From Marmoricola sp. URHB0036 (lineage in GTDB: Bacteria > Actinomycetota > Actinomycetes > Propionibacteriales > Nocardioidaceae), in assembly GCF_000426045.1 (NCBI RefSeq), contig NZ_AUEP01000003.1:1-64000 (forward strand): a DNA stretch of 64,000 nt. Direction: 5' to 3'. The position numbers were made by a program, and so were the translations under genes. Positions 1-64,000 of the stretch are shown here, one piece after another (the first letter of the stretch is position 1; every line of letters begins with the position of its first letter). The notes under the pieces are model-generated. The model saw nothing but the letters and a program-made list of their open reading frames with translations. It ran no database searches and was not told where the DNA came from.

Positions 1-126
1 AGCAACGTGATCGTGCGCGTCGCGGCACGCAACACCGTGCACAAGGGCGACGTGCTGCACGTGACCACCGACCCCCACGACGTCCACGTCTTCGACGCCG
101 ACACGGGGGACCGTCTCAGCGCCTGA
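1..126 (+). CDS. ABC transporter ATP-binding protein, C-terminal end (partial)
   Basis: The window opens inside a reading frame that runs to TGA at 124-126. The 41 visible residues end in VHVFDADTGDRLSA. This resembles the C-terminal TOBE/OB-fold tail of MalK/UgpC-type sugar importer ATPases, which commonly ends in a phrase like H-L-F-D-x-x-T-G-x-x-L. Such proteins power uptake of sugars or glycerol-3-phosphate at the inner face of the membrane. The nucleotide-binding motifs lie outside the window, so the substrate cannot be told. A strong hairpin terminator follows, so this is probably the last gene of its operon. Confidence 0.6.
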   Translation, partial: SNVIVRVAARNTVHKGDVLHVTTDPHDVHVFDADTGDRLSA

Positions 127-137
127 AGCAACGCCCG

Positions 138-180
138 CCCGCGTGTCGTGACGGTCCCTGTGACCGGTGCGACACGCGGG
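138..180 (+). terminator. Hairpin terminator after the ABC ATPase gene
   Basis: Perfect 11-bp inverted repeat: CCCGCGTGTCG at 138-148 and CGACACGCGGG at 170-180. The loop contains a smaller CGGTC/GACCG stem. The T-rich stretch tggtttggttcg follows directly. It lies 12 nt after the stop codon of the ABC gene and separates it from the sulfatase genes. Confidence 0.7.
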
Positions 181-251
181 TGGTTTGGTTCGTTCCCAGT
201 TATTAGGGCAAACTCTAGTGACTTAGTGGATTTTAACAGGATGGACCAGAC

Positions 252-1919
252 GTGCGACGCAGAACGGGTGCCCTGCTCGGGGTGGTGCTGGCCACGGCCG
301 TGACGGTGGCCGGCGGCCACTTCGCGACCGCCGCCGGGCGGTCGTCGGCGGTCCAGGTCGCGCATGCCGACCACCGGCCCAACATCGTGCTGGTGCTGAT
401 GGACGACTTCTCGCTCGAGCTGCTGGCGACGATGCCCCAGGCGCAAAGGCTGCGCGCGGTCGGTGCGACGTACCGCAACGCCCACGTCGTCGACTCGCTG
501 TGCTGCCCTTCTCGCGCCGCGATCTTCACCGGCCGGCCGCCCCACCAGACCGGGGTGTTCACCAACACGGCGAACGACCCGGAGCACCCGATGGGTGGCT
601 ACCGGGCGTTCGTGCGCAACGACAACACCTCCAAGGCCTTCAACGTCGCCCTGCAGAAGGGCGGCTACACCACGGGGTTCATCGGCAAGTACATGAACGG
701 CTACAGCATGTACACCAACCACGGTGAGAACTTCGCCCCGGCGAAGATCCCGGGGTGGGACGTCTTCAACGCCGTGCTCAGCGGCGGTTACCACGAGTGG
801 GGATTCCGCACGACGTACCTCGACAAGGACGGCCGGGTGCGGATGCGGCACACCCGCAAGCCGCCGCGCAGCGCATCGACGGCGACGCTCGACCACGCCT
901 ACGCCACCAACGTCATGTCCCGCTACGCCGGCACCTTCCTCCGCGAGCACCGCGACCAGAAGAAGCCGTACTTCCTGGAGGTCGCCACCTACGGGCCGCA
1001 CGCACAGATGCAGAAGGCCTACCCCGACAACCCGCCGTTCCCGTCGGCCTTCGCCGACCGCGCGCCCAAGGGGCACCCGGCGGGCGGCAACTGCGGCACC
1101 AGGCCGTGCGGCCGGCTGACCCTGCGCGACCTCAAGGGGTACGCCGACCCGCGGGACGACAACGCGCCGACCTTCCTGCGCCGCAACGGGACCACCGCGC
1201 CTGCTCCGGCGTGGAACATCAACCCGGTCACGCTGAAGGACCGGATGGCGCTCCAGCAGTACCGCGACCGTGCCCGGATGGTGCAGTCCATCGACCGGAT
1301 GCTCGGTCGGCTGAGAGCGGAGGCCGGCCCGAACACCTACTTCTTCCTGACCTCCGACAACGGCTTCCACCTCGGCCAGCTGCAGCTCAACGGAGGCAAG
1401 GGCACGCCCTACGACTTCGACACGCACGTGCCGCTCGTCGTGGCCGGTCCCGGCGTGCAGCCGGGCGCACGATCTCAGCTCGTGAGCAGCATCGACCTCG
1501 CGCCGACCTTCGAGACCATCGCCGGGCTCCGGCCGAAGTCCTACCGTTCGGGCACCTCGTTCGCCTCGAGCCTGGCCAACCCGCAGGCGCCGGGTGGTCG
1601 GTTCGTGTTCATGGAGCACACCTACGCCAAGCTCCAACCGGGTGAGGTGGACAGTGACAGGTCCTCCGGCGGTGACATCCAGCAGGTGCCGTCGTACCTC
1701 GCGGTGCGGGGGAAGCGCGGGTTGCTGGCGCGCTTCGACCTCGACGACTCGGCCCGCGGCACCGACTACGCCTACGAGCTCTACCGCTACGACGTCCCGT
1801 GGGAGGACCGCAACGTGTTCGCGACCGACCACGAGAAGCCGTGGGCGCGCGAGCTGATGCGCCGTCTGCGGGCGTGGGACGGGTGCGAGCCGGAGGAGTG
1901 CCGAGCACTCAGCCGCTGA
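252..1919 (+). CDS. Secreted sulfatase (type I, formylglycine-dependent family)
   Basis: The 555-residue protein has an N-terminal signal-like segment (MRRRTGALLGVVLATAVTVA). The sulfatase core follows: N-I-V-L-V-L-M-D-D (about 44-52) supplies metal-binding Asp residues. C84-C85-P86-S87-R88 followed by A-A-I-F-T-G-R is the CxPxR signature, in which Cys84 is converted to formylglycine. T-S-D-N-G-F-H near residue 370 is a second metal-site motif. The start is GTG at 252; an upstream ATG at 241 is out of frame. Type I sulfatases hydrolyse sulfate esters, here probably outside the cell. The substrate is unknown. A tandem paralogue follows 48 nt later, so the pair looks like a local duplication. 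Confidence 0.85.
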   Translation: MRRRTGALLGVVLATAVTVAGGHFATAAGRSSAVQVAHADHRPNIVLVLMDDFSLELLATMPQAQRLRAVGATYRNAHVVDSLCCPSRAAIFTGRPPHQTGVFTNTANDPEHPMGGYRAFVRNDNTSKAFNVALQKGGYTTGFIGKYMNGYSMYTNHGENFAPAKIPGWDVFNAVLSGGYHEWGFRTTYLDKDGRVRMRHTRKPPRSASTATLDHAYATNVMSRYAGTFLREHRDQKKPYFLEVATYGPHAQMQKAYPDNPPFPSAFADRAPKGHPAGGNCGTRPCGRLTLRDLKGYADPRDDNAPTFLRRNGTTAPAPAWNINPVTLKDRMALQQYRDRARMVQSIDRMLGRLRAEAGPNTYFFLTSDNGFHLGQLQLNGGKGTPYDFDTHVPLVVAGPGVQPGARSQLVSSIDLAPTFETIAGLRPKSYRSGTSFASSLANPQAPGGRFVFMEHTYAKLQPGEVDSDRSSGGDIQQVPSYLAVRGKRGLLARFDLDDSARGTDYAYELYRYDVPWEDRNVFATDHEKPWARELMRRLRAWDGCEPEECRALSR

Positions 1920-1967
1920 TTCGCCTTCCCTCAGGCTGCCATCAGGTCGACTACCCATGCTGTGGGG

Positions 1968-3653
1968 ATGGCGTGGAGGAAGACACTCGGCGTGAGCGCC
2001 ACTCTGGCAACCCTGATCCTGGTCGCCACGGCGATCCACTTCGCGACAGCTCCCGCAGGGCGGGCGACCGCTGGTCACCAGGGGCCGCAGGAGACCGCCA
2101 GCGGACGTCCGTCCATCGTGATGGTGCTGATGGACGATGCGTCCTACGAGCTGCTCGCCACGATGCCGCAGAGCATGCGGATGGCGGCCGAGGGTGCGTC
2201 GTACCAGAACGCGCACGTCGTGGACTCGTTGTGCTGCTCCTCGCGCACCTCGATCTTCACCGGCCGGCCGCCCCACCAGACCGGCGTGCTCACCAACACC
2301 CCCAACGACCCACGCGACCCGATCGGGGGTTTCGCAGCGTTCAGGCGCCACGGCAACGCCCAGCGCGCCTTCAACCTCGCCCTCCAGCGCAGCGGCTACA
2401 CGACCGGCTTCGTCGGCAAGTACCTCAACGGCTACGACGTCACCATGAAGCACGGCAAACGGGTGCCGCCGCCGATCGTCCCGGGCTGGGACCACTTCGA
2501 CGCGATCCTGGGCGGTGGCTACCCGGAGTGGGGCTTCTGGCGGGCCCACCACAACGAGCACGGGCCAATGCGACTGACGTACGACGCCAAGCCGCCGCGG
2601 GACTCGACGACCGACCAGCTCGACGCGCACTACGCCACGAACGTCGAGTCGCGCGACGCCGTCGACTTCGTCCAGCGTCACCGTGACGACAACAAGCCGT
2701 ACTTCCTCGAGGTGGCCACCTATGCACCGCACGCCCAGCTGAAGAAGGCCTATCCCGACAACCCGCCGTTCCCTCCCGCCTTCGCCGACCGCCCACCCAC
2801 GGGCGACCCGACCGGTGGCAACTGCGGGATGAAGCTGTGCAGCCAGCTCGCGCTGCGTGACCTGGCCGGGTTCGGCGACCCGCGCGCCGACAACGCGCCG
2901 ACCTACCTGCACCGCGACGGGTCGACGTCACCGGCACCGCCGTGGAACGTCAACCCGGTCACGCTGAAGGCCTCCCAGGCCCTGCGCGAGTACCGCAACC
3001 GCGCGCGGATGGTCCAGGCCGTCGACCGGATGATCGGCCGCCTGCGTGCCGCTGTCGGGCCCAACACCTACGTGATCCTCACCAGCGACAACGGCTACCA
3101 CCTCGGCCAGCTGCGGCTGAACGGCGGCAAGGGCACGCCGTACGACTTCGACACGCGGGTCCCCCTGGTCGTGGACGGTCCCGGTGTCACTCCGGGTCCG
3201 CGTCGCCAGTTCGTGAGCAACATCGACCTGGCACCGACCTTCGAGCGGCTGGCCGGGATCACGCCGCCGTCCTCGGTCTCCGGCGTCTCGTTCCTGAACA
3301 GCCTGCGCCACCCGCACGCCCGTGGCGGCCGCTACGTCTTCTTCGACCACACCTACGCGCTCTCACAGCCCGGTGAGGTGGACAACGACACCGCGGTCGG
3401 GGGTGACCTCGAGCAGGTGCCGTCGTACATCGGTGTGCGTGGCCGACAGGGCCTGCTCGCGCGCTTCGACCTCGACAACTCGTGGTCCGGGCACCGCTAC
3501 GCCTACGAGCTCTACCGCTACCACCGCGGGTTCTTCGAGAGGACCAACGTGTTCGCGGCCGACCACGACCAGCCGTGGGCGCGCACCCTGATGCGCAAGC
3601 TGCGCCAGTGGGACGACTGCACGCCGGCGCAGTGCCGGGCGGCGACTCGTTAG
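1968..3653 (+). CDS. Sulfatase paralogue with altered maturation motif (CCSSR)
   Basis: This 561-residue protein is colinear and strongly similar to the preceding sulfatase over its whole length, for example MVLMDD, IFTGRPPHQTG and TSDNGYHLGQL. It has an N-terminal signal-like hydrophobic segment. The key difference is at the active site: residues 89-93 read C-C-S-S-R, so the Pro of CxPxR is replaced by Ser. Formylglycine-generating enzyme and anaerobic maturases normally need that motif. The protein may therefore be unmodified, use another chemistry, or be modified inefficiently. I chose ATG 1968 because CATGCT lies 6 nt upstream at 1956-1961, a -10-like hexamer as in leaderless genes here; GTG 1962 is the alternative. 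The stop overlaps the stop of the convergent hydrolase gene. Confidence 0.8.
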   Translation: MAWRKTLGVSATLATLILVATAIHFATAPAGRATAGHQGPQETASGRPSIVMVLMDDASYELLATMPQSMRMAAEGASYQNAHVVDSLCCSSRTSIFTGRPPHQTGVLTNTPNDPRDPIGGFAAFRRHGNAQRAFNLALQRSGYTTGFVGKYLNGYDVTMKHGKRVPPPIVPGWDHFDAILGGGYPEWGFWRAHHNEHGPMRLTYDAKPPRDSTTDQLDAHYATNVESRDAVDFVQRHRDDNKPYFLEVATYAPHAQLKKAYPDNPPFPPAFADRPPTGDPTGGNCGMKLCSQLALRDLAGFGDPRADNAPTYLHRDGSTSPAPPWNVNPVTLKASQALREYRNRARMVQAVDRMIGRLRAAVGPNTYVILTSDNGYHLGQLRLNGGKGTPYDFDTRVPLVVDGPGVTPGPRRQFVSNIDLAPTFERLAGITPPSSVSGVSFLNSLRHPHARGGRYVFFDHTYALSQPGEVDNDTAVGGDLEQVPSYIGVRGRQGLLARFDLDNSWSGHRYAYELYRYHRGFFERTNVFAADHDQPWARTLMRKLRQWDDCTPAQCRAATR

Positions 3654-4576
3654 GCCGAGCGGTGGGAGGCGGCGTCCTGACCAGCCCGGTCCGCCGTACG
3701 ACGGATCACGTCGGTCAACGTCTCGAACAGCTCCGCCGGCATGTCGTGGCCCATCCCGTCGATGACGAGCAGCTCGGCCCCGGGGATGGCCTGGGCGGTG
3801 GCACGACCGCCGGAGACGTGCACCATCTTGTCGGCCGAGCCGTGCACCACCGCGGCCGGGATCCGCAGCGCGGCCAGGCTGCGCGACCGGTTGGGCTGGT
3901 TGAGGACCGCGAGCATCTGCCGCATCACCCCGCTCGCGGACACGCCGCGATCGAAGGTCTCCTCGGCCCGGGACCGCACCTTGGCGTCGTCGTTGGGGAA
4001 GCCGGGGGAGCCGATCAGCTGCCACATCCTGGTCGACGAGGCGACGTAGGCCTCGCGGCCCGCAGCCCGGGGTCCGATCAGCGCGGGCAGGATCGCGGGG
4101 TGCTGCCAGCCGACCGTGCGCTTGCCCAGGGTCGACATGATCGAGGTCAGCGAGCGCACCCGGCGCGGCTGGTCGACGGCCATCGTCTGGGCGATCATCC
4201 CGCCCATCGACACCCCGGCGACGTGGGCGCTCTCCCAGCCGAGGTGGTCCATCAGGCCGAACGCGTCGGCAGCCAGATCGCTGAGGGTGTACGGCGGTCG
4301 ACCGCCCCGGCCGAGGAACGAGCGGACGAGCTGGGTCCGTGAGACCCGACCCCGGGAGCGCGAGGACCGTCCGGTGTCGCGGTTGTCGTAACGGACGACG
4401 TGGAACCCCGCCTCGGCGAGCATCGTGCAGAGCTCGGGGTCCCACCAGGTCATCGGCCCGCCGAGGCCCATCACCAGCACCAGCGGGTCACCGCCCGGGC
4501 TGCCGAAGGTCTGGTAGCACAGCTGCACGCCGGGTGCGACCTCGGCAAACAGCTCCTTGGACACCGGGATCGACAT
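3650..4576 (-). CDS. Alpha/beta-fold hydrolase
   Basis: The 308-residue cytoplasmic protein has the classical alpha/beta hydrolase layout. The nucleophile elbow is G-V-S-M-G-G with Ser123. The acid is probably Asp249 in VVHGSADKM and the base His277 in IDGMGHDMP. An oxyanion region V-M-G-L-G-G sits near residues 35-40. The family includes esterases, haloperoxidase-like enzymes and C-C hydrolases, and the substrate cannot be read from sequence. The minus-strand start ATG at 4576 is preceded by a purine-rich ribosome-binding stretch (aaaaggcgg). The gene ends tail-to-tail with the sulfatase paralogue, with overlapping stop codons, and is divergent from the lipase-like gene at 4656. Confidence 0.8.
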   Translation of the reverse strand: MSIPVSKELFAEVAPGVQLCYQTFGSPGGDPLVLVMGLGGPMTWWDPELCTMLAEAGFHVVRYDNRDTGRSSRSRGRVSRTQLVRSFLGRGGRPPYTLSDLAADAFGLMDHLGWESAHVAGVSMGGMIAQTMAVDQPRRVRSLTSIMSTLGKRTVGWQHPAILPALIGPRAAGREAYVASSTRMWQLIGSPGFPNDDAKVRSRAEETFDRGVSASGVMRQMLAVLNQPNRSRSLAALRIPAAVVHGSADKMVHVSGGRATAQAIPGAELLVIDGMGHDMPAELFETLTDVIRRTADRAGQDAASHRSA

Positions 4577-4643
4577 CTAGACCGCCTTTTCACGATTTGT
4601 CGATGAACGGGGTGAAATCCCACGCGCAACTAGTTGACAACGC

Positions 4644-4649
4644 TACCTT
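4644..4649 (+). promoter_or_regulatory. -10 TACCTT of a leaderless promoter
   Basis: TACCTT lies 6 nt before GTG 4656. Transcription would start at or next to the start codon, which supports that start. Confidence 0.45.
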
Positions 4650-4655
4650 CTTTGA

Positions 4656-5519
4656 GTGAACTCACCGCTCGGTTCGTTCCTCCTGCCCACGGGTTTCGAC
4701 AGCCCGGCCGGGCTGCGCGCACTGGCCCGCGAGGCCAGCACCGTCGTGGAGGCGGGGCGGCTGATCCGGCGTACCAGGGCGGACCGACGGGCCCGGGCCC
4801 TGCTGCCGTACGCCGGTACCCACAAGATCACGGCCCACGACCCGGTCCTGCTCGTCCCGGGGTTCATGGCCGGTGACGCCACCCTCAAGGCGATGGCGCT
4901 GTTCCTGCGCCACCAGGGCTTCCGCACCTACCGCTCGCAGATCCACGTCAACGCGGGCTGCACCCGTGAGGCGGCCGACCGGCTCGAGCGGCGCATCGAG
5001 ACGATCGCCATCCGGCGCAACTGCAAGGTCACCATCGTCGGGCACAGCCTCGGCGGCATGCTGGCCCGCGGGCTGGCCTCCCGCCGGCCCGATCTCATCG
5101 AGGGCATCGTGAGCATGGGCAGCCCGGTGCTCGCGCCGGGAGCCGTGCACAAGGTGCTGGCGTGGGACGCCGAGATGCTGGCGCGGCTCACCCGAGCCGG
5201 CTTCCGCGGGATGATGAGCTCCGACTGCTTCGGCGGCGAGTGTGCCCGACTCAGCTTCGAGGAGAGCAAGCTGCCGATCGACCCCGACCTCGCGTTCACC
5301 GCGATCTACAGCAAGCGCGACGGCATCGTCGACTGGCGGGCCTGCCTCGACCCGGCGGCCGAGCACGTCGAGGTGCGCACGAGTCACGTCGGCATGGCCG
5401 TCGACCCGGTGGTGATGGACCACGTGCTCACTGCCTTGCGCGCGCAGCAGTTCAGGCGGGCCAGCCGGCAGGAAGATCCTGCCGACGAGGTGGGTTCGCT
5501 CCGCGTCGCTCGCACGTGA
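4656..5519 (+). CDS. Alpha/beta hydrolase, lipase-like
   Basis: The 287-residue protein carries a lipase-type oxyanion motif V-P-G-F at about 67-70 and the nucleophile pentapeptide G-H-S-L-G (Ser131). D-G-I-V-D-W and a late S-H-V-G-M supply candidate Asp and His. The arrangement resembles actinobacterial triacylglycerol lipase/esterase EstA-like and PGAP1-like proteins. No signal peptide is evident, although the N-terminus is moderately hydrophobic. The last 68 nt overlap, in the opposite direction, the end of the PfkB kinase gene, so the two C-terminal coding ends share DNA. Substrate unknown. Confidence 0.75.
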   Translation: MNSPLGSFLLPTGFDSPAGLRALAREASTVVEAGRLIRRTRADRRARALLPYAGTHKITAHDPVLLVPGFMAGDATLKAMALFLRHQGFRTYRSQIHVNAGCTREAADRLERRIETIAIRRNCKVTIVGHSLGGMLARGLASRRPDLIEGIVSMGSPVLAPGAVHKVLAWDAEMLARLTRAGFRGMMSSDCFGGECARLSFEESKLPIDPDLAFTAIYSKRDGIVDWRACLDPAAEHVEVRTSHVGMAVDPVVMDHVLTALRAQQFRRASRQEDPADEVGSLRVART

Positions 5520-6366
5520 CGGCAGCGACTTCGATCGACCCGCGCACCAATCGGGCAAGGCTTGGTTCGTCGAGCGGGAGCCCCGGCCCGGGACGCTCGA
5601 AGGCGTCGAGGTCGGAGAGCTGGGCCAGCGTCGCGGCCATGAAGGCGTCGCCGGCGCCGACCGTGTCGACCACCTCGACCGGACGTGGCGTGGCGCTGAT
5701 CTCGGACCCGTTAGCGTAGGCGGTCGCGCCCTTCGACCCGCGGGTGAGCAGCACCATGCGGGTGCGGTCGCCTCGCAGCAGTGTGCGCGCCACGTCGTCG
5801 GGATCGGAGTCGGGATCGAGCAGCTCGGCGTCCTCGTCGCTGAGCTTGACCAGCGTGCAACGGGCTCCGAGCGCCCGGACGTCGCGCCACGCGCGCTCGC
5901 GGTCGTCCATGAAGGAGTCGCGCAGGTTGGCGTCGTAGCTGACGAACAGCTCCCGGGCGCAGGCCTGCTCGACCAGGTCGAGGACGCTGTCGCGTCCCGG
6001 CTCGAGCAGGGTGCCGAGCGAGCCGACGTGCAGCGCACGGCACGGCGGCAGCTCCTGGCGGGGCAGGGACCACTCCAGGTCGAAGTCGTAGTGGGCGGCA
6101 CCGGTGCTGTCGAGGCGCGCGGTCGCGACCGACGTACGTCCTGAGGCGGTGGGTACGGCGACGATCTCGCCGCCGCTGCCGGTCACGTGCTGCACCACCA
6201 GCCCGCCGCGCTCGTCGTGCCCGACCTGGCTGATCAGGGTGGCGGGGATGTCGAGGCGGCCGAGCCCGACCGCCACGTTGAGGGGTGAGCCACCCGGAGT
6301 CTCCGAGCTGTCACCGTCGGAGTCGACGACCACGTCGATGAGGGCCTCGCCGGCGACGACGATCAC
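5452..6366 (-). CDS. PfkB-family carbohydrate kinase (fructokinase-like)
   Basis: The 304-residue protein phosphorylates a sugar or nucleoside with ATP. The N-terminus VVAGEALIDVV and the G-G-S-P-L-N-V-A motif near residues 25-32 form the sugar-binding side. D-T-V-G-A-G-D-A-F-M near residue 240 is the PfkB signature 2 with the catalytic Asp and the anion hole. The fructokinase subgroup is the closest fit, but ribokinase-like specificity cannot be excluded. The start is GTG 6366, only 12 nt downstream of the glpX stop, so it is very probably co-transcribed with the fructose-1,6-bisphosphatase gene. The two products would act at neighbouring points of hexose phosphate metabolism. Confidence 0.85.
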   Translation of the reverse strand: MIVVAGEALIDVVVDSDGDSSETPGGSPLNVAVGLGRLDIPATLISQVGHDERGGLVVQHVTGSGGEIVAVPTASGRTSVATARLDSTGAAHYDFDLEWSLPRQELPPCRALHVGSLGTLLEPGRDSVLDLVEQACARELFVSYDANLRDSFMDDRERAWRDVRALGARCTLVKLSDEDAELLDPDSDPDDVARTLLRGDRTRMVLLTRGSKGATAYANGSEISATPRPVEVVDTVGAGDAFMAATLAQLSDLDAFERPGPGLPLDEPSLARLVRGSIEVAAVTCERRGANPPRRQDLPAGWPA

Positions 6367-6378
6367 GCGAGTGCCTGC

Positions 6379-7404
6379 TCAGCGCTCGAAGTCGACGTCG
6401 GCGTACGCCCGCAGCTTCGAGAGCTTGTGCTCGGAGTGGATCGAGCGGATGGTGCCGCTGCGTGAGCGCATCACCAGCGAGTGCGTGGAGGCACCGCCGG
6501 CCTTGTAGCGCACGCCCTGCATCAGCTCGCCGTCGGTGATGCCGGTGGCCACGAAGAAGCAGTCGTCGGCCGCGACCAGGTCGTTGGTGTAGAGGACGCG
6601 ATCGAGGTCGTGCCCGGCGTCGATCGCACGCTCGCGCTCGGCGTCGTCGGTCGGCCACAGCCGTCCCTGGATGACGCCGTCCAGGCACTTCATCGCGCAC
6701 GCCGCGATGATGCCCTCGGGGGTGCCGCCGATCCCGAGCAGCAGGTCGATGCCGGTGCCCTCGCGGGCCGCCATGATCGCCCCGGCGACGTCGCCGTCGG
6801 TGATGAACTTGATGCGCGCTCCGGTGCCCCGGATCTGCTCGACGAGCTCCTCGTGGCGGGGCCGGTCGAGCACGACGACGGTGACGTCCTCGGGCTTGGA
6901 GCCCTTGGCCTTCGCTACCTGGTGGATGTTCTCGGCCACCGGGTAGCGGATGTCGACGACGTCGGCGGCCGCGGGCCCGGTGACGAGCTTCTCCATGTAG
7001 AAGACGGCCGACGGGTCGTACATCGTGTGCCGGGGCGCGACGGCCAGCACCGCGATCGCGTTGGTCATCCCCTTGGCGGCCAGCGTGGTCCCGTCGATGG
7101 GGTCGACCGCGACGTCGCACTCGGGACCGTCGCCGTCGCCGACCTCCTCGCCGTTGAACAGCATCGGGGCGTTGTCCTTCTCACCCTCGCCGATCACCAC
7201 GACGCCGCGCATGCCGACGGTCGAGATCAGCACCCGCATCGCGTTGACCGCAACGCCGTCGGCACCGTTCTTGTCGCCCCGGCCGACCCAGCGACCGGCG
7301 GCCATCGCGGCCGCCTCGGTCACCCGGACCAGCTCGAGAGCCAGGTTGCGGTCGGGGGAGGAGGGAGCGACGGACAGGGAGTCAGGGATGTGGCTCTCGG
7401 ACAT
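6379..7404 (-). CDS. glpX: Class II fructose-1,6-bisphosphatase
   Basis: The 341-residue protein catalyses the gluconeogenic step from fructose-1,6-bisphosphate to fructose-6-phosphate. Diagnostic features are V-I-G-E-G-E-K-D, the metal/phosphate motif D-P-I-D-G-T-T (first third) and G-I-G-G-T-P-E-G-I, typical of GlpX. Full length for the family. The frame is open to 7449, but I place the start at ATG 7404 (MSESHIPDS) because TACGAT sits exactly 7 nt upstream, a leaderless promoter spacing. Divergent from the DUF4245-type gene and followed by the PfkB kinase in the same direction. GlpX next to DUF4245 is a common actinobacterial arrangement. Confidence 0.93.
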
Positions 7405-7411
7405 GGCAGTG

Positions 7412-7417
7412 ATCGTA
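7412..7417 (-). promoter_or_regulatory. -10 TACGAT of leaderless glpX promoter
   Basis: On the minus strand TACGAT ends 7 nt before ATG 7404. It decides the glpX start over upstream in-frame codons. Confidence 0.55.
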
Positions 7418-7447
7418 GCCTCCACAGCGGTTGGCAGGATGGGTCGC

Positions 7448-8023
7448 ATGAGCCAGACGAGCAGCGCCGGGGGCGGCCGCTACACCCGCTCCACCGGTGG
7501 TCTCGTGGGCGCGATGATCGTCACCGTGGTGGCAGTCGTCGCCTTCTGGGGACTCAACGCGCTCAAGACCGACCACGACACGACTCCGGTGCGTGCCGTC
7601 GACTACACCGCGATGATGCGGGCCGGCCGCGCCGACCACAAGCTGCTCGTGATGGCACCGCCCAGCCTGCCCGACGGATGGAAGGCCACCAGCGCGACCT
7701 ACGAGACCGGCACGACGCCGAGCTGGCACCTCGGGATGCTCACCGACACGGGCAAGTACGTCGGGGTCGAGGAGGCGTTGGGCGGGGTGAAGGACCTCGT
7801 CGAGGAGCACGTGGACGAGGACGCCGTGCAGGGCAAGGACGTGAGGATCGACGGTCAGACCTACCAGACCTGGACCGACGCCGGCGGCGACTACGCGGTG
7901 TCCCGGACCGTGCCTGTCCCGGGCGGTGTCGAGTCCTACCTGGTGGTCGGGCCGGCGTCGCCCGCGACCATCCGCGACTTCGCCGGCCGCCTGGAGGGTG
8001 GGTCGGTCCGGCCTCCCGGGTGA
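7448..8023 (+). CDS. DUF4245-type membrane-anchored protein
   Basis: The 191-residue protein has one N-terminal transmembrane helix (about 17-36, [18 protein letters not shown]) and an extracytoplasmic domain. Conserved-looking phrases are [23 protein letters not shown] and a later S-x-L-V-V-G-P-A. This matches my recollection of the actinobacterial DUF4245 family, which is often found beside glpX. Function unknown. ATG 7448 is preferred: CAGGAT, a near -10, lies 7 nt upstream. ATG 7439 is an in-frame alternative. Confidence 0.75.
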
Positions 8024-8076
8024 CCTCTGGGCGCGCGGCGCGTTGTACCTCCTGACCGTCCGACTCGGGAGGCACC

Positions 8077-8985
8077 GTGAGCAAGCCAGTCCTGACCACC
8101 TTCCTCGTGGTCGCCGCCGTGGTCCTCCCGTTGACCGTGCTGGCGCCGTGGGCGCGCGCGGCGACGCCACCGGCCTACCAGGAGTACGTCGCGCTCGGCG
8201 ACTCGTGGTCGGCCGACGTGGTGGTGGCCGACACCGACGGCATCCCCGACTCGACGTACGCCCCGACGGGCTGTGCCCAGTCGCACCGCAACTACCCCAA
8301 GCTCCTCGCAGCCGCCCTGCAGGTCCCGACCTTCCGCGACGCCACGTGCGGCTCGGCCACCACCGACGACTTCTACGCCCCGCAGACCGGACTGCCGACC
8401 GGTGAGACCAACCCGGCGCAGTTCGACCGGCTGACGCCGACCACCGACCTGGTCACCGTCGGCATCGGCGGCAACGACGCCGGGTTCGCTGGTGCGGCCA
8501 CCGACTGCATCAACCCGGACCCACGGGGAGCGCACTGCAAGGAGAAGTACACGGCTGGGGGCGTCGACCAGCTCGAGCAGCGCATCAACGCCTCCGAGCC
8601 CAAGCTGGTCGCCGCGCTCCAGGAGATCCACCGCCGCTCGCCGAACGCCCGGGTGCTGATGCTCGACTACCTGGCCGGCATCCCGGAGAAGGGCTGCTAC
8701 CCGTTCGTCCCGATCAGTGACTCCGACATGGCCTACCTGCACGCCACGTTCGAGAAGCTGAACGCGATGGTGCACCGGGCCGCCGACGAGGGCGGCGCCG
8801 AGTTCGTGGACACCTACGTGCCCTCGCTGGGGCACCACGTGTGCGCGCTGCCGAACGTGCGCTACGTCGAGGGGCTGGGCGGCGTCTCGGTCAACGGACC
8901 GGCGGTCGCCGTCCCGGCGCACCCGAACTCGGCAGGCGCGGCCTCCCAGTTCCGCTCGGCGCTCGCGGCGGTCGAGGGCTCCTAG
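8077..8985 (+). CDS. Secreted SGNH/GDSL hydrolase
   Basis: The 302-residue protein has a signal peptide (residues 1-29, ending A-R-A-A) and all main SGNH blocks. Block I is L-G-D-S-W with nucleophile Ser43, block III is G-I-G-G-N-D with Asn134, and block V is the terminal H-P-N near residue 290. Several Cys residues (for example in TGCAQ, ATCGS, TDCIN, GAHCK and GCYP) probably form disulfides, as in secreted Streptomyces-type GDSL lipases. It is expected to hydrolyse esters outside the cell. The start is GTG 8077 behind a good ribosome-binding site GGGAGG at 8067-8072. It ends 5 nt before the stop of the convergent xseB gene. Confidence 0.85.
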   Translation: MSKPVLTTFLVVAAVVLPLTVLAPWARAATPPAYQEYVALGDSWSADVVVADTDGIPDSTYAPTGCAQSHRNYPKLLAAALQVPTFRDATCGSATTDDFYAPQTGLPTGETNPAQFDRLTPTTDLVTVGIGGNDAGFAGAATDCINPDPRGAHCKEKYTAGGVDQLEQRINASEPKLVAALQEIHRRSPNARVLMLDYLAGIPEKGCYPFVPISDSDMAYLHATFEKLNAMVHRAADEGGAEFVDTYVPSLGHHVCALPNVRYVEGLGGVSVNGPAVAVPAHPNSAGAASQFRSALAAVEGS

Positions 8986-8989
8986 GGCA

Positions 8990-9208
8990 CTAGTCCTCGG
9001 ACGGGTCCTCGTCGAGGGCCTTGTCGAGGCGGGCGCGGGCGCCCTCGAGCGCGCGCTGGCAGACCTTGGCCAGCTCCTCGCCCTGCTCCCACAACGCAAG
9101 TGACTCGGCCAGGCTGGTGCCGCCTTGCTCGAGGGTGCGGACCACCTCGATCAGTCGATCGCGGGCCTCTTCGTAGGAGAGGTCGTCCTTCTGCTCAGCC
9201 ATCGCCAT
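8990..9208 (-). CDS. xseB: Exodeoxyribonuclease VII small subunit
   Basis: This 72-residue protein has the typical XseB pattern: [20 protein letters not shown], then [15 protein letters not shown], then a coiled C-terminal helix ending in acidic residues. Small subunits bind the large subunit XseA and together degrade single-stranded DNA to oligonucleotides. The start overlaps the end of xseA (14 nt if ATG 9208, 8 nt if ATG 9202), so translation is coupled to it. Confidence 0.9.
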
Positions 9209-10466
9209 CCTCGGTGTCCGTCTCGTCGTCGTGGTCGGTCATCAGCTCGATGCGGTCGACCGTGGTGGTGGTCGCTCCGATGCGTCCGTCGGCCACCCGG
9301 ATGTGGATGTCCTGGCCGGGCTCGAGGGTGGCGACGCTGGACAGTGCCTGCCCCTCGGCGTCGGAGAGCACGGCGTACCCCCGGCGCAGGGTCGCCAGCG
9401 GGGACAGCGCGCGGATGCGGGCCACCTGGTGGACGAGGTCGTCCTCGCCCCGGTCGAGGCGGTGGCGGAAGGTACGCCGAGCCCGCTCGACCAGGCCGTC
9501 GACCTCCACCCGCCGCTCGTCGAGGCCGGTGCGCGGGTCGGCCAGGCTGGGCCGGGACAGCAGGGACTCGAGCTGGTGGACCTCGCGGTCGATCATCGAG
9601 CGGATCGCCATCCGGCCGCGTTCGCGGGCCTGCAGCACCCGCTGGGCCTCCTCGGCGACGTCCGGCACCACCCGCTTGGCCGCGTCGGTGGGCGTCGAGG
9701 CGCGTACGTCGGCGACCAGGTCGAGGATGGGGGAGTCGGGCTCGTGCCCGATCGCGGAGACCAGTGGCGTCCGGATCTCGTGGACGGCGCGGATCAACGC
9801 CTCGTCGGAGAACGGCAGCAGGTCCTCGACCGAGCCACCTCCCCGAGCGACGACGATCACGTCGACGGCCTCGTCGCGGTCGAGGGACTGGATCGCCTCG
9901 ATCACCTCGCGGGCGGCGTGCATCCCCTGCATTGCGGCGTAGCGCACGGTGAAGTTCACCCCCGGCCAACGTCGCCGGCCGTTGTCGAGGACGTCGCGCT
10001 CGGCAGCGGAGCTCTGGGCCGTGACCAGTCCGACGTTGCGCGGCAGGAAGGGGATCGGGCGCTTGAGCTCCTCGGCGAACAAGCCCTCGGCGGCCAGCAG
10101 CTGCCGTCGCCGCTCGAGGCGGGCCAGCAGCTCACCCTCGCCGACCAGACGGATCTCGCGCACGTTGAGCGAGAGCGTGCCGCGGTTGGCGTAGAACGAC
10201 GGCTTGGCGTGGCAGACGATGTGGGCGCCCTCGACCAGCGGTGTGGGCAGCGAGTCGATCACCCCGCGGTTGCAGGTGACCGGCACCGAGATGTCGGCGA
10301 GCTTGTCGCGAAGGGTGAGGAAGACGGTGTTCATCCCGCCGCGACGGCTGATCTGGGTGACCTGTCCCTCGACCCAGACCGCGCCGAGCCGCTCCACCCA
10401 CTGACCGATCGCCTGGGTGATCTGGCGCACCGGCGCCGGATGCTCGGGCGAGGTCTCCAAGGGCAT
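9195..10466 (-). CDS. xseA: Exodeoxyribonuclease VII large subunit
   Basis: The 423-residue protein has an N-terminal OB-fold (about 15-110, V-E-G-Q-V-T-Q-I-S then a long beta stretch). The catalytic domain contains [28 protein letters not shown] and the A-I-G-H-E-x-D region, followed by a coiled-coil C-terminal part ending in L-R-R-G-Y-A-V-L. It cuts single-stranded DNA from both ends with XseB. The frame extends to 10490, but ATG 10466 (MPLETSPEH) is chosen because TAGGGT ends 7 nt upstream. Divergent from ispH with only 38 bp between start codons. Confidence 0.93.
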
Positions 10467-10473
10467 GGCTCGC

Positions 10474-10479
10474 ACCCTA
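10474..10479 (-). promoter_or_regulatory. -10 TAGGGT of leaderless xseA promoter
   Basis: On the minus strand TAGGGT lies 7 nt before ATG 10466. It sits 12 bp from the opposing ispH -10, so the two divergent promoters share about 40 bp. Confidence 0.5.
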
Positions 10480-10491
10480 GTGCTGGCCACC

Positions 10492-10497
10492 TACAGT
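10492..10497 (+). promoter_or_regulatory. -10 TACAGT of leaderless ispH promoter
   Basis: TACAGT lies 7 nt before ATG 10505. This favours that ATG over the in-frame GTG at 10499. Confidence 0.5.
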
Positions 10498-10504
10498 TGT
10501 GGGC

Positions 10505-11515
10505 ATGACTGACCTGGGTACGCCGAGCGTCCTCTCGCCCGACGAGGCCGAGCGCGCCGTGCGCCTGGCCGCACCCCGTGGCTACTGCGCGGGCGTCGAC
10601 CGCGCGGTGATCACCGTCGAGAAGGCGCTGGATCTCTACGGCTCGCCGGTCTACGTGCGCAAGCAGATCGTGCACAACAAGCACGTCGTGGCCAACCTGG
10701 AGTCGCGCGGTGCGATCTTCGTCGAGGAGCTCGACGAGGTGCCGGAAGGCCGCACGGTGGTGTTCTCCGCCCACGGGGTCTCCCCGCTCGTGCACGAGCA
10801 GGCAGCCGCGCGCAACCTGAAGACGATCGATGCGACCTGCCCGCTGGTGACCAAGGTCCACCACGAGGCGAAGCGGTTCGCCAACGACGACTACGACATC
10901 CTGCTCATCGGCCACGAGGGGCACGAGGAGGTCGAGGGCACCTCCGGTGAGGCTCCCGAGCACATCCAGCTGGTGCAAGGGCCCGAGGACGTGGCCGGGA
11001 TCGTCGTACGTGATCCGGAGAAGGTCGCCTGGCTCTCGCAGACCACGCTCTCCGTCGACGAGACGATGGCGACCGTCGAGGCCATTCGCGAGCGCTTCCC
11101 GCAGCTGCTGGACCCGCCGAGCGACGACATCTGCTACGCCACCCAGAACCGCCAGCTGGCGATCAAGGAGATCAGCGACGGTGCCGACCTGGTGATCGTG
11201 GTCGGCTCGGCCAACTCCTCGAACTCGGTCCGGTTGGCCGAGGTCGCGCTGGAGGCCGGTGCCAGGGCGGCCCACCGTGTCGACGACGCCTCCGAGATCG
11301 ACGAGGCCTGGCTCGAGGGCGTGCAGTCGGTCAGCGTGACCTCCGGCGCCTCGGTGCCCGACGACCTGGTGGACGGCGTACTCGCCTTCCTCACCGAGCG
11401 CGGCTACCCCGACGCCCAGGCCGTGCACACGGCCGAGGAGTCCCTGATCTTCGCGCTTCCCCCCGAGCTGCGCCGCGACCTGCGTACGGCAGCGGCTGCG
11501 TCTTCAGACGGGTGA
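10505..11515 (+). CDS. ispH: 4-hydroxy-3-methylbut-2-enyl diphosphate reductase
   Basis: The 336-residue enzyme catalyses the last step of the MEP isoprenoid pathway, making IPP and DMAPP. The three Cys ligands of its Fe-S cluster are visible: C28 in [12 protein letters not shown]112 in DATCPLV and C210 in [11 protein letters not shown]. Other hallmarks are [25 protein letters not shown]-x-R-L and T-S-G-A-S-V-P. The length is normal. Probably leaderless from ATG 10505. A Sua5/YciO-type gene follows after 9 nt and may be co-transcribed. Confidence 0.95.
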
Positions 11516-11524
11516 GGCGCTGAG

Positions 11525-12145
11525 GTGGCCCGCTACTTCGACGTACACCCGGTCGACCCGCAGCCGCGGGCGATCGCGCAGGCCGTGGCCCTGCTGCGTG
11601 ACGACGCGCTGATCGCCTACCCGACCGACTCCGGCTACGCGCTCGGCATCCAGCTCGGCAACCGCGATGGCCTCGACCGGATCAAACAGCTGCGCCAGCT
11701 CGACGACAAGCACCACTTCACACTGGTCTGCCGCGACTTCGCGCAGCTCGGCCAGCTGGTGCACCTGAGCAACGCCGCGTTCCGGACCATCAAGTCGGCC
11801 ACGCCCGGTCCCTACACGTTCATCCTGCCCGCGACGGGTGAGGTGCCGAAGCGATTGATGCACCCGAAGAAGCGCACCGTCGGCGTCCGCATCCCCGACA
11901 ACGCCGTGGTGCAGGCCCTACTCGCCGAGCTGGGGGAGCCGCTGCTGTCCAGCACGCTGCTGATGCCGGGCGCGACCGAGCCGATGACCGACGGCTGGCA
12001 GGTCAAGGAGGAGCTGGATCACTGGCTGGACGCGGTGATCGACTCCGGCGAGTGCGGCTCCGAGCCGACGACGGTGGTCGACTTCTCCGACGGGCTGCCC
12101 GTCGTCGCTCGCGTGGGCGCCGGCGACACCTCGCGCTTCGAGTAG
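11525..12145 (+). CDS. Sua5/YciO/YrdC-family protein
   Basis: The 206-residue protein fits the YciO branch of the YrdC/Sua5 family: L-I-A-Y-P-T-D-S-G-Y-A-L-G, K-x-L-R-Q-L-D-D-K-H-H, S-A-T-P-G-P-Y-T-F-I-L and K-R-T-V-G-V-R-I-P-D. YrdC/Sua5 proteins bind tRNA and ATP and make the threonylcarbamoyl-AMP intermediate of the tRNA t6A modification. YciO members are related, and the same chemistry is an inference here. The start is GTG 11525, just after ispH. The last 127 nt overlap, antisense, the end of the membrane-protein gene at 12019-12552. Confidence 0.85.
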   Translation: MARYFDVHPVDPQPRAIAQAVALLRDDALIAYPTDSGYALGIQLGNRDGLDRIKQLRQLDDKHHFTLVCRDFAQLGQLVHLSNAAFRTIKSATPGPYTFILPATGEVPKRLMHPKKRTVGVRIPDNAVVQALLAELGEPLLSSTLLMPGATEPMTDGWQVKEELDHWLDAVIDSGECGSEPTTVVDFSDGLPVVARVGAGDTSRFE

Positions 12146-12552
12146 GTCGAGCGACGCCGCTTGGCAATCACGCGCTGCCGGATGGCGAGCACGCCGAGCG
12201 CCAGGAGGTACGCCGCCAGCAGGCCGGTCGCCCGGTGGGCCAGCCCCGAGACCACCGCCTGCACGAAGCCGTCGCCGGTCTGGCCGACCCACCCGCTGTG
12301 CACGATCGCGACCAGCGAGATCAGCCCGAGCAGCAGCAACGGTGGCAGCACACCGACGTGGAAGAAGTCGCGCGGGTGCACCGCAAGGGCTGCCCCGATG
12401 CAGACCAGCACGAAGCCGATGTCGAAGACGAAGGTGAGTCGCCGCTGGACCAGGAGGTCGAGGGCGAGCACCACCAGGGCGGCCACGACTGCCAGCCGCG
12501 TGACGCGGCTGCCGGTCATCCGGCCCTCTTCCCACAGGGTGGGTGCGCTCAC
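12019..12552 (-). CDS. Small multi-pass membrane protein (DUF6542-like)
   Basis: The 177-residue protein has about four hydrophobic helices, including VVAALVVLALDLLV, FDIGFVLVCIGAALAV, LLLLGLISLVAIVH and LLAAYLLALGVLAI. A basic, Ser/Thr-rich cytoplasmic tail follows. Its position beside ispH and xseA matches the actinobacterial DUF6542 membrane protein; family assignment is from memory and function is unknown. GTG 12552 is preferred because TACCTT ends exactly 6 nt upstream. The tail is coded opposite the end of the Sua5/YciO gene, so the last 40 residues are the least certain part. Confidence 0.65.
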   Translation of the reverse strand: MSAPTLWEEGRMTGSRVTRLAVVAALVVLALDLLVQRRLTFVFDIGFVLVCIGAALAVHPRDFFHVGVLPPLLLLGLISLVAIVHSGWVGQTGDGFVQAVVSGLAHRATGLLAAYLLALGVLAIRQRVIAKRRRSTYSKREVSPAPTRATTGSPSEKSTTVVGSEPHSPESITASSQ

Positions 12553-12558
12553 AGGCAC

Positions 12559-12564
12559 AAGGTA
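12559..12564 (-). promoter_or_regulatory. -10 TACCTT of a leaderless promoter
   Basis: On the minus strand TACCTT lies 6 nt before GTG 12552. It points to that codon instead of GTG 12558. Confidence 0.45.
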
Positions 12565-12571
12565 GGCCGCC

Positions 12572-13699
12572 TCAGGCGCTGGATCGGCGCGACTCGCCGG
12601 AGCCCCCCTCGGAGAGTTCGTGCAGGTCAGGGCGTTGTTCGGCCACTGCGTCGAGCAGCTCGGCGGCGGTGAGCGGGCGGGGCACCTGGTCGACCGGCTG
12701 CACCGGCGCGAGCGGCTCCCGAGCGACCCCGATGTCCTCGAACTGCCGCGCCGTCACCAGCACGCGGCTCTCGATGGAGCCGACGGCACTGTTGAAGGCC
12801 TCGATCGACGCCTTGAGCGAGCGCCCGACCTTGTCGAGGTGACCACCCATCACGCCGATGCGGGTGTGCAGCTCGCGGCCGAGCTCGTGGATCTCGCGGG
12901 TCCGCTCGGCCAGCGCCTCGGTGGTCCAGCCGTGGGCGATCGTGCGCAGCAGGGCGATCAGGGTGGTGGGGGTGGCGATCACGACGTCCTTGGTGGCGGC
13001 GTACGCCAGCAGGGAGGGGTCGGTCTCCAACGCGGCGGCGAGGAACGACTCGGCCGGCACGAACATGACCACGAACTCGGGCGCCGTGGGGAGCGACCGC
13101 CAGTAGGCCTTGCCCGAGAGCGCGTCCACATGGGTGCGGACCTGGCGCACGTGGCGCCGCCAGTGGGCAGCCGCCTCCTCCGGGTCGTCGGTGGTCATCG
13201 CGTCGAGCTGGGCGTCGAGCGGCACCTTGGCGTCGACCACGACCGACCGCCCTCCGGCCAGCCGCACCACGAGGTCGGGACGGTGGTGGCCGTCGGCGTG
13301 GGTGAGGTGCACCTGCTCCTCGAAGTCGCAGTGCTCGACCATGCCGGCCAGCTCCACCGCTCGACGCAGGTGCAGCTCGCCCCACTGGCCGCGCACGTGC
13401 GGCTTGCGCAGCGCAGTCGACAGCGCGCCGGTCTCGCGCCGCAGCAGGTCGGTGCTGTGCCGCATGTCCTCGACCTGCTGGCGCAGCTGCCCCTGCCAGG
13501 AGGCGCGCTGCTGCTCGACGTCCATCAGCCGCTCGTGCAGCCGCTCCAGCCCGTCGCGCAGCACGGCCTGGTCCTCGCCGCGGGCCGAGAGTGCCCGCAG
13601 TACGTCGGGGTCACCGGTTTGGCGCGACCACGCCAACACCGCGACCGCGCCGAGCAGCACCCCGATCACGAGGGTCAGGAGGGGAAGGATGATGTCCAT
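12572..13699 (-). CDS. rmuC: DNA recombination protein RmuC
   Basis: The 375-residue protein has an N-terminal transmembrane helix (about 5-24), a coiled-coil stretch (about 45-95) and the RmuC nuclease-like core. The core carries R-G-Q-W-G-E-L-H-L-R-R, R-P-D-L-V-V-R-L, V-V-V-D-A-K-V-P-L, F-V-V-M-F-V-P-A-E and V-I-A-T-P-T-T-L-I-A-L-L. In the PD-(D/E)XK fold the D and D-A-K residues are expected to bind metal. RmuC limits DNA inversions and rearrangements. No -10 was found near ATG 13699. Confidence 0.92.
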   Translation of the reverse strand: MDIILPLLTLVIGVLLGAVAVLAWSRQTGDPDVLRALSARGEDQAVLRDGLERLHERLMDVEQQRASWQGQLRQQVEDMRHSTDLLRRETGALSTALRKPHVRGQWGELHLRRAVELAGMVEHCDFEEQVHLTHADGHHRPDLVVRLAGGRSVVVDAKVPLDAQLDAMTTDDPEEAAAHWRRHVRQVRTHVDALSGKAYWRSLPTAPEFVVMFVPAESFLAAALETDPSLLAYAATKDVVIATPTTLIALLRTIAHGWTTEALAERTREIHELGRELHTRIGVMGGHLDKVGRSLKASIEAFNSAVGSIESRVLVTARQFEDIGVAREPLAPVQPVDQVPRPLTAAELLDAVAEQRPDLHELSEGGSGESRRSSA

Positions 13700-13765
13700 G
13701 CCGCGAGGGTGGCAGCCGGGACCGACACAATCGTGGATCGTGCGCCCGGTGCCGGGGCGGTGTCG

Positions 13766-14710
13766 TCATACGGAGAAGCCCGCATCGGCCAGGACGTTGC
13801 GACCCACCGCCACGCGGCTGGCACGTCTCTCCGGCATGGTCGCCCAGTAGTACCAGATCATCAGGCTGATGCAGAGTGCCCATGCCCTGCCGCGGAGCCA
13901 GGTGGCGTCGTCGACGCCGAGGTGGCTCCGAAACAGGTCCCGGGCAGGAGCATCCAGAACCTCCCACGCCACCACGAGGTCAACGGTCGGGTCGCCGACC
14001 GAAGCGCCTCCGAAGTCCAGGACCGCGGCCAGAGCTCCATCCCGCATCAACAGGTTCTCGGCTGCCAGATCACCGTGGTACCACCGTGGCGTCGTACGCA
14101 CCGCCGCTCCGGGCAGCTCCATGGCTGCGTCCCAGACCTGCTCGGCAGCGGCCAGGTCGAAACCGAAGTCATCCAAGGACCGGCAACGCTCGATGTTCTC
14201 CCGCGTCGCCCGATCCATGGTCGCGAGCGGATCGCCTCGGTATGACCAGAGGCGCGGGTCCGTGTCACCCCCAGCGGGCACCTCTGTCCGCTGCAGCGCG
14301 TCCAGGACCGAGGCCAGATCCTGCGCCAGGTCTTCGCGTCGGGAGTCGACGGGCGTGCTCGGATCGACCACCCCGGGGTGTACGCCGTCGATCCACCGGA
14401 CCACCGACCAGCGTTCCGGGTAGTCGGCGGCCGGTTCGAACACGCCCACCACCTCAGGCACGGAGACCGGCAGCGCTGGCCCCAGGATCGGCAGCAGCTT
14501 GGCTTCCTTCGAGATGCTCTCCGAACCTCCGGGTTGGCGCGGCAGCCGCACCAGGAGATCCTCGCCGAGACGGAACATCGCGTTGGTGGACCCGGTCGCC
14601 GGGAGCCGGCGTAGCGGGGCGTCGGCGTAGGCAGGCATCGCCCGATCCACCAGTCCGCGCACCAGCTCGGTGTCGATCGGGATCTCGTCAGCATGCAGAG
14701 CTCGAGCCAC
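13766..14710 (-). CDS. Aminoglycoside-phosphotransferase-like kinase
   Basis: The 314-residue protein has the APH/choline-kinase fold: an N-lobe with T-G-S-T-N-A-M-F-R-L-G and L-V-R-L-P-R, a catalytic loop W-Y-H-G-D-L-A-A-E-N-L-L, and the metal-binding V-L-D-F-G-G with D-P-T-V-D-L. Relatives phosphorylate aminoglycosides, macrolides or small metabolites. Resistance should not be assumed, as most such actinobacterial paralogues have no known substrate. The frame is open to 14884, but family members start near M-H-A-D-E. Here that Met is a CTG-coded Leu, so I place the start at the nearby GTG 14710. The start is uncertain. Confidence 0.75.
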   Translation of the reverse strand: MARALHADEIPIDTELVRGLVDRAMPAYADAPLRRLPATGSTNAMFRLGEDLLVRLPRQPGGSESISKEAKLLPILGPALPVSVPEVVGVFEPAADYPERWSVVRWIDGVHPGVVDPSTPVDSRREDLAQDLASVLDALQRTEVPAGGDTDPRLWSYRGDPLATMDRATRENIERCRSLDDFGFDLAAAEQVWDAAMELPGAAVRTTPRWYHGDLAAENLLMRDGALAAVLDFGGASVGDPTVDLVVAWEVLDAPARDLFRSHLGVDDATWLRGRAWALCISLMIWYYWATMPERRASRVAVGRNVLADAGFSV

Positions 14711-14844
14711 CCCGGGAACCAATCCCACCGCTCGACCTCGACGCAACCGACTTTCAGCGACTCCACGTTCCCGCGTCCTGACCGTGGCACGGCCAGGTCC
14801 GGTCGATGATGGTGTCGAGGTAACGCAGCGGACGGAGATCAACC

Positions 14845-15288
14845 ATGAGCGACCCAGCACTCGCAGGAGAACCCTCGAAGCCAACGGGCAAGGCCCACCG
14901 GGCGCATCCCGTCGTGCTGGCGATGCGGGCGCGGGAGGCAGAGGATCTGCAGCTGCGGATCGCCGATGCCATCACCAAGCTCGCCGGGTCGATGACCTTC
15001 GTCTACCTGCACGCGGTGATCTTTGCCCTGTGGATGCTGTTCGCGGAGACGAACCCGTGGCCGACCCTGACGCTGGTGGTGTCGCTCGAAGCCATCTTCT
15101 TGTCGACCTTCGTGATGATCGGTCAGAACCGGCAGTCGGCGTTCCAGCAGGCCAAGGCCGACCACGACTTCGTGGCGCAGGAGCTCGAGCTCAAGACCAA
15201 CACCGATCTCACGCGCGAGATCCACGTCCTCACCACCGAGCTGCACCGGCGCGTGATCGACGACGTCCCGGGGCCGGCGACGACCTGA
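14845..15288 (+). CDS. DUF1003 membrane protein
   Basis: This 147-residue protein has two central transmembrane helices: FVYLHAVIFALWMLF and TLTLVVSLEAIFLSTFVMI. The phrase I-G-Q-N-R-Q-S-A-F-Q-Q-A-K-A-D-H follows, then a charged helical C-terminus. This is the DUF1003 signature. Function unknown; it is sometimes described as a cyclic-nucleotide-linked or stress membrane protein. ATG 14845 has a short purine-rich ribosome-binding site (cggagat). No obvious operon partner. Confidence 0.85.
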   Translation: MSDPALAGEPSKPTGKAHRAHPVVLAMRAREAEDLQLRIADAITKLAGSMTFVYLHAVIFALWMLFAETNPWPTLTLVVSLEAIFLSTFVMIGQNRQSAFQQAKADHDFVAQELELKTNTDLTREIHVLTTELHRRVIDDVPGPATT

Positions 15289-15352
15289 GTCTGCTCCTCG
15301 ACCACCGAGTCTCACCCAGGGCTACGCACGATGTGCTGGGTACCGGTGCTGT

Positions 15353-15619
15353 CTACTGGGCCGTCGCGCCTCGGCGCTTGAACCACAGCCATCCCGCGGT
15401 GACGATCACCGCACCGAGGATCGACCCGATCAGACCGCTCGGCTTCAGGTCCACACCGTCGCCCGCCAGCAGGCTGATCAGCAGCCCTCCGACGAACGAG
15501 CCGATCAGCCCGGCGCCAAACGCGAGTGGCCAGTCGATACCCCGGGCCGGTTTGCCCAGCAGGAGCTGGGCCGCGGCGCCAGCGATCATGCCGAACAGGA
15601 TGATGGCGAGGATCAACAT
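15353..15619 (-). CDS. GlsB/YeaQ/YmgE family stress-response membrane protein
   Basis: The 88-residue protein consists of three Gly-rich hydrophobic helices: M-L-I-L-A-I-I-L-F-G-M-I-A-G-A-A-A, then F-G-A-G-L-I-G-S-F-V-G-G, then L-I-G-S-I-L-G-A-V-I-V-T-A-G-W. It ends in a basic tail. These are the marks of the transglycosylase-associated (GlsB/YeaQ/YmgE) family. Such proteins are small inner-membrane proteins induced by stress. Leaderless promoter directly upstream. Confidence 0.88.
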   Translation of the reverse strand: MLILAIILFGMIAGAAAQLLLGKPARGIDWPLAFGAGLIGSFVGGLLISLLAGDGVDLKPSGLIGSILGAVIVTAGWLWFKRRGATAQ

Positions 15620-15625
15620 GCCCGG

Positions 15626-15631
15626 AGCGTA
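15626..15631 (-). promoter_or_regulatory. -10 TACGCT of a leaderless promoter
   Basis: On the minus strand TACGCT lies 6 nt before ATG 15619 of the GlsB-like gene. Confidence 0.5.
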
Positions 15632-15688
15632 ACCGAGGATTCGCGGATTCCATGGACGACGGAGGTGACCGCCGGGGCCGGCGACGAC

Positions 15689-16129
15689 CTAGGGCCAGCG
15701 GAGGACGTGGTCGGTATCAGTGCTGGCGACGTGGCGGAAGCCCTCGCGCTCGTAGAAGGCCTTCGCCCGGGGGTTGTCCAGCTCGACGGTGAGCTCGATG
15801 GGGACCCGGGTGGAGGAGGACTCCTGCTTGATGCCGGCGAGGACGAGGCGGCCGATGCCGATACCCTGGTACGCCGGGAGCAGCTGGATGCCGGCGAGCT
15901 CGATCGACTCCGGAGTGCGTACGACGCGCAGGCGGCCGGCGCCGGCGCCGTCGACCACGATCACCGAGGTGTCGTCGAGCTGGGTCGCGCTCCACTGCTC
16001 GTACAGGCGGCGGAAAGCGTGCTCGTCGAAGTCCGGGGCGAGCCGGCCCTGGTCCCGGGTCGTCTCGATCACCACGTCGGTGAGGAAGGCCGCGTCGGCC
16101 TCCCGGGCGGGTCGCAGCTCGAGGCTCAC
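15689..16129 (-). CDS. GNAT family N-acetyltransferase
   Basis: The 146-residue protein has the GNAT core: acceptor half L-R-P-A-R-E-A-D-A-A-F-L-T-D, then the acetyl-CoA-binding loop L-L-P-A-Y-Q-G-I-G-I-G-R-L-V-L (Q/R-x-x-G-x-G), then N-P-R-A-K-A-F-Y-E-R-E-G-F-R-H. The acceptor substrate is unknown. GTG 16129 overlaps the xthA stop by 4 nt (GTGA), so the two genes are translationally coupled. Confidence 0.85.
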   Translation of the reverse strand: MSLELRPAREADAAFLTDVVIETTRDQGRLAPDFDEHAFRRLYEQWSATQLDDTSVIVVDGAGAGRLRVVRTPESIELAGIQLLPAYQGIGIGRLVLAGIKQESSSTRVPIELTVELDNPRAKAFYEREGFRHVASTDTDHVLRWP

Positions 16130-16899
16130 GAGAGGTCGACCACGACGGGGGCGTGGTCGCTGGCACCCTTGCCGGCGCGCTCGTCGCGGTCGATGAAGGC
16201 GCCGGTCACGCGAGCGGCCAACGAGGCGTTGCCCAGGACGAAGTCGATGCGCATGCCGCGGTTCCGCTCGAACCGCTGGCGGTAGTAGTCCCAGTAGGTG
16301 AAGCCCTCCGGGCCCGGCACGTGCGGGCGCACCACGTCGACGAAACCGTCCTCCAGGAACGCCGCGAAGGCCGCCCGCTCCGGCGGGGTCACGTGCGTGC
16401 TCTTGGCGAAGACGGCGATGTCGAAGACGTCGTCGTCCTGCGGCGCGATGTTCCAGTCGCCGACGAGGGCCACGTCGCCCGTCATCGACCGGGCCGCCTC
16501 CCGTAGCCGGGCCAGCCACTCGAGCTTGTAGACGTAGTGCGGATCGTCGACCTTGCGCCCGTTCGGGACGTACAGCGACCACAGCCGTACGCCGCCGCAG
16601 GTCGCCCCGATGGCCCGGGCCTCCGCTGCCGCCGGGTCGCCCCACGTCGGCATGCCCGGGAAACCGACCTGCACGTCCTCGATCCCGACGCGGCTGATGA
16701 TCGCGACACCGTTCCACTGGTCGTACCCTGCCGAGGCGACGTCGTAGCCGAGCACCGTCAGCCCCATCAGCGGCAGCTGGTCCTCGCGAGCCTTGGTCTC
16801 CTGCACGGCGAGGACGTCGATGTCGTGGCGTTGCAGGAGCGCCTCGACGCGGTCGATCCGGCTGCGCAGGGAGTTGACGTTCCAGGTGGCAATTCGCAC
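16126..16899 (-). CDS. xthA: Exodeoxyribonuclease III
   Basis: The 257-residue AP endonuclease/3'-5' exonuclease shows the whole endonuclease/exonuclease/phosphatase signature. W-N-V-N-S-L-R-S-R starts the protein, Q-E-T-K supplies the metal-binding Glu, V-G-D-W-N-I-A-P holds Asp/Asn, and R-I-D-F-V-L and K-G-A-S-D-H-A-P-V give the terminal D-H pair. It repairs abasic and damaged 3' ends in DNA. The start is GTG 16899 with TAGTGT 6 nt upstream. It is coupled to the GNAT gene downstream. Confidence 0.94.
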   Translation of the reverse strand: MRIATWNVNSLRSRIDRVEALLQRHDIDVLAVQETKAREDQLPLMGLTVLGYDVASAGYDQWNGVAIISRVGIEDVQVGFPGMPTWGDPAAAEARAIGATCGGVRLWSLYVPNGRKVDDPHYVYKLEWLARLREAARSMTGDVALVGDWNIAPQDDDVFDIAVFAKSTHVTPPERAAFAAFLEDGFVDVVRPHVPGPEGFTYWDYYRQRFERNRGMRIDFVLGNASLAARVTGAFIDRDERAGKGASDHAPVVVDLS

Positions 16900-16905
16900 T
16901 CCGCG

Positions 16906-16911
16906 ACACTA
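16906..16911 (-). promoter_or_regulatory. -10 TAGTGT of leaderless xthA promoter
   Basis: On the minus strand TAGTGT ends 6 nt before GTG 16899. Confidence 0.5.
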
Positions 16912-16945
16912 TGCGGGAATCCCGCTACGTGTTGCTTCGGCCGCC

Positions 16946-16951
16946 TACGCT
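16946..16951 (+). promoter_or_regulatory. -10 TACGCT of a leaderless promoter
   Basis: TACGCT lies 7 nt before GTG 16959. It moves the start of the phosphodiesterase downstream from the longest possible frame at 16911. Confidence 0.5.
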
Positions 16952-16958
16952 TGTGTCC

Positions 16959-17888
16959 GTGATCCCGTTGGGTCAGTACCCCCTCCCGACCCACGTCGTC
17001 GCCCACGTGAGCGACCCGCACCTGCTGGCCGAGCGTCGTCTGTACGGCGCCATCGACACCCACGAGACCTTGCGCGGCGCGATGTCCCGCCTGGGCCGCC
17101 TCGAGATCCCGCCCCAGGCGATCGTCTTCACCGGTGACCTGGCCGACCGCGCCGAGCCGAAGGCCTACGTCAAGCTGCGTGAGATCGTCGAGCCGGCGGC
17201 CGACGCCATCGGGGCCGAGGTCGTCTGGGTGATGGGCAACCACGACGAGCGCGAGCCCTATGCGCGCGAGCTGTTCGGCGAGGAGGTCACCGAGGACGTC
17301 ACCCAGGATCGGGTGCACGACGTGTCCGGTCTCCGGGTGATCTCCCTCGACACCAGCGTCCCCGGCTACCACCACGGTGAGATCTCGCCGGCCCAGCTGG
17401 CCTGGCTGGCCGACCAGCTCGCGTCCCCGGCCGAGCACGGCACCCTTCTCGCCATGCACCACCCACCGATCCCGGTGCCGATGGTGCGCGCAGCCGAGAT
17501 CATCGAGCTGCAGGACCAGCACCTGCTGGCCGAGGTCATCGAGGGCACCGACGTGCGTGGCGTGATCGCGGGCCACATCCACTTCTCGTCGTACTCCACC
17601 TTCGCGGGGGTGCCGGTGTCGGTGGCCTCCTCGACCTGCTACCTCGCCGACCCCGCTCCGGTCGGGCGGCTGCTCTCCGCGGTCGACGGCCACCAGTCGG
17701 TCACGATGATGCACTTCTACGACGACCGCGTGGTGCACTCCGTGGTGCCTGTCCCGGACGCCGAGGAAAAAGCGGGGTACTCCTCGGAGCTGATGGAGCA
17801 GATCGAGGCGCTGCCGCCCGCGGAGCGCCATGAGCTCCTCTCCGCGAAGGACTCGCCGGTGTGGGTCCACGAGAACGCGCTCGACTGA
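16959..17888 (+). CDS. Metallophosphoesterase (CpdA/Rv0805-like phosphodiesterase)
   Basis: The 309-residue protein carries all class III phosphodiesterase motifs: H-V-S-D-P-H-L (D-x-H), F-T-G-D-L-A-D (G-D), V-M-G-N-H-D-E-R (G-N-H-D/E), a later A-M-H-H-P-P and G-H-I-H-F-S (G-H-x-H). These bind a di-metal centre. CpdA-type enzymes hydrolyse cyclic AMP or other phosphodiesters, but substrate range in Actinobacteria is broad, so cAMP is only a possibility. The C-terminus past residue 240 is a family-typical extension. Divergent from xthA. Confidence 0.85.
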   Translation: MIPLGQYPLPTHVVAHVSDPHLLAERRLYGAIDTHETLRGAMSRLGRLEIPPQAIVFTGDLADRAEPKAYVKLREIVEPAADAIGAEVVWVMGNHDEREPYARELFGEEVTEDVTQDRVHDVSGLRVISLDTSVPGYHHGEISPAQLAWLADQLASPAEHGTLLAMHHPPIPVPMVRAAEIIELQDQHLLAEVIEGTDVRGVIAGHIHFSSYSTFAGVPVSVASSTCYLADPAPVGRLLSAVDGHQSVTMMHFYDDRVVHSVVPVPDAEEKAGYSSELMEQIEALPPAERHELLSAKDSPVWVHENALD

Positions 17889-17919
17889 CGGCGACCTAGG
17901 CACTGCCCTCGCCATGCCC

Positions 17920-17925
17920 TAACTT
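17920..17925 (+). promoter_or_regulatory. -10 TAACTT of a leaderless promoter
   Basis: TAACTT lies 6 nt before GTG 17932. Confidence 0.45.
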
Positions 17926-17931
17926 CAGGGG

Positions 17932-18447
17932 GTGAGCGAGACGCCGCCGAACCCGCCGAACGACCCTCCGGGCCAGTACCCGCCACCGGGTCAGTACCCG
18001 CCCGGCCAGTACCAGCCGGGTCAGTACCAACCCGGCCAGTACCAACCCGGCCAGTACCAACCGGGTCAGTACCAACCGGGTCAGTACCCGCCGGGTCAGT
18101 ACCCGATCCCGCCCGCAGCGCCGAACTCGAGCAAGGCCACCACCAGCCTCATCCTCGGCATCGTCTCGATCGTGCTGTGCGGGCTGTTCCTGGGTGTCCC
18201 GGCGATGATCCTGTCGCGTCAGGCCAAGCGCGAGATCGCGGAGTCGCAGGGACGGCTCGGCGGGGACGGGTTGGCCACTGCCGGCTTCGTCACCGGTCTG
18301 ATCGGCACCGTCTGGTCGGTGCTCGCCGCGGTCCTGGTGGTGGTGCTGATCGCCGTCGGTGGCGTGATCGGCAACGAGATCGAGAAGAACTGCCACACCG
18401 TCATCGACGAGAACGGCAACTCCTCGCTCACGTGCGACAACACCTGA
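17932..18447 (+). CDS. PGQY-repeat DUF4190 membrane protein
   Basis: The 171-residue protein starts with a Pro/Gly/Gln/Tyr-rich cytoplasmic domain holding nine GQY units (five are QPGQY). Two transmembrane helices follow: TSLILGIVSIVLCGLFLGV and FVTGLIGTVWSVLAAVLVV. The short Q-A-K-R-E-I-A-E-S-Q-G linker between them is typical of DUF4190. The C-terminus has two Cys that may pair outside. Proline-rich domains of this kind often bind other proteins or the cell pole in Actinobacteria; here that is inference. Leaderless start at GTG 17932. Confidence 0.75.
   Translation: MSETPPNPPNDPPGQYPPPGQYPPGQYQPGQYQPGQYQPGQYQPGQYQPGQYPPGQYPIPPAAPNSSKATTSLILGIVSIVLCGLFLGVPAMILSRQAKREIAESQGRLGGDGLATAGFVTGLIGTVWSVLAAVLVVVLIAVGGVIGNEIEKNCHTVIDENGNSSLTCDNT
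17968..18105 (+). repeat. In-frame 15-bp tandem repeat encoding PGQY units
   Basis: Nine copies of a unit ending in CAGTAC lie in tandem, mostly at a 15-bp period such as CCGGGTCAGTACCAA. Two wobble variants occur (CCGGGTCAGTAC and CCCGGCCAGTAC), and adjacent identical copies suggest slippage or unequal exchange. Confidence 0.85.
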
Positions 18448-18452
18448 TTGCC

Positions 18453-18646
18453 TCAGTTGCGGGGGCGGAAGCCTGAGCAGAGCACCCGCATCCAGACGAT
18501 GCGGTCGTCCTCGGCGCGAGTCACGGAACCGATCAGGTCGGTCCTCTCGAACCAGTTCCCGAGGACGACCTCGACGACCTCCGGCGCAGTGCGGTCGCGT
18601 CGTGGACGGCGATCGCGTCGGCGAAGCGCTCACCGATGGTGCTCAT
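18453..18646 (-). pseudogene. Decayed NTF2/SnoaL-like gene
   Basis: On the minus strand, ATG 18646 opens MSTIGERFADAIAVHDATAL. This is a typical N-terminus of a small nuclear-transport-factor-2/SnoaL-like protein, but the frame soon becomes low-complexity and stops. In another frame the segment continues as PEVVEVVLGNWFERTDLIG and then RAEDDRIVWMRVLCSGFRPR before TGA at 18453-18455. This is a typical C-terminus of the same fold. The total is 194 bp, about half the usual 330-360 bp, and not a multiple of three. Internal deletion plus frameshift therefore explain it. No intact frame remains. Confidence 0.6.
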
Positions 18647-18663
18647 GGTGATTGGATCGTCGC

Positions 18664-19086
18664 ATGAGGCGCACCGTGGAGGCCATGCTGGTCGTGGCCA
18701 TCGTGCTCGATGTCGCGTACTGGTCCATCTGGTTCGCCCAGCGTGACTGGATCGCGAGCGAGCACACCTCGGCGTACTACGAGTTCGAGAACGCCTTCCC
18801 GCTCGCCGACCTCTGGCTCGGCGTGGCCTGCGTGTTCGCGCTGGTCACCCTGCGCCGTCGCCACGAGTCGGCCCTGTTCTGGTTGCTGTGCGCTGGAAGC
18901 GCTGGGCTCTACCTGTTCGCGATGGACTTCCTGTACGACGTGGAGAACGGCATCTTCGCCAAGGGCGGCGGTGGTGCGTTCGAGGCGGTGATCGTGCTGT
19001 TGACGCTGGTCTTCTCGGTGACCATCCTGAGCTGGTCGTGGCGACACCGCGGCGAGCTGCTCTCGGGGTCGAGGGCCGCGACGTGA
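18664..19086 (+). CDS. Four-helix membrane protein of unknown function
   Basis: The 140-residue protein shows four hydrophobic helices: MLVVAIVLDVAYWSIWF, ADLWLGVACVFALVTL, ALFWLLCAGSAGLYLFAM and FEAVIVLLTLVFSVTIL. Acidic and aromatic loops lie between them. I do not recognise a named family. ATG 18664 is chosen: TTGGAT, a -10-like hexamer, lies 6 nt upstream. TTG 18652 is an in-frame alternative. The stop overlaps the start of the TraR/DksA gene (GTGA), so the two genes are translationally coupled. This may mean a shared condition of expression, not a shared mechanism. Confidence 0.65.
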   Translation: MRRTVEAMLVVAIVLDVAYWSIWFAQRDWIASEHTSAYYEFENAFPLADLWLGVACVFALVTLRRRHESALFWLLCAGSAGLYLFAMDFLYDVENGIFAKGGGGAFEAVIVLLTLVFSVTILSWSWRHRGELLSGSRAAT

Positions 19087-19415
19087 ACGCCGACGAGGTC
19101 CGCGCCACCCTGACCGCCAAGCTCGCGGAGATCGACGCCGAGATGGCAGAGATGGAGAAGCCTCCCGTCGACCAGGGCGCCATCTCCTTCGGCAAGCGCA
19201 TCGGCGAGGGCACCACCGCGGCGATCGACCGGATGGCCCAGGTCGCCGTGCACGACCGGCTGCAGCTCGTCCGGGCCGACGTCGTGCGGGCGCTGGAGAA
19301 GCTGGACGAGGGCAGCTACGGCAGCTGCGACGTCTGCGGACGGCCGATCCCCGAGGGTCGGCTCGAGGCGCTGCCCTGGGCCGTGCTCTGCGTCGAGGAC
19401 GCGGGCAAGCGCTGA
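19083..19415 (+). CDS. TraR/DksA-family zinc-finger-like protein
   Basis: The 110-residue protein has a long N-terminal helical part (about 1-70, rich in Glu, Asp and Arg) and a C-terminal DksA-type finger. The motif is C-D-V-C-G-R-P-I-P-E-G-R-L-E-A-L-P-W-A at about 82-100, followed by L-C-V-E-D. In canonical DksA/TraR fingers four Cys bind zinc (C-x2-C-x17-C-x2-C). Here the fourth ligand position is Asp. DksA-like proteins bind RNA polymerase through the secondary channel; for this actinobacterial branch that is not shown. Starts inside the stop of the membrane-protein gene and lies 3 nt before the helicase gene, so the three are likely one operon. Confidence 0.8.
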   Translation: MNADEVRATLTAKLAEIDAEMAEMEKPPVDQGAISFGKRIGEGTTAAIDRMAQVAVHDRLQLVRADVVRALEKLDEGSYGSCDVCGRPIPEGRLEALPWAVLCVEDAGKR

Positions 19416-19418
19416 GCG

Positions 19419-21944
19419 ATGACGCTCCTCGACCGCCTCCCATTGACGCCGGAACCTCCCGACCCGGACGTGCTCTTCGACGTCTTCGAGACGTGGGTCA
19501 CCGAGCAGGGGCTGACCCTCTACCCCGCGCAGGAGGAGGCGCTGATCGAGCTGGTCAGCGGGGCCAACGTGATCCTGTCGACGCCGACCGGCACCGGGAA
19601 GAGCCTGGTCGCGACCGGCGCGCACTTCGTCGCTCTCGCGCGGCGGGAGCGCACCTTCTACACCGCGCCGATCAAGGCGCTGGTCTCGGAGAAGTTCTTC
19701 GCGTTGATCGGGATCTTCGGCGCCGAGAACGTCGGCATGCTGACCGGCGATGCCGCGGTGAACGCGCAGGCTCCGCTGATCTGCTGCACCGCGGAGGTCC
19801 TGGCCAACATCGCGCTGCGCGAGGGGGCGGCGGCCGACATCGGCCAGGTGGTGATGGACGAGTTCCACTTCTACTCCGAGCCCGATCGGGGCTGGGCCTG
19901 GCAGGTGCCGCTGCTCGAGCTGCCGCAGTCCCAGTTCCTGCTGATGTCCGCGACGCTCGGTGACGTCAGCCGGTTCGTCGACGACCTGAAGCGGCGTACG
20001 GCCAGGGAGACCGCCGTGGTCAGCAACGCGACCAGGCCGGTGCCGCTGAGCTACGAATGGGCGCTGACGCCGCTTCACGAGACCCTGGAGGAGCTGCTCA
20101 GCACCCACCAGGCGCCGATCTACGTCGTGCACTTCACCCAGGCGGCTGCCCTCGAGCGGGCGCAGGCGCTGACCAGCATCAACGTCTGCACGCGCGAGGA
20201 GAAGGACCGGATCGCCGAGATGATCGCTGGCTTCCGGTTCAGTCCCGGCTTCGGGAAGACCCTGTCGCGACTGGTGAAGCACGGGATCGGCGTGCACCAC
20301 GCCGGCATGCTGCCGAAGTACCGCCGGCTCGTCGAGCAGCTCGCCCAGGCCGGCCTGCTGAAGGTCATCTGCGGCACCGACACGCTCGGCGTCGGCATCA
20401 ACGTGCCGATCCGGACGGTGGTGTTCACCGGGCTGTCCAAGTACGACGGACGCCGTCAGCGTCTGCTCAAGGCACGTGAGTTCCACCAGATCGCCGGCCG
20501 GGCGGGGCGGGCTGGCTTCGACACGGCCGGGACCGTCGTCGTACAGGCGCCCGACCACGTCGTGGAGAACGCGCGGCTGGTGAGGAAGGCCGGGGACGAC
20601 CCGAAGAAGCTCAAGCGCGTGCAGCGCAAGAAACCGCCCGAGGGCCAGGTCAACTGGACCGAGGAGACCTTCGAGCGGCTCGTGGCCGCCGAACCGGAAC
20701 CGCTCGTGTCCCGGATGCGGGTCAGCCACGCGATGCTGCTCAACGTGATCGCCCGACCGGGCAACCCGGCCGAGGCGATGCGGCGGTTGCTGCGCGACAA
20801 CCACGAGGAGCCGCGCTCGCAGCTGCGACTGATGCGCCTGGCCGCCGCCCAGCACCGGTCGTTGCTCGCGGCCGGGGTCGTGGAGCTGGTCGACCCACCC
20901 GAGCCCGATGGTCGACGGGTGCGCCTTGCGGAGGGGTTCCGGTTCGACTTCGCGCTCAACCAGCCGTTGTCGGCGTACTCGCTCGCGGTCTTCGACACCC
21001 TCGACCCCGAGGCGGCGACGTACGCCCTCGACGTCGTGTCCGTCGTCGAGGCGACGCTCGAGGACCCGCGGCCCGTGCTCGGGGCCCAGGAGCACCTCGC
21101 GCGCGGCGAGGCGATCGGCGAGATGAAGGCCGAGGGGATCGAGTACGACGAGCGCATGGAGCTGCTCGACGAGGTGACCTGGCCCAAACCGTTGGAGGAG
21201 CTGCTGGAGCACACCTACTCGCTCTACCGGCAGCGGCACCCCTGGGCGGCCGAGGACGCGCTGTCGCCCAAGTCGGTGGTGCGCGACATGTACGAGCGGG
21301 CGATGACCTTCGCCGAGTACGTCGCCTTCTACGGGCTGACCCGCTCCGAGGGACTGGTGCTGCGCTACCTGGGCGATGCCTTCCGGGCGTTGCGGCAGAC
21401 GGTTCCCGAGAGCGTGCGCACCGATGAGCTCGACGACATCGTCGAGTGGCTCGGTGCCGTCGTACGCCAGACCGACTCGAGCCTCCTCGACGAGTGGGAG
21501 CAGCTCAACGACCCCGACCGGCTGGCGGCCGACGCGGCACCGGACGTGCTGCCGCCGACGCCGGAGCGGATCACCGCCAACGAGCGCGCCTTCACGGTGC
21601 TGGTCCGCAACGCGATGTTCCGGCGCGTGGAGCTGGCGGCCCTCGACCGGTGGCAGCAGCTGGGCGAGCTCGAGGCCGAGGCCGGCTCGACGACCGGCCC
21701 GGAGGAGTGGCGCGGGGAGCTGGCGGCGTACTTCGAGGAGCACGACGCCATCGACACCGGCCCGGATGCCCGCGGTCCGCAGATGCTGATCGTCGAGAAG
21801 CGCGAGCGCACCTGGGAGGTGCAGCAGATCCTCGGCGACCCCGAGGGCGACCACGACTGGCGGATCGTGGCCACGGTCGACCTCGAGGCGTCCGACGCCG
21901 AGGGCGAGCTGGTCCTCGACGTGACGGGGCTCGTCCGGCTCTAG
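19419..21944 (+). CDS. Ski2-like DEAD/DEAH-box helicase (DUF3516 type)
   Basis: The 841-residue protein has a complete SF2 helicase core. Motif Q-like L-Y-P-A-Q-E-E-A is followed by Walker A T-P-T-G-T-G-K-S (55-62), D-E-F-H (147-150), S-A-T (177-179), G-T-D-T-L-G-V-G-I-N-V-P and Q-I-A-G-R-A-G-R-A-G (motif VI). The last 400 residues match my recollection of the DUF3516 domain attached to actinobacterial helicases. Ski2/Mtr4-like helicases unwind RNA or DNA 3'-5'; RNA turnover is a reasonable guess. Follows the TraR/DksA gene by 3 nt. Confidence 0.88.
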   Translation: MTLLDRLPLTPEPPDPDVLFDVFETWVTEQGLTLYPAQEEALIELVSGANVILSTPTGTGKSLVATGAHFVALARRERTFYTAPIKALVSEKFFALIGIFGAENVGMLTGDAAVNAQAPLICCTAEVLANIALREGAAADIGQVVMDEFHFYSEPDRGWAWQVPLLELPQSQFLLMSATLGDVSRFVDDLKRRTARETAVVSNATRPVPLSYEWALTPLHETLEELLSTHQAPIYVVHFTQAAALERAQALTSINVCTREEKDRIAEMIAGFRFSPGFGKTLSRLVKHGIGVHHAGMLPKYRRLVEQLAQAGLLKVICGTDTLGVGINVPIRTVVFTGLSKYDGRRQRLLKAREFHQIAGRAGRAGFDTAGTVVVQAPDHVVENARLVRKAGDDPKKLKRVQRKKPPEGQVNWTEETFERLVAAEPEPLVSRMRVSHAMLLNVIARPGNPAEAMRRLLRDNHEEPRSQLRLMRLAAAQHRSLLAAGVVELVDPPEPDGRRVRLAEGFRFDFALNQPLSAYSLAVFDTLDPEAATYALDVVSVVEATLEDPRPVLGAQEHLARGEAIGEMKAEGIEYDERMELLDEVTWPKPLEELLEHTYSLYRQRHPWAAEDALSPKSVVRDMYERAMTFAEYVAFYGLTRSEGLVLRYLGDAFRALRQTVPESVRTDELDDIVEWLGAVVRQTDSSLLDEWEQLNDPDRLAADAAPDVLPPTPERITANERAFTVLVRNAMFRRVELAALDRWQQLGELEAEAGSTTGPEEWRGELAAYFEEHDAIDTGPDARGPQMLIVEKRERTWEVQQILGDPEGDHDWRIVATVDLEASDAEGELVLDVTGLVRL

Positions 21945-22004
21945 CCGAGGAGGGGTCGGTCCGCTCACGTCCTACGATCGAGATGATCGGTCCAAGGGGT
22001 GACC

Positions 22005-24758
22005 ATGCGCGTCGACATCAGCCTGCTCGGCGGCTTCGCGGTGTCCGTGGACGGCGTCCGGCTGCCCGACGAGGCCTGGTCGCGACGGGCTCCGGCCGCG
22101 CTCGTCAAGCTGCTGGCGCTGTCCCCGGGCCACCGGCTGCGCCGCGAGCAGGTGATCGACCTGCTCTGGCCGGAGCTGCTCGTCGAACGCGCTGCACCCC
22201 GGCTGCACAAGGCCGCGCACTACGCCAGGTCGGCGCTCGGGGCGAGCGACGGCCTGGTGCTTTCGTCCGACACGGTGGCGTTGCTGCCGACCGCCGCGCT
22301 GGTGGTCGACGTGGTCGCGTTCGACGCGGCCGTCGCTTCCGCGCGTGGAGACGGCGGGGTCGGGGCCGCCGCCGAGGCGGTGGAGCTGTACGGCGGCGAG
22401 CTGTTGCCCGAGGACGCCTACGAGCCGTGGACCGAGGAGGATCGCGACCGCCTCCGGCTGGCGTACGCCGAGATGCTGCACGTCCTCGGCCGCTGGGAGG
22501 CGCTGATCTCCGCCGACCCGCTCGACGAGGTCGCCCACCTGCGGCTGGTGCAGGAGCACCTTCACCGGGGTGACCGCCGCGCCGCCCTGCGCCAGCTCGA
22601 CGCGATGGACAAGGTCTGGCAGCGCGAGCTGGGGGAGGGGCTCACTGCCACTGCACTGGCACTGCGCGACGAGGCGGCCGCCCTACCGGTGGAGCTCGCG
22701 CCGGTGCAGTCGGTCCGCGTGCGCGTCCCGACGCCGGCGACCCGCACGGTGGGTCGCGAACGCGACATCCAGCGGGTCAACGAGCTGCTGGACTCGGAGC
22801 GGATGCTCACTCTTCTGGGCCCGGGGGGCGTGGGGAAGACGAGGTTGGCGGCCGAGGTAGCGCTGCGCCGTACCGATGAGAGCGCCTGCTACGTCGACCT
22901 GACCAAGGTCGGCTCCCCGTCGCTGGTGCCCGGCCTGATCGCCCGCGAGCTGGGCATCCTCGTGGAGTCCCAGGGCGATGTCGTCCAGGCCCTGGCGGAG
23001 GCGCTCCGCAACCGGGAGCTGCTGTTGATCCTCGACAACGTCGAGCACGTGCTCGAGGCCGCCGAGATCGTGCCCCGTCTCATCGAACGGTCACCGGACC
23101 TGCGGGTGCTGACGACGTCACGGGCACGGCTGCGGGTCCCCGGCGAGCAGGTGTACGACGTGGCTCCGCTGTCCGTGGAGTCCTCCGACGTCGAGGGTGG
23201 CAGGCCCGACGCCATCGCACTCTTCGAGCAGACAGCGCGGGCCATCGACCCCGCCTTCGAGGTCGACCGACACCTCGACGACGTGGTCACCATCTGCCGT
23301 GCGGTGGACGGGTTGCCACTCGCCATCGAGCTCGCCGCCGGCCACGTGCGCACGCTCTCCCCGCCGTTGCTGCGCGCCCGGCTGAACCAACGTCTGGGCT
23401 CGCCCGCCGGCGCGAGCAGGGGTACGCCGGAACGTCAGCAGACCGTCCCGGCGATGATCGACTGGAGCCTGCGACTGCTCGGCGACGACGACCGCGACCT
23501 GTTCGTGCGACTGGGGGTCTTCCACGGACCGGTGCCCCTGGAGATCGTCGAGGAGGTGTGCGCGCAGCCGGGTCGCGACGTGGTCGAGTCGCTGAGCCGC
23601 CTCGTCGACCACAGCCTCGTCCGGCGGATCATCGACGCCGACGGCCTGCCGCGCTTCCTGTTGCTCGAGCTGATGCGTGAGCGGTCCCGCGAGCTGCTCG
23701 TGGAGGATGCCGAGCTGGAGCGCGCGGTGCGGGACCGGCATGCGGCGTACCTCGCGGACCGCCTCGACGACCTCGACGAGCGACGCTGGGGCGGGGCCTC
23801 GGGCACGTGGATCGAGGAGATCACCGTGCTGCTGGCCGACATCCGGGCCGCGCACGAGTGGACGGTGGCCACCGGTGCGTTCGAGGTCGAGGCGAGGATC
23901 ACCGCGGACCTCGGCACCTACTGGCACCGGGAAGGGCACCACGACGAGGGTCGGGGCTGGGCGGTCCAGGCGTTCGCGCACGTGGATGAGCTCGACCCCT
24001 ACCTGGTCGGGCGGTTGTACCTCGCCCATGGCTTCGTCGAGTGGGGACGCGACCAGCGCGAAGGTCGACGGCTGTGGCAGTGCGCCGTGGACCTGTTCCG
24101 TCCGCTCGGGCACGAGCGCTACCTCGCCTATGCCCTGGCCCTGACCTCGGTGACCTTCATCGGCGACACCGACAACCTCGCGGACGCAGTGGCGATGTGT
24201 GAGGAGGCGATCGGGCTGGCGCGCAGGGTCGGCGAGCTGCCCCTGCTCGCCCAGGCGCTGAACATCCTCGGCGAGCTGACCCGCGTCTCGGGTGACGACG
24301 TGCGCGCTCTCGCGGCGTACGAAGAAGGGCTCGAGGTGGCCAGGGCTGCCGGCGACCGGACCCACGAGGCGATGTTCGTCGGCAACCTGAGCTTCATCGC
24401 CGAGCACCGTGGCGACTACGAGGAGGCGTGGCGCCTGTGCGTCGAGGCCGTCAGGCTCAGCTGGGCCCTGGGGCGGCGGCTGGTGCTCGCCTCGACGATG
24501 GCCCAGATGGCGGGAGCGGGCCTCGGCCTCGGGCGTCCCGAGCGAGGTGCCGTGCTGATGGGAGCTTCCCAGGAGGCGTTGCGGCGGCTCGGCGTCGACC
24601 CGTCTCCGGGGGACACGCCCGAGCTCGATCGGGTGTCGGCCGCCCTGCGAGCCGAGCTGGGCGAGGCCCGCCTCGAGGAGCTGCTCGTCGAGGGTGCGCG
24701 GCTCTCCCTCGACGAAGCGGTGGCGCTGGCGCTCGAGGACGCCGAGGATCCGTCGTGA
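22005..24758 (+). CDS. AfsR-like SARP regulator with NB-ARC ATPase and TPR domains
   Basis: The 917-residue protein begins with a winged-helix DNA-binding domain (about 1-95, with L-L-G-G-F-x-V and R-L-R-R-E-Q-V-I-D-L-L-W-P). A bacterial transcriptional activation domain follows (about 98-240, with A-V-E-L-Y-G-G-E-L-L-P). A STAND/NB-ARC ATPase then has P-loop G-P-G-G-V-G-K-T at 272-279, L-L-I-L-D-N-V-E-H (Walker B) and L-P-L-A-I-E-L-A-A. A TPR-like helical region makes up the rest. Such proteins activate operons in response to a ligand. ATG 22005 follows AAGGGG at 21994-21999; GTG 21999 is an alternative. No SARP target repeat was recognised nearby. Confidence 0.88.
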   Translation: MRVDISLLGGFAVSVDGVRLPDEAWSRRAPAALVKLLALSPGHRLRREQVIDLLWPELLVERAAPRLHKAAHYARSALGASDGLVLSSDTVALLPTAALVVDVVAFDAAVASARGDGGVGAAAEAVELYGGELLPEDAYEPWTEEDRDRLRLAYAEMLHVLGRWEALISADPLDEVAHLRLVQEHLHRGDRRAALRQLDAMDKVWQRELGEGLTATALALRDEAAALPVELAPVQSVRVRVPTPATRTVGRERDIQRVNELLDSERMLTLLGPGGVGKTRLAAEVALRRTDESACYVDLTKVGSPSLVPGLIARELGILVESQGDVVQALAEALRNRELLLILDNVEHVLEAAEIVPRLIERSPDLRVLTTSRARLRVPGEQVYDVAPLSVESSDVEGGRPDAIALFEQTARAIDPAFEVDRHLDDVVTICRAVDGLPLAIELAAGHVRTLSPPLLRARLNQRLGSPAGASRGTPERQQTVPAMIDWSLRLLGDDDRDLFVRLGVFHGPVPLEIVEEVCAQPGRDVVESLSRLVDHSLVRRIIDADGLPRFLLLELMRERSRELLVEDAELERAVRDRHAAYLADRLDDLDERRWGGASGTWIEEITVLLADIRAAHEWTVATGAFEVEARITADLGTYWHREGHHDEGRGWAVQAFAHVDELDPYLVGRLYLAHGFVEWGRDQREGRRLWQCAVDLFRPLGHERYLAYALALTSVTFIGDTDNLADAVAMCEEAIGLARRVGELPLLAQALNILGELTRVSGDDVRALAAYEEGLEVARAAGDRTHEAMFVGNLSFIAEHRGDYEEAWRLCVEAVRLSWALGRRLVLASTMAQMAGAGLGLGRPERGAVLMGASQEALRRLGVDPSPGDTPELDRVSAALRAELGEARLEELLVEGARLSLDEAVALALEDAEDPS

Positions 24759-24786
24759 CGATTCGTTGATGCGGCGTCCGTCGCCG

Positions 24787-24792
24787 TAAACT
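24787..24792 (+). promoter_or_regulatory. -10 TAAACT of leaderless ychF promoter
   Basis: TAAACT lies 8 nt before GTG 24801. Confidence 0.5.
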
Positions 24793-24800
24793 CGCCGCCC

Positions 24801-25877
24801 GTGGCCCTCACCATCGGAATCGTCGGACTGCCCAACGCCGGCAAGTCGACCCTCTTCAACGCGCTGACGAAGAACAACGTGCTCGCGGCGAACTACCCGT
24901 TCGCGACGATCGAGCCCAACGTCGGCGTGGTCGCCGTCCCCGACGAGCGTCTCGGCAAGCTGGCCGAGCTCTTCTCCTCGGCCAAGCAGCTCCCGGCCAC
25001 GGTCGAGTTCGTCGACATCGCCGGGATCGTCAAGGGCGCGTCGGAGGGGGAGGGGCTGGGCAACAAGTTCCTCTCCCACATCCGCGAGGCGGCAGCGATC
25101 TGTCAGGTGACACGGGTCTTCCGCGACGAGGACGTCACCCACGTCGACGGCGAGGTGAACCCGGAGTCCGACATCTCCACCATCCAGACCGAGATGATCC
25201 TGGCCGACCTGCAGACCGTCGAGAAGGCGATCCCGCGGCTGGAGAAGGAGGCCCGCGGCGACAAGTCCCGCGCGGCGAACCTGGCCGCCGCGCAGGACGC
25301 GAAGGAGGCCCTCGAGGCCGGGACCCCGATCCTGGCCACCACGATCGACCGCGAGCTGGTCCGTGAGCTGTCCCTGCTCACTGCGAAGCCCTACATCTAC
25401 GTCTTCAACTGCGACGCCGACGAGCTGAACGACGAGTCGCTCAAGGAGCAGATGCGCAAGATCGTCGCTCCGGCCGAGGCGATCTTCCTCGACGCCAAGT
25501 TCGAGTCCGAGCTGGTCGAGCTCGGTGACGACGAGGAGGCCCGCGAGATGCTCGCCGAGATGGGCGTCGAGGAGCCCGGTCTCGACGTACTCGCCCGGGT
25601 CGGGTTCGACACCCTCGGCCTGCAGACCTACCTGACCGCCGGACCCAAGGAAGCCCGCGCCTGGACGATCCGGAAGGGCGCCACCGCCCCCGAGGCCGCT
25701 GGCGTGATCCACACCGACTTCCAGAAGGGCTTCATCAAGGCCGAGATCGTGTCCTACGACGACCTCGTCGCCGCCGGCTCGATGAACGCGGCCAAGGCGG
25801 CCGGCAAGGTGCGCATGGAGGGCAAGGACTACGTGATGGCCGACGGAGACGTCGTGGAGTTCCGCTTCAACGTCTGA
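24801..25877 (+). CDS. ychF: Redox-regulated ribosome-associated ATPase
   Basis: The 358-residue Obg-like P-loop protein has G1 motif G-L-P-N-A-G-K-S-T (9-17), the Y-P-F-A-T-I-E-P-N-V-G switch, D-I-A-G-I-V-K-G-A-S-E-G-E-G-L-G-N-K-F-L, a coiled-coil insertion (about 125-200), and the N-C-D-A-D-E motif that marks its ATP rather than GTP preference. A TGS domain ends the protein. YchF binds ribosomes and modulates stress responses. Full length. Leaderless from GTG 24801, and closed by a strong hairpin. Confidence 0.95.
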   Translation: MALTIGIVGLPNAGKSTLFNALTKNNVLAANYPFATIEPNVGVVAVPDERLGKLAELFSSAKQLPATVEFVDIAGIVKGASEGEGLGNKFLSHIREAAAICQVTRVFRDEDVTHVDGEVNPESDISTIQTEMILADLQTVEKAIPRLEKEARGDKSRAANLAAAQDAKEALEAGTPILATTIDRELVRELSLLTAKPYIYVFNCDADELNDESLKEQMRKIVAPAEAIFLDAKFESELVELGDDEEAREMLAEMGVEEPGLDVLARVGFDTLGLQTYLTAGPKEARAWTIRKGATAPEAAGVIHTDFQKGFIKAEIVSYDDLVAAGSMNAAKAAGKVRMEGKDYVMADGDVVEFRFNV

Positions 25878-25889
25878 GCAGGGCGTCCG

Positions 25890-25937
25890 GGACGTCATAC
25901 GAAGTGGTGGTCATAGCGACCAGGACGTATGACGTCC
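25890..25937 (+). terminator. Rho-independent terminator after ychF
   Basis: Perfect 12-bp arms, GGACGTCATACG at 25890-25901 and CGTATGACGTCC at 25926-25937. Inside them is a second stem, TGGTC/GACCA around atagc, and TTTTG follows. The arms contain the GACGTC palindrome, so dual use as a binding site cannot be excluded. The remaining 140 bp before the ice-binding gene contain a short GTCGGC/GCCGAC repeat and no gene. Confidence 0.75.
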
Positions 25938-26080
25938 TTTTGCGCCACTGGACCAATTCCCGGCGCAAACGTCGGCTTTGTGGCCGACTCTGTGGTGCAA
26001 TCGAGCCAATCGCACCAACGCCCCTGCTCGCCCCAGACCTCGGCCCCCGGGCGCCATGATCGATGATCAGAGGACCCGTT

Positions 26081-27100
26081 GTGTTGCCGACCTTGAAGTT
26101 TCCTGTTGCCCTGCGAACCCCCGCGCGGCTGACCACAGCCGCCGCACTCGGTGCCCTTTTCGTCGCCGGGCCGCTCGCGATGAGCGCCCAGGCAGCCGCC
26201 ACCGTGCCGCCGCTCGGCACCGCCTCCGCCTTCTCGGTGCTGGCTGGCACCACCGTCACGAACACGGGTGCCACGACCATCGACCGCAGCGTCGGCGTGC
26301 ATCCCGGAAGCGCCGTCACCGGCGAGAGCACCATGGTCGTCGGTGGGACGGTCCACAAGGCCGACGCCGTCGCACTGCAGGCCAAGACAGACCTGACCAC
26401 GGCGTACAACAACGCCGCCGCCCAGACTCCGCCGATCAGCGAGGACGCCGAGCTCGGCGGAGAGACGCTGGTGGGCGGTGTCTACAACCGGGCCGCGGCC
26501 ATGGGACTCACCGGACAGCTGACGCTCGACGGCGCCAACAACCCGAACTCGGTCTGGGTCTTCCAGGCCGGCAGCACACTGATCACCGCACCGGGAAGCT
26601 CGGTCGTGCTGATCAACGGGGCGAACCCGTGCAACGTCTTCTGGCAGGTAGGCAGTTCGGCGACGCTCGACACCACGACCCACTTCATCGGCACGATCAT
26701 GGCCGAGGCGACGATCACGATGAACACAGGAGCGACCATCCAGGGTCGTACCCTCGCCCGAAGTGGCGCGGTGAACCTGCACAACAACGTGTTCACCTCG
26801 GCGAACTGCGCCTACGACCAAGACGTGCCGGACGCGACGCCCACTGACACCGGCGGCAACGGTGGCACTGGCGGCACGAACGGTGGCGGCGGCAACGGCA
26901 ACGGCGGCGGCAACGGAAATGGCGGCGGTGGCGGCGGTGGCCAGATCTCCACGGTCCCCGAAGGCTCGGTCGACACAGGGTTCGCCGGACCTGTCTCCAG
27001 CTCTGCGGGCACCTCGGTCTCCGCCCTCACTGGCGGCATGGGCATCATCGGCTTCGGTGTGCTGGCGCTGGTCGCCGTCCGTCGACGTCGGGTGATGTGA
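26081..27100 (+). CDS. Ice-binding family (DUF3494) surface protein
   Basis: The 339-residue precursor has a signal peptide (about 1-40, ending S-A-Q-A). A DUF3494-type ice-binding beta-solenoid follows: L-G-T-A-S-A-F-S-V-L-A-G-T-T-V-T-N-T-G, then V-x-G-G-V-Y-N-R-A-A, L-D-G-A-N-N-P-N-S-V-W-V-F-Q and C-N-V-F-W-Q-V-G-S-S-A-T-L-D, which is diagnostic. Then comes a Gly/Asn linker (about 255-285), a V-P-E-G-S-V-D-T-G motif, a hydrophobic helix and R-R-R-R. This tail looks like a cell-wall sorting signal. DUF3494 proteins bind ice or help adhesion. GTG 26081 is preferred, with AGAGGA at 26069-26074; ATG 26063 is an alternative. Coupled to a sortase gene by GTGA. Confidence 0.85.
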   Translation: MLPTLKFPVALRTPARLTTAAALGALFVAGPLAMSAQAAATVPPLGTASAFSVLAGTTVTNTGATTIDRSVGVHPGSAVTGESTMVVGGTVHKADAVALQAKTDLTTAYNNAAAQTPPISEDAELGGETLVGGVYNRAAAMGLTGQLTLDGANNPNSVWVFQAGSTLITAPGSSVVLINGANPCNVFWQVGSSATLDTTTHFIGTIMAEATITMNTGATIQGRTLARSGAVNLHNNVFTSANCAYDQDVPDATPTDTGGNGGTGGTNGGGGNGNGGGNGNGGGGGGGQISTVPEGSVDTGFAGPVSSSAGTSVSALTGGMGIIGFGVLALVAVRRRRVM

Positions 27101-27771
27101 GCGGGTCCGACAGGACTTCCACTCGCCTGAGCGCCCGAGGTCGATGGTCGCTGGTCCTGGTCGTCGCCGTGCTGGGGATGCTCGTCTCCATCGCGCTGGC
27201 GACCGGGCTCATCGGCGGCTCCGAGAAGTCACCGGGGCGTCGTACGGCGGGAGAACCTGCCGCGTCGGCGACCCCCGACGACACGTCCCCCCCTCCCACG
27301 GCCGTTCCCGCGTCGCCATCGGTGATGCGCCGGTCGGTGCCGGTGCGGCTGCGGATCCCCGCCATCGGCGTCGACTCCTCGCTGATGCACCTCGGGCTCG
27401 AGTCCGACGGGACCCTCGAGACCCCGCCTGGCGCCTTCCCGGCCGGGTGGTTCACGGGGAGCCCCACTCCCGGCCAGCTGGGTCCGGCGATCATCGTGGG
27501 TCACGTCCGCTACGTCACGCCGGGCGTCTTCGCGCGACTGACCGACCTCCGACCCGGTGACGGGATCGCGGTCAAGCGCCGCGACGGGAGCACGGCGGAG
27601 TTCCGGGTCACCCGTCTGGCGCACTTCGCGAAGTCCGCGTTCCCGACCAAGCGGGTCTACGGGAACATCGACCACGCCGGTCTGCGCCTGATCACCTGTG
27701 GGGGGCTCGACGCCGACACCAACGTGTTCGAGGAGAACGTCGTGGTCTTCGCCGACCTCGAGCAGTCCTGA
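27097..27771 (+). CDS. Class F sortase
   Basis: The 224-residue protein has an N-terminal membrane anchor (about 15-35, LVLVVAVLGMLVSIALATGL), a Pro/Ser/Thr linker and a sortase domain. Class F marks are V-R-L-R-I-P-A-I-G-V-D-S-S-L, A-G-W-F-T-G-S-P-T-P-G-Q-L-G-P-A-I-I-V-G-H-V (catalytic His) and L-I-T-C-G-G (catalytic Cys). Sortases cleave a sorting motif and attach proteins to the wall. The residues after the Cys contain no Arg, although sortases usually have a catalytic Arg there. GTG 27097 overlaps the ice-binding gene stop by 4 nt, which makes that protein the probable substrate. Confidence 0.85.
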   Translation: MSGSDRTSTRLSARGRWSLVLVVAVLGMLVSIALATGLIGGSEKSPGRRTAGEPAASATPDDTSPPPTAVPASPSVMRRSVPVRLRIPAIGVDSSLMHLGLESDGTLETPPGAFPAGWFTGSPTPGQLGPAIIVGHVRYVTPGVFARLTDLRPGDGIAVKRRDGSTAEFRVTRLAHFAKSAFPTKRVYGNIDHAGLRLITCGGLDADTNVFEENVVVFADLEQS

Positions 27772-27835
27772 TCAGCCCGCGGCCTCAGGGTGCCGGGCTA
27801 CCGTCGAAGCCCCACGACGAGACGAGGAGCTGCAC

Positions 27836-28132
27836 ATGGCTGTCGACCGAGGACTGCTCGCGATCCTGGAGGCCAAGCCCGGCAAGGGAGACGAGCTCGC
27901 GTCGTTCCTGAGACAGGGGCAGGCGCTGGCCGCGCTGGAGGACGGCACCGTCACCTGGTACGCGTTCAGGCTCAGCGACACGACGTACGGCATCTTCGAC
28001 ACCTTCGCCAACGAGGAGGGCCGCCAGGCCCATCTCAACGGGCAGATCCCCGCGGCGCTCGGGGCAGTGGGACCTGACCTGCTGGCCAGCGATCCCGACA
28101 TCAGGACGACCGACATCATCGCGGTGAAGTAG
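27836..28132 (+). CDS. Antibiotic biosynthesis monooxygenase-like small protein
   Basis: The 98-residue protein matches the ABM/quinol monooxygenase fold by pattern: R-G-L-L-A-I-L-E-A-K-P-G-K-G-D-E-L-A-S-F-L, then V-T-W-Y-A-F-R-L and Y-G-I-F-D-T-F-A-N-E-E-G-R-Q-A-H. The family works without cofactors and oxidises quinols or polyketide intermediates, but many members are of unknown function. ATG 27836 has a GAGGAG ribosome-binding site at about 27825-27830. It lies 64 nt after the sortase stop and is probably separate from the surface-protein operon. Confidence 0.75.
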   Translation: MAVDRGLLAILEAKPGKGDELASFLRQGQALAALEDGTVTWYAFRLSDTTYGIFDTFANEEGRQAHLNGQIPAALGAVGPDLLASDPDIRTTDIIAVK

Positions 28133-28151
28133 GGCTCCTCCAGGCTCGGCC

Positions 28152-28205
28152 GGACTAGTCGAGCAGCGTCCAGAATATGGACCACCTGTCCGTTTTGGGT
28201 AGTCC
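28152..28205. promoter_or_regulatory. Inverted GGACTA / TAGTCC element before the DUF5995-type gene
   Basis: The intergenic stretch 28133-28299 has GGACTAGTC at 28152-28160 and the inverted TAGTCC at 28200-28205. Read on the minus strand, the second copy begins GGACTACCCAAAACGGACAG, close to the first 20 bases upstream of the first giant gene. A candidate regulator site; no clear -10 was identified for the gene at 28300. Confidence 0.35.
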
Positions 28206-28299
28206 AGTGGCCGTCATTTCCTCCCCGAACGGGACAAGTCGCTGCCAGCAGGTGCAGACTCCCGGGTAGTGCGCGTGGTTCCTGGGGAGGGAGCGCCGG

Positions 28300-29292
28300 A
28301 TGCCCGAGAAGAGGGTTCGTCATGCCCGGACGTGGGTGGCGGCGGTGATGGCTGTGGTCACCGCACCGCTCCTGGTGGCGGGCGTGGGGGTGAGCTCCGC
28401 CCACGCCGATGATCTTCCGTACGTCGCCTGGACGGCGTACCTGCCGAGCTGGACCGACCAGTACGTCCCGAGCAGCGACAACGACTGCGTCGCCGGCCGA
28501 CCCAGCTGCCTGAAGGCCACCCTGAAGAAGTTCGGGACGATCCTGAAGGAGAACGCGCAGAGCTGCACCCACGAGTCGGTGTTCGCGATGACCTACACGC
28601 GCATCACCCAGACCTACGGCTACGTGCGCGACATCCCGGGCTACTTCCAGGACGTGCCCTACATCAACCACATGGACGCGGTGTTCGCGAAGTACTACTT
28701 CGACGCCTACGACAACTACAAGTCGGGCAACCGGGCCGCCGTGCCCGCGGCGTGGCAGACCGCGTTCGACGCGGCCAGGGACCGGCGGATGACGGGTACC
28801 GGTGACCTCCTCCTCGGGATCAACGCGCACGTCAACCGCGACCTGCCGTTCGTGCTCGCCTCGATGGGCATCGTGCGTCCGGACGGTCAGTCCGGAAAGC
28901 CGGACTTCGACAAGGCCGACCTGTTCCTCAACGACGCCTCCGACGCGCTGATGGCCGAGCTCTCCCAGCGGTTCGACCCGACCATCGATGACGTCAACGA
29001 CCCACTGGGGCTCAACTACGCGTCGGTCATGCAGCTGCTCACGACCTGGCGCGAGGCGGCCTGGCGCAACGCCGAGGCACTGGTGAACGCCCCGAATGCC
29101 GCTGCCCGGGCGCTCGTCGCCCAGGGCATCGAGAACGGTGCGAACGCGGCCGCGAACTCGATCCTGCTCTCGCAGGCCTACACGCCGCCGCTGAGCACGA
29201 CGACTGCTCGCGATGCCTACTGCGCGGTGCACAAGGCCGACGCGGCACCCCTTGCCTACCCGTTCGGTACGCCGACGCCGTACGGCGGCTGA
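28300..29292 (+). CDS. Secreted DUF5995-type protein
   Basis: The 330-residue protein has a signal peptide (about 1-36, ending S-A-H-A) and a helical domain containing G-I-N-A-H-V-N-R-D-L-P-F-V-L. This matches my recollection of DUF5995. Other phrases are F-A-M-T-Y-T-R-I-T-Q-T-Y-G-Y and T-T-W-R-E-A-A-W-R-N-A-E. The His/Asn/Asp cluster could bind metal, but that is inference. Function unknown. ATG 28300 follows GGGAGGGAG at about 28283-28291. Convergent with the first giant gene across a hairpin terminator. Confidence 0.75.
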   Translation: MPEKRVRHARTWVAAVMAVVTAPLLVAGVGVSSAHADDLPYVAWTAYLPSWTDQYVPSSDNDCVAGRPSCLKATLKKFGTILKENAQSCTHESVFAMTYTRITQTYGYVRDIPGYFQDVPYINHMDAVFAKYYFDAYDNYKSGNRAAVPAAWQTAFDAARDRRMTGTGDLLLGINAHVNRDLPFVLASMGIVRPDGQSGKPDFDKADLFLNDASDALMAELSQRFDPTIDDVNDPLGLNYASVMQLLTTWREAAWRNAEALVNAPNAAARALVAQGIENGANAAANSILLSQAYTPPLSTTTARDAYCAVHKADAAPLAYPFGTPTPYGG

Positions 29293-29313
29293 CCGTCCGC
29301 AGACACACGTCGA

Positions 29314-29338
29314 CCCCTCCGGACACTTCCCGGAGGGG
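29314..29338. terminator. Bidirectional hairpin between convergent genes
   Basis: Nine-bp perfect stem: CCCCTCCGG at 29314-29322 and CCGGAGGGG at 29330-29338 with a 7-nt loop. It lies between the DUF5995-type gene (ends 29292) and the first giant gene (ends 29378 on the minus strand), so it can end both transcripts. Confidence 0.6.
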
Positions 29339-29377
29339 CCTGCGTGCCCCCCATCACCTACCGGTGGGGCTCCCGCC

Positions 29378-32300
29378 TCATGGTGCGAACGTGACGTCCT
29401 TCGTGACCGAGGCCGTCTTGCCCCAGCCGTCAGTTGTCGTCAGCGTCACCGTGTAGGTCCCCGGTCCTGAGAAGACGTGCGAGGTCGCCGACCCCGTCGC
29501 CGTGTTGCTCGCGGTGTCGCCGAAGTTCCACGCATAGGTGATGGCGTCACCGAGGTTGTCCGTCGTACCGACCGCCGAGAAGTTGCAGGCGAGACCGTTG
29601 CACGACGGCGCCTGGATCACCGGGGCCGGCGCCGTGTTGCCGGCCGGCTCGGTGATCGTGACCGTCGTGGTGGCAGGGGCGGAGGAGACGCCCCACTCGT
29701 CCTTCGCCGTGAGCGTCACCGTGTAGGTGCCGGCCGCGGTGTAGGTCTTCGTCGGGTTCGGACCAGTGCCAGTGCCCTGACCCGCGCCGTAGTTCCACGT
29801 GTAGGTCAGCGTCGGCGCGTTCTCGTCGGTGGAGTCCTTCGCGTCGAAGGCGCACACGTTCTCGGTGCACGACTTCTTCAGGACCGCCACCGGCGCTGCG
29901 TTCCCGGCGGGGATCGTCACGGTCACGTGGCGAACCGGCGGGGTCACGGTGACCAGGCCGTGCTGGTCGGTGGCGCGCACCTTGACCGTGTAGCTGCCCT
30001 CGGGCAGGACCGGGGTCGTGTAGGAGAAGTTCGACCCCGGGGTCCCCGGGCTGGTCAGGAACGCTGCCCGCCAGCTCTCGGCGACACCGAAGGTGCCGGT
30101 CGAGGTGAGGAACTTGCCGGTGCCGTCGATGATCGCGACCTCCACCTTGCTCGTGGACTGGTCGTCCTCCGACCTGCCGCTGACCAGGATCTTGCCCTCG
30201 GTGAAGGACGCGTTCTCGGTCGGTGCCAGCAGGCTGTCGGTCAGCGTCGGCGCCGAGTCACCGGGGTAGATCGGGTAGCGGGCGACGGCGTTGGTGGTGG
30301 CGAGGTCACGTTGGCCTGCGGCGTCGACGGCGTACGCCGTGACGTTCCAGCTGCCCTGGGTGGGCAGTGTCAGGTCCGTCGACCACGGGGTGCTGGTCGC
30401 GCCCACGTTGGCCACGTCTGCCGGCACGGTCGCGAACGTCGAGGAGACGGTGCCGTCTTCCTTGAGGTAGCGGCTGGTGTCCATGTCCTTGACGATCAGC
30501 CGCACGGCCGCGACGCCCTGGTCGTCGGTCGCCTGTCCCGTGATCACGCCCAGGTGAAGGGCACCCGACGGCGGCTGGGTGCCGGTCGCGCTCAGGGTGG
30601 CCTTCGGCGGTGCGTCCCCGGGGACGACCGCGTTCAGCGTCATCAGCGCCCAGCTCGACTGCGGCGTGGTGATGTCCTCGTTGTCGGTGGCCAGCACCGC
30701 GAAGGTGTAGTTGCCGGGGCCGAGGTCCTGCGGCGTCGTCCAGGTCCAGTGGTAGCTCTGCACGTTGGGCGTGACCGGGAGCTTGTAGAGCGCCAGGCCG
30801 TTGTCGATGCCCCAGGTGCCGTCGACGGTGAGGTTCTCCCCGGTCGAGTTGTTCAGCATGGCGACGTAGACGGCCTTGATGGTGCCGTCATCGGTGGCGG
30901 TTCCGGAGAAGGTCATTGGTCCGCCCGGCGCAACCGTGACCGGCTGCGGCGTGGTCGGTGGGACCACGGAGCCAGGGGAGCTGATGGACACGCTCGGGGC
31001 CTGGCCGTTCGCGGAGATGACCCAGGTGCGGTCGAGGGTGTCGAGCGAGGCGTTGCCCGCCGTGTCGTGGGCGAGCGACTGGGCCTGCCAGGTGCCCTCG
31101 GTCGGGACGGTGATCTCCTTCGACCAGGTGGTGCTGGTCGCGTTGGGCACGTCCGGCGTGATCCGGATCGTGTTGTACGTCGGGTCGGAGGTGCCGTCGT
31201 CCTGGAGGTAGCGGCCGGCCGAGTCGCGCAGCGTCATCGTGATGCCGGTGACGCCGTGGTCGTCGGCTGCCGTACCGGAGACGGTGAAGGTCTTGCTGTT
31301 CACCAGACCGGCCGCGGGGACGGCGGCGTACGCCATCGTCGGCGGCGCGTCGTCGGGACTCCAGGTCTCGATCTTCTTGATCGCCTTGGTCGGGTCCTCG
31401 TCACCCTTGGTGTTGTTGGGTCCGAAGCCCTGGGCCTTCGCACGCACCAGCATCTTGACGTTCCTGGGCACGTTGAGGGTCACCGACCAGGTGGCCGTGG
31501 TCGCGTCGACCGGGGTCACGGTCGCCTCGAAGTTCGCGGCTGGACCCCAGTCGGTCTTGTTGGGCTGCAACCACTGCAGGCTGTCGCGGTCCTGCACCTC
31601 GAGGAACACCTTGCGGACACCGGTGGGAGCGGTGGCCGTGCCGGTGATGGTGAAGTTCTGCGCGGTGGTCAGCACCCGACCGGAGATCGGGGTGGTGATC
31701 GTGGTGTCGACCCCACCGGGGGCGTCGACGTTGTCGAGGTCGAAGTAGGCGACCGAGCCGACGTTGGAGCTGCCCTGCGTGGTCGCGTCCCCGCCGGTGA
31801 GCAGACCGTGCGGAGTCAGTGCCATCGCCTCGTTGCCGATGTTGGAGTTCGAGCCGGGGTTCCACTCGAGCGCGTGGCCGTCGACTGGGTTGAGCGCGCC
31901 GAGGTGCTCGCGCCCGACGACGGAGTCGCCCAGGCCGTAGCCGGAGAAGCCCTGACCGGTGCCGTAGCCGACATCGGCCGCACCCGGGAACGGCAGCGGA
32001 GCCGACGGGGACTCGTTCCACGCGAAGTGTCCGCCGATGTAGACGGCCTTCTCGGAGATCGCGGTGCTGTACACGCTGTCGAAGCAGCGGGAGATCCACT
32101 TGGGCTGGACGTCGTTGCCGCCGGTCATCGGGTAGGCGACGACGGTGTCGTTGATCGGCGGACGGTCGCCGCCGGAGCCGCTGGAGACCACGAACCACGA
32201 GTCGTCCGGCGCGATCGAGCCGCTGATGATGCGCTGGATGCCGCCGACGAACTGCAGGTTGTCGTCCCAGAGGCGGGTGCGCCACGGGGTCAGCTGCTTG

Positions 32301-34042
32301 GTGGCCGTGTCGATGATGCCGATGCCGTAGCGGTCCTGGCCGTTGATCTGCCGACCGGTGTGGATGACGAGGAGCTTGCTGCCGTCGTGGGTGAGCAGCA
32401 GCTTCTGCACGGTCAGCCCACCGTTGACGCCGATGCCCCCGGAGAGGTTGTTGACGAAGCCGGTGTCGACGACGCCGGTCAGTGCATCCACGGCGGCCAG
32501 GGACTTGCGGACGACTCCGTTGATCTTGCCGAAGCGACCACCGGCGTAGACCGTCGTACCGGAGACAGCGAGCTCGGTGACCCGGCTGTCGGCGTCGGCG
32601 GTGAAGCCCGGCACGGTGTCACCGTTGTCGGGGTCGATCTCGGCGATGCCCTTCTTGGTGACGCCGTTGACGGTGTTGAAGCTGCCGGAGACGTAGAGAC
32701 GGGTGCCGTCGGGGGAGGCTTCCACCGCGTCGACGTCGAAACCGCTGTTGCCGTCGAACACGGGGTTGAAGGTCGGGTCCACCAGGCCGGTGCCCAGGTC
32801 GTAGGCCGCGATGTGCGGCTGGTTGTAGGACGTGGTGTTGGCGGGGGTGGCCCCGTTGGCCCTCACATCGTTGGCCACCGTGGCGAAGCTGCCGACGACG
32901 AAGACGCGGTCACCGACCACCTCGATGTCGTGGATCTCGGCCGGGGTGCCGTCGCCGTCGAGGAACTTCGGCAGACCGACCTCGGGAGCCTCGGAGACCA
33001 GGCGGGTGTGGCCCGGCAGCGGCTCGGCGTAGGTCGCGGTGACCGGCTTGGTGATCGAGATCGAGGTGGTGCCGTCGTTCACGGTCAGGGTGACGTTGCG
33101 GGTGCCGGTCCTGGCGTAGGAGTGGCTCGAGGTCGCGCCGGTGCCGGTCGCGTTGTCGCCGTACGTCCAGGCGTAGGTGAGGGCGTCACCGTCGGGGTCG
33201 GAGGACCCGGTGCTGTCGAAGCTGCAGGCGAGGACGGCGCAGGACGAGGTGAACGCAGCGACCGGGGCGCGGTTGGCCGGGGCAGGGCCGGGGCTGACCA
33301 CGACCGACATCAGCTGGTTGCTGGTCAGCGCCTTGGCCGACTTCGCGACCCGCGCAGCGGCGGTGCCGGTGGGCACCGGGGTCTTCGAGTCGGCCACGAT
33401 CGCCGTCGTGTGGTTGGTGCCGCCACCGGCGACCCCGGTGCGCTGGACGGCGTTGGCGGGCGGCGTCCAGAGCGACGCGACCGATGCCTTGCCACCCCAG
33501 TAGCTGACCAGGAAGGAGCCCGGCTGGCTGACAGCGACGGCCGGCGCGGTGTGGGAGGTGCCCGCGGTGGCCAGCGTGGCGCTCGCCGAGGCGGTGACGG
33601 CCGAGGTGGCGCGCGAGCTGCGGTAGACGACCACACTCGTGCTGGTCAGCGCCTTCACACTGGTGCGCACGGTGACGTTGGTGCCCCTGTCGGTGGCGGT
33701 GGCCTTCCTGGTCCAGACGCGCGCCCGGCTGGCGGAGCCGTCGCGCGACTGGAGCTGGGTCCAGCCCGCCGGACCGGTCATGGTGCCGCTCTTGGTGTTG
33801 GCGATGGTGAACAGCAGCATCGTGTCGCCGGCCACGACGGTCGCCGGGACCTTGACCACGTGGCTCGTGGTGGACCCGGCGGCGCTGGCCGCGCCGACGT
33901 AGCTCAGCGTCGGTGCCGGCAGGGCGGCGTTGGCGCCGGGCAGAGGACCCAGGGCAGCCAGTGCCAGAGCGCCCACGACCGTGGTGGTGAGCAGGGTGGC
34001 AAGGCGGCGACGCCCGCGTGCGGGCGCAGTAGGCACAGTCAT
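29378..34042 (-). CDS. Giant secreted PKD/beta-propeller/Ig-repeat protein 1
   Basis: The 1554-residue protein has a signal peptide (1-39) and a secreted beta module (about 40-250, with A-G-D-T-M-L-L-F and G-P-A-G-W-T-Q-L-Q). A PKD domain (about 251-335, with C-A-V-L-A-C-S-F-D) and a propeller-like region of delta-60/DUF5122-type repeats (about 340-760) follow. Five Ig-like repeats (about 760-1370) and two C-terminal PKD domains complete it. There is no transmembrane end or sorting signal. PKD and Ig repeats usually mediate adhesion or carbohydrate binding; the exact role is unknown. Last of three tandem paralogues; ATG 34042 has a CGGGGG ribosome-binding site. Length and order match its paralogues closely. 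Confidence 0.8.
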   Translation of the reverse strand: MTVPTAPARGRRRLATLLTTTVVGALALAALGPLPGANAALPAPTLSYVGAASAAGSTTSHVVKVPATVVAGDTMLLFTIANTKSGTMTGPAGWTQLQSRDGSASRARVWTRKATATDRGTNVTVRTSVKALTSTSVVVYRSSRATSAVTASASATLATAGTSHTAPAVAVSQPGSFLVSYWGGKASVASLWTPPANAVQRTGVAGGGTNHTTAIVADSKTPVPTGTAAARVAKSAKALTSNQLMSVVVSPGPAPANRAPVAAFTSSCAVLACSFDSTGSSDPDGDALTYAWTYGDNATGTGATSSHSYARTGTRNVTLTVNDGTTSISITKPVTATYAEPLPGHTRLVSEAPEVGLPKFLDGDGTPAEIHDIEVVGDRVFVVGSFATVANDVRANGATPANTTSYNQPHIAAYDLGTGLVDPTFNPVFDGNSGFDVDAVEASPDGTRLYVSGSFNTVNGVTKKGIAEIDPDNGDTVPGFTADADSRVTELAVSGTTVYAGGRFGKINGVVRKSLAAVDALTGVVDTGFVNNLSGGIGVNGGLTVQKLLLTHDGSKLLVIHTGRQINGQDRYGIGIIDTATKQLTPWRTRLWDDNLQFVGGIQRIISGSIAPDDSWFVVSSGSGGDRPPINDTVVAYPMTGGNDVQPKWISRCFDSVYSTAISEKAVYIGGHFAWNESPSAPLPFPGAADVGYGTGQGFSGYGLGDSVVGREHLGALNPVDGHALEWNPGSNSNIGNEAMALTPHGLLTGGDATTQGSSNVGSVAYFDLDNVDAPGGVDTTITTPISGRVLTTAQNFTITGTATAPTGVRKVFLEVQDRDSLQWLQPNKTDWGPAANFEATVTPVDATTATWSVTLNVPRNVKMLVRAKAQGFGPNNTKGDEDPTKAIKKIETWSPDDAPPTMAYAAVPAAGLVNSKTFTVSGTAADDHGVTGITMTLRDSAGRYLQDDGTSDPTYNTIRITPDVPNATSTTWSKEITVPTEGTWQAQSLAHDTAGNASLDTLDRTWVISANGQAPSVSISSPGSVVPPTTPQPVTVAPGGPMTFSGTATDDGTIKAVYVAMLNNSTGENLTVDGTWGIDNGLALYKLPVTPNVQSYHWTWTTPQDLGPGNYTFAVLATDNEDITTPQSSWALMTLNAVVPGDAPPKATLSATGTQPPSGALHLGVITGQATDDQGVAAVRLIVKDMDTSRYLKEDGTVSSTFATVPADVANVGATSTPWSTDLTLPTQGSWNVTAYAVDAAGQRDLATTNAVARYPIYPGDSAPTLTDSLLAPTENASFTEGKILVSGRSEDDQSTSKVEVAIIDGTGKFLTSTGTFGVAESWRAAFLTSPGTPGSNFSYTTPVLPEGSYTVKVRATDQHGLVTVTPPVRHVTVTIPAGNAAPVAVLKKSCTENVCAFDAKDSTDENAPTLTYTWNYGAGQGTGTGPNPTKTYTAAGTYTVTLTAKDEWGVSSAPATTTVTITEPAGNTAPAPVIQAPSCNGLACNFSAVGTTDNLGDAITYAWNFGDTASNTATGSATSHVFSGPGTYTVTLTTTDGWGKTASVTKDVTFAP

Positions 34043-34090
34043 GGTCTGGAATCCCCCGTGGCAGTGGGCCAGCCCGAGCGGCGGCCCAGC

Positions 34091-34148
34091 CGAATAGTGC
34101 GCCCAGATCTGTCTGCTTTGCACCTATCGGTCCTGTTTGGTCTAGTCC
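34091..34148 (-). promoter_or_regulatory. Shared upstream element of giant gene 1
   Basis: On the minus strand GGACTAGACC begins at 34148, and the -10-like GCACTATTCG begins at 34100, 48 nt further on. CAGATCTGGGCG lies just before the -10-like box. The layout matches those of giant genes 2 and 3. Confidence 0.5.
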
Positions 34149-34181
34149 GCGGTGATGTGGGTTGGTGATCCGCATACACGG

Positions 34182-34211
34182 AGGGCCCCTCCGAGGTATC
34201 GGAGGGGCCCT
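34182..34211 (-). terminator. Strong hairpin after giant gene 2
   Basis: Perfect 13-bp stem: AGGGCCCCTCCGA at 34182-34194 and TCGGAGGGGCCCT at 34199-34211 with a 4-nt loop. It lies 37 nt past the stop of giant gene 2 (minus strand). No U-run follows, but stem strength makes it a likely terminator that isolates the next gene's promoter. Confidence 0.6.
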
Positions 34212-34247
34212 GCGCGTTGGTGAGGGTGGTGAGTGGTGAGACCTCGG

Positions 34248-37200
34248 CTACGGGATGGTGATCGTCCGTTGTGCCTGCGAGGACTTGCCCCATCCGTCCG
34301 TCACGGTCAGGAACACCGTGTAGGTGCCTGGTCCGGTCGGGAAGGTGTGGGTCAGCGACGATGAGGTGCTGGTCAGAGGACCATCACTGAACGTCCAGAA
34401 GTAGCTGATCGTGTCACCGACGTTGCTGTCGGCCGAGCCCACACCGGAGATGTTGCACACGTTGGCGTTGCACGAAGGCGTGTTGATCACCGCTGTCGGA
34501 GCGACGTTGGTGGTCGGCTCGGCGATGGTCACCGTCTGCGTCACCGGAGCGCTGGCCAGACCCCACTCGTCGGTCACGATCAGCTGCACCGTGTAGCCGC
34601 CGGCCTGGGTGAAGGTCTTGGTCGGCTTCGGCCCGGTCTGGGTCGTGCTGACCCCGTTGAGCGTGTAGGTCCACGCGTAGGTCAGCGTCGGCGCGTTCTC
34701 GTCGGTCGACGTACGACCGTCGAACCCGCACACGTTGGTCGACGAGGTCGTCCCGGTCGGAGGGCAGGTGTAGGTGAACTTCGCGACCGGCGCCTGGTTG
34801 TTAGCCGGGTGCGACACGGTCACGTGGCGCACGGCCGGTGGGGTCGTCGTCTGATCGTGCTGGTCGACGCCCTGGATGGTCACCGTGTAGGCACCGTCCG
34901 GCACCACGGGCGTGGTGTAGGAGAAGTTGGACCCCGGAGTGCCCGGACTGGTCAGGAACGCCGTGCGCCAGCTGGGCGTCGTGCTGGTGAAGGCACCGTT
35001 GGATCCCATGTACTGGTTGGCGGAGTTCATCACCGTCAGCTGGACGGCCTGCATCGCGTGGTCGTCCTCGGCGCGCCCGCTGACCTGGATGCGGCCGTCG
35101 GTGAAGGACGCCCCCTCGGTCGGGGACAGCAGCGCGTCGGTGAGGGTCGGGGGCAGGTCACCGGGGTAGATCCGGTAACGAGCCGTGGCTCCCACGGTCG
35201 AGAGATCCTGCTGGTCGACGGTGTCGATGGCGTAGGCGGTCACGTTCCAGTCGCCGCCCTGGGGCAGGTCGACCGCGAGCGTGAAGGTCGTCGACGTCCC
35301 CCCGGGCGTGCCCAGCGTGGCCGTACGGGTGGCGAAACCGGACCCCATGGTGTTGTTCGGCTGGAGGTACTTGCTGGTGTCGCCGTCGTACAGCGACAGC
35401 CGGACCTCCTTCACACCCTTGTCGTCGGTCGCGGTGCCGGCCAGGTCGAGGTGCAGCGCCTGGCCGCCCGTGACCGTGCCCGTGACGTTGAGCTTGCCGT
35501 CCGGCGGCGCGTCACCCGGCACCTGGGCGTTGATCGTGAGCTTGCCCTGGTTGGTCGAGGACGTCGTCAGGCCGATGTCGTCGGTCGCCCGCACGGCGAA
35601 GGAGTAGGTGCCTGCCTTCAGGTTGAACGGCGTCGTGTAGGTCCACTGCTGGCTGCTGCCCGACAGGTTCTGCGGCACGACGCGGTACCAACCCTGGATC
35701 GCGTTGGGGCCGTAGGTGCCGTCCGAGGCGAGGTTCTCGCGGGTGGTGGTGTTGCGCAGCGAGACCTCGACAGAGGTGATGGCCTTGTCGTCGTCGGCCG
35801 ACCCCGAGAAGGTCATCGGGCTTCCGGGAGCCACGGTCACCGGGGAGGCCGCCGTCGGCGGCAGCATGGTGACCGGGGCGCCGATCGACACGGTCGGGGC
35901 CACGCCGCCCTCGCTGACGATCCAGGTGCGGTCGGCGGTGTCGAGGTCGGACTGGTTGGCCGAGTCGACCGCCCGGGCCTGGAGACGCCAGGTGCCCTCG
36001 GCGGGCACGGTGATCTCCTTGGACCACGTCGTGTTCGTCGCGCCGACCACGTCCGGGTCGAGCCGGAAGGTGTACTGCGAGGAGGCCACGGTCCAGTCGG
36101 GCTGAAGGTAGCGGTTGGCCTCGTCGCGCACGGTGAAGCCGATCGACTTCACGCCGACGTCGTCGGACGCCGTGCCGGTGACCGTGAACGTCTTGGTCGT
36201 GACCGGGTTGGCTGTGGGGCCTGTGACGTTGGTGTTCGGCGGCTGGTCGGAGAGGCCGAAGGTCTCGGTCTTCTTCGTCGCCGGCGTGTTGTCGCCGGTG
36301 CCGGCCGAGGAGAACGTCTGCGCGCGCAGTGCCATCCGGTGGTTGCCGGTGATGGTGAGCGGCAAGGACCAGTTCGCGGTCCGCGTGCCGGTGCTCTGCA
36401 GCGTTGTGTTGATGGTGTTGGACGCGGTCTGCCAGGTGGTCAGGTTGTCGGCCAGGTAGCGGTTGGCGTCGCGGTCGTAGACGCGCAGCTCGACCCGGTT
36501 GATGGTGCCGCTGGTCACCGACGCGGTGCCCTTGACGGTGAAGGCCTCAGCAGCCGGATTGACGCGGCCCTCGATCGGGTCGGTGATCGCCGTCTCGACG
36601 CCGTTGCTCGCGGCCACGGAGTTGAAGTCGAAGAACGCGATCCGGCCGATGTTCACGCCGGCCTGCGTGGTGGCGTCACCGCCGGTGAACAGACCCCGAG
36701 GCGTGACCTCCATGGCCTTGTTGCCCTCGTAGGAGTTCGAACCGGGGTTCCACTCGAGGGCGTGACCGTCGACCGGGTTGAGCGCACCGAGGTGCTCGCG
36801 GTTGACCACGGCGTCGCCGAGGCCGTAGCCGGACAGGCCCTGGCCGGTGCCGTAGCCGACGTCGTCGAGGCCCGGCCACGGGTCGGGAGCGGTCGGGGAC
36901 TCGTTCCAGGCGAAGTGGCCACCGATGTAGACGGCCTTCTCCGAGATGGCCACCGAGTAGACGCTGTCGAAGCATCGGGTGATCCACTTGGTCTGCACGT
37001 CGCTCTGGTCACCCGCGGGGTTGACCGGGAAGGCCATCACGGTGTCGTTGATCGGCGGGCGGTCGCCGCCCGAGCCGCTCGTCACCACGAAGTAGGAGTC
37101 GTCCGGTGCGACGGCCCCGCCGTAGGCGCGCTGGATGCCGCCGACGTACTGCAAGTTGTCCTGCCACAAGTTGGTCTTCCACGGCAGCAGCTGCTTGGAG

Positions 37201-38900
37201 GAGACGCCGATCATGGCGACGCCGTAGCGGTCCTGGCCGGCGACTTGGCGGGCCGTGTGGACCACGATCAGTCGTGACATGTCATGGGTGAGCAGCAGGC
37301 GCTGGACGGTGATGGCGCCGTTGGCCCCGAGACCGCCGCTCAGGTTGTTCACGAAGCCGGTGTCGACGGCGCCGGTGCTGGCGCTGACGGCGCCCAGGCC
37401 GACGCGGGTCGTCCCGTTGATCTTCGTGAACTTGCCGCCGACGTAGAGCGTCGAGTTGGTGGCCACCACGTCGGAGCCCCGCGCGTCGAGGTTGGCGGTG
37501 AATCCGGAGATCACGGCGCCGGTGGTCGGGTTGATCGAGACCAGGCCCTTCCGGGAGGTGCCGTTGACGGTGCTGAAGGAGCCGATGGCGAACAGCTTGG
37601 TGTTGTCGGGCGTGAAGGCGATGCCCTCGACGCCGCCGCCTCCGAACACCGGGTTGAAGCCGGTGTCGACGAGCCCGGTCGTCAGGTTGTACGACGCCAG
37701 GCCCGTGCGGGTGTAGGTCGTCGTGTTGCCCGACCGCTGGTTCTGGATCTTGGTGAAGCTCCCGGAGACGAACACCCGGCTGCCGACGACCTTGATGTCG
37801 AAGATCTCGCCGTCGCTGATCTTGGGCAGGTCGGTGTGCGCGGTGTCGGGCACCAGCTTGGTGTGCCCGGGCACGGGCAGGCCGGCGGTCGTGGTGGCCG
37901 AGCGTGTCGTCGAGTTGGTCGCCTTGCCGTCGTTGACGGTCAGCGTCACGGTGCGCGTCGCGACCGTGGTGTAGGTCTTCGAGGCGGTGACGCCGGTGCC
38001 GGTGGTGCCGTCGCCGAAGTTCCAGGCGTAGGTCAGCGGGTCGTTGTTGGCATCGGAGGAAGCCGAGGCGTCGAAGGTGCAGGTCAGGCTGGCGCAGGTC
38101 GCGGTGAACGAGGCGACGGGCGCAATGTTGGTGGGCGGCGTCACGCCGCCGGTGCCGGGGCTGACCACCACGGAGAACATCGGGGTGGCGCCGCCGGAGA
38201 TGCTGGACGTGGCGGTCTTGCCGGCCGCGGTGCCGGTGGCGACCGGGGCGCCCGAGTCGCCGAGCAGGGAGCTGACCTTGCCGCCGCCGGTGGCGGCGGG
38301 GGCGGCGCGGTTGACGGTGCCGGCGGGGGCGGTCCAGGTGGACGCGGTGGAGGACTTCTCGGCCCAGGAGCTGACCAGCCAGGAGCCGGCCTGGGCGACC
38401 GCGACCGACGGCGTGGTGAACGAGGTGCCGGTGGTGCCCGGGCTGCTGGCCGAGGCGGTGACGGACGGGGTGCCGCCGGCCGAGCGGTAGGCCGAGACCG
38501 TCATTGCGTCCTTGACGAGGGTGGTGCCGCTGCTCACGGTCACGGTCGACCCGGCGTCGGCGGCGACGGCCTGCTTGGTGTAGGCGCGGCCCGAGGTCGA
38601 GGTGCCGGTCTGGGTCTGCAGCTGCGTCCAGCCGGCCGGCCCGGTGAGGGCGGCCGCGGAGTTCGTCACGATGAACAGCACCAGCGTGTCGCCGGCCTGG
38701 ACACCGGCCGGCACCACGACCGTGTGCGCGGTGCGGTTGCCGGCGTTGCTGCCGGTGCCGACCCAGGACAGCACCGGGTCCGCGGCACTCGCCGACGGTG
38801 CCGGCGTGAGCCCGAAGATCGCGAGTGCGGCAGCGAGAACGCTGACCAGAGCCGGAACGAGTCGCGTGCGAGTGCGCGCTGACGCGTGGAGTGCAGACAT
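34248..38900 (-). CDS. Giant secreted PKD/beta-propeller/Ig-repeat protein 2
   Basis: The 1550-residue protein is colinear with its neighbours: signal peptide 1-39, secreted module about 40-250, PKD about 255-340 (C-A-S-L-T-C-T-F-D), propeller-like region about 345-770, five Ig-like repeats about 770-1380, and two PKD domains at the end (C-G-F-D-G-R-T-S-T-D-E in the first). Within the propeller, I-G-G-H-F-A-W-N-E-S-P and G-Y-G-T-G-Q-G-L-S-G-Y are nearly invariant in all three proteins. No anchor is visible, so it is expected to be released or to bind non-covalently. Function unknown. Own promoter and terminator. ATG 38900 is preceded by GGGGGG. Confidence 0.8.
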   Translation of the reverse strand: MSALHASARTRTRLVPALVSVLAAALAIFGLTPAPSASAADPVLSWVGTGSNAGNRTAHTVVVPAGVQAGDTLVLFIVTNSAAALTGPAGWTQLQTQTGTSTSGRAYTKQAVAADAGSTVTVSSGTTLVKDAMTVSAYRSAGGTPSVTASASSPGTTGTSFTTPSVAVAQAGSWLVSSWAEKSSTASTWTAPAGTVNRAAPAATGGGKVSSLLGDSGAPVATGTAAGKTATSSISGGATPMFSVVVSPGTGGVTPPTNIAPVASFTATCASLTCTFDASASSDANNDPLTYAWNFGDGTTGTGVTASKTYTTVATRTVTLTVNDGKATNSTTRSATTTAGLPVPGHTKLVPDTAHTDLPKISDGEIFDIKVVGSRVFVSGSFTKIQNQRSGNTTTYTRTGLASYNLTTGLVDTGFNPVFGGGGVEGIAFTPDNTKLFAIGSFSTVNGTSRKGLVSINPTTGAVISGFTANLDARGSDVVATNSTLYVGGKFTKINGTTRVGLGAVSASTGAVDTGFVNNLSGGLGANGAITVQRLLLTHDMSRLIVVHTARQVAGQDRYGVAMIGVSSKQLLPWKTNLWQDNLQYVGGIQRAYGGAVAPDDSYFVVTSGSGGDRPPINDTVMAFPVNPAGDQSDVQTKWITRCFDSVYSVAISEKAVYIGGHFAWNESPTAPDPWPGLDDVGYGTGQGLSGYGLGDAVVNREHLGALNPVDGHALEWNPGSNSYEGNKAMEVTPRGLFTGGDATTQAGVNIGRIAFFDFNSVAASNGVETAITDPIEGRVNPAAEAFTVKGTASVTSGTINRVELRVYDRDANRYLADNLTTWQTASNTINTTLQSTGTRTANWSLPLTITGNHRMALRAQTFSSAGTGDNTPATKKTETFGLSDQPPNTNVTGPTANPVTTKTFTVTGTASDDVGVKSIGFTVRDEANRYLQPDWTVASSQYTFRLDPDVVGATNTTWSKEITVPAEGTWRLQARAVDSANQSDLDTADRTWIVSEGGVAPTVSIGAPVTMLPPTAASPVTVAPGSPMTFSGSADDDKAITSVEVSLRNTTTRENLASDGTYGPNAIQGWYRVVPQNLSGSSQQWTYTTPFNLKAGTYSFAVRATDDIGLTTSSTNQGKLTINAQVPGDAPPDGKLNVTGTVTGGQALHLDLAGTATDDKGVKEVRLSLYDGDTSKYLQPNNTMGSGFATRTATLGTPGGTSTTFTLAVDLPQGGDWNVTAYAIDTVDQQDLSTVGATARYRIYPGDLPPTLTDALLSPTEGASFTDGRIQVSGRAEDDHAMQAVQLTVMNSANQYMGSNGAFTSTTPSWRTAFLTSPGTPGSNFSYTTPVVPDGAYTVTIQGVDQHDQTTTPPAVRHVTVSHPANNQAPVAKFTYTCPPTGTTSSTNVCGFDGRTSTDENAPTLTYAWTYTLNGVSTTQTGPKPTKTFTQAGGYTVQLIVTDEWGLASAPVTQTVTIAEPTTNVAPTAVINTPSCNANVCNISGVGSADSNVGDTISYFWTFSDGPLTSTSSSLTHTFPTGPGTYTVFLTVTDGWGKSSQAQRTITIP

Positions 38901-38946
38901 CCGTGGTACCCCCCGTTGATGGGCCCCCGTCTTCGAGAGCCCGTGC

Positions 38947-39004
38947 CGTATCTTCGGTCCAATCTGGTGCTTTCGCCCACAACGGCCCGGAATGGGTCTA
39001 GTCC
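38947..39004 (-). promoter_or_regulatory. Shared upstream element of giant gene 2
   Basis: On the minus strand GGACTAGACCC begins at 39004, TTGTGGG follows about 20 nt later, then CAGATTGGACCGAAGATACG with the -10-like GATACG ending at 38947. Spacing is 49 nt from the first box to GAAGATACG. Closely similar to the giant gene 3 element. Confidence 0.55.
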
Positions 39005-39038
39005 AGATAGCTGTGGCACTGCTGGTGGAGCGGTCGAG

Positions 39039-42000
39039 CTAGGGAGCGGTGACGGCCACCGACCTCGTGTTGACGGGCGAGGACTTGCCCCAGCCGTCAG
39101 TCGCGACGAGGGTGACGTCGTAGCTCCCGGTCGCGCTGAACAGGTGTGACGTCGCAGATCCGGTCTTGGCGTTGTTGGCGCCGCTGCCCGGGTCTCCAAA
39201 CGTCCACTGGTAGCTGATCGAGTCGCCGGTGTTCGGGTCGATGGTGCCGACCGCCGAGAAGTTGCAGGTCAGCCCGGAGCACGACGGGTCGTTGAACACC
39301 GCGTTGGGTGCCACGTTGCCCGGAGGCTCGGTCATCGGCAGCTGGACGGTCACCGGGTCGGAGGCCACGCCCCACTGGTCCTTCACCGTCAGGGTCACCG
39401 TGTAGGTGCCGGGCGGGTTCGGCGCGGCGGCCGTGTAGGTCTTCTTCGGGTTGGGAGCCGTGCTCGAGCCCTGTCCGGTGCCGAAGCTCCACACGTACGT
39501 CAGCGTCGCGGGGCTCTCGTCGGTGGAGTGGCGACCGTCGAACTGGCACACGTTGTTCGTGCAGGCCGGGGTGTCGATGACCGCGACCGGCTTGTTGTTC
39601 GGCGGTTGCGTCACCGTCACCGAGCGCGACGGCGGGGCCGTCGTGACCAGGTGGTGCTGGTCGGTGCCGCGGTAGAGGATCTTGTAGCTGCCTGCCGGCA
39701 CGATCGGGGTGGTGTAGGAGAAGTTCGACCCCGGCGTACCAGGACTGGTCAGGAACGCGGTGACCCAGACCGGGTTGGCCGACGTGGTGAACGATCCGGA
39801 CGAGGTCATGTACTGGTTGCTCGTGGTGTTCTGCACCGAGACCTCGACCTTGGACATGGCGGGCGTCCCGCCCGGGTTGGTGTCCTCGGCCCGTCCACTG
39901 ATGAAGATCTTGCCGTCGGTGAAGGCGGTGCCGTCACTCGGCGCCAGCAGGTCGGGGTTGAAGGTCGGCGGCGCGTCGTTGGGGTACGACGGGTAGGTCG
40001 CCGTCGCGCCGGTGTTGCTGAAGTCGTACTGGTCGGAGGTGTCCACCGCCACGGCCGTGACGTTCCAGTAGCCGTCGGTCGGCAGCGTGATCGTCGTGGA
40101 CCAGGTGACGCTCTTCGCGTCGGGGTTGTTGACCACGGGCACGGTGAAGTACGTGTACCCGGCCTGCGTCCCGCCGGTGTCGTTGGCGTACTTCGCGGTG
40201 TCGGCGTCGCGCAGCGAGACGTGCACCTCCTTGACGCCGACGTCGTCGGTCGCCGTACCCGACAGGGTGAGGCTGTGGGAGGGCAGCGGTGCCTGCACGC
40301 CGGTCGTGCCGAGGGCCAGGGTCGCCTTCGGTGGCGCGTCACCGGTGACCTGTGCGGTGAACCCCGCGACCGCCCACAGGTTCGAGGGCGTGGTGATGTT
40401 GTCGTTGTCGGTCGCCAGTACCGCGAACTGGTAGCTGCCCGGCGTCAGGTTGAACGGCGTGGTGTAGGTCCAGTTGACGGTCTTCTGGCCGACGTTGCTC
40501 ATCAGCCGGAAGGTGTTCAGGCCGTTGTTGCGGCCGAAGCTGCCGTCGGTGGTGAGGTACTCCTGGGTGGAGTTGTTCACCAGCGCGATGTCGATGTTCT
40601 TGATGGTGCCGTCGTCGGTGGCCGAGCCGGTGAAGGTGATCGGCTGGCCCGGCTGGACGGTGAAGGTCTGCGGCGCCGTCGGTGGCGTCACGGTGCTCGG
40701 CGAGGTGATCGAGACGACCGGCGCCTGAGCGGTCGCCGAGACGGTCCAGTCACGGTCGGTCGTGTCGAGCGAGCTGTTGCCGCCGGTGTCGTTGGCCCGC
40801 ACCTGTGCCCGCCACAGTCCCTCGTCGGGGACGGTGATCTCCTTCTGCCAGGTGGTGCTGGTGGCGCCCGGGACGTCAGGCTGGAAGCTGAAGGAGTTGT
40901 ACGCCGAGCCGACGGTGCCGTCGTCCTGGAGGTACTTGTTGGCAGCGTTGCGGATGCTCAGCGTGATCGAGGCGACGCCCTTGTCGTCGGTCGTCGAGCC
41001 GGTGACGGTGAACGTCTTGGTCGGGACGGTGCCGGCTGCCGGGGCCGTGATGGTGGCCGTCGGCGGTGCGTCGTCGAGGTTGAAGGTCTCGAACTTCTTG
41101 GTCGCCGGGCTCGGGTCGGGGGCGTTGGTGGAGGACACCGTCTTGGCGATGGCCTCCATCTTCACGTTGCCGGCCACGGTGACCGGCAGCGTCCAGGTGC
41201 TCGAGGCAGCGCCGGGGGTGTCCAGCGTGGGCGTGAACACGTTCTTCGTCGTACCCCAGGTCCCGTTGGTCTGCAGGTACTGGACGGGGCTGCTGTCGCG
41301 GACCTGGACGGTCACCTCGACCCGGTCGACGGTGCCCGCGGTCGTCGAGGCGGTGCCCTTGATGTCGAAGGAGTGGGCGGCGTTCTCGACCCGGCCCATG
41401 ATCGGTTCGGTGATCGCGGTGTCGACGCCGTTGGGGGTCGGCACCTGGCTGAAGTCGAACTCCGCGATGCGGCCGACGTTGGCGCCGCCCTGCGCGACCG
41501 CGTCACCGCCGGTGATCAGGCCGCGCGAGGTCACCAGCATCGCCTTGTTGCCCTCGAAGGAGTTCGAGGCGGGAGCCCACTCCAGCGCCTTGCCGTCGGT
41601 GGGGTTGAGGGCGCCGAGGTGCTCGCGGCCGACGACCTGGTCGCCGAGGGCGTAGGCCGAGAGGCCCTGGCCGGTCCCGTAGCCGATGTCGGCCTGGCCG
41701 GGCCACGGGTCGTTGGCGGTCGGTGACTCGTTCCACGCGAAGTGACCGCCGATGTAGATGGCCTTCTCGGAGATCGCCACCGAGTAGACGCTGTCGAAGC
41801 AGCGCGAGATCCACAGTGGCTGGACGTCGTCACCACCGGTGAGGTTGAACGCCACCACCGTGTCGTTGATCGGCGGACGGTCACCACCGGAGCCGCTGGT
41901 CACCACGAAGTAGGAGTCGTCGGGTGCGATGGCGGCGCCGTAGGCGCGTTGGATGCCGCCGACGAACTCGAGGTTGTCCTCCCACAGGTGGCTGTGCCAG

Positions 42001-44390
42001 GAGGTGAGCTGCTTGGTGACGGTGTCGATGATCGCGACGCCACCGCGGTCCTGGCCGTTCACCTGGAGGCCGGTGTGCACCACGATGAGCTTCTTCATGT
42101 CGTGGGTCAGCACCATCCGCTGCACGCCGATGGCGCCGTTGACGCCGACGCCCTGGGTGATGTTGTTGACGAAGCCGCCGTCGACCTGACCGGTGGTGGC
42201 GTCCACGGCGACGAGCGAGCCGCGGGCGACGTTGTTGACCTTGGTGAAGCGGCCGCCGGCGTAGACGGTCGTGTTGGACGCGACCACCTCGGTGGCGCGC
42301 GCGTCGGTGTTGGCGGTGAACTCACTGACCGGGGCTCCGGTTAGCGGGTCGAGGCGCACCAGTCCCTTGCGCGTGATCCCGTTGACCGTGCTGAAGGTGC
42401 CGGCGGCGTACAGCTTGGTGCCGTCGGGGCTCACGGCGACCGAGTCGACCTCCTCGCCGGCGAAGTCGGGGCGGAAGCTGGCATCGACCAGCCCGGTGTC
42501 GAGGTTGTACGACGCCAGCCCGGCCTGCGGGTAGCTGGTGGTGTTGCCCGACCGCTGGTTCTGGATCGAGGTGAAGGTGCCGGCGATGAACACCCGATTG
42601 CCCATCGTGGCCATGTCGTAGATCTCGCCGGTCGTGATCTTGGGCATGTCGGTGCGCGTGGTCTGGGGGACCAGCGCCGTGTGGCCGGGCGGGGGAGTGG
42701 TGCCCGGGTCGGCCGGGGGCGTCACCCCACCGGTGCCGGGGCTGACGACGACCGAGAACAGCTGCTCGCCGCCGGCGGCGGTGCTGGTGGTGGCGGTGCG
42801 GGACGCGGCGGTGCCGGTGGCCACGGCGCCGCCGGAGTCGGCGAGCAGGGAGCTGACCTTGCCGCTGCCGGTGGCGGCGGGGTTGGCGCGGGTGGTGCTG
42901 GTGGCGGGCTTGGTCCAGGTCTGGGTGACCGAGGACTTCTCGCTCCAGGAGTTGACCAGCCAGGAGTTGGCCTGGCCGACGGCCACCGTCGGGGAGACGT
43001 GGCTGGCCGTCGTCGTGGTGCCGGCGGTCTGCGCGGAGGCCGTGACCGAGGCCGCGCCTCCGCTGCTGCGGTAGGCCGCGACGCTGATCGTGTCCTTGAT
43101 GGTGGCGCTCGACGTGAAGCTGACCGTGGAGCTGGCGTCACCCGCGGTGGCCTGCTTGGTCCAGGCGCGGCCGCGCGTGGTGGTGCCGTCCTTGCCCTGG
43201 AGCAGGGTCCAGCCGGTCGGGTTGTTGACGGTGCCGGTGATCGACGCCGTGGACAGGAACATCACCAGGGTGTCCCCGGCCTGCACGGTGGACGGGATCG
43301 TCACCACGTGGTTGGTGCGGTTGCCGGCGCTGCTCGAGGCCGCGACGAACGACAGCGTCGCGGCGGCGGCGCTGGTCGGGGTGGCGGTGCGGGTGGTGGT
43401 CGGGCTGCTGGTGCCGTCGCTGACGGTCAGGGTGACGGTCCGGTTGCCGGCGGACCCGTAGGTGTGCGAGGTCGTGACGCCCGTGCCGGTGGTGGCGTCG
43501 CCGAAGGCCCAGCTGTAGGTCAGCGAGCCGACTGCGGTGTCGGGGTCGGTGGTGGCCGAGGCGTTGAACGAGCAGGTCAGACCGGTGCAGCTCACGGTGA
43601 ACGAGGGGACCGGCGGCTGGTTGGTCGGGGTGCCGGAGGTGCCCGGGCTGACCACGACCGAGAACAGCTGCTCGCCGCCGGCGGCGGTGCTGGTGGTGGC
43701 GGTGCGGGACGCGGCGGTGCCGGTGGCCACCGCACCGTTGGAGTCCGCGAAGAGGGAGCTGACCTTGCCGCTGCCGGTGGCGGCGGGGTTGGCGCGGGTG
43801 GTGCTGGTGGCGGGCGTGGTCCAGGTCTGGGTGACCGAGGACTTCTCGCTCCAGGAGTTGACCAGCCAGGAGTTGGCCTGGGCGACCGCGACCGTCGGCG
43901 AGACGTGGTTGGCCGTCGTCGTGGTGCCGGCGGTCTGCGCGGAGGCGGTCACCGACGACGTACCTCCGGCGCTGCGGTAGACGCCGACGCTCATCGTGTC
44001 CTTGATGGTCGCGCTCGAGGTCACCGTGACGTTGGCGTTCGCGTCGGCCGCCACGGCCTGCTTGGTCCAGGCACGGCCGCGCGTGGCGGTGCCGTCCTTG
44101 CCCTGCAGCAACGTCCAGCCGGCCGGGTTGGTGATGGTGCCGCTGATCGAGTTGGTGGACAGGAACATGACCATGGTGTCGCCCGCCTGCACGTTGGCGG
44201 GGAGCTTGACGACGTGGGCCGTGCGGTTGCCGGAGCTGCTGGCCGCGCCGACGAACGAGAGCGTCGGGTCGGCCGCGCTGGCAGCGGGCAGAGGCGAGAG
44301 GCCGAGGACCGAGAGGGCCGTGGCGAGCACGGCCACGATCGCCGCCAGTGGTCGTCGCTGACTGGACGCGGACACGCGGTGTGCAGACAT
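39039..44390 (-). CDS. Giant secreted PKD/beta-propeller/Ig-repeat protein 3, with duplicated N-terminal module
   Basis: The 1783-residue protein has a signal peptide (1-39) and two nearly identical secreted modules (about 40-250 and 345-555) separated by a PKD domain (C-T-G-L-T-C-S-F-N). Then come the propeller-like region (about 570-990), five Ig-like repeats (about 990-1600) and two PKD domains (C-T-N-N-V-C-Q-F-D; C-S-G-L-T-C-N-F-S). The extra module and PKD unit explain the additional 230 residues relative to paralogues 1 and 2. No membrane anchor. The frame is open to 44765, but ATG 44390 is chosen for its signal peptide and GGGGGG ribosome-binding site. Function unknown. Confidence 0.8.
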   Translation of the reverse strand: MSAHRVSASSQRRPLAAIVAVLATALSVLGLSPLPAASAADPTLSFVGAASSSGNRTAHVVKLPANVQAGDTMVMFLSTNSISGTITNPAGWTLLQGKDGTATRGRAWTKQAVAADANANVTVTSSATIKDTMSVGVYRSAGGTSSVTASAQTAGTTTTANHVSPTVAVAQANSWLVNSWSEKSSVTQTWTTPATSTTRANPAATGSGKVSSLFADSNGAVATGTAASRTATTSTAAGGEQLFSVVVSPGTSGTPTNQPPVPSFTVSCTGLTCSFNASATTDPDTAVGSLTYSWAFGDATTGTGVTTSHTYGSAGNRTVTLTVSDGTSSPTTTRTATPTSAAAATLSFVAASSSAGNRTNHVVTIPSTVQAGDTLVMFLSTASITGTVNNPTGWTLLQGKDGTTTRGRAWTKQATAGDASSTVSFTSSATIKDTISVAAYRSSGGAASVTASAQTAGTTTTASHVSPTVAVGQANSWLVNSWSEKSSVTQTWTKPATSTTRANPAATGSGKVSSLLADSGGAVATGTAASRTATTSTAAGGEQLFSVVVSPGTGGVTPPADPGTTPPPGHTALVPQTTRTDMPKITTGEIYDMATMGNRVFIAGTFTSIQNQRSGNTTSYPQAGLASYNLDTGLVDASFRPDFAGEEVDSVAVSPDGTKLYAAGTFSTVNGITRKGLVRLDPLTGAPVSEFTANTDARATEVVASNTTVYAGGRFTKVNNVARGSLVAVDATTGQVDGGFVNNITQGVGVNGAIGVQRMVLTHDMKKLIVVHTGLQVNGQDRGGVAIIDTVTKQLTSWHSHLWEDNLEFVGGIQRAYGAAIAPDDSYFVVTSGSGGDRPPINDTVVAFNLTGGDDVQPLWISRCFDSVYSVAISEKAIYIGGHFAWNESPTANDPWPGQADIGYGTGQGLSAYALGDQVVGREHLGALNPTDGKALEWAPASNSFEGNKAMLVTSRGLITGGDAVAQGGANVGRIAEFDFSQVPTPNGVDTAITEPIMGRVENAAHSFDIKGTASTTAGTVDRVEVTVQVRDSSPVQYLQTNGTWGTTKNVFTPTLDTPGAASSTWTLPVTVAGNVKMEAIAKTVSSTNAPDPSPATKKFETFNLDDAPPTATITAPAAGTVPTKTFTVTGSTTDDKGVASITLSIRNAANKYLQDDGTVGSAYNSFSFQPDVPGATSTTWQKEITVPDEGLWRAQVRANDTGGNSSLDTTDRDWTVSATAQAPVVSITSPSTVTPPTAPQTFTVQPGQPITFTGSATDDGTIKNIDIALVNNSTQEYLTTDGSFGRNNGLNTFRLMSNVGQKTVNWTYTTPFNLTPGSYQFAVLATDNDNITTPSNLWAVAGFTAQVTGDAPPKATLALGTTGVQAPLPSHSLTLSGTATDDVGVKEVHVSLRDADTAKYANDTGGTQAGYTYFTVPVVNNPDAKSVTWSTTITLPTDGYWNVTAVAVDTSDQYDFSNTGATATYPSYPNDAPPTFNPDLLAPSDGTAFTDGKIFISGRAEDTNPGGTPAMSKVEVSVQNTTSNQYMTSSGSFTTSANPVWVTAFLTSPGTPGSNFSYTTPIVPAGSYKILYRGTDQHHLVTTAPPSRSVTVTQPPNNKPVAVIDTPACTNNVCQFDGRHSTDESPATLTYVWSFGTGQGSSTAPNPKKTYTAAAPNPPGTYTVTLTVKDQWGVASDPVTVQLPMTEPPGNVAPNAVFNDPSCSGLTCNFSAVGTIDPNTGDSISYQWTFGDPGSGANNAKTGSATSHLFSATGSYDVTLVATDGWGKSSPVNTRSVAVTAP
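42725..43370 (-). repeat. Intragenic duplication, second copy of N-terminal module
   Basis: Encodes A-T-L-S-F-V-A-A-S-S through F-S-V-V-V-S-P-G-T-G. Long stretches are almost base-identical to the copy at 43635-44275, for example around 42740-42850 compared with 43655-43765. Confidence 0.8.
43635..44275 (-). repeat. Intragenic duplication, first copy of N-terminal module
   Basis: Encodes P-T-L-S-F-V-G-A-A-S through F-S-V-V-V-S-P-G-T-S. Partner of the repeat at 42725-43370; the two copies are separated by a PKD coding segment (about 43385-43630). Confidence 0.8.
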
Positions 44391-44444
44391 GCTGGTGGAT
44401 CCCCCCGATACGTCGTGCCGGACGTCAGGACAGAGACGCCCGAG

Positions 44445-44503
44445 TTCGTATCCTCGGCCCGATGTGGCGAAATACCCACAAGCGCTGTGAATGGGTCTAG
44501 TCC
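44445..44503 (-). promoter_or_regulatory. Shared upstream element of giant gene 3
   Basis: On the minus strand GGACTAGACCC begins at 44503, TTGTGGG follows, then CACATCGGGCCGAGGATACG, with the -10-like GATACG at about 44447-44452. The same palindromic core also lies 43 nt before the -10 of the divergent gene at 44560. Confidence 0.55.
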
Positions 44504-44546
44504 GCCGTGCTCCGCGCGGCTCCGACTCCGGGAGCGCCTGCGCGGC

Positions 44547-44552
44547 TAGCGT
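44547..44552 (+). promoter_or_regulatory. -10 TAGCGT of a leaderless promoter
   Basis: TAGCGT lies 7 nt before ATG 44560 and decides this start over the longer open frame beginning at 44491. Confidence 0.5.
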
Positions 44553-44559
44553 GACCTCG

Positions 44560-45591
44560 ATGCTGCTGCGTGCTCTCCGGGTCGCCGTGATCGTGCTCCT
44601 GCTTGCGGTGAGCGGGGGTGCGGTCGCCGCCGACGCCACCTCCGGCGGCACCGCCCCGGTGGCCAGGAAGGCGCGGTTCGAGTGCCACGGGATCGACCGT
44701 GGCGCGGTCCGGGGCACCGACCCGACGTACACCCGCAAGACGCTCGCCGACTTCCGCAACCACAAGCGCCTGTGTGGCGGACTGTGGCTGCCGACACCGC
44801 GCCGCTACCTGGTGCCCCAGGGGCTCGCGGTCACCGGCAGCACCGCCTGGGTGAGCGGCTTCCGCTTTCGCCCGGGGTACGGCGAGAGGCCGTGCCAGCT
44901 CCGACGCATCAACCTGGCGACGGGAGAGCAGCTCGCCTTCCACAGCGCCATCTACGGCCGGGTCGGCCAACGTCCGCGCACCTACTGCCGGCACGGCGGC
45001 GGCATCCTGCAGCGGGGCGCCTACCTGTGGATCGTGGAGAAGAACAAGCTCTGGCAGGTCGACCCGTCGGGCACGAGCAGTGTCCTGGACGCGCGTCGGG
45101 TGTGGCGCATCAAGGCGCCGGCCCGCGGCTCGGCCATCGTCGCGACCAGGAAGAGCATCGGTCTCGTGCCGTTCGTGACGAAGGGGCATCCCTCCATCTA
45201 CTGGTTCCGCTTCAAGCAGCTGCAGAAGCCGGGCGTCCTCGACCTCGGCGCGCAGGCGAAGGGGACCACCCAGGTCGGGGCGGTGGCGCGCACCCGGGTG
45301 CCCACCCTCGTGCAGGGCGCGACGCTGGACGGCGCCGGCGGCCTCTACCTGGCGCGCTCCTCGCTCGCGTGCGGCGAGCTGGTCACACCGGGCGGTCGCC
45401 GGCTCGGGTTCGTGCCCGGGGCCGAGGGCATCCAGTTCGGGCCGGCCGGCCGGAGGCTGTACGTCGTCAGCGAGTCCGGTGCCCGCCCCTACGTGAAGTC
45501 CCGCAAGCCCCTGACCGCCGCGGTGAACCGGTTCGAGTGGCCCGGGCTCGGCCACGGCCGCAAGGCCGACTGCGGGTTCGCGGGCTTCTAG
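44560..45591 (+). CDS. Secreted propeller-like protein of unknown family
   Basis: The 343-residue protein has a signal peptide (M-L-L-R-A-L-R-V-A-V-I-V-L-L-L-A-V-S-G-G-A-V-A-A). Its body has repeated beta-strand phrases such as G-L-A-V-T-G-S-T-A-W-V-S-G-F, Y-L-W-I-V-E-K-N-K-L-W-Q-V-D and G-G-L-Y-L-A-R-S-S-L-A, suggesting a beta-propeller. Six or more Cys (for example F-E-C-H, R-L-C-G-G, P-C-Q-L, Y-C-R-H-G, A-D-C-G) may form disulfides. I do not recognise the family. Divergent from giant gene 3, with a shared regulatory region. Its end overlaps the stop of the convergent histidine kinase gene by 4 nt. Confidence 0.7.
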   Translation: MLLRALRVAVIVLLLAVSGGAVAADATSGGTAPVARKARFECHGIDRGAVRGTDPTYTRKTLADFRNHKRLCGGLWLPTPRRYLVPQGLAVTGSTAWVSGFRFRPGYGERPCQLRRINLATGEQLAFHSAIYGRVGQRPRTYCRHGGGILQRGAYLWIVEKNKLWQVDPSGTSSVLDARRVWRIKAPARGSAIVATRKSIGLVPFVTKGHPSIYWFRFKQLQKPGVLDLGAQAKGTTQVGAVARTRVPTLVQGATLDGAGGLYLARSSLACGELVTPGGRRLGFVPGAEGIQFGPAGRRLYVVSESGARPYVKSRKPLTAAVNRFEWPGLGHGRKADCGFAGF

Positions 45592-46850
45592 CGAGCCTGC
45601 TCTTCCGCCTCGTCGTCGGGCAGCTCGAACCAGATCTCCGCCCCGCCACCGGGCACGGCGTCGGCGCCGACCAGGCCCCCGTGGGAGGCGATGATCCGCG
45701 AGACGGTGGCCAGTCCGATGCCGTGCCCCTCGACGTCGCTGGTGGCCCGGCTGAACAGGGAGAACACGTCCACCCGGCGCTCCTCCGGGATGCCCACGCC
45801 GTTGTCGCGGAAGGAGATCCGCCAGGTCTCGGGCAGGTGTCGCGCCGAGATGTGCACGCGCGGCGGCACCCCGGGACGCGCGAACTTCAGCGAGTTGGTG
45901 AGCAGGTTCTGGAGCACCGAGTACATGTCGTCGGGATCGGCGCGTACGACGGGCAGGTCGGCCGTCTCGATGGTGGCACCGGCCGTCTCGAGCAGGCTGG
46001 CCGAGCTGAGCACCAGCTGGTCGGCGAGCTGGGTCAGATCCACCTCGGCGAAGGTGGGCTCCTCACCGGCGGCGCCGTACTCCATGGACTGCTCGAGCAT
46101 CCGCTCCATGCGTGCGGCTGCCCGCATGGTGCGGGTCAGCAGAGCGTCGACGACAGGGTTGGACCGGTCGTCGAGCTCGTCCTCGAGCATCTCCACGGAG
46201 GCCGTGATCGAGCTGAGCGGCACCCGGAGGTCGTGGCTGAGCTCGGCCGCCAGCTGGGAGACGACCGTCGCCGCGGTCTGGCCCGACTCGGGTGTGACCA
46301 GCGGGGCTCGGGCATCGCGGAGCAGCCGCAGCTCGATCACCTGTGTGACGCTGCCGGCCAGCGTCTCGAGGGACCGCCGCTGGAGGGTGGTCAAGGCGCG
46401 CACGGCGGGGTCGATCACGCAGAGTCTGCCCACCATCTCGCCGGAGGGGGCGTACAGCGGGGCCGAGGCGTAGAACCTCGACTTGGCGATGGTGCCGTCG
46501 ACCCAGCCGATGTCGGCGAAGCGGGGGTCGGCGCGGGCGTCCTCGATGACGAAGACGCCCGTGGTGCCCATGGTGTGCTGGCAGAAGGTGTCGTTGGCCG
46601 GGGAGACGAAGGGCTCGATCCCGTAGGTGATCGGCACGTGGTACTCGTTGCCGCGCGAGATGGTGATGCCCGCCGCCTGGGCGTCACAGATCTTGGCGAC
46701 GAGCTCCACCACGTCGGCGAGGTCGTCGTCGTCAGGACGCGACAAGATGTCCAGGACGGCATCACTGTCGCACCCGGAGTCCCCGGCTCCCGGTTGCAAT
46801 TCGGTTCTCCCCCAAACCCTCAGCCACCCAGTGACCGAGGAGTTGCTCAA
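45588..46850 (-). CDS. GAF-domain sensor histidine kinase
   Basis: The 420-residue soluble kinase has a GAF-like sensor (about 30-178, with C-Q-H-T-M-G-T-T-G and F-Y-A-S-A-P-L). A HisKA dimerisation domain has the H-box E-L-S-H-D-L-R-V-P-L (His206). The ATPase has N-box N-L-L-T-N-S-L-K-F (315-323), D-N-G-V-G-I (349-354) and G-H-G-I-G-L (375-380). No transmembrane helix is visible, so it probably senses a cytoplasmic signal. No response regulator gene is adjacent, so its partner is elsewhere. TTG 46850 is the assigned start; only 23 bp separate it from the divergent flavin reductase start. Confidence 0.88.
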   Translation of the reverse strand: MSNSSVTGWLRVWGRTELQPGAGDSGCDSDAVLDILSRPDDDDLADVVELVAKICDAQAAGITISRGNEYHVPITYGIEPFVSPANDTFCQHTMGTTGVFVIEDARADPRFADIGWVDGTIAKSRFYASAPLYAPSGEMVGRLCVIDPAVRALTTLQRRSLETLAGSVTQVIELRLLRDARAPLVTPESGQTAATVVSQLAAELSHDLRVPLSSITASVEMLEDELDDRSNPVVDALLTRTMRAAARMERMLEQSMEYGAAGEEPTFAEVDLTQLADQLVLSSASLLETAGATIETADLPVVRADPDDMYSVLQNLLTNSLKFARPGVPPRVHISARHLPETWRISFRDNGVGIPEERRVDVFSLFSRATSDVEGHGIGLATVSRIIASHGGLVGADAVPGGGAEIWFELPDDEAEEQAR

Positions 46851-46873
46851 CGGTAAGTCATACGGAGGTTTTC

Positions 46874-47431
46874 GTGAAGATCGCGATTCTTGTCGGTAGT
46901 ACCCGCCCTGGACGGAAAGGTTCCGCGGTGGGGCAATGGGTGTACGACGCCGCGAGGCAGCGTGACGACGCGGACTTCGAGCTGGTCGAGATCGACGACT
47001 ACCACCTGCCCCTGCTCGACGAGCCGGTCGACGCCGGCGCCGCCCAGCGCGACTACGAGCGCGAGTCGACCCGGGTGTGGAGCCGGGTGGTCGACGGGTT
47101 CGACGGCTTCGTGTGGGTCACGCCGGAGTACAACCACGGCGTACCGGCCGCGATGAAGAACGCCGTCGACCTGCTCTACCCCGAGTGGAACCAGAAGGTG
47201 GCCGGCTTCGTCGGCTACGGCTTCGACGGCGCCACCCGGGCCATCGAGCAGTGGCGGGGCATCCTGGCCGCGGTCGTGATGTACACCGTGCGTCCGCAGG
47301 TGGTGCTGCACAACTTCGGTGACTGGACCGACGGTGAGTTCACCCCGGGCGAGCGACGCGCGGGCGAGCTCAAGCGGGTGCTCGACCACGTCGTGAAGAC
47401 CACGCGGGCGATCCGCACGCTGCGCGAGTAG
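46874..47431 (+). CDS. NADPH-dependent FMN reductase family protein
   Basis: The 185-residue flavodoxin-like protein has an FMN phosphate-binding start I-L-V-G-S-T-R-P-G-R-K-G, and the family motif T-P-E-Y-N-H-G-V-P-A-A-M-K-N-A-V-D (about 92-108). It reduces flavins, quinones or related acceptors with NAD(P)H. GTG 46874 follows ribosome-binding site GGAGG at 46864-46868. Followed after 35 nt by an OYE-family flavoenzyme gene with its own promoter. Confidence 0.9.
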   Translation: MKIAILVGSTRPGRKGSAVGQWVYDAARQRDDADFELVEIDDYHLPLLDEPVDAGAAQRDYERESTRVWSRVVDGFDGFVWVTPEYNHGVPAAMKNAVDLLYPEWNQKVAGFVGYGFDGATRAIEQWRGILAAVVMYTVRPQVVLHNFGDWTDGEFTPGERRAGELKRVLDHVVKTTRAIRTLRE

Positions 47432-47454
47432 GGGCCTGCGACGCCGGATCCATG

Positions 47455-47460
47455 TAACCT
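47455..47460 (+). promoter_or_regulatory. -10 TAACCT of a leaderless promoter
   Basis: TAACCT lies 6 nt before GTG 47467. Confidence 0.45.
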
Positions 47461-47466
47461 GACAAA

Positions 47467-48699
47467 GTGGAACACGTTCTAGAAAACGGTACGCCGGACG
47501 TCTTCTCGCCGGGTCGGATCGGTCCGCTCACCCTGCGCAACCGGATCATCAAGGCGGCGACGTACGAAGGCCTGAGCCACCGCTCCCGCGTCACCACCGA
47601 CCTCGTCGACTTCCATCGGGCGTACGCCGCCGGCGGGGTCGGCATGACCACGGTCGCCTACTGCGCCGTCGCACCGGACGGCCGCACCGCGCCCGACCAG
47701 ATCCAGTGGACCGACGAGGCGATGCCCGGCCTGCGCGTGCTCACCGAGGCCGTGCAGGCCGAGGGTGCCGCGATCTCGGCCCAGATCGGGCACGCGGGTC
47801 CCGTGGCCGACTCGCGGGGCAACAAGCGGCACGCACTCTCGCCCAGCACCCGCTTCCCGAACATGTCCTTCGGCGTCTCGCGCAAGGCGAAGGCGGCCGA
47901 CCTCGAGCGGATCACCAGCGCCCACGCCGCCGCCGCGGTGCGCGCCATCGAGGCGGGGTTCGACGCGGTCGAGGTGCACCTCGGCCACAGCTACCTGCCG
48001 AGCGCGTTCCTCAGTCCCAAGGTCAACCACCGCAAGGACGAGTTCGGCGGCTCGCTGGAGAACCGCGCGAGGTTCGGTCGCGGCATCCTGCGTGCGGTCC
48101 GCGACGCCGTGGGCGACCGGATCGCCATCCTCACCAAGCTGAACATGTCCGACGGGGTGCGGGGCGGCATCACCGTCGAGGAGGCCATCCAGACCGCACA
48201 GTGGATCGAGCAGGACGGCACCGTCGACGCCTTCGAGATGACCGGGGGCAGCTCGCTGCTCAACCCGATGTACCTGTTCCGCGGAGGTGCGCCCGTCAAG
48301 GAGTTCGTCGAGGTGATGCCGCAGCCGATCAAGACGGTGATGCGGTTCGCGGGCAAGCAGTTCATCCGCGAGTACCCCTACCGCGACGCCTACCTGCTCG
48401 ACGACGCCCGCAAGGTGCGGGCCGAGATCACGCTGCCGATGGTGCTGCTCGGCGGCATCACCGACCGGTCCTCGATGGACCTCGCGATGCAGGAGGGGTT
48501 CGAGTTCGTGGCCATGGGGCGCGCCCTGCTGCGTGAGCCCGATCTGGTCAACCGGATCGCGGCGGACGCCGCCACGCCGTCGCTGTGCATCCACTGCAAC
48601 CTGTGCATGCCGACCAACTTCGTCGGCACCCACTGCCCGGTCGTCCACGAGGGCAGCTCACGATCCGCCACCTGGGGCACCCCCGCCGGCTACGCCTAG
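47467..48699 (+). CDS. NADH:flavin oxidoreductase (Old Yellow Enzyme family)
   Basis: The 410-residue TIM-barrel flavoenzyme shows F-S-P-G-R-I-G-P-L-T-L-R-N-R-I, the active-site region A-Q-I-G-H-A-G, V-H-L-G-H-S-Y-L-P-S-A-F-L-S-P (family H-x-x-H-G-Y-L-x-x-F-L-S-P-x-x-N-x-R) and N-R-A-R-F. The C-terminus carries C-I-H-C-N-L-C and, 10 residues on, H-C-P. This resembles the Fe-S motif of dienoyl-CoA reductase-type relatives, but the extra FAD/NADPH domain is missing. It probably reduces activated double bonds. Substrate unknown. Confidence 0.85.
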   Translation: MEHVLENGTPDVFSPGRIGPLTLRNRIIKAATYEGLSHRSRVTTDLVDFHRAYAAGGVGMTTVAYCAVAPDGRTAPDQIQWTDEAMPGLRVLTEAVQAEGAAISAQIGHAGPVADSRGNKRHALSPSTRFPNMSFGVSRKAKAADLERITSAHAAAAVRAIEAGFDAVEVHLGHSYLPSAFLSPKVNHRKDEFGGSLENRARFGRGILRAVRDAVGDRIAILTKLNMSDGVRGGITVEEAIQTAQWIEQDGTVDAFEMTGGSSLLNPMYLFRGGAPVKEFVEVMPQPIKTVMRFAGKQFIREYPYRDAYLLDDARKVRAEITLPMVLLGGITDRSSMDLAMQEGFEFVAMGRALLREPDLVNRIAADAATPSLCIHCNLCMPTNFVGTHCPVVHEGSSRSATWGTPAGYA

Positions 48700-48706
48700 C
48701 CCGCTC

Positions 48707-48712
48707 TAGGCT
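48707..48712 (+). promoter_or_regulatory. -10 TAGGCT of a leaderless promoter
   Basis: TAGGCT lies 7 nt before ATG 48720. Confidence 0.5.
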
Positions 48713-48719
48713 CACGGCC

Positions 48720-49577
48720 ATGGACTTCGAGCTCGACCGCGGCATCGCCGTCGCAGCCTCCGGCCCGGGGGAGTACGCCGCGACACTCGACCGTGGCTGG
48801 GTGGTCGGAGGTGGGCTCAACGGCGGCTACCTGCTGGCCGTGATCGGCAACGCCATCCGCGCCGAGCTCACCGACTCGGGTCAGCCCGACCCGGTCAGCG
48901 TCAGTGCCTACTACCTGACTCCCACCACGCCGGGGCCGGCAGTGGTCCGTGTCCGTCGGGTCCGCGAGGGTGGTCGCCGCTCGACGGTCGCGGCCAGCCT
49001 TGTGCAGCAGGAGGGCGGTGCCGAGGTCGAGCGGATCACCGTCCTGGCCGTCTACGGGTCGCTCGCCGGACAGTCCCCGGAGGTCGATCGCCAGATCCCG
49101 CCGCCCGACCTGCCGCCGGTGGAGGACTGCGTGGAGGCGAGGTTCGCGCCCGACGAGGTACGCCGGGTCGCGCCATTGCTCGAGCGGTTCGGCACCCGCC
49201 TCGATCCGGCGTACGTCGGCTGGGCGGTGGGTGAGCCGAGCGGCAGCGGCATCATCCAGGGCTGGTTCAAGCTCGCCGACGACCGGCCGCTGGACCCGAT
49301 CGCCCTGCTGCTGGTCGTCGACGCCCTGCCGCCGGTGACCTTCGACCTCGGCCTCCCCGGATGGGCGCCCACCATCGAGCTGACCGCCCACGTCCGCGCC
49401 GACCCGGCGCCCGGCTGGGCGATCGTGCGGCACGCCACCCGCAACATCTCCGGCGGCCAGTTCGAGGAGGACTGCGAGGTGTGGGACAGCCGCGGCCGGC
49501 TGGTGGCCCAGTCACGGCAACTGGCCCTGTTACCACGCGTTTCCGGCAAATCGGGTCAACCGGGCGATCAGGTCTAG
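48720..49577 (+). CDS. Thioesterase family protein (double hotdog)
   Basis: The 285-residue protein looks like a TesB/acyl-CoA thioesterase-like double-hotdog. The N-terminal half has N-G-G-Y-L-L-A-V-I-G-N-A followed by S-A-Y-Y-L-T-P-T-T-P-G-P-A. The C-terminal half has L-L-L-V-V-D-A-L-P-P-V and I-E-L-T-A-H-V-R-A-D-P-A-P-G-W, with the ending R-L-V-A-Q-S-R-Q-L-A-L. These enzymes cleave acyl-CoA to acid and CoA. Leaderless start ATG 48720. It ends in a stop within GGTCTAGAC, a sequence similar to the giant-gene element, which may be chance. Confidence 0.8.
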   Translation: MDFELDRGIAVAASGPGEYAATLDRGWVVGGGLNGGYLLAVIGNAIRAELTDSGQPDPVSVSAYYLTPTTPGPAVVRVRRVREGGRRSTVAASLVQQEGGAEVERITVLAVYGSLAGQSPEVDRQIPPPDLPPVEDCVEARFAPDEVRRVAPLLERFGTRLDPAYVGWAVGEPSGSGIIQGWFKLADDRPLDPIALLLVVDALPPVTFDLGLPGWAPTIELTAHVRADPAPGWAIVRHATRNISGGQFEEDCEVWDSRGRLVAQSRQLALLPRVSGKSGQPGDQV

Positions 49578-49708
49578 ACGGCCTGGACTCGTTTCGGGTC
49601 AGTTGGGGGTTCCGGCTGGTCTCCCTGCGGATGCTGGCCGACACTTTCCGGACGGGCGTACCGAGAAGCACTCGACGCCCGTTTGCGTGGAGGGGGAGTC
49701 TCGGAATC

Positions 49709-50980
49709 ATGAAGGCCAAGTTCGGCCTCGCAGTCCTGCTGCTCAGCGCCCTGTTCTGGGCGCCGGGCGGCCCGGCTGCGCAGCTCGCAGGATCGCGGCT
49801 CGAGCCGCTCCAGACCCCCCTGCTCCAGCCCGCCAGCATGACGGTCGCCCCGGAGGCTCCGGTCGTGGTGCCCAGTGCCGCTGCGCTCAACAGCCGCGGC
49901 TGGGCCGGATCGGCGGCCATCGCGCCGACGGAGGACCTGACGGCCGACGTGCTCGCGGCGTACACCCTCGCGGTCGCCGTCTCCCCGGCCCAGTGCCACC
50001 TGACCACACCCGTGCTCGCTGCCATCGGACAGGTCGAGTCGGGCAACCTGGCCGGCCACACCCTCGACTCCGCCCACCGCGTCAGTCCGGAAATCCTGGG
50101 CCCGGTCCTCGACGGCACCACCTACCGCGCCGTCCAGGACACCGACGCCGGCCACTGGGACCACAACACCAAGTGGGACCGGGCGCTCGGCCCGATGCAG
50201 ATCATCCCGGCGAGCTGGCGGGTCGTCGGCCTCGACATGGACGGTGACGGGGTCCGGGACCCGCAGAACATCTACGACTCCGCCGGTGCGGCGATGGCCT
50301 ACCTGTGCGCCGACGGTCGCGACCTCTCCACGGCGGCCGGGTTGAAGCAAGCGGTCCTCTCCTACAACCAGTCCGACGCCTACCTCCGGGCGGTGCTCGC
50401 CTGGAAGTCGGTCTTCGACAACGCCGACCTCGAGGGCAGCGGTGCGGTGCCGTTCGTGGCCGCGCTCGACGTCCCGATGACCGGGCCGCAGTCGCTGGCC
50501 GCAACCTCCACGCGTACGCCGGCCCCCGCATCGACCACGACGGCAGCCGAGCCGGCGAGCCCCGCGGTGCCGGTGACCAGGCCGGGATCCCCGTCGGCCA
50601 CCCCGACCACACCGTCCACGCCGTCCTCGTCCACCACGCCGTCATCACCCGGCACGACCGCGCCTCCGGCCAGCACGCCGTCCGCACCCGCCACGACGGC
50701 ACCGGACCCGACCCCGGCCGACCCAACGCCCGTCGACCCCACCCCGGCGAGCCCGCCGGCCGACCCGACGCCGGCGAACCCGCCGGCCGATCCCACACCC
50801 GCCGACCCGACACCGCTGCCCGTCTGCCCGGTCCCGACCGACGAGCCGACCACGGAGGCGCCCGTCACCCAGGACGAGCCAGTCGTCTCTCCGGAGACCT
50901 GCACGGCTCCTGACGGCTACCAGTTCGACCTCGAGACCGGACTGCTGGTCCCGGTGCCGGCGACCAGCCCGACCCCCTGA
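49709..50980 (+). CDS. Secreted lytic murein transglycosylase
   Basis: The 423-residue protein has a signal peptide (1-24), a spacer, and a lytic transglycosylase domain (about 85-245). I-G-Q-V-E-S-G-N-L-A-G holds the catalytic Glu (E110), and G-P-M-Q-I-I-P-A-S-W-R and Y-N-Q-S-D-A-Y are family motifs. A 150-residue Pro/Thr/Ser/Asp-rich tail probably spans the cell wall, with a small Cys-containing end (C-P-V-P, E-T-C-T). It would cut peptidoglycan to 1,6-anhydro ends. ATG 49709 follows GGAGGGGG. The 131-bp leader has no structure I recognise. Confidence 0.87.
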   Translation: MKAKFGLAVLLLSALFWAPGGPAAQLAGSRLEPLQTPLLQPASMTVAPEAPVVVPSAAALNSRGWAGSAAIAPTEDLTADVLAAYTLAVAVSPAQCHLTTPVLAAIGQVESGNLAGHTLDSAHRVSPEILGPVLDGTTYRAVQDTDAGHWDHNTKWDRALGPMQIIPASWRVVGLDMDGDGVRDPQNIYDSAGAAMAYLCADGRDLSTAAGLKQAVLSYNQSDAYLRAVLAWKSVFDNADLEGSGAVPFVAALDVPMTGPQSLAATSTRTPAPASTTTAAEPASPAVPVTRPGSPSATPTTPSTPSSSTTPSSPGTTAPPASTPSAPATTAPDPTPADPTPVDPTPASPPADPTPANPPADPTPADPTPLPVCPVPTDEPTTEAPVTQDEPVVSPETCTAPDGYQFDLETGLLVPVPATSPTP

Positions 50981-50990
50981 GACCGGTCGG

Positions 50991-52028
50991 TCAGTCGAAC
51001 TGGCTGCGGCGCATGGCGAAGACGTATCTGCGGCCGGGATACTCCGAGAGCGACCAGAGCAGATCGGTCGAGGGCCAGTAGGAGATGTCCTCGGGTCCGA
51101 CGGGCAGCGCACGGGGGAAGGTGCGGAAGCTTCCCGGTTCACCGACGTGCAGGTGACCGAGGCGGTAGCGCCCGCGGCTCGAGGTGACGTAGTAGGTGTC
51201 GCCCACCACGGCGGCGCCCTGCATGTGCCCGAGCCCACGATCGTCGAGCGACACCGGGCGTGACGTCCCGTCCTCGTGCGCGGCCAGGTGGCGCGTCTCG
51301 GGGTCGAGCGGGTAGCGCACGAGGCGCTTGGTCATCTCGGCCCGGCCGTACTCGCCCGCCACCAGCTGTGGTGGCTGCGCACCCCGGTCGAGGGAGAGGA
51401 ACGAGTAGCGCATCGCCTCCACACCCTCGCTCGCGGCCGCGTCGTAGGCGAACCGGACCGGCAGCACGAACCGGTAGCCGAAGGTGTCCTCGGTCGAGTC
51501 CACCCGGATGATGTCGTCGGCCAGGCAGCTGAACAGGCCGCGCCGGGTGCCGGCCACGTGCAGGTAGGGCCCGCACCAGACCAGCCCGCCGGCGTGCACG
51601 AGCAGCGGCTTCAGCTGTACAGCGCCGTTCCTGGCCCGCTCGGGCACCACGAGCAGCACGTGGCGGTACTCGAGCGTGTCGATGTCGACCACGCTGACGC
51701 GGCTGCCGCGGTTCTCACCGCGCACGGTCTTGGAGTACCAGCTCGTCATCAGCAGCCGTCGCCCGTCGATGTCCTCGGTGTCGCTGGCGTCGGCCGAGGT
51801 GGTGATGCCCTGTGGCCACCACCGCTCGGTGGCCTCGTCGCCGGCGTTCCACCGGAAGCCGTGGTCGACCGCGCGCCCCGGGACCCGGGCCTTCTCGGCC
51901 TTCCGGTTGAGGTGGGCGAGCACCCCCGCGATCCCGACCCGGCGGCCGAACCGCTCGACGGCCTCGTCGATGTCGGCCGCGTTCTCGTCGGTACGCCGCA
52001 GGTGGATGCTCGACGGGTCCGGGCTCAC
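50991..52028 (-). CDS. Conserved hypothetical protein, propeller-like
   Basis: The 345-residue protein has no signal peptide. It shows repeated beta-strand segments typical of a beta-propeller: L-L-M-T-S-W-Y-S-K, V-S-V-V-D-I-D-T-L-E-Y-R-H-V-L-L, G-L-V-W-C-G-P-Y-L-H-V-A-G-T-R-R-G, H-M-Q-G-A-A-V-V-G-D-T-Y-Y-V-T-S-S-R-G. I do not recognise a named family and infer no enzyme function. GTG 52028 has TACGTT 6 nt upstream. Divergent from the Nudix gene; the two -10 boxes face away from each other with 10 bp between them. Confidence 0.6.
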   Translation of the reverse strand: MSPDPSSIHLRRTDENAADIDEAVERFGRRVGIAGVLAHLNRKAEKARVPGRAVDHGFRWNAGDEATERWWPQGITTSADASDTEDIDGRRLLMTSWYSKTVRGENRGSRVSVVDIDTLEYRHVLLVVPERARNGAVQLKPLLVHAGGLVWCGPYLHVAGTRRGLFSCLADDIIRVDSTEDTFGYRFVLPVRFAYDAAASEGVEAMRYSFLSLDRGAQPPQLVAGEYGRAEMTKRLVRYPLDPETRHLAAHEDGTSRPVSLDDRGLGHMQGAAVVGDTYYVTSSRGRYRLGHLHVGEPGSFRTFPRALPVGPEDISYWPSTDLLWSLSEYPGRRYVFAMRRSQFD

Positions 52029-52034
52029 GGCCCC

Positions 52035-52040
52035 AACGTA
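52035..52040 (-). promoter_or_regulatory. -10 TACGTT of a leaderless promoter
   Basis: On the minus strand TACGTT lies 6 nt before GTG 52028. Confidence 0.5.
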
Positions 52041-52050
52041 GACGTCCCCC

Positions 52051-52056
52051 TACATT
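52051..52056 (+). promoter_or_regulatory. -10 TACATT of a leaderless promoter
   Basis: TACATT lies 6 nt before ATG 52063 and 10 bp from the opposing -10 at 52035-52040. Confidence 0.5.
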
Positions 52057-52062
52057 GGCCGC

Positions 52063-52461
52063 ATGCAGGAGCTGGCCAGGACAGTGGTGGGTGTCGCCAT
52101 CCTCGAGGAGGGTCGCGTGCTCGCCGCCCGTCGCGCCCGTCCGCCCGCCTTGGCCGGGCTCTGGGAGCTCCCCGGCGGCAAGGTCGAGGCCGGGGAGTCG
52201 CTCGAGGCCGCCGCCGTCAGGGAGATCGTCGAGGAGCTCGGCTGCACGGTCGAGGTGACCGGGCTCCTGGACGGCACTTCGCCGATCGCGCACGACCTCG
52301 CGCTGCGCGTCGTGCTGGCGCGGTTGGCCGACGGGGACCCGGTCCCGCACGAGCACGACGCCGTGCGCTGGTTGCAGTCCGACGAGCTCGACGAGGTCAC
52401 CTGGGCCGGGGCCGACGTACCGTTCCTGGATCCACTGCGCGACCTGATGGGCGAGCGCTGA
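52063..52461 (+). CDS. Nudix hydrolase (MutT-like NTP pyrophosphatase)
   Basis: The 132-residue protein has a canonical Nudix box: G39-x5-E45 then R53-E54 and E57-E58 in [17 protein letters not shown] precedes it. The position after the final Gly is Cys, where the pattern usually has an aliphatic residue; this is a mild variant. MutT-type enzymes remove oxidised nucleotides such as 8-oxo-dGTP; the substrate here is not proven. The stop overlaps the next ATG by one base (TGATG), so the small gene downstream is coupled. Confidence 0.88.
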
Positions 52462-52733
52462 TGCGCGGCGTCTTCTTCGACGAGGACCACGCCGGCGCGG
52501 TCGTGGCCCGGCTGCTGCGCGACGGCTTCGACGCCTCCTGCGAGCGCGAGCCGTTCGCCGGGGAGGACGACGACGAAGGCCACCCGTGGGTGGTCTCCAG
52601 CGACGCCCCGGTCGTGATGCTGGAGCTGCTCGTCGAGGAGTACGACGGGTGGCTGGAGCCCGACGAGCCACCGCCCCCGACCGCCCCGCTCGTGCTGCCC
52701 ACCGCCCCCAGAAGGGTCAAACGAGACCTGTAG
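52461..52733 (+). CDS. Small acidic protein coupled to the Nudix gene
   Basis: The 90-residue, acidic protein ([23 protein letters not shown]) has a predicted alpha/beta start, a central acidic loop (E-D-D-D-E-G-H-P-W) and a Pro-rich tail. No family was recognised. It begins in the stop codon of the Nudix gene and ends 24 nt before mshB, so the two are probably co-transcribed. Function unknown. Confidence 0.7.
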   Translation: MRGVFFDEDHAGAVVARLLRDGFDASCEREPFAGEDDDEGHPWVVSSDAPVVMLELLVEEYDGWLEPDEPPPPTAPLVLPTAPRRVKRDL

Positions 52734-52744
52734 GTGCTCGCCTC

Positions 52745-52750
52745 TAGGAT
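52745..52750 (+). promoter_or_regulatory. -10 TAGGAT of leaderless mshB promoter
   Basis: TAGGAT lies 7 nt before ATG 52758, the M-D-K-H start. It overlaps the end of the preceding transcript. Confidence 0.5.
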
Positions 52751-52757
52751 CACCGGC

Positions 52758-53663
52758 ATGGACAAGCACCTGCTCCTCGTGCACGCCCACCCGGACGACG
52801 AGAGCATCGGTCAGGGCGCCACCATGGCGCGCTACGTCGCGGAGGGGGTCGGCGTCACGCTGGTCACCTGCACCGGCGGTGAGATGGGCGAGATCCTGGT
52901 GCCCGAGCTGACGCACATGGCCGCCGACCAGGACGACACCCTCGCCGACCAGCGCAAGATCGAGCTCGACAACGCGATGAAGGCCCTGGGGGTGACCGAC
53001 CACCGCTACCTCGGCGGCTTCAAGCGCTACCGCGACTCGGGGATGCAGTGGCACGCCGAGGGCTACGCCATCCCGGCCGACGACGTGCACGCCAACGCCT
53101 TCTGGAGCGCCGACCTCCTCGAAGCCTCCAGCCACCTCGTCGAGGTGATCCGCGAAGTGCGCCCGCAGGTCCTGGTCACCTACGACGACTTCGGCGGCTA
53201 CGGGCACCCCGACCACATCCAGGCCCACCGCGTCGCGACGTACGCCGCGTCGCTGGCGGCCGTGCCGTCCTTCCGTCGCGACCTCGGCGAGGCCCACGAG
53301 ATCGCCAAGATCTACTGGGGAGCGATGTCGGCCAGCCGGGTGCGGCAGGGCCTTCGCGACCTGCGCGACGCGGGTGACACCACCACCTTCGAGGGCATGG
53401 ACCCCGACGGAGACCTGCCAAAGTTCATGGTCGACGACGAGGACCTCACCGCGCTCGTCGAGGCCGACGACTACGTCGGCGCCAAGATGGACGCGATGCG
53501 CGCCCACGCCACCCAGATCGCCGTCGACGGCCCGTTCTTCGCGCTGGCGAACAACAAGGGCAACGAGATCTGGGGCACCGAGTTCTTCCGCATCGCCAAG
53601 GGCACCCCGGCACCCGACGAGCCAGGGGGGCTCGAGACGGACCTGTTCGCCGGACTCGCGTGA
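52758..53663 (+). CDS. mshB: N-acetyl-glucosaminyl-inositol deacetylase (mycothiol synthesis)
   Basis: The 301-residue enzyme removes the acetyl group of GlcNAc-inositol, the second stage of mycothiol synthesis. Diagnostic motifs are V-H-A-H-P-D-D-E-S (His11, Asp13, Asp14), T-C-T-G-G-E, L-G-G-F-K-R-Y-R-D-S-G-M and D-F-G-G-Y-G-H-P-D-H-I-Q-A-H (His150, His153), together the zinc site. R-Y-R-D-S-G-M fits MshB better than Mca, though the two are related. Mycothiol is the main low-molecular thiol of Actinobacteria. GTGA overlap couples mshB to the VanW-family gene. Confidence 0.88.
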   Translation: MDKHLLLVHAHPDDESIGQGATMARYVAEGVGVTLVTCTGGEMGEILVPELTHMAADQDDTLADQRKIELDNAMKALGVTDHRYLGGFKRYRDSGMQWHAEGYAIPADDVHANAFWSADLLEASSHLVEVIREVRPQVLVTYDDFGGYGHPDHIQAHRVATYAASLAAVPSFRRDLGEAHEIAKIYWGAMSASRVRQGLRDLRDAGDTTTFEGMDPDGDLPKFMVDDEDLTALVEADDYVGAKMDAMRAHATQIAVDGPFFALANNKGNEIWGTEFFRIAKGTPAPDEPGGLETDLFAGLA

Positions 53664-55413
53664 CCTCGGTGGCCGACCAGCTGGGCGCCAAGGTGGCCGG
53701 CTTCACGGTCCTGGGCCTGGTGCTGGCCGGGGGCGTGGCCTGGGGTGGCATCTGTCTGCACACCGGCGACAAGGCGCCCCGCAACGCCGCGGTCGAGGGC
53801 GTCGGCATCGGCGGCCTCACCCCGGCCGCCGCCGAGAGGAAGCTGCGGGCCGAGCTCGAGACGCGCACCTCCCGACCCATCTCGGTCAGCTACGGCGACG
53901 GACGCACGGTGGACGTCGACCCGACCAAGGCTGGGTTGAGCATCGACACGCGGCCTCGATCCGGGAGGCCGGCGGTGGGTCGGGGTTCGGTCCGTCGCGG
54001 ATGTGGGACGTGGTGACGGGAGGCGGGGACCACCACGCGGTGGTCGACGTCGACCAGTCGAGGTTGCAGGGGACGATCGAGGACCTCGACGCCGGCCTCG
54101 GACAGGCTCCGCGCGAGGGCACCGTCTCCTTCGAGGGCGGCCGCGCGCTCCCCGTCGTCGGCCAGCCCGGGACCGTGGTTTCCCGCACCGCCACCCAGAA
54201 CCTCCTGGAGCGACAGCTCCTCCGCGGTGGGTCGCACAAGCTGCCCACCGAGACCAAGCAGCCCGACATCGGCGACGAGGAGGTCCGGCAGGCACTCGCC
54301 GACTTCGGCCGGCCGGCCGTCTCGGGTCCCGTGACGTTCGTGCTCGCCGGACGCACGGTGGTCGCCCCACCTCGGCTGTTCTCCGCCGGGCTGTCCATGG
54401 AGGAGGTGGACGGCCGGCTGGAGCCCAGGGTCGACGGCGAGCTGATGCTCGAGGCGTTGGCCCCGGTGATGCGCGAGGTCGGCCAGGAACCCGAGGACGC
54501 CCGGTTCGTGGTCCGCCGGGGCAAGCCCCGGGTGGTGCCGGCCAAGGTCGGCGTCGAGGTCGATCCGGCCGAGATCGAGGAGCACTTCGCCGACGTCGCC
54601 GTACGTCGGGGAGCCGAGCGCGTGCTCAGGCTGAAGGGCAGGACGACCTCCCAGCCGGCCTTCACCACGGCCGACGCCCGGGCGCTCGGGATCACCGAGC
54701 GGGTCAGCACCTTCACCACGCACTTCCCCTACGCGGAGTACCGCAACGTCAACCTGCCGCGAGCTGCCGAGCTGATCGACGGCACCGTGCTCCAGCCCGG
54801 CCAGACGTTCAGCCTCAACGACACCGTGGGGGAGCGCACCAAGGCCAACGGCTTCACCGAGGGCTACGTCATCTCCGACGGCCTCTTCCGCAAGGACCTC
54901 GGCGGTGGCGTCTCGCAGATCGCGACCACGACCTTCAACGCGATCTACTTCGCCGGGCTCGAGGACGTCGAGCACAAGCCGCACTCGGTCTACATCGACC
55001 GCTACCCCGAGGGCCGCGAGGCGACCGTGGCGTGGCCGACAGCGGACCTGAAGTTCACCAACACCACGCCCTACGGCGTGCTGATCAAGGCCCACGTGCG
55101 CAGGTCGACGCCGAGCACCGAGGGTGCGGCGACGGTGTCGATGTACTCCACCAAGCGCTGGCGGATCACCAGCAGCAACGGCCCGCGCACCGACTACCGC
55201 TCCCCGCAGGTGCGCTACCTGCAGGCCGAGGACTGCGAGGAGGCCATCGGCTCCCCGGGGTTCAGCGTCAACGTCTTCCGCACCTTCCACCCGCTGGGAT
55301 CTGGCAAGGTGCTGCGCAAGGAGAAGTTCCACACCGACTACATCGCGGCCGCCACGGTCCGGTGTGGTGCGCCGCCGAAGCCGGAGAAGAAGCCGAAGCC
55401 GCGCGACGGCTGA
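53660..55413 (+). pseudogene. VanW-family cell-wall protein gene with a single-base frameshift
   Basis: The first 290 bp code for a membrane anchor (V-L-G-L-V-L-A-G-G-V-A-W-G-G) and the start of a G5/YoaR-like extracytoplasmic part, ending V-D-P-T-K-A-G-L-S-I-D-T. The frame then derails. From about 53950 the next frame continues smoothly as A-A-S-I-R-E-A-G-G-G-S-G and R-M-W-D-V-V-T-G-G-G, then the VanW domain (F-S-L-N-D-T-V-G-E-R-T, G-G-G-V-S-Q-I-A-T-T). One G lost in acgcggcc would explain it. The rest is intact to 55413. The gene is either broken, restarts internally (ATG 54001), or carries a sequence error. VanW function is unclear; it is cell-envelope linked. Confidence 0.75.
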
Positions 55414-55440
55414 CCACCGATACCGACCCTCGTACCCGCC

Positions 55441-55471
55441 GTAAGCAAAGACTATTAATCTGATATAAATA
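55441..55471 (+). promoter_or_regulatory. AT-rich promoter island before a flavin reductase gene
   Basis: A 31-bp stretch including actattaatc and tgatataaat is far more AT-rich than the surrounding DNA. TATAAA at 55464-55469 lies 6 nt before ATG 55476, like the other leaderless -10 boxes. Confidence 0.45.
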
Positions 55472-55475
55472 AGGG

Positions 55476-55976
55476 ATGTTAACGCGCGTCGCCGTCGTCG
55501 TCGGCAACCCCAAGGCGCAGTCGCGCACGCTGTCCGCAGCCACCTGGCTGGCCACCGAGCTCGCCGGCAGCGAACCCGACCTCGTCGTCGACCTGGCCGA
55601 TCTCGGTCCGGCCCTGCTCGACTGGTCCGACCCGGAGGTCGCCGAGCTGGTCAGGCTGGTCGGTGAGGCCGACCTGGTGGTCGTCGCCTCGCCGACCTAC
55701 AAGGGCACCTACACCGGGCTGCTCAAGCTCTTCCTCGACCGGTTCGCCACCGACGGCCTCAGCGGGGTAGCCGTCCCCTTCATGCTCGGCGCCGGACCGG
55801 CTCACGCCCTTGCACCGGAGCTGACCCTGCGTCCGGTGCTCACCGAGATCGGGGGGAGCGTGCCGGTGCGCGGGCTCTACGTCGTCGACTCCGCCTTCGA
55901 CGACCCGGCGGCCTACGAGTCCTGGCTCGCCGCCGCGCGTCGGCACGTCCGGCTCCCGGAGGTGGGTCGTGCGTAG
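55476..55976 (+). CDS. NADPH-dependent FMN reductase family protein (second copy)
   Basis: The 166-residue flavodoxin-fold protein has V-V-V-G-N-P-K-A-Q-S-R-T-L at the FMN phosphate site and V-V-A-S-P-T-Y-K-G-T-Y-T-G-L-L-K-L-F-L-D. This is more SsuE/MsuE-like than the paralogue at 46874. Reduced FMN may feed a sulfonate or other monooxygenase, but no such gene is nearby. Starts from an AT-rich promoter. It ends 2 nt before the stop of the convergent GNAT gene. Confidence 0.85.
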   Translation: MLTRVAVVVGNPKAQSRTLSAATWLATELAGSEPDLVVDLADLGPALLDWSDPEVAELVRLVGEADLVVVASPTYKGTYTGLLKLFLDRFATDGLSGVAVPFMLGAGPAHALAPELTLRPVLTEIGGSVPVRGLYVVDSAFDDPAAYESWLAAARRHVRLPEVGRA

Positions 55977-55977
55977 G

Positions 55978-56985
55978 TCACGGGCCGAGATCCAGGACCA
56001 GGTAGTCGTAGCGGTGGTGCACCTCGTAGCCGTGGGCCTGGTAAAGCTCCTGGGCGGTGACGTTCGCCAGCACCACCTGGAGGTAGGTCGTCGTCGCACC
56101 GCGCTCTGATCCCCACTCCAGGAGGGACCGGAGCACCGCGCTGCCCAGGCCCGTACGACGCACGTCCTCGCGGGTCCAGAGCGAGGAGACCCCGACCCAG
56201 TCGCCGTGGCTGGCGCCACGACCGCGGGCCAGCACCTGGCCGTGCTCGTCGCGCACCGTCGCCAGCGTGACCTCGCCGGTCGCCAGCACCTGCCTGGCCG
56301 CCTCGCCGTAGCGGGCGGCGCGTCCGTCGCTGGCCAGCCAGGCGTCGTCGACCCTGCCGTGGTGCTCGACCTCGACACCCGGCGGGCGGCCCAGCCGGCG
56401 CAGCACCCGGGACACCCCGGCCAGCATCAGCAGCGTGGGGTCGTAGCTCGTCCAGCCGGCGTCGGCGAACGCGGGCGCGATGTCGCCGTCGAGGTGCACG
56501 TGGGCCCGTGGCTCGAGACCTCGCGTCCGGTACCACCCGGCCACGTGCTCGACCGCCTCCGACAGCGGCAGCCCCGGATCGCCGAGCGCGAGCACCGAGT
56601 TGCCCCGCGAGGAGAACCCGCCCGAAGCCCGCAGCACCCAGTCCCCGAGTGGCTCGGACTCCACCGGCTGCCACCCCGGAAGGGCCAACCGGTCGGCCGT
56701 GACCGGGTCGAGGTGCCGGTAGCGCGTGGGTCGGGGAGGCACCGGCTTGCCCGAGACGATGTCGGCCGTGTCGATGGTGACCACGTCGCCCTGCTCCCGG
56801 CGTACAACCACGACGCCGTCGGCCCAGGACTCGCAGACACCCAGCACGTCGGTCATCGCGGGACCGCCCGTCGGACCGGTCTCGCCGCGCACCAGGCGGC
56901 GTACGACGACCCGCTGGCCGACCACGTGGGGGCCGAGGAGGGGTGAGTTCCCGTATCGATCCTCGGGCACCTCATCGCCGCTCAC
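55978..56985 (-). CDS. Two-part GNAT acetyltransferase (Rv0428c-like)
   Basis: The 335-residue protein begins with a beta-rich SH3-like segment (V-V-G-Q-R-V-V-V-R-R, T-D-V-L-G-V-C-E-S-W), which resembles Mycobacterium Rv0428c-type acetyltransferases (from memory). The C-terminal GNAT domain has the acetyl-CoA loop W-T-R-E-D-V-R-R-T-G-L-G-S-A-V-L and Y-Q-A-H-G-Y-E-V-H-H. Substrate unknown. GTG 56985 is chosen because TAGTAT ends 6 nt upstream. Divergent from fdxA, whose -10 overlaps it. Confidence 0.8.
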   Translation of the reverse strand: MSGDEVPEDRYGNSPLLGPHVVGQRVVVRRLVRGETGPTGGPAMTDVLGVCESWADGVVVVRREQGDVVTIDTADIVSGKPVPPRPTRYRHLDPVTADRLALPGWQPVESEPLGDWVLRASGGFSSRGNSVLALGDPGLPLSEAVEHVAGWYRTRGLEPRAHVHLDGDIAPAFADAGWTSYDPTLLMLAGVSRVLRRLGRPPGVEVEHHGRVDDAWLASDGRAARYGEAARQVLATGEVTLATVRDEHGQVLARGRGASHGDWVGVSSLWTREDVRRTGLGSAVLRSLLEWGSERGATTTYLQVVLANVTAQELYQAHGYEVHHRYDYLVLDLGP

Positions 56986-56991
56986 GGTGGG

Positions 56992-56997
56992 ATACTA
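56992..56997 (-). promoter_or_regulatory. -10 TAGTAT of the GNAT gene
   Basis: On the minus strand TAGTAT lies 6 nt before GTG 56985 and overlaps the opposing TAGGCT by two bases. Confidence 0.5.
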
Positions 56998-57001
56998 GGC
57001 T
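56996..57001 (+). promoter_or_regulatory. -10 TAGGCT of fdxA-dapC
   Basis: TAGGCT would start a transcript near 57008, with a leader of about 35 nt containing GGGCTCAGCCC, a small hairpin, and the ribosome-binding site AGGAGGA at 57031-57037. Confidence 0.45.
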
Positions 57002-57042
57002 GGGCTCAGCCCGCACCGGACCGAACCCGTAGGAGGATTCAG

Positions 57043-57366
57043 GTGACCTACGTCATCGCCCAGCCTTGCGTCGACCTGAAGGACCGTGCGTGCGTCGACG
57101 AATGTCCTGTCGACTGCATCTACGAGGGCAAGCGGATGCTCTACATCCACCCCGACGAGTGCGTGGACTGCGGTGCCTGCGAACCGGTGTGCCCTGTCGA
57201 GGCCATCTACTACGAGGACGACACTCCGGCGGAGTGGAAGGACTACTACGACGCCAACGTGCACTTCTTCGACGACCTCGGCTCGCCCGGCGGCGCGGCC
57301 AAGATGGGTGAGATCGACAAGGACCACCCGCTGATCGAGGCCCTCCCGCCGCAGCCGCAGGACTGA
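57043..57366 (+). CDS. fdxA: Seven-iron ferredoxin
   Basis: The 107-residue ferredoxin has a 3Fe-4S-type half (C9, C17, C21; C25 nearby) and a 4Fe-4S half (C40-x2-C43-x2-C46-x3-C50-P). The long C-terminal extension has the conserved P-A-E-W-K-D-Y-Y-D-A-N and F-F-D-D-L-G-S-P-G-G-A phrases. It carries electrons for oxidoreductases. Begins at GTG 57043 behind a strong ribosome-binding site. dapC starts 9 nt downstream; this gene order is conserved in Actinobacteria. Confidence 0.94.
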   Translation: MTYVIAQPCVDLKDRACVDECPVDCIYEGKRMLYIHPDECVDCGACEPVCPVEAIYYEDDTPAEWKDYYDANVHFFDDLGSPGGAAKMGEIDKDHPLIEALPPQPQD

Positions 57367-57375
57367 CCCGCCCCT

Positions 57376-58473
57376 TTGCCCGAGCGCGTCTCGTCCCGCC
57401 TCCCGGACTTCCCGTGGGACCAGCTCACGCCGTACGCCGAGAAGGCGCGCGCCCATCCCGGGGGGATCGTCGACCTCTCGATCGGTACGCCGGTCGACGC
57501 GACTCCCGAGGTCGTCCAGCAGGCCCTGCGTGAGGCGACCGACTCGCCGGGATACCCGGTCACCATCGGCCTGCCCGAGACACGGCAGGCCTGCATCGAC
57601 TGGCTGTCCCGACGCTTCGGCGTCACCGGGCTCGGCCTCGACGGCGTGCTGCCGACGGTCGGCTCCAAGGAGCTGATCGCCGGACTGCCGACCCAGCTGG
57701 GGCTGGGTGCCGGGGACCTGGTCGTCTACCCGACGCTGGCCTACCCGACCTACGAGGTCGGCGCCGCCCTGGTGGGCGCGGAGGCGATCGCCACCGACTC
57801 GCTGACCTCGGTCGGCCCGCGCACCCCCGCGCTGGTCTGGCTCAACTCACCGTCCAACCCGACCGGCCGGGTGCTGCCGCCCGACCACCTGCGCAAGGTG
57901 GTCGACTGGTGCCGTGAGCGTGGGGCACTGCTGGTCTCCGACGAGTGCTACCTCGAGTGCGCCTGGGAGGCCGAGCCGGTCTCCGTCCTCCACCCGGACA
58001 TCAACGGCGGCTCGCTCGAGGGGATCCTCTCGGTGCACTCGTTGTCCAAGCGGTCCAACCTCGCCGGCTACCGGTGCGCGTTCGTGGCCGGCGACCCGGC
58101 GGTGGTCGGCGAGCTGCTCGCGGTGCGCAAGAACCTCGGGCTGATGATGCCCGGGCCACAGCAGCGAGCCATGGTCGCAGCACTCGACGACGATGCGCAC
58201 GTCGAGGAGCAGCACGCCCGCTACGCCGCCCGTCGTACGACGCTGAGGGGGACGCTCGAGTCGGCCGGCTTCCGGATCGACCACTCGGAGGCCTCGCTCT
58301 ACCTCTGGGCCACCCGCGACGAACCCTGCCGGGACACCGTCGCCTGGCTGGCCGACCGCGGCGTGCTGGTCGCCCCGGGATCCTTCTACGGCCGCGCCGG
58401 CGACCGCCACGTACGCGTCGCCTTCACCGCCACCGACGAGCGCATCGCGGCCGCCGCGGACCGCCTGCGGTAG
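57376..58473 (+). CDS. dapC: Succinyldiaminopimelate transaminase
   Basis: The 365-residue PLP aminotransferase (fold type I) makes N-succinyl-L,L-diaminopimelate in the succinylase branch of lysine and peptidoglycan precursor synthesis. S-P-S-N-P-T-G-R is the substrate/PLP loop, V-S-D-E-C-Y-L-E-C holds the pyridine-ring Asp189, and H-S-L-S-K-R-S-N-L-A-G-Y-R holds Lys225, the Schiff-base lysine. The family assignment rests also on its neighbour fdxA. The start is TTG 57376. A perfect palindromic hairpin closes the unit. Confidence 0.9.
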   Translation: MPERVSSRLPDFPWDQLTPYAEKARAHPGGIVDLSIGTPVDATPEVVQQALREATDSPGYPVTIGLPETRQACIDWLSRRFGVTGLGLDGVLPTVGSKELIAGLPTQLGLGAGDLVVYPTLAYPTYEVGAALVGAEAIATDSLTSVGPRTPALVWLNSPSNPTGRVLPPDHLRKVVDWCRERGALLVSDECYLECAWEAEPVSVLHPDINGGSLEGILSVHSLSKRSNLAGYRCAFVAGDPAVVGELLAVRKNLGLMMPGPQQRAMVAALDDDAHVEEQHARYAARRTTLRGTLESAGFRIDHSEASLYLWATRDEPCRDTVAWLADRGVLVAPGSFYGRAGDRHVRVAFTATDERIAAAADRLR

Positions 58474-58481
58474 CGGGTCCG

Positions 58482-58507
58482 GGTTTCCCCGGACGTCCGG
58501 GGAAACC
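58482..58507. terminator. 26-bp perfect palindrome after dapC
   Basis: Arms GGTTTCCCCGGAC (58482-58494) and GTCCGGGGAAACC (58495-58507) form an uninterrupted palindrome with no spacer. In RNA the tip must open to make a short loop. It lies 8 nt past the dapC stop and before the stop of the minus-strand gene at 58586, so it can serve both directions. A second, weaker TGGCAGG/CCTGCCA repeat follows. Confidence 0.55.
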
Positions 58508-58585
58508 ACGGCATGGCAGGCAGTACTTCGCCCGCCAGCCCCCAGCTCTCCCTGCCAGCCCCGCCTGAAATGCGAGGAGCAGCCC

Positions 58586-59428
58586 CTAGCCCATCGAGAC
58601 GCGGACGCGGGTGACACCCTCGCCGCCGCCGGACTTCCAGCCGTCCTCGGAGGCGCGGCCGACGTGCCACTGCTTGCCGGCGTAGGCGACCCCCTGGGGA
58701 TGGAGGCGTACGCCGTGCGCGAGCACGAACTGGGAGACCGACCAGCCGAGTCGCCGACCGGCCTCGCTGTCGTCGACGGTGAGGGCGACGTCCTGGCGCG
58801 ACCCGGTGCGCCTGATGTCGAGGTTGCCGAAGGCGCGCTCGACCTGGCGGATCACCTTGTCGCCACTGCCGCGGGCGTCGCTGTCGTGCACCACGCAGGT
58901 GAACAGCCCACCCTGGCTGTAGCCGGTGAGCACCGAGGCGAGGGAGCGGGCGTCGATCTCGTGGGCTCCGTAGGCGTCCGGGAAGGCAGAGCGCTGCACC
59001 TTCTGCGCCGCCTGGGTGATCGGCATCGTCTCGTAGTCGGCCACCTTGACCAGCGCGTCGTAGAAGGCGTTGGTCGCGTAGTAGGGGTCCTGCACCTGCC
59101 GGGCCGTGCCCCAGCCCATCGACGGCCGCTGCTGGAAGAGGCCCAGTGAGTCGCGGTCGCCGTGGTCGAGGTTGCTGAGCTTGCTCTCCTGGATCGCCGT
59201 CGCCAGGGCGATGGACACCGCTCGTGCCGGCAGGCCGCGCCTGATCCCGATGGCGGCGATCAGGGTCGCGTTCTCCGCCTGCTCGGTGGAGAGGTCGACC
59301 TGGTGGCCGTTGAGGGTGACCGAGCATCCCTCCGGGTCCGGCAGGGGACCGGAGCCGCGCCAGAACGCGATGCCGACGCCCGCGACGACCGCGAGGACGA
59401 CGGCGAAGACGAGGTACCGGAACTTCAT
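58586..59428 (-). CDS. Membrane-anchored lysozyme-like protein
   Basis: The 280-residue protein has an N-terminal anchor or signal (M-K-F-R-Y-L-V-F-A-V-V-L-A-V-V-A-G-V-G-I-A-F-W). A lysozyme/transglycosylase-like helical domain follows, containing A-T-A-I-Q-E-S-K-L-S-N-L (candidate catalytic Glu) and D-S-L-G-L-F-Q-Q-R-P-S-M-G-W-G. The second half has F-T-C-V-V-H and a beta-rich C-terminal part. This family is widespread in Actinobacteria without a known role. It lies 16 nt downstream of dapD, whose product is needed to build peptidoglycan; a link to wall growth is inference. Confidence 0.75.
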   Translation of the reverse strand: MKFRYLVFAVVLAVVAGVGIAFWRGSGPLPDPEGCSVTLNGHQVDLSTEQAENATLIAAIGIRRGLPARAVSIALATAIQESKLSNLDHGDRDSLGLFQQRPSMGWGTARQVQDPYYATNAFYDALVKVADYETMPITQAAQKVQRSAFPDAYGAHEIDARSLASVLTGYSQGGLFTCVVHDSDARGSGDKVIRQVERAFGNLDIRRTGSRQDVALTVDDSEAGRRLGWSVSQFVLAHGVRLHPQGVAYAGKQWHVGRASEDGWKSGGGEGVTRVRVSMG

Positions 59429-59444
59429 GGGGAAGGGGCGCGCA

Positions 59445-60410
59445 TCAGTTGCTGTGCAGGGCCGCGTTCAGGCTGACGCCGTCGCGGTTCCAGGGCTGGG
59501 CCTCGATCGTGCCGGTCACCGAGTTGCGGCGGAACAGGACGTTGTCGGCACCGGAGAGCTCACCGGCCTTGACCACCTTGGGCTTGGAGTCGATGTCCCT
59601 GATGGTGACCTTGGTCCCCGCCGTCACGTAGCAGCCGGCCTCGACGACGCAGTCGTTGCCGAGCGAGATCCCGATGCCGGCATTGGCACCGAGCAGGCAG
59701 CGCTCGCCGATGGAGATGACCTCCTTGCCGCCGCCCGACAGGGTGCCCATGATCGAGGCGCCGCCACCGATGTCCGAGCCGTCGCCGACGACGACCCCCG
59801 CACTGATCCGGCCCTCGACCATGGAGGCCCCGAGCGTGCCGGCGTTGTAGTTCACGAACCCCTCGTGCATCACCGTGGTGCCCTCGGCGAGGTGGGCGCC
59901 GAGACGCACCCGGTCGGCGTCGGCGATCCGTACGCCGGTGGGCAGCACGTAGTCGGTCATCCGGGGGAACTTGTCGACCCCGAAGACCTGCACCGGGCCG
60001 AGCGCGCGCAGCGCCAGCCGCACGTCCTCGAAGCCGGCCACTGCACACGGACCGTGGTTGGTCCACACGACGTTGGCGAGGACACCGAAGATGCCCTCGA
60101 TGTTCACCTCGCGGGGCCGGACGAGCCGGTGGCTGAGCAGGTGCAGGCGCAGGTACGCGTCGCTTGCGTCCGCCGGCGGCGCCGAGAGGTCGATCGAGAC
60201 GGTGACGACATCGGTGTGCACCCGGCGCTCGGCGTACTTCTGGGCCAGCGTCGCCAGCGACTCCGGAGCCGACTCACCGGCTGGGTTCCCGAGCTGCGGT
60301 GCGGGGTACCAGGTGTCGAGGACGGTGCCGTCCTCAGCGACGGTGGCGAGGCCGTGTCCCCAGGCCCGCGGGTTTTGGGGCAGGGTTGAGTCAGGAGTCT
60401 GCTGGGACAT
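59445..60410 (-). CDS. dapD: Tetrahydrodipicolinate N-succinyltransferase
   Basis: The 321-residue left-handed beta-helix acyltransferase transfers succinyl from succinyl-CoA to tetrahydrodipicolinate, upstream of DapC. Visible marks are the actinobacterial N-terminal domain (about 1-120), [21 protein letters not shown], the hexapeptide stretch [46 protein letters not shown] and a short C-terminal tail. ATG 60410 has TAGCCT 6 nt upstream. Confidence 0.93.
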
Positions 60411-60416
60411 GCCTGC

Positions 60417-60422
60417 AGGCTA
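60417..60422 (-). promoter_or_regulatory. -10 TAGCCT of leaderless dapD promoter
   Basis: On the minus strand TAGCCT lies 6 nt before ATG 60410. Confidence 0.5.
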
Positions 60423-60463
60423 CCGGGGCCACACAGGCGTTCCGGGCACGGGAGGAGTGGCGT

Positions 60464-61129
60464 GTGACGAGGTTCAAGGAGCTGTGCATGGACGTGCACG
60501 GCGACCCGGCCGTGATGGGGGAGTTCTGGTCCGCGGCCATCGGGGTGCCCTACGTCCGCGGCTCGGCGCCCGACGACCCCGGCGACCTGGTCGGCGATCT
60601 CGAAGGACAGGGCATCGCGCTGTGTCCGGTGCCCGAAGCGAAGTCGGTCAAGCACCGCGTGCACCTCGACGTCCACGTCGACTCGGTCGACACGCTGCTG
60701 GCCCTGGGTGCCACCGAGGCACCGGGCTACGACAACCCGGACGACCCCTGGACGGTGCTGCTCGACCCGGAGGGTGGGGAGCTGTGCGCGTTCGTGCGGG
60801 ACGAGGTCCCGGCGTACAAGCTCTACGAGATGTGCGTCGACGCCGCCGACGGCGAGCGGCTCGCCCGCTGGTGGGCCGACGTCTTCGAGGTCGAGCCGCT
60901 CAACCAGGACCGCTCGTACTGGTGGATCGAGAAGGTGCCCGGCATGCCCTTCGAGCTGGTGGTCTTCGACACCGTGCCCGAGCCCAAGACGGTCAAGAAC
61001 CGCATCCACTGGGACGTGTACGGCGATGTCGACGAGCTCCTCGCCAAGGGAGCGACGCACCTGTGGGACCGGCCGCGCTGGACCGTGCTGGCCGACCCCG
61101 AGGGCAACGAGTTCTGCGTCTTCAGCTGA
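60464..61129 (+). CDS. VOC-family protein with two glyoxalase-like domains
   Basis: The 221-residue protein has two similar halves: R-F-K-E-L-C-M-D-V-H-G-D-P ... H-R-V-H-L-D-V-H-V-D-S-V-D-T-L-L ... L-L-D-P-E-G-G-E-L-C-A-F and Y-K-L-Y-E-M-C-V-D-A-A-D-G ... R-I-H-W-D-V-Y-G-D-V-D-E-L-L ... L-A-D-P-E-G-N-E-F-C-V-F. This is the vicinal oxygen chelate fold, whose members bind metal for isomerase, dioxygenase or drug-sequestering functions. No particular substrate is suggested. GTG 60464 follows GGAGGAG at 60451-60457. The end overlaps the convergent membrane gene by 8 nt. Confidence 0.82.
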   Translation: MTRFKELCMDVHGDPAVMGEFWSAAIGVPYVRGSAPDDPGDLVGDLEGQGIALCPVPEAKSVKHRVHLDVHVDSVDTLLALGATEAPGYDNPDDPWTVLLDPEGGELCAFVRDEVPAYKLYEMCVDAADGERLARWWADVFEVEPLNQDRSYWWIEKVPGMPFELVVFDTVPEPKTVKNRIHWDVYGDVDELLAKGATHLWDRPRWTVLADPEGNEFCVFS

Positions 61130-61844
61130 CCTCCTCGTGGGCCGCTGACCTGGTGTCGGCTGCTGCCGCGACCCGCCACGTCCGGACGCCCGAGGCGACG
61201 ATCACCACGTAGGACAGCACCAGCCCGAGGATCAGCAGCACGAAGGCGACCGGCACGTGCAGACCGACGCCGATCACGACCGCGCCCACCAGCGCGACGC
61301 CGCTCGTCGCGGAGACCCCGGCCAACAGGTTGGAGAACTGCTCGCTACGGAAGGCGGCCACCGCGAAGACAAGGCCGAACAGGCCCAGGGCCGCCCACGA
61401 GACCGAGAAGATCCCCCCACTGACGTTGCCGAGCGCGTCGTAGGCAGCGACGTATCCCGGCTTGAGTGCAGGAGTCGCGTCGGCCCAGGACGACGCTACG
61501 TCGGGGAGGCTCCCGACGAGCATGGTGGCGATCGCCCCGGCGGTGGCCGACACGACGTACGCCGTGCGAGCCAGCCGAGCCCAGCTCGCGCCCCGCCCGG
61601 ACGGGAACGCCGTCGTGACGACGCTGACCGAGACCAGCAGCAGGAGGAACGCCGTCATGTCGAGCACGCGCGAGAGCGTGAGGAAGTGGCTGAGTGACGC
61701 CTGCCCGATCGCCTTCGTCGGATCATCGGAGTAGGCAGGGTCGATCGCCGACTGGACGAGCGCCGTGACGACCCCGAGGACGCCACTGACGACGCCGATC
61801 CGCAGCAGTCCGCGATCGGGTGCCGGCGAGGAGTGGAGATGCAT
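61122..61844 (-). CDS. Six-helix membrane protein
   Basis: The 240-residue protein has about six transmembrane helices: LLRIGVVSGVLGVVTALV, LDMTAFLLLLVSVSVV, TAYVVSATAGAIATMLVG, GIFSVSWAALGLFGLVFAVAAF, ATSGVALVGAVVIGVGL and VAFVLLILGLVLSYVVIVAS. It resembles DUF4386-like membrane proteins in size and layout, but the assignment is weak. Function unknown. Divergent from the molybdenum hydroxylase operon. Confidence 0.6.
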   Translation of the reverse strand: MHLHSSPAPDRGLLRIGVVSGVLGVVTALVQSAIDPAYSDDPTKAIGQASLSHFLTLSRVLDMTAFLLLLVSVSVVTTAFPSGRGASWARLARTAYVVSATAGAIATMLVGSLPDVASSWADATPALKPGYVAAYDALGNVSGGIFSVSWAALGLFGLVFAVAAFRSEQFSNLLAGVSATSGVALVGAVVIGVGLHVPVAFVLLILGLVLSYVVIVASGVRTWRVAAAADTRSAAHEEVS

Positions 61845-61953
61845 GGAACAGCCCTTCGATAGGAGGCGGCAGCGGAGTCGGTGCCGTGTCGAGGAGGAGC
61901 ACGACGACAGCGGGCCGGGCGTTCACCGAGAGGCAGGACCGGAGCCGGAGACC

Positions 61954-61972
61954 GGCCAACCTTTGGCCAACC
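61954..61972. promoter_or_regulatory. Direct repeat GGCCAACC before the molybdenum hydroxylase operon
   Basis: GGCCAACC at 61954-61961 and again at 61965-61972, an 11-bp period, with the palindrome TTGGCCAA inside. TAGCGT at 61982-61987 could be a -10 for the 62037 gene. The rest of the 192-bp divergent spacer shows nothing I can assign. Confidence 0.4.
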
Positions 61973-62036
61973 GGGGCGGCCTAGCGTGAGCGGCATCACA
62001 CTCATCGGACACCTCGGCAAGCCTAGGAGCGCGCCC

Positions 62037-62537
<501 letters not shown>

Positions 62538-62538
62538 G

Positions 62539-64000
62539 ATGACTGCCACCCAGGACGCCCCGGCCAGCGTGACCGAGATCGGCCGCGACCGCCGGCGCAA
62601 GGAGGACCAGCGGCTGATCACCGGCCGCACCCGCTGGACCGACAACATCCAGCTCCCGGGCATGCTGCACATGGCGATGGTGCGCAGCCCGTTCGCGCAC
62701 GCCAAGATCACCGCGATCGACACCAGCGCCGCCAAGGCGGCCACCAACGTCGTCGCCGTCTACACCGGCAAGGACCTCGACGAGTCCGCCGGGGTGCTCA
62801 TCAACGCCTGGGCCATCACCACCGACCAGGTGGCCCCCGACCACCCGCCGATCCCGGCCGACCGGGTCAGCTTCGCCGGCGAGATCGTGGCGGTGGTCGT
62901 CGCCCGCACGCCGGCCGAGGCACGCGATGCCGCCGAGCTGGTCGACGTCGACTACGAGGAGCTCCCCGCTGCCCTCGACCTCAAGGAGGCGGCCGAGGAC
63001 AAGGTGCTGGCCCACCCCGACCTCGGCACCAACAAGAGCGCCCTCTGGGTCTTCGACTCGGGCGAGGCCGGCACCGGCGGCAACGTCGAGGACGCCATCT
63101 CCAAGGCGCGCACCGACGGGATCCTCATCGAGCGGGAGTACCGCCAGCAGCGGCTGATCCCGGCGTTCATGGAGCCCCGCTCCGTCGTCGTCGACCCCAC
63201 GGGTGAGCAGCTGACCATGTGGTCGGCCACGCAGATCCCGCACATCCTCCGGTTCGCGCTGGCCGCGACGACCGGCGTCCCCGAGTCCAAGATCCGGGTG
63301 ATCGCACCCGACGTCGGCGGCGGGTTCGGCGGCAAGCTCCAGGTCACGCCCGAGGAGTGGACCGCCTGGTGGGTGGCACGTCAGGTGCACAAGCCGGTCA
63401 AGTACACCGAGACCCGCTCCGAGTCGCTGATGGCGGCCCACCACGGTCGCGACCAGTGGCAGAAGCTCACCCTCGCCGCCGAGAAGGACGGCAGCGTGAC
63501 CGGTCTGAAGGTCGAGCTGTTGGCCGACCTCGGCTCGCACGTCGCCATCGTCGGCGGTGGCGTGCCGGTGCTGGGTGCCTTCATGTTCAACTCGATCTAC
63601 AAGTTCCCGGCGTACCACTTCGCCTGCCAGACGGTCCTGACCAACAAGACCTGGACCGACGCCTACCGGGGCGCCGGCCGGCCGGAGGCGACCTACGCCA
63701 TCGAGCGGCTGATGGACGAGCTGGCCGTCGAGCTGGGCGTCGACCCCCTCGAGGTCCGGGAGAAGAACTGGATCAAGCACGAGGAGTTCCCCTTCACCAC
63801 GGTCGCGGGCCTCGAGTACGACTCCGGCAACTACGAGGAGGCCACGGCCAAGGCCAAGGCCAACTTCGGGTACGACGAGCTGCGGGCCGAGCAGAAGCGG
63901 CGTCGCGACGAGAACGACCCGGTCCAGCTCGGCATCGGCGTCTCGACCTTCACCGAGATGTGCGGGCTGGCACCGAGCCGGGTGCTCGGCCAGCTCAACT
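62539..64000 (+). CDS. Molybdopterin-binding large subunit, form II CoxL-like (partial)
   Basis: The visible 487 residues of the large subunit are cut by the window end. The a/b hammerhead start ([22 protein letters not shown]) leads to [10 protein letters not shown] and the active-site loop A-Y-R-G-A-G-R at residues 375-381. True form I carbon monoxide dehydrogenase has A-Y-x-C-S-F-R there. The AYRGAGR loop is that of form II, whose substrate is often unknown. Small then large subunit order is also the form II arrangement. The medium FAD subunit should follow outside the window. Confidence 0.88.

Follow-up and report, generated by a model that had tools for sequence, protein, structure and literature searches.

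Marmoricola sp. URHB0036 carries three giant tandem genes, A, B, and C, whose products are, at a probability we place near 55%, secreted and unanchored scaffolds or adhesins of the exopolysaccharide (EPS) matrix. At the sequence level, this reading is drawn from the architecture of the proteins, their signal-peptide-like N-termini, the lack of an anchor, the location of family members near EPS genes in related genomes, and a rare upstream word that the triplet has in common with an EPS-initiating gene. The window is the whole stretch of DNA that was analysed, 64,000 nucleotides of contig NZ_AUEP01000003.1.

Genes A (29378..34042, 1554 aa), B (34248..38900, 1550 aa), and C (39039..44390, 1783 aa) are neighbours on the minus strand, separated by 205 bp (A/B) and 138 bp (B/C), and the three adjacent giant genes of the initial annotation are thus confirmed. 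Pairwise identity, taken by segment, is 52% for A/B, 48-55% for A/C, and 56-60% for B/C across almost the full length, which makes the three proteins paralogues. All three are read as secreted from their signal-peptide-like N-termini. Those of A and C also match a loose twin-arginine pattern, and either the Sec or the Tat route is possible. The C-terminal tails contain no membrane span or LPxTG-like motif, in agreement with the earlier claim that an anchor and a sorting motif are lacking. A crude scan of the last 120 residues in 45 family rows, including a few cut by contig ends, likewise found neither feature (0/45), and sortase anchoring was rejected.

A and B share the order N-PKD-Prop-Ig5-PKD2, where N is an N-terminal module without a Pfam name. 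The modules, all on the minus strand, were mapped with profiles built on A, B, and C themselves. In A, these profiles place the N-module (33287..33916) and the beta-propeller (31676..33019); the first PKD (33029..33268), the five Ig-like domains (29909..31705), and the two C-terminal PKD domains (29384..29896) are also placed by Pfam. In B, the N-module (38154..38777) and the propeller (36564..37874) come from the profiles and a structure model, the first PKD (37884..38123) from Pfam, the profiles, and structure matches, and the five Ig-like domains (34806..36587) and two C-terminal PKD domains (34254..34793) from Pfam and the profiles. C is composed of N-PKD-N-Prop-Ig5-PKD2. Its first N-module (43641..44267) is followed by the first PKD (43371..43616) and by a second N-module that lacks its own PKD (42735..43364), both N-modules being placed by the profiles. 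The propeller (41391..42689), the five Ig-like domains (39603..41408), and the two C-terminal PKD domains (39042..39590) of C, like its first PKD, were placed by Pfam and the profiles. The common module order described earlier is present in all three proteins, except that C adds the second N-module.

With an E limit of 0.1, Pfam assigns three PKD domains to every one of the proteins (PKD_4 at E 9e-51, 8.3e-41, and 1.4e-38), places Big_7 or DUF4625 matches in the Ig region, and has no match in the N-terminal module. The propeller matches DUF5122 in C only, under the curated cut-off, with no such match in A or B at E up to 0.1. No enzyme family passes its curated cut-off in Pfam or NCBIfam searches of A, B, and C. 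In PHROGs, the propeller matches a family of unknown function and the N-module has no match. The N-module is also present in other predicted secreted proteins of the same genome, including a phytase and a protein with a Laminin_G_2 match just under the cut-off, a recurrence that would be expected of a binding module.

The N-module and PKD of B were modelled at a mean pLDDT of 91 (alignment of 12 rows). The 12 PDB matches of this model below E 0.001 each span 75-100 alignment columns, the size of a PKD domain, so the N-module itself is without a strong solved match. Its predicted fold resembles phage proteins in BFVD, several of which carry a minor-tail-protein annotation. TM values of 0.67-0.79 by target, over 210-241 columns and at 16-23% identity, are reached by five of the first 12 matches; these five are not named tail proteins, and those that are so named score 0.35-0.52 by target among the best 50. 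Kinship to phage by sequence was rejected, as a tblastn search of 50,697 phage records with an E limit of 0.01 gave no match.

The propeller of B was modelled at a mean pLDDT of 77, lowest in the final third (alignment of seven rows). Among the PDB matches listed, the first is a designed eight-bladed protein and many others are WD40 proteins; judged by titles, the best 50 include propeller proteins. WD40 propellers have seven blades. The second half of the propeller contains long polar blocks, e.g., SGSGGDRPPINDT and GHFAWNESP, that are invariant across seven sequences.

Colinear homologues, which the initial annotation had suggested searching for, are found in a minority of genomes of the taxonomic family. 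The propeller profile matches 58 of 341 family genomes at E 1e-40 or better. Full-length matches better than 1e-140 are present in 41 of the 341 (45 rows, mostly single copy), as counted from the rows listed, with no more than the five top candidates scored in each genome; a few further genomes have partial propeller fragments. Full-length matches occur in 4 of 24 genomes of the genus sample (G000, G001, G014, and G015) and in three genomes besides G000 in a phylum sample of 396. A contig scan gave matches in three named organisms, Kribbella monticola, Nocardioides deserti, and a Marmoricola MAG. Two copies lie in tandem in G014 and on separate contigs in G311. The arrangement is not peculiar to this locus; its special feature is the tripling, which is observed nowhere else among the 341 family genomes.

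The architecture was surveyed in 45 proteins, three from the window and 42 from 41 fetched loci, using profiles that derive from the window proteins and hence favour their order. The propeller and five Ig-like domains are kept in 44 of the 45. One or more N-modules, an optional PKD, the propeller, five Ig-like domains, and two or more PKD domains describe 40 proteins. The misfits are L118, where four Ig-like domains were found, L112, with the N-module at the C-terminus instead, L134, without an N-module, and two proteins cut by contig ends (L132 at its start and L135 at its end). In a tree of the propellers, A and B each group with a different one of the two G014 copies (100/99 in both cases), and C attaches to the pair that contains B (98/92). 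The duplications therefore predate the split from G014.

Linkage to EPS genes was examined in 41 loci, made up of 40 fetched stretches and the Kribbella locus. Genes were called by a simple script from codon-position GC and neighbours were clustered into families, each named by Pfam from one member. Recurrent neighbours include an Alg14-like transferase, Wzz, Bac_transf, and Polysacc_synt (Wzx-type), which are the four EPS families scored here. Others are a GH5-like protein, a sensor kinase, a LuxR-type regulator, a TauE exporter, a protein with CotH and lamin-tail domains, and one family without any Pfam match. In 7 of the 41 loci, the orthologue has a TauE homologue (51-59% identical) next to it.

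By gene clustering, two or more EPS families are present in 21 of the 41 loci and one or more in 25. By tblastn, self-hits excluded, two or more are present in 22/41 loci vs 0/20 control stretches, each of equal length from elsewhere in the same genome (20 genomes). The Fisher p of 1.2e-5 ignores relatedness, and the 41 loci are not independent because the query families were drawn from them and many of the genomes are close relatives. Among loci of 19.9 kb or more, 22 of 31 have two or more EPS families. No EPS family was matched by tblastn in 16 of the 41 loci, seven of which are 19.9 kb or longer. In the genome-matched subset, the count is 18/20 loci vs 0/20 controls; this subset is richer than the remaining 21 loci because it was picked for long contigs, and the comparison over all 41 loci is the one relied on here. 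Within the genus, the G001 orthologue locus is the only one with an EPS family (Wzz). The 64-kb window has no tblastn match to any of the four.

Many orthologues have a companion giant protein beside them (family F4, 17 rows; e.g., L119 13889-18478). It has a divergent propeller, followed in longer rows by PKD and N-module repeats. Rax2 matches both this companion and a paralogue in the genome of Marmoricola sp. URHB0036, and DUF5122 also matches that paralogue. Upstream of orthologues in another genus (L107, L109, L113, L139, and others), the words GATACCCC and AATTTGTGGG are observed. They are found mostly among close relatives and possibly mark another regulatory site.

In the genome of the window, only the 10-mer GGACTAGACC ties A, B, and C to an EPS gene. 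It occurs on the minus strand at 34139..34148, 38995..39004, and 44494..44503, at distances of 106, 104, and 113 bp upstream of the start codons of A, B, and C, respectively. The 4,829,548 bases of the genome contain five copies, three of which precede A, B, and C. The fourth is 118 bp before a Bac_transf gene, which encodes an EPS-initiating sugar transferase. TauE precedes this gene, and after it come genes for a PAPS_reduct and a GTP_EFTU protein, which we take to be CysD and CysN, and, further on, an acyltransferase and a glycosyltransferase. At a comparable distance from the fifth copy (C1), no same-strand gene start is called. The earlier proposal of a secreted matrix system thus gains support from two sides, the EPS linkage of the family in relatives (22/41 loci vs 0/20 controls) and a rare word common to the triplet and an EPS-initiating gene.

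The genus has 94 GGACTAGACC sites in 24 genomes. The order TauE, site, and Bac_transf is found in 6 of the 24, this genome and five others, and the six transferase promoters, being orthologous, could have inherited the word from a common ancestor. Triplet-family genes follow six of the sites (three here, two in G014, and one in G001), and in G013 a site is followed by a gene for a giant propeller protein. Genes for a small membrane protein (five sites), an SsgB-like protein (two), and an isoleucyl-tRNA synthetase-like protein (two) also recur after the site, all three names being our own reading of the sequences. Many sites precede genes without an evident EPS tie, and the word is not specific to EPS. 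Compared with a control 10-mer across the genus, it is not generally enriched before genes (a same-strand start 50-220 bp downstream at 54/94 sites vs 12/24) nor before signal-peptide-like starts (15/94 vs 6/24, by a crude rule that misses B). As this control is negative, the case for the word rests on its recurrence before the same genes; none of the 24 control sites precedes a transferase. Within the window, GGWCTAGWCC with two mismatches was observed 107 times vs 104 expected, and GGACTAGACC with one mismatch four times vs 4.1 expected. The signal is confined to the exact sites against the whole genome.

DasR-like control of these candidate sites is a lead, not a finding. For Streptomyces coelicolor, a table of DasR sites places GGACTAGACC at chiH and its reverse complement at SCO6032-33 (PMC4398421). 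The three triplet sites agree with the dre-type TGGTCTAGACCA core at 9 to 10 of 12 positions. A GntR/UTRA homologue is present in 23 of 24 genus genomes, 62-80% identical to the query outside the genome of the window, with weaker second matches excluded; here, its gene, at C2:70093, lies 6 kb beyond the window end. After three unplaced rows and one without an upstream stretch were set aside from the 23, 19 rows were readable. Exact GGACTAGACC lies upstream of the gene in two of these (G021 and G022), and the near variant TGGGCTAGACCT in two more. Neither lies upstream of the gene in Marmoricola sp. URHB0036, and the perfect TGGWCTAGWCCA is absent from that genome.

A terminator-like, GC-rich hairpin without a T run lies between B and A (34176..34217, minus strand, fold z -6.0), and another GC-rich hairpin follows A (29312..29340, minus strand, z -2.7). 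A simple three-gene operon was rejected on the strong hairpin between B and A and the upstream word that each gene has of its own. No strong hairpin follows C (z 0.7), and C and B may therefore be co-read. Rfam at gathering thresholds has no match in the window. Between 28100 and 45700, a sigma-70-like consensus has a single site, inside gene C (0.5 expected), and a terminator-like consensus has seven sites vs 5.8 expected, which is no signal.

Several other genes of the window were noted. Two adjoining sulfatase-family genes with signal-like N-termini (252-3653) are on the plus strand, as are an ice-binding-like protein gene that overlaps a sortase-domain gene (26063-27771) and a DUF5995 protein gene that adjoins the triplet (28300-29292) with GGACTAGTCG 148 bp upstream. 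The called start of a further plus-strand gene (44491-45591) overlaps the GGACTAGACC site that precedes C, which suggests that the gene really begins further in. A GAF-type sensor histidine kinase gene near the triplet (45588-46850) is on the minus strand. Elsewhere in the genome (C4; L018 5435-8140), a phytase with PKD and N-module is encoded near a sulfotransferase-like gene. The sulfatases and the CysD/CysN-like genes beside the EPS transferase hint at a possible sulfated polymer.

Modular matrix proteins whose genes accompany those for EPS synthesis are a known kind. RbmC and Bap1 of Vibrio cholerae are secreted modular matrix adhesins, paralogues that share an EPS-binding propeller; the RbmC gene lies between two EPS clusters and that of Bap1 outside them amid unrelated genes (PMC10102183). 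A, B, and C are likewise secreted modular paralogues sharing one propeller. Unlike RbmC and Bap1, they have PKD/Ig spacers and the N-module, and their EPS binding is putative. A propeller profile from the three window sequences matched no chain of the PDB at E up to 1, and the PDB includes a Bap1 chain, since its crystal structure is named in PMC10102183. The Pfam matches of A, B, and C at E up to 0.1 include no beta-prism or crystallin family. RbmC/Bap1 would be the nearest analogue, resembling the triplet in way of working without kinship in sequence. An archaeal surface layer protein (PDB 1l0q) also combines propeller and PKD in one surface protein, with a sequence match to the triplet in PKD only. 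In the open-licence literature, outside of which most subscription papers lie, no description of the family, its domain set, or the tandem tripling was found, and the original statement that no function had been assigned stands within that scope.

The same evidence was weighed for other roles. The propeller could be an EPS-processing enzyme (a lyase, hydrolase, or modifying enzyme), with the other domains binding and spacing. The EPS linkage fits this equally (22/41 vs 0/20), and the invariant polar blocks of the second propeller half favour it. However, the enzyme-family searches of Pfam and NCBIfam gave nothing above curated cut-offs, and the structure matches listed are mostly scaffold propellers by title, from a model only moderately confident in that half. 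We regard an enzyme as unlikely.

A non-covalently held surface coat or S-layer-like protein with no special EPS tie is quite improbable. Size, repeats, the lack of an anchor, and the PDB match to the archaeal surface layer protein in the PKD region would all suit such a coat, but the contrast of EPS linkage with the controls (22/41 vs 0/20) argues against it, as does a sporadic spread (41/341 family genomes) unlike that of an essential coat. It is very doubtful that the proteins are secreted binders of an external glycan or host surface, placed near EPS genes only because both serve surface life. The likeness of the N-module to predicted phage-protein structures, some annotated as minor tail proteins, and its occurrence in a phytase are consistent with such binding, which alone fails to explain one architecture travelling with Wzx, Wzz, and Bac_transf genes.

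As parts of an EPS matrix, the unanchored proteins would act outside the cell as modular components. The propeller, the N-modules, or both may bind the EPS polymer or another surface, and the PKD and Ig-like domains may form a spacer; we infer polymer binding, cross-linking, or adhesion. Tripling would yield variants of one part, possibly with different partners, and the triplet may be regulated jointly with the EPS-initiating transferase. A bolder and rather improbable extension is an actinobacterial "double-sided tape" independent of RbmC/Bap1. Here, the propeller would hold EPS and phage-tail-like N-modules would face outward. The family would have moved out of the EPS cluster and tripled in tandem, and a DasR-like site responsive to N-acetylglucosamine would coordinate it with the polymer.

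To our knowledge, only a few proteins are known as components of the EPS matrix in actinobacteria. The present family, which is conserved, poorly covered by Pfam, and linked to EPS clusters in about half of the loci examined, supplies concrete candidates for matrix proteins. The rare upstream word and the unnamed phage-protein-like domain are testable in strains of the taxonomic family.
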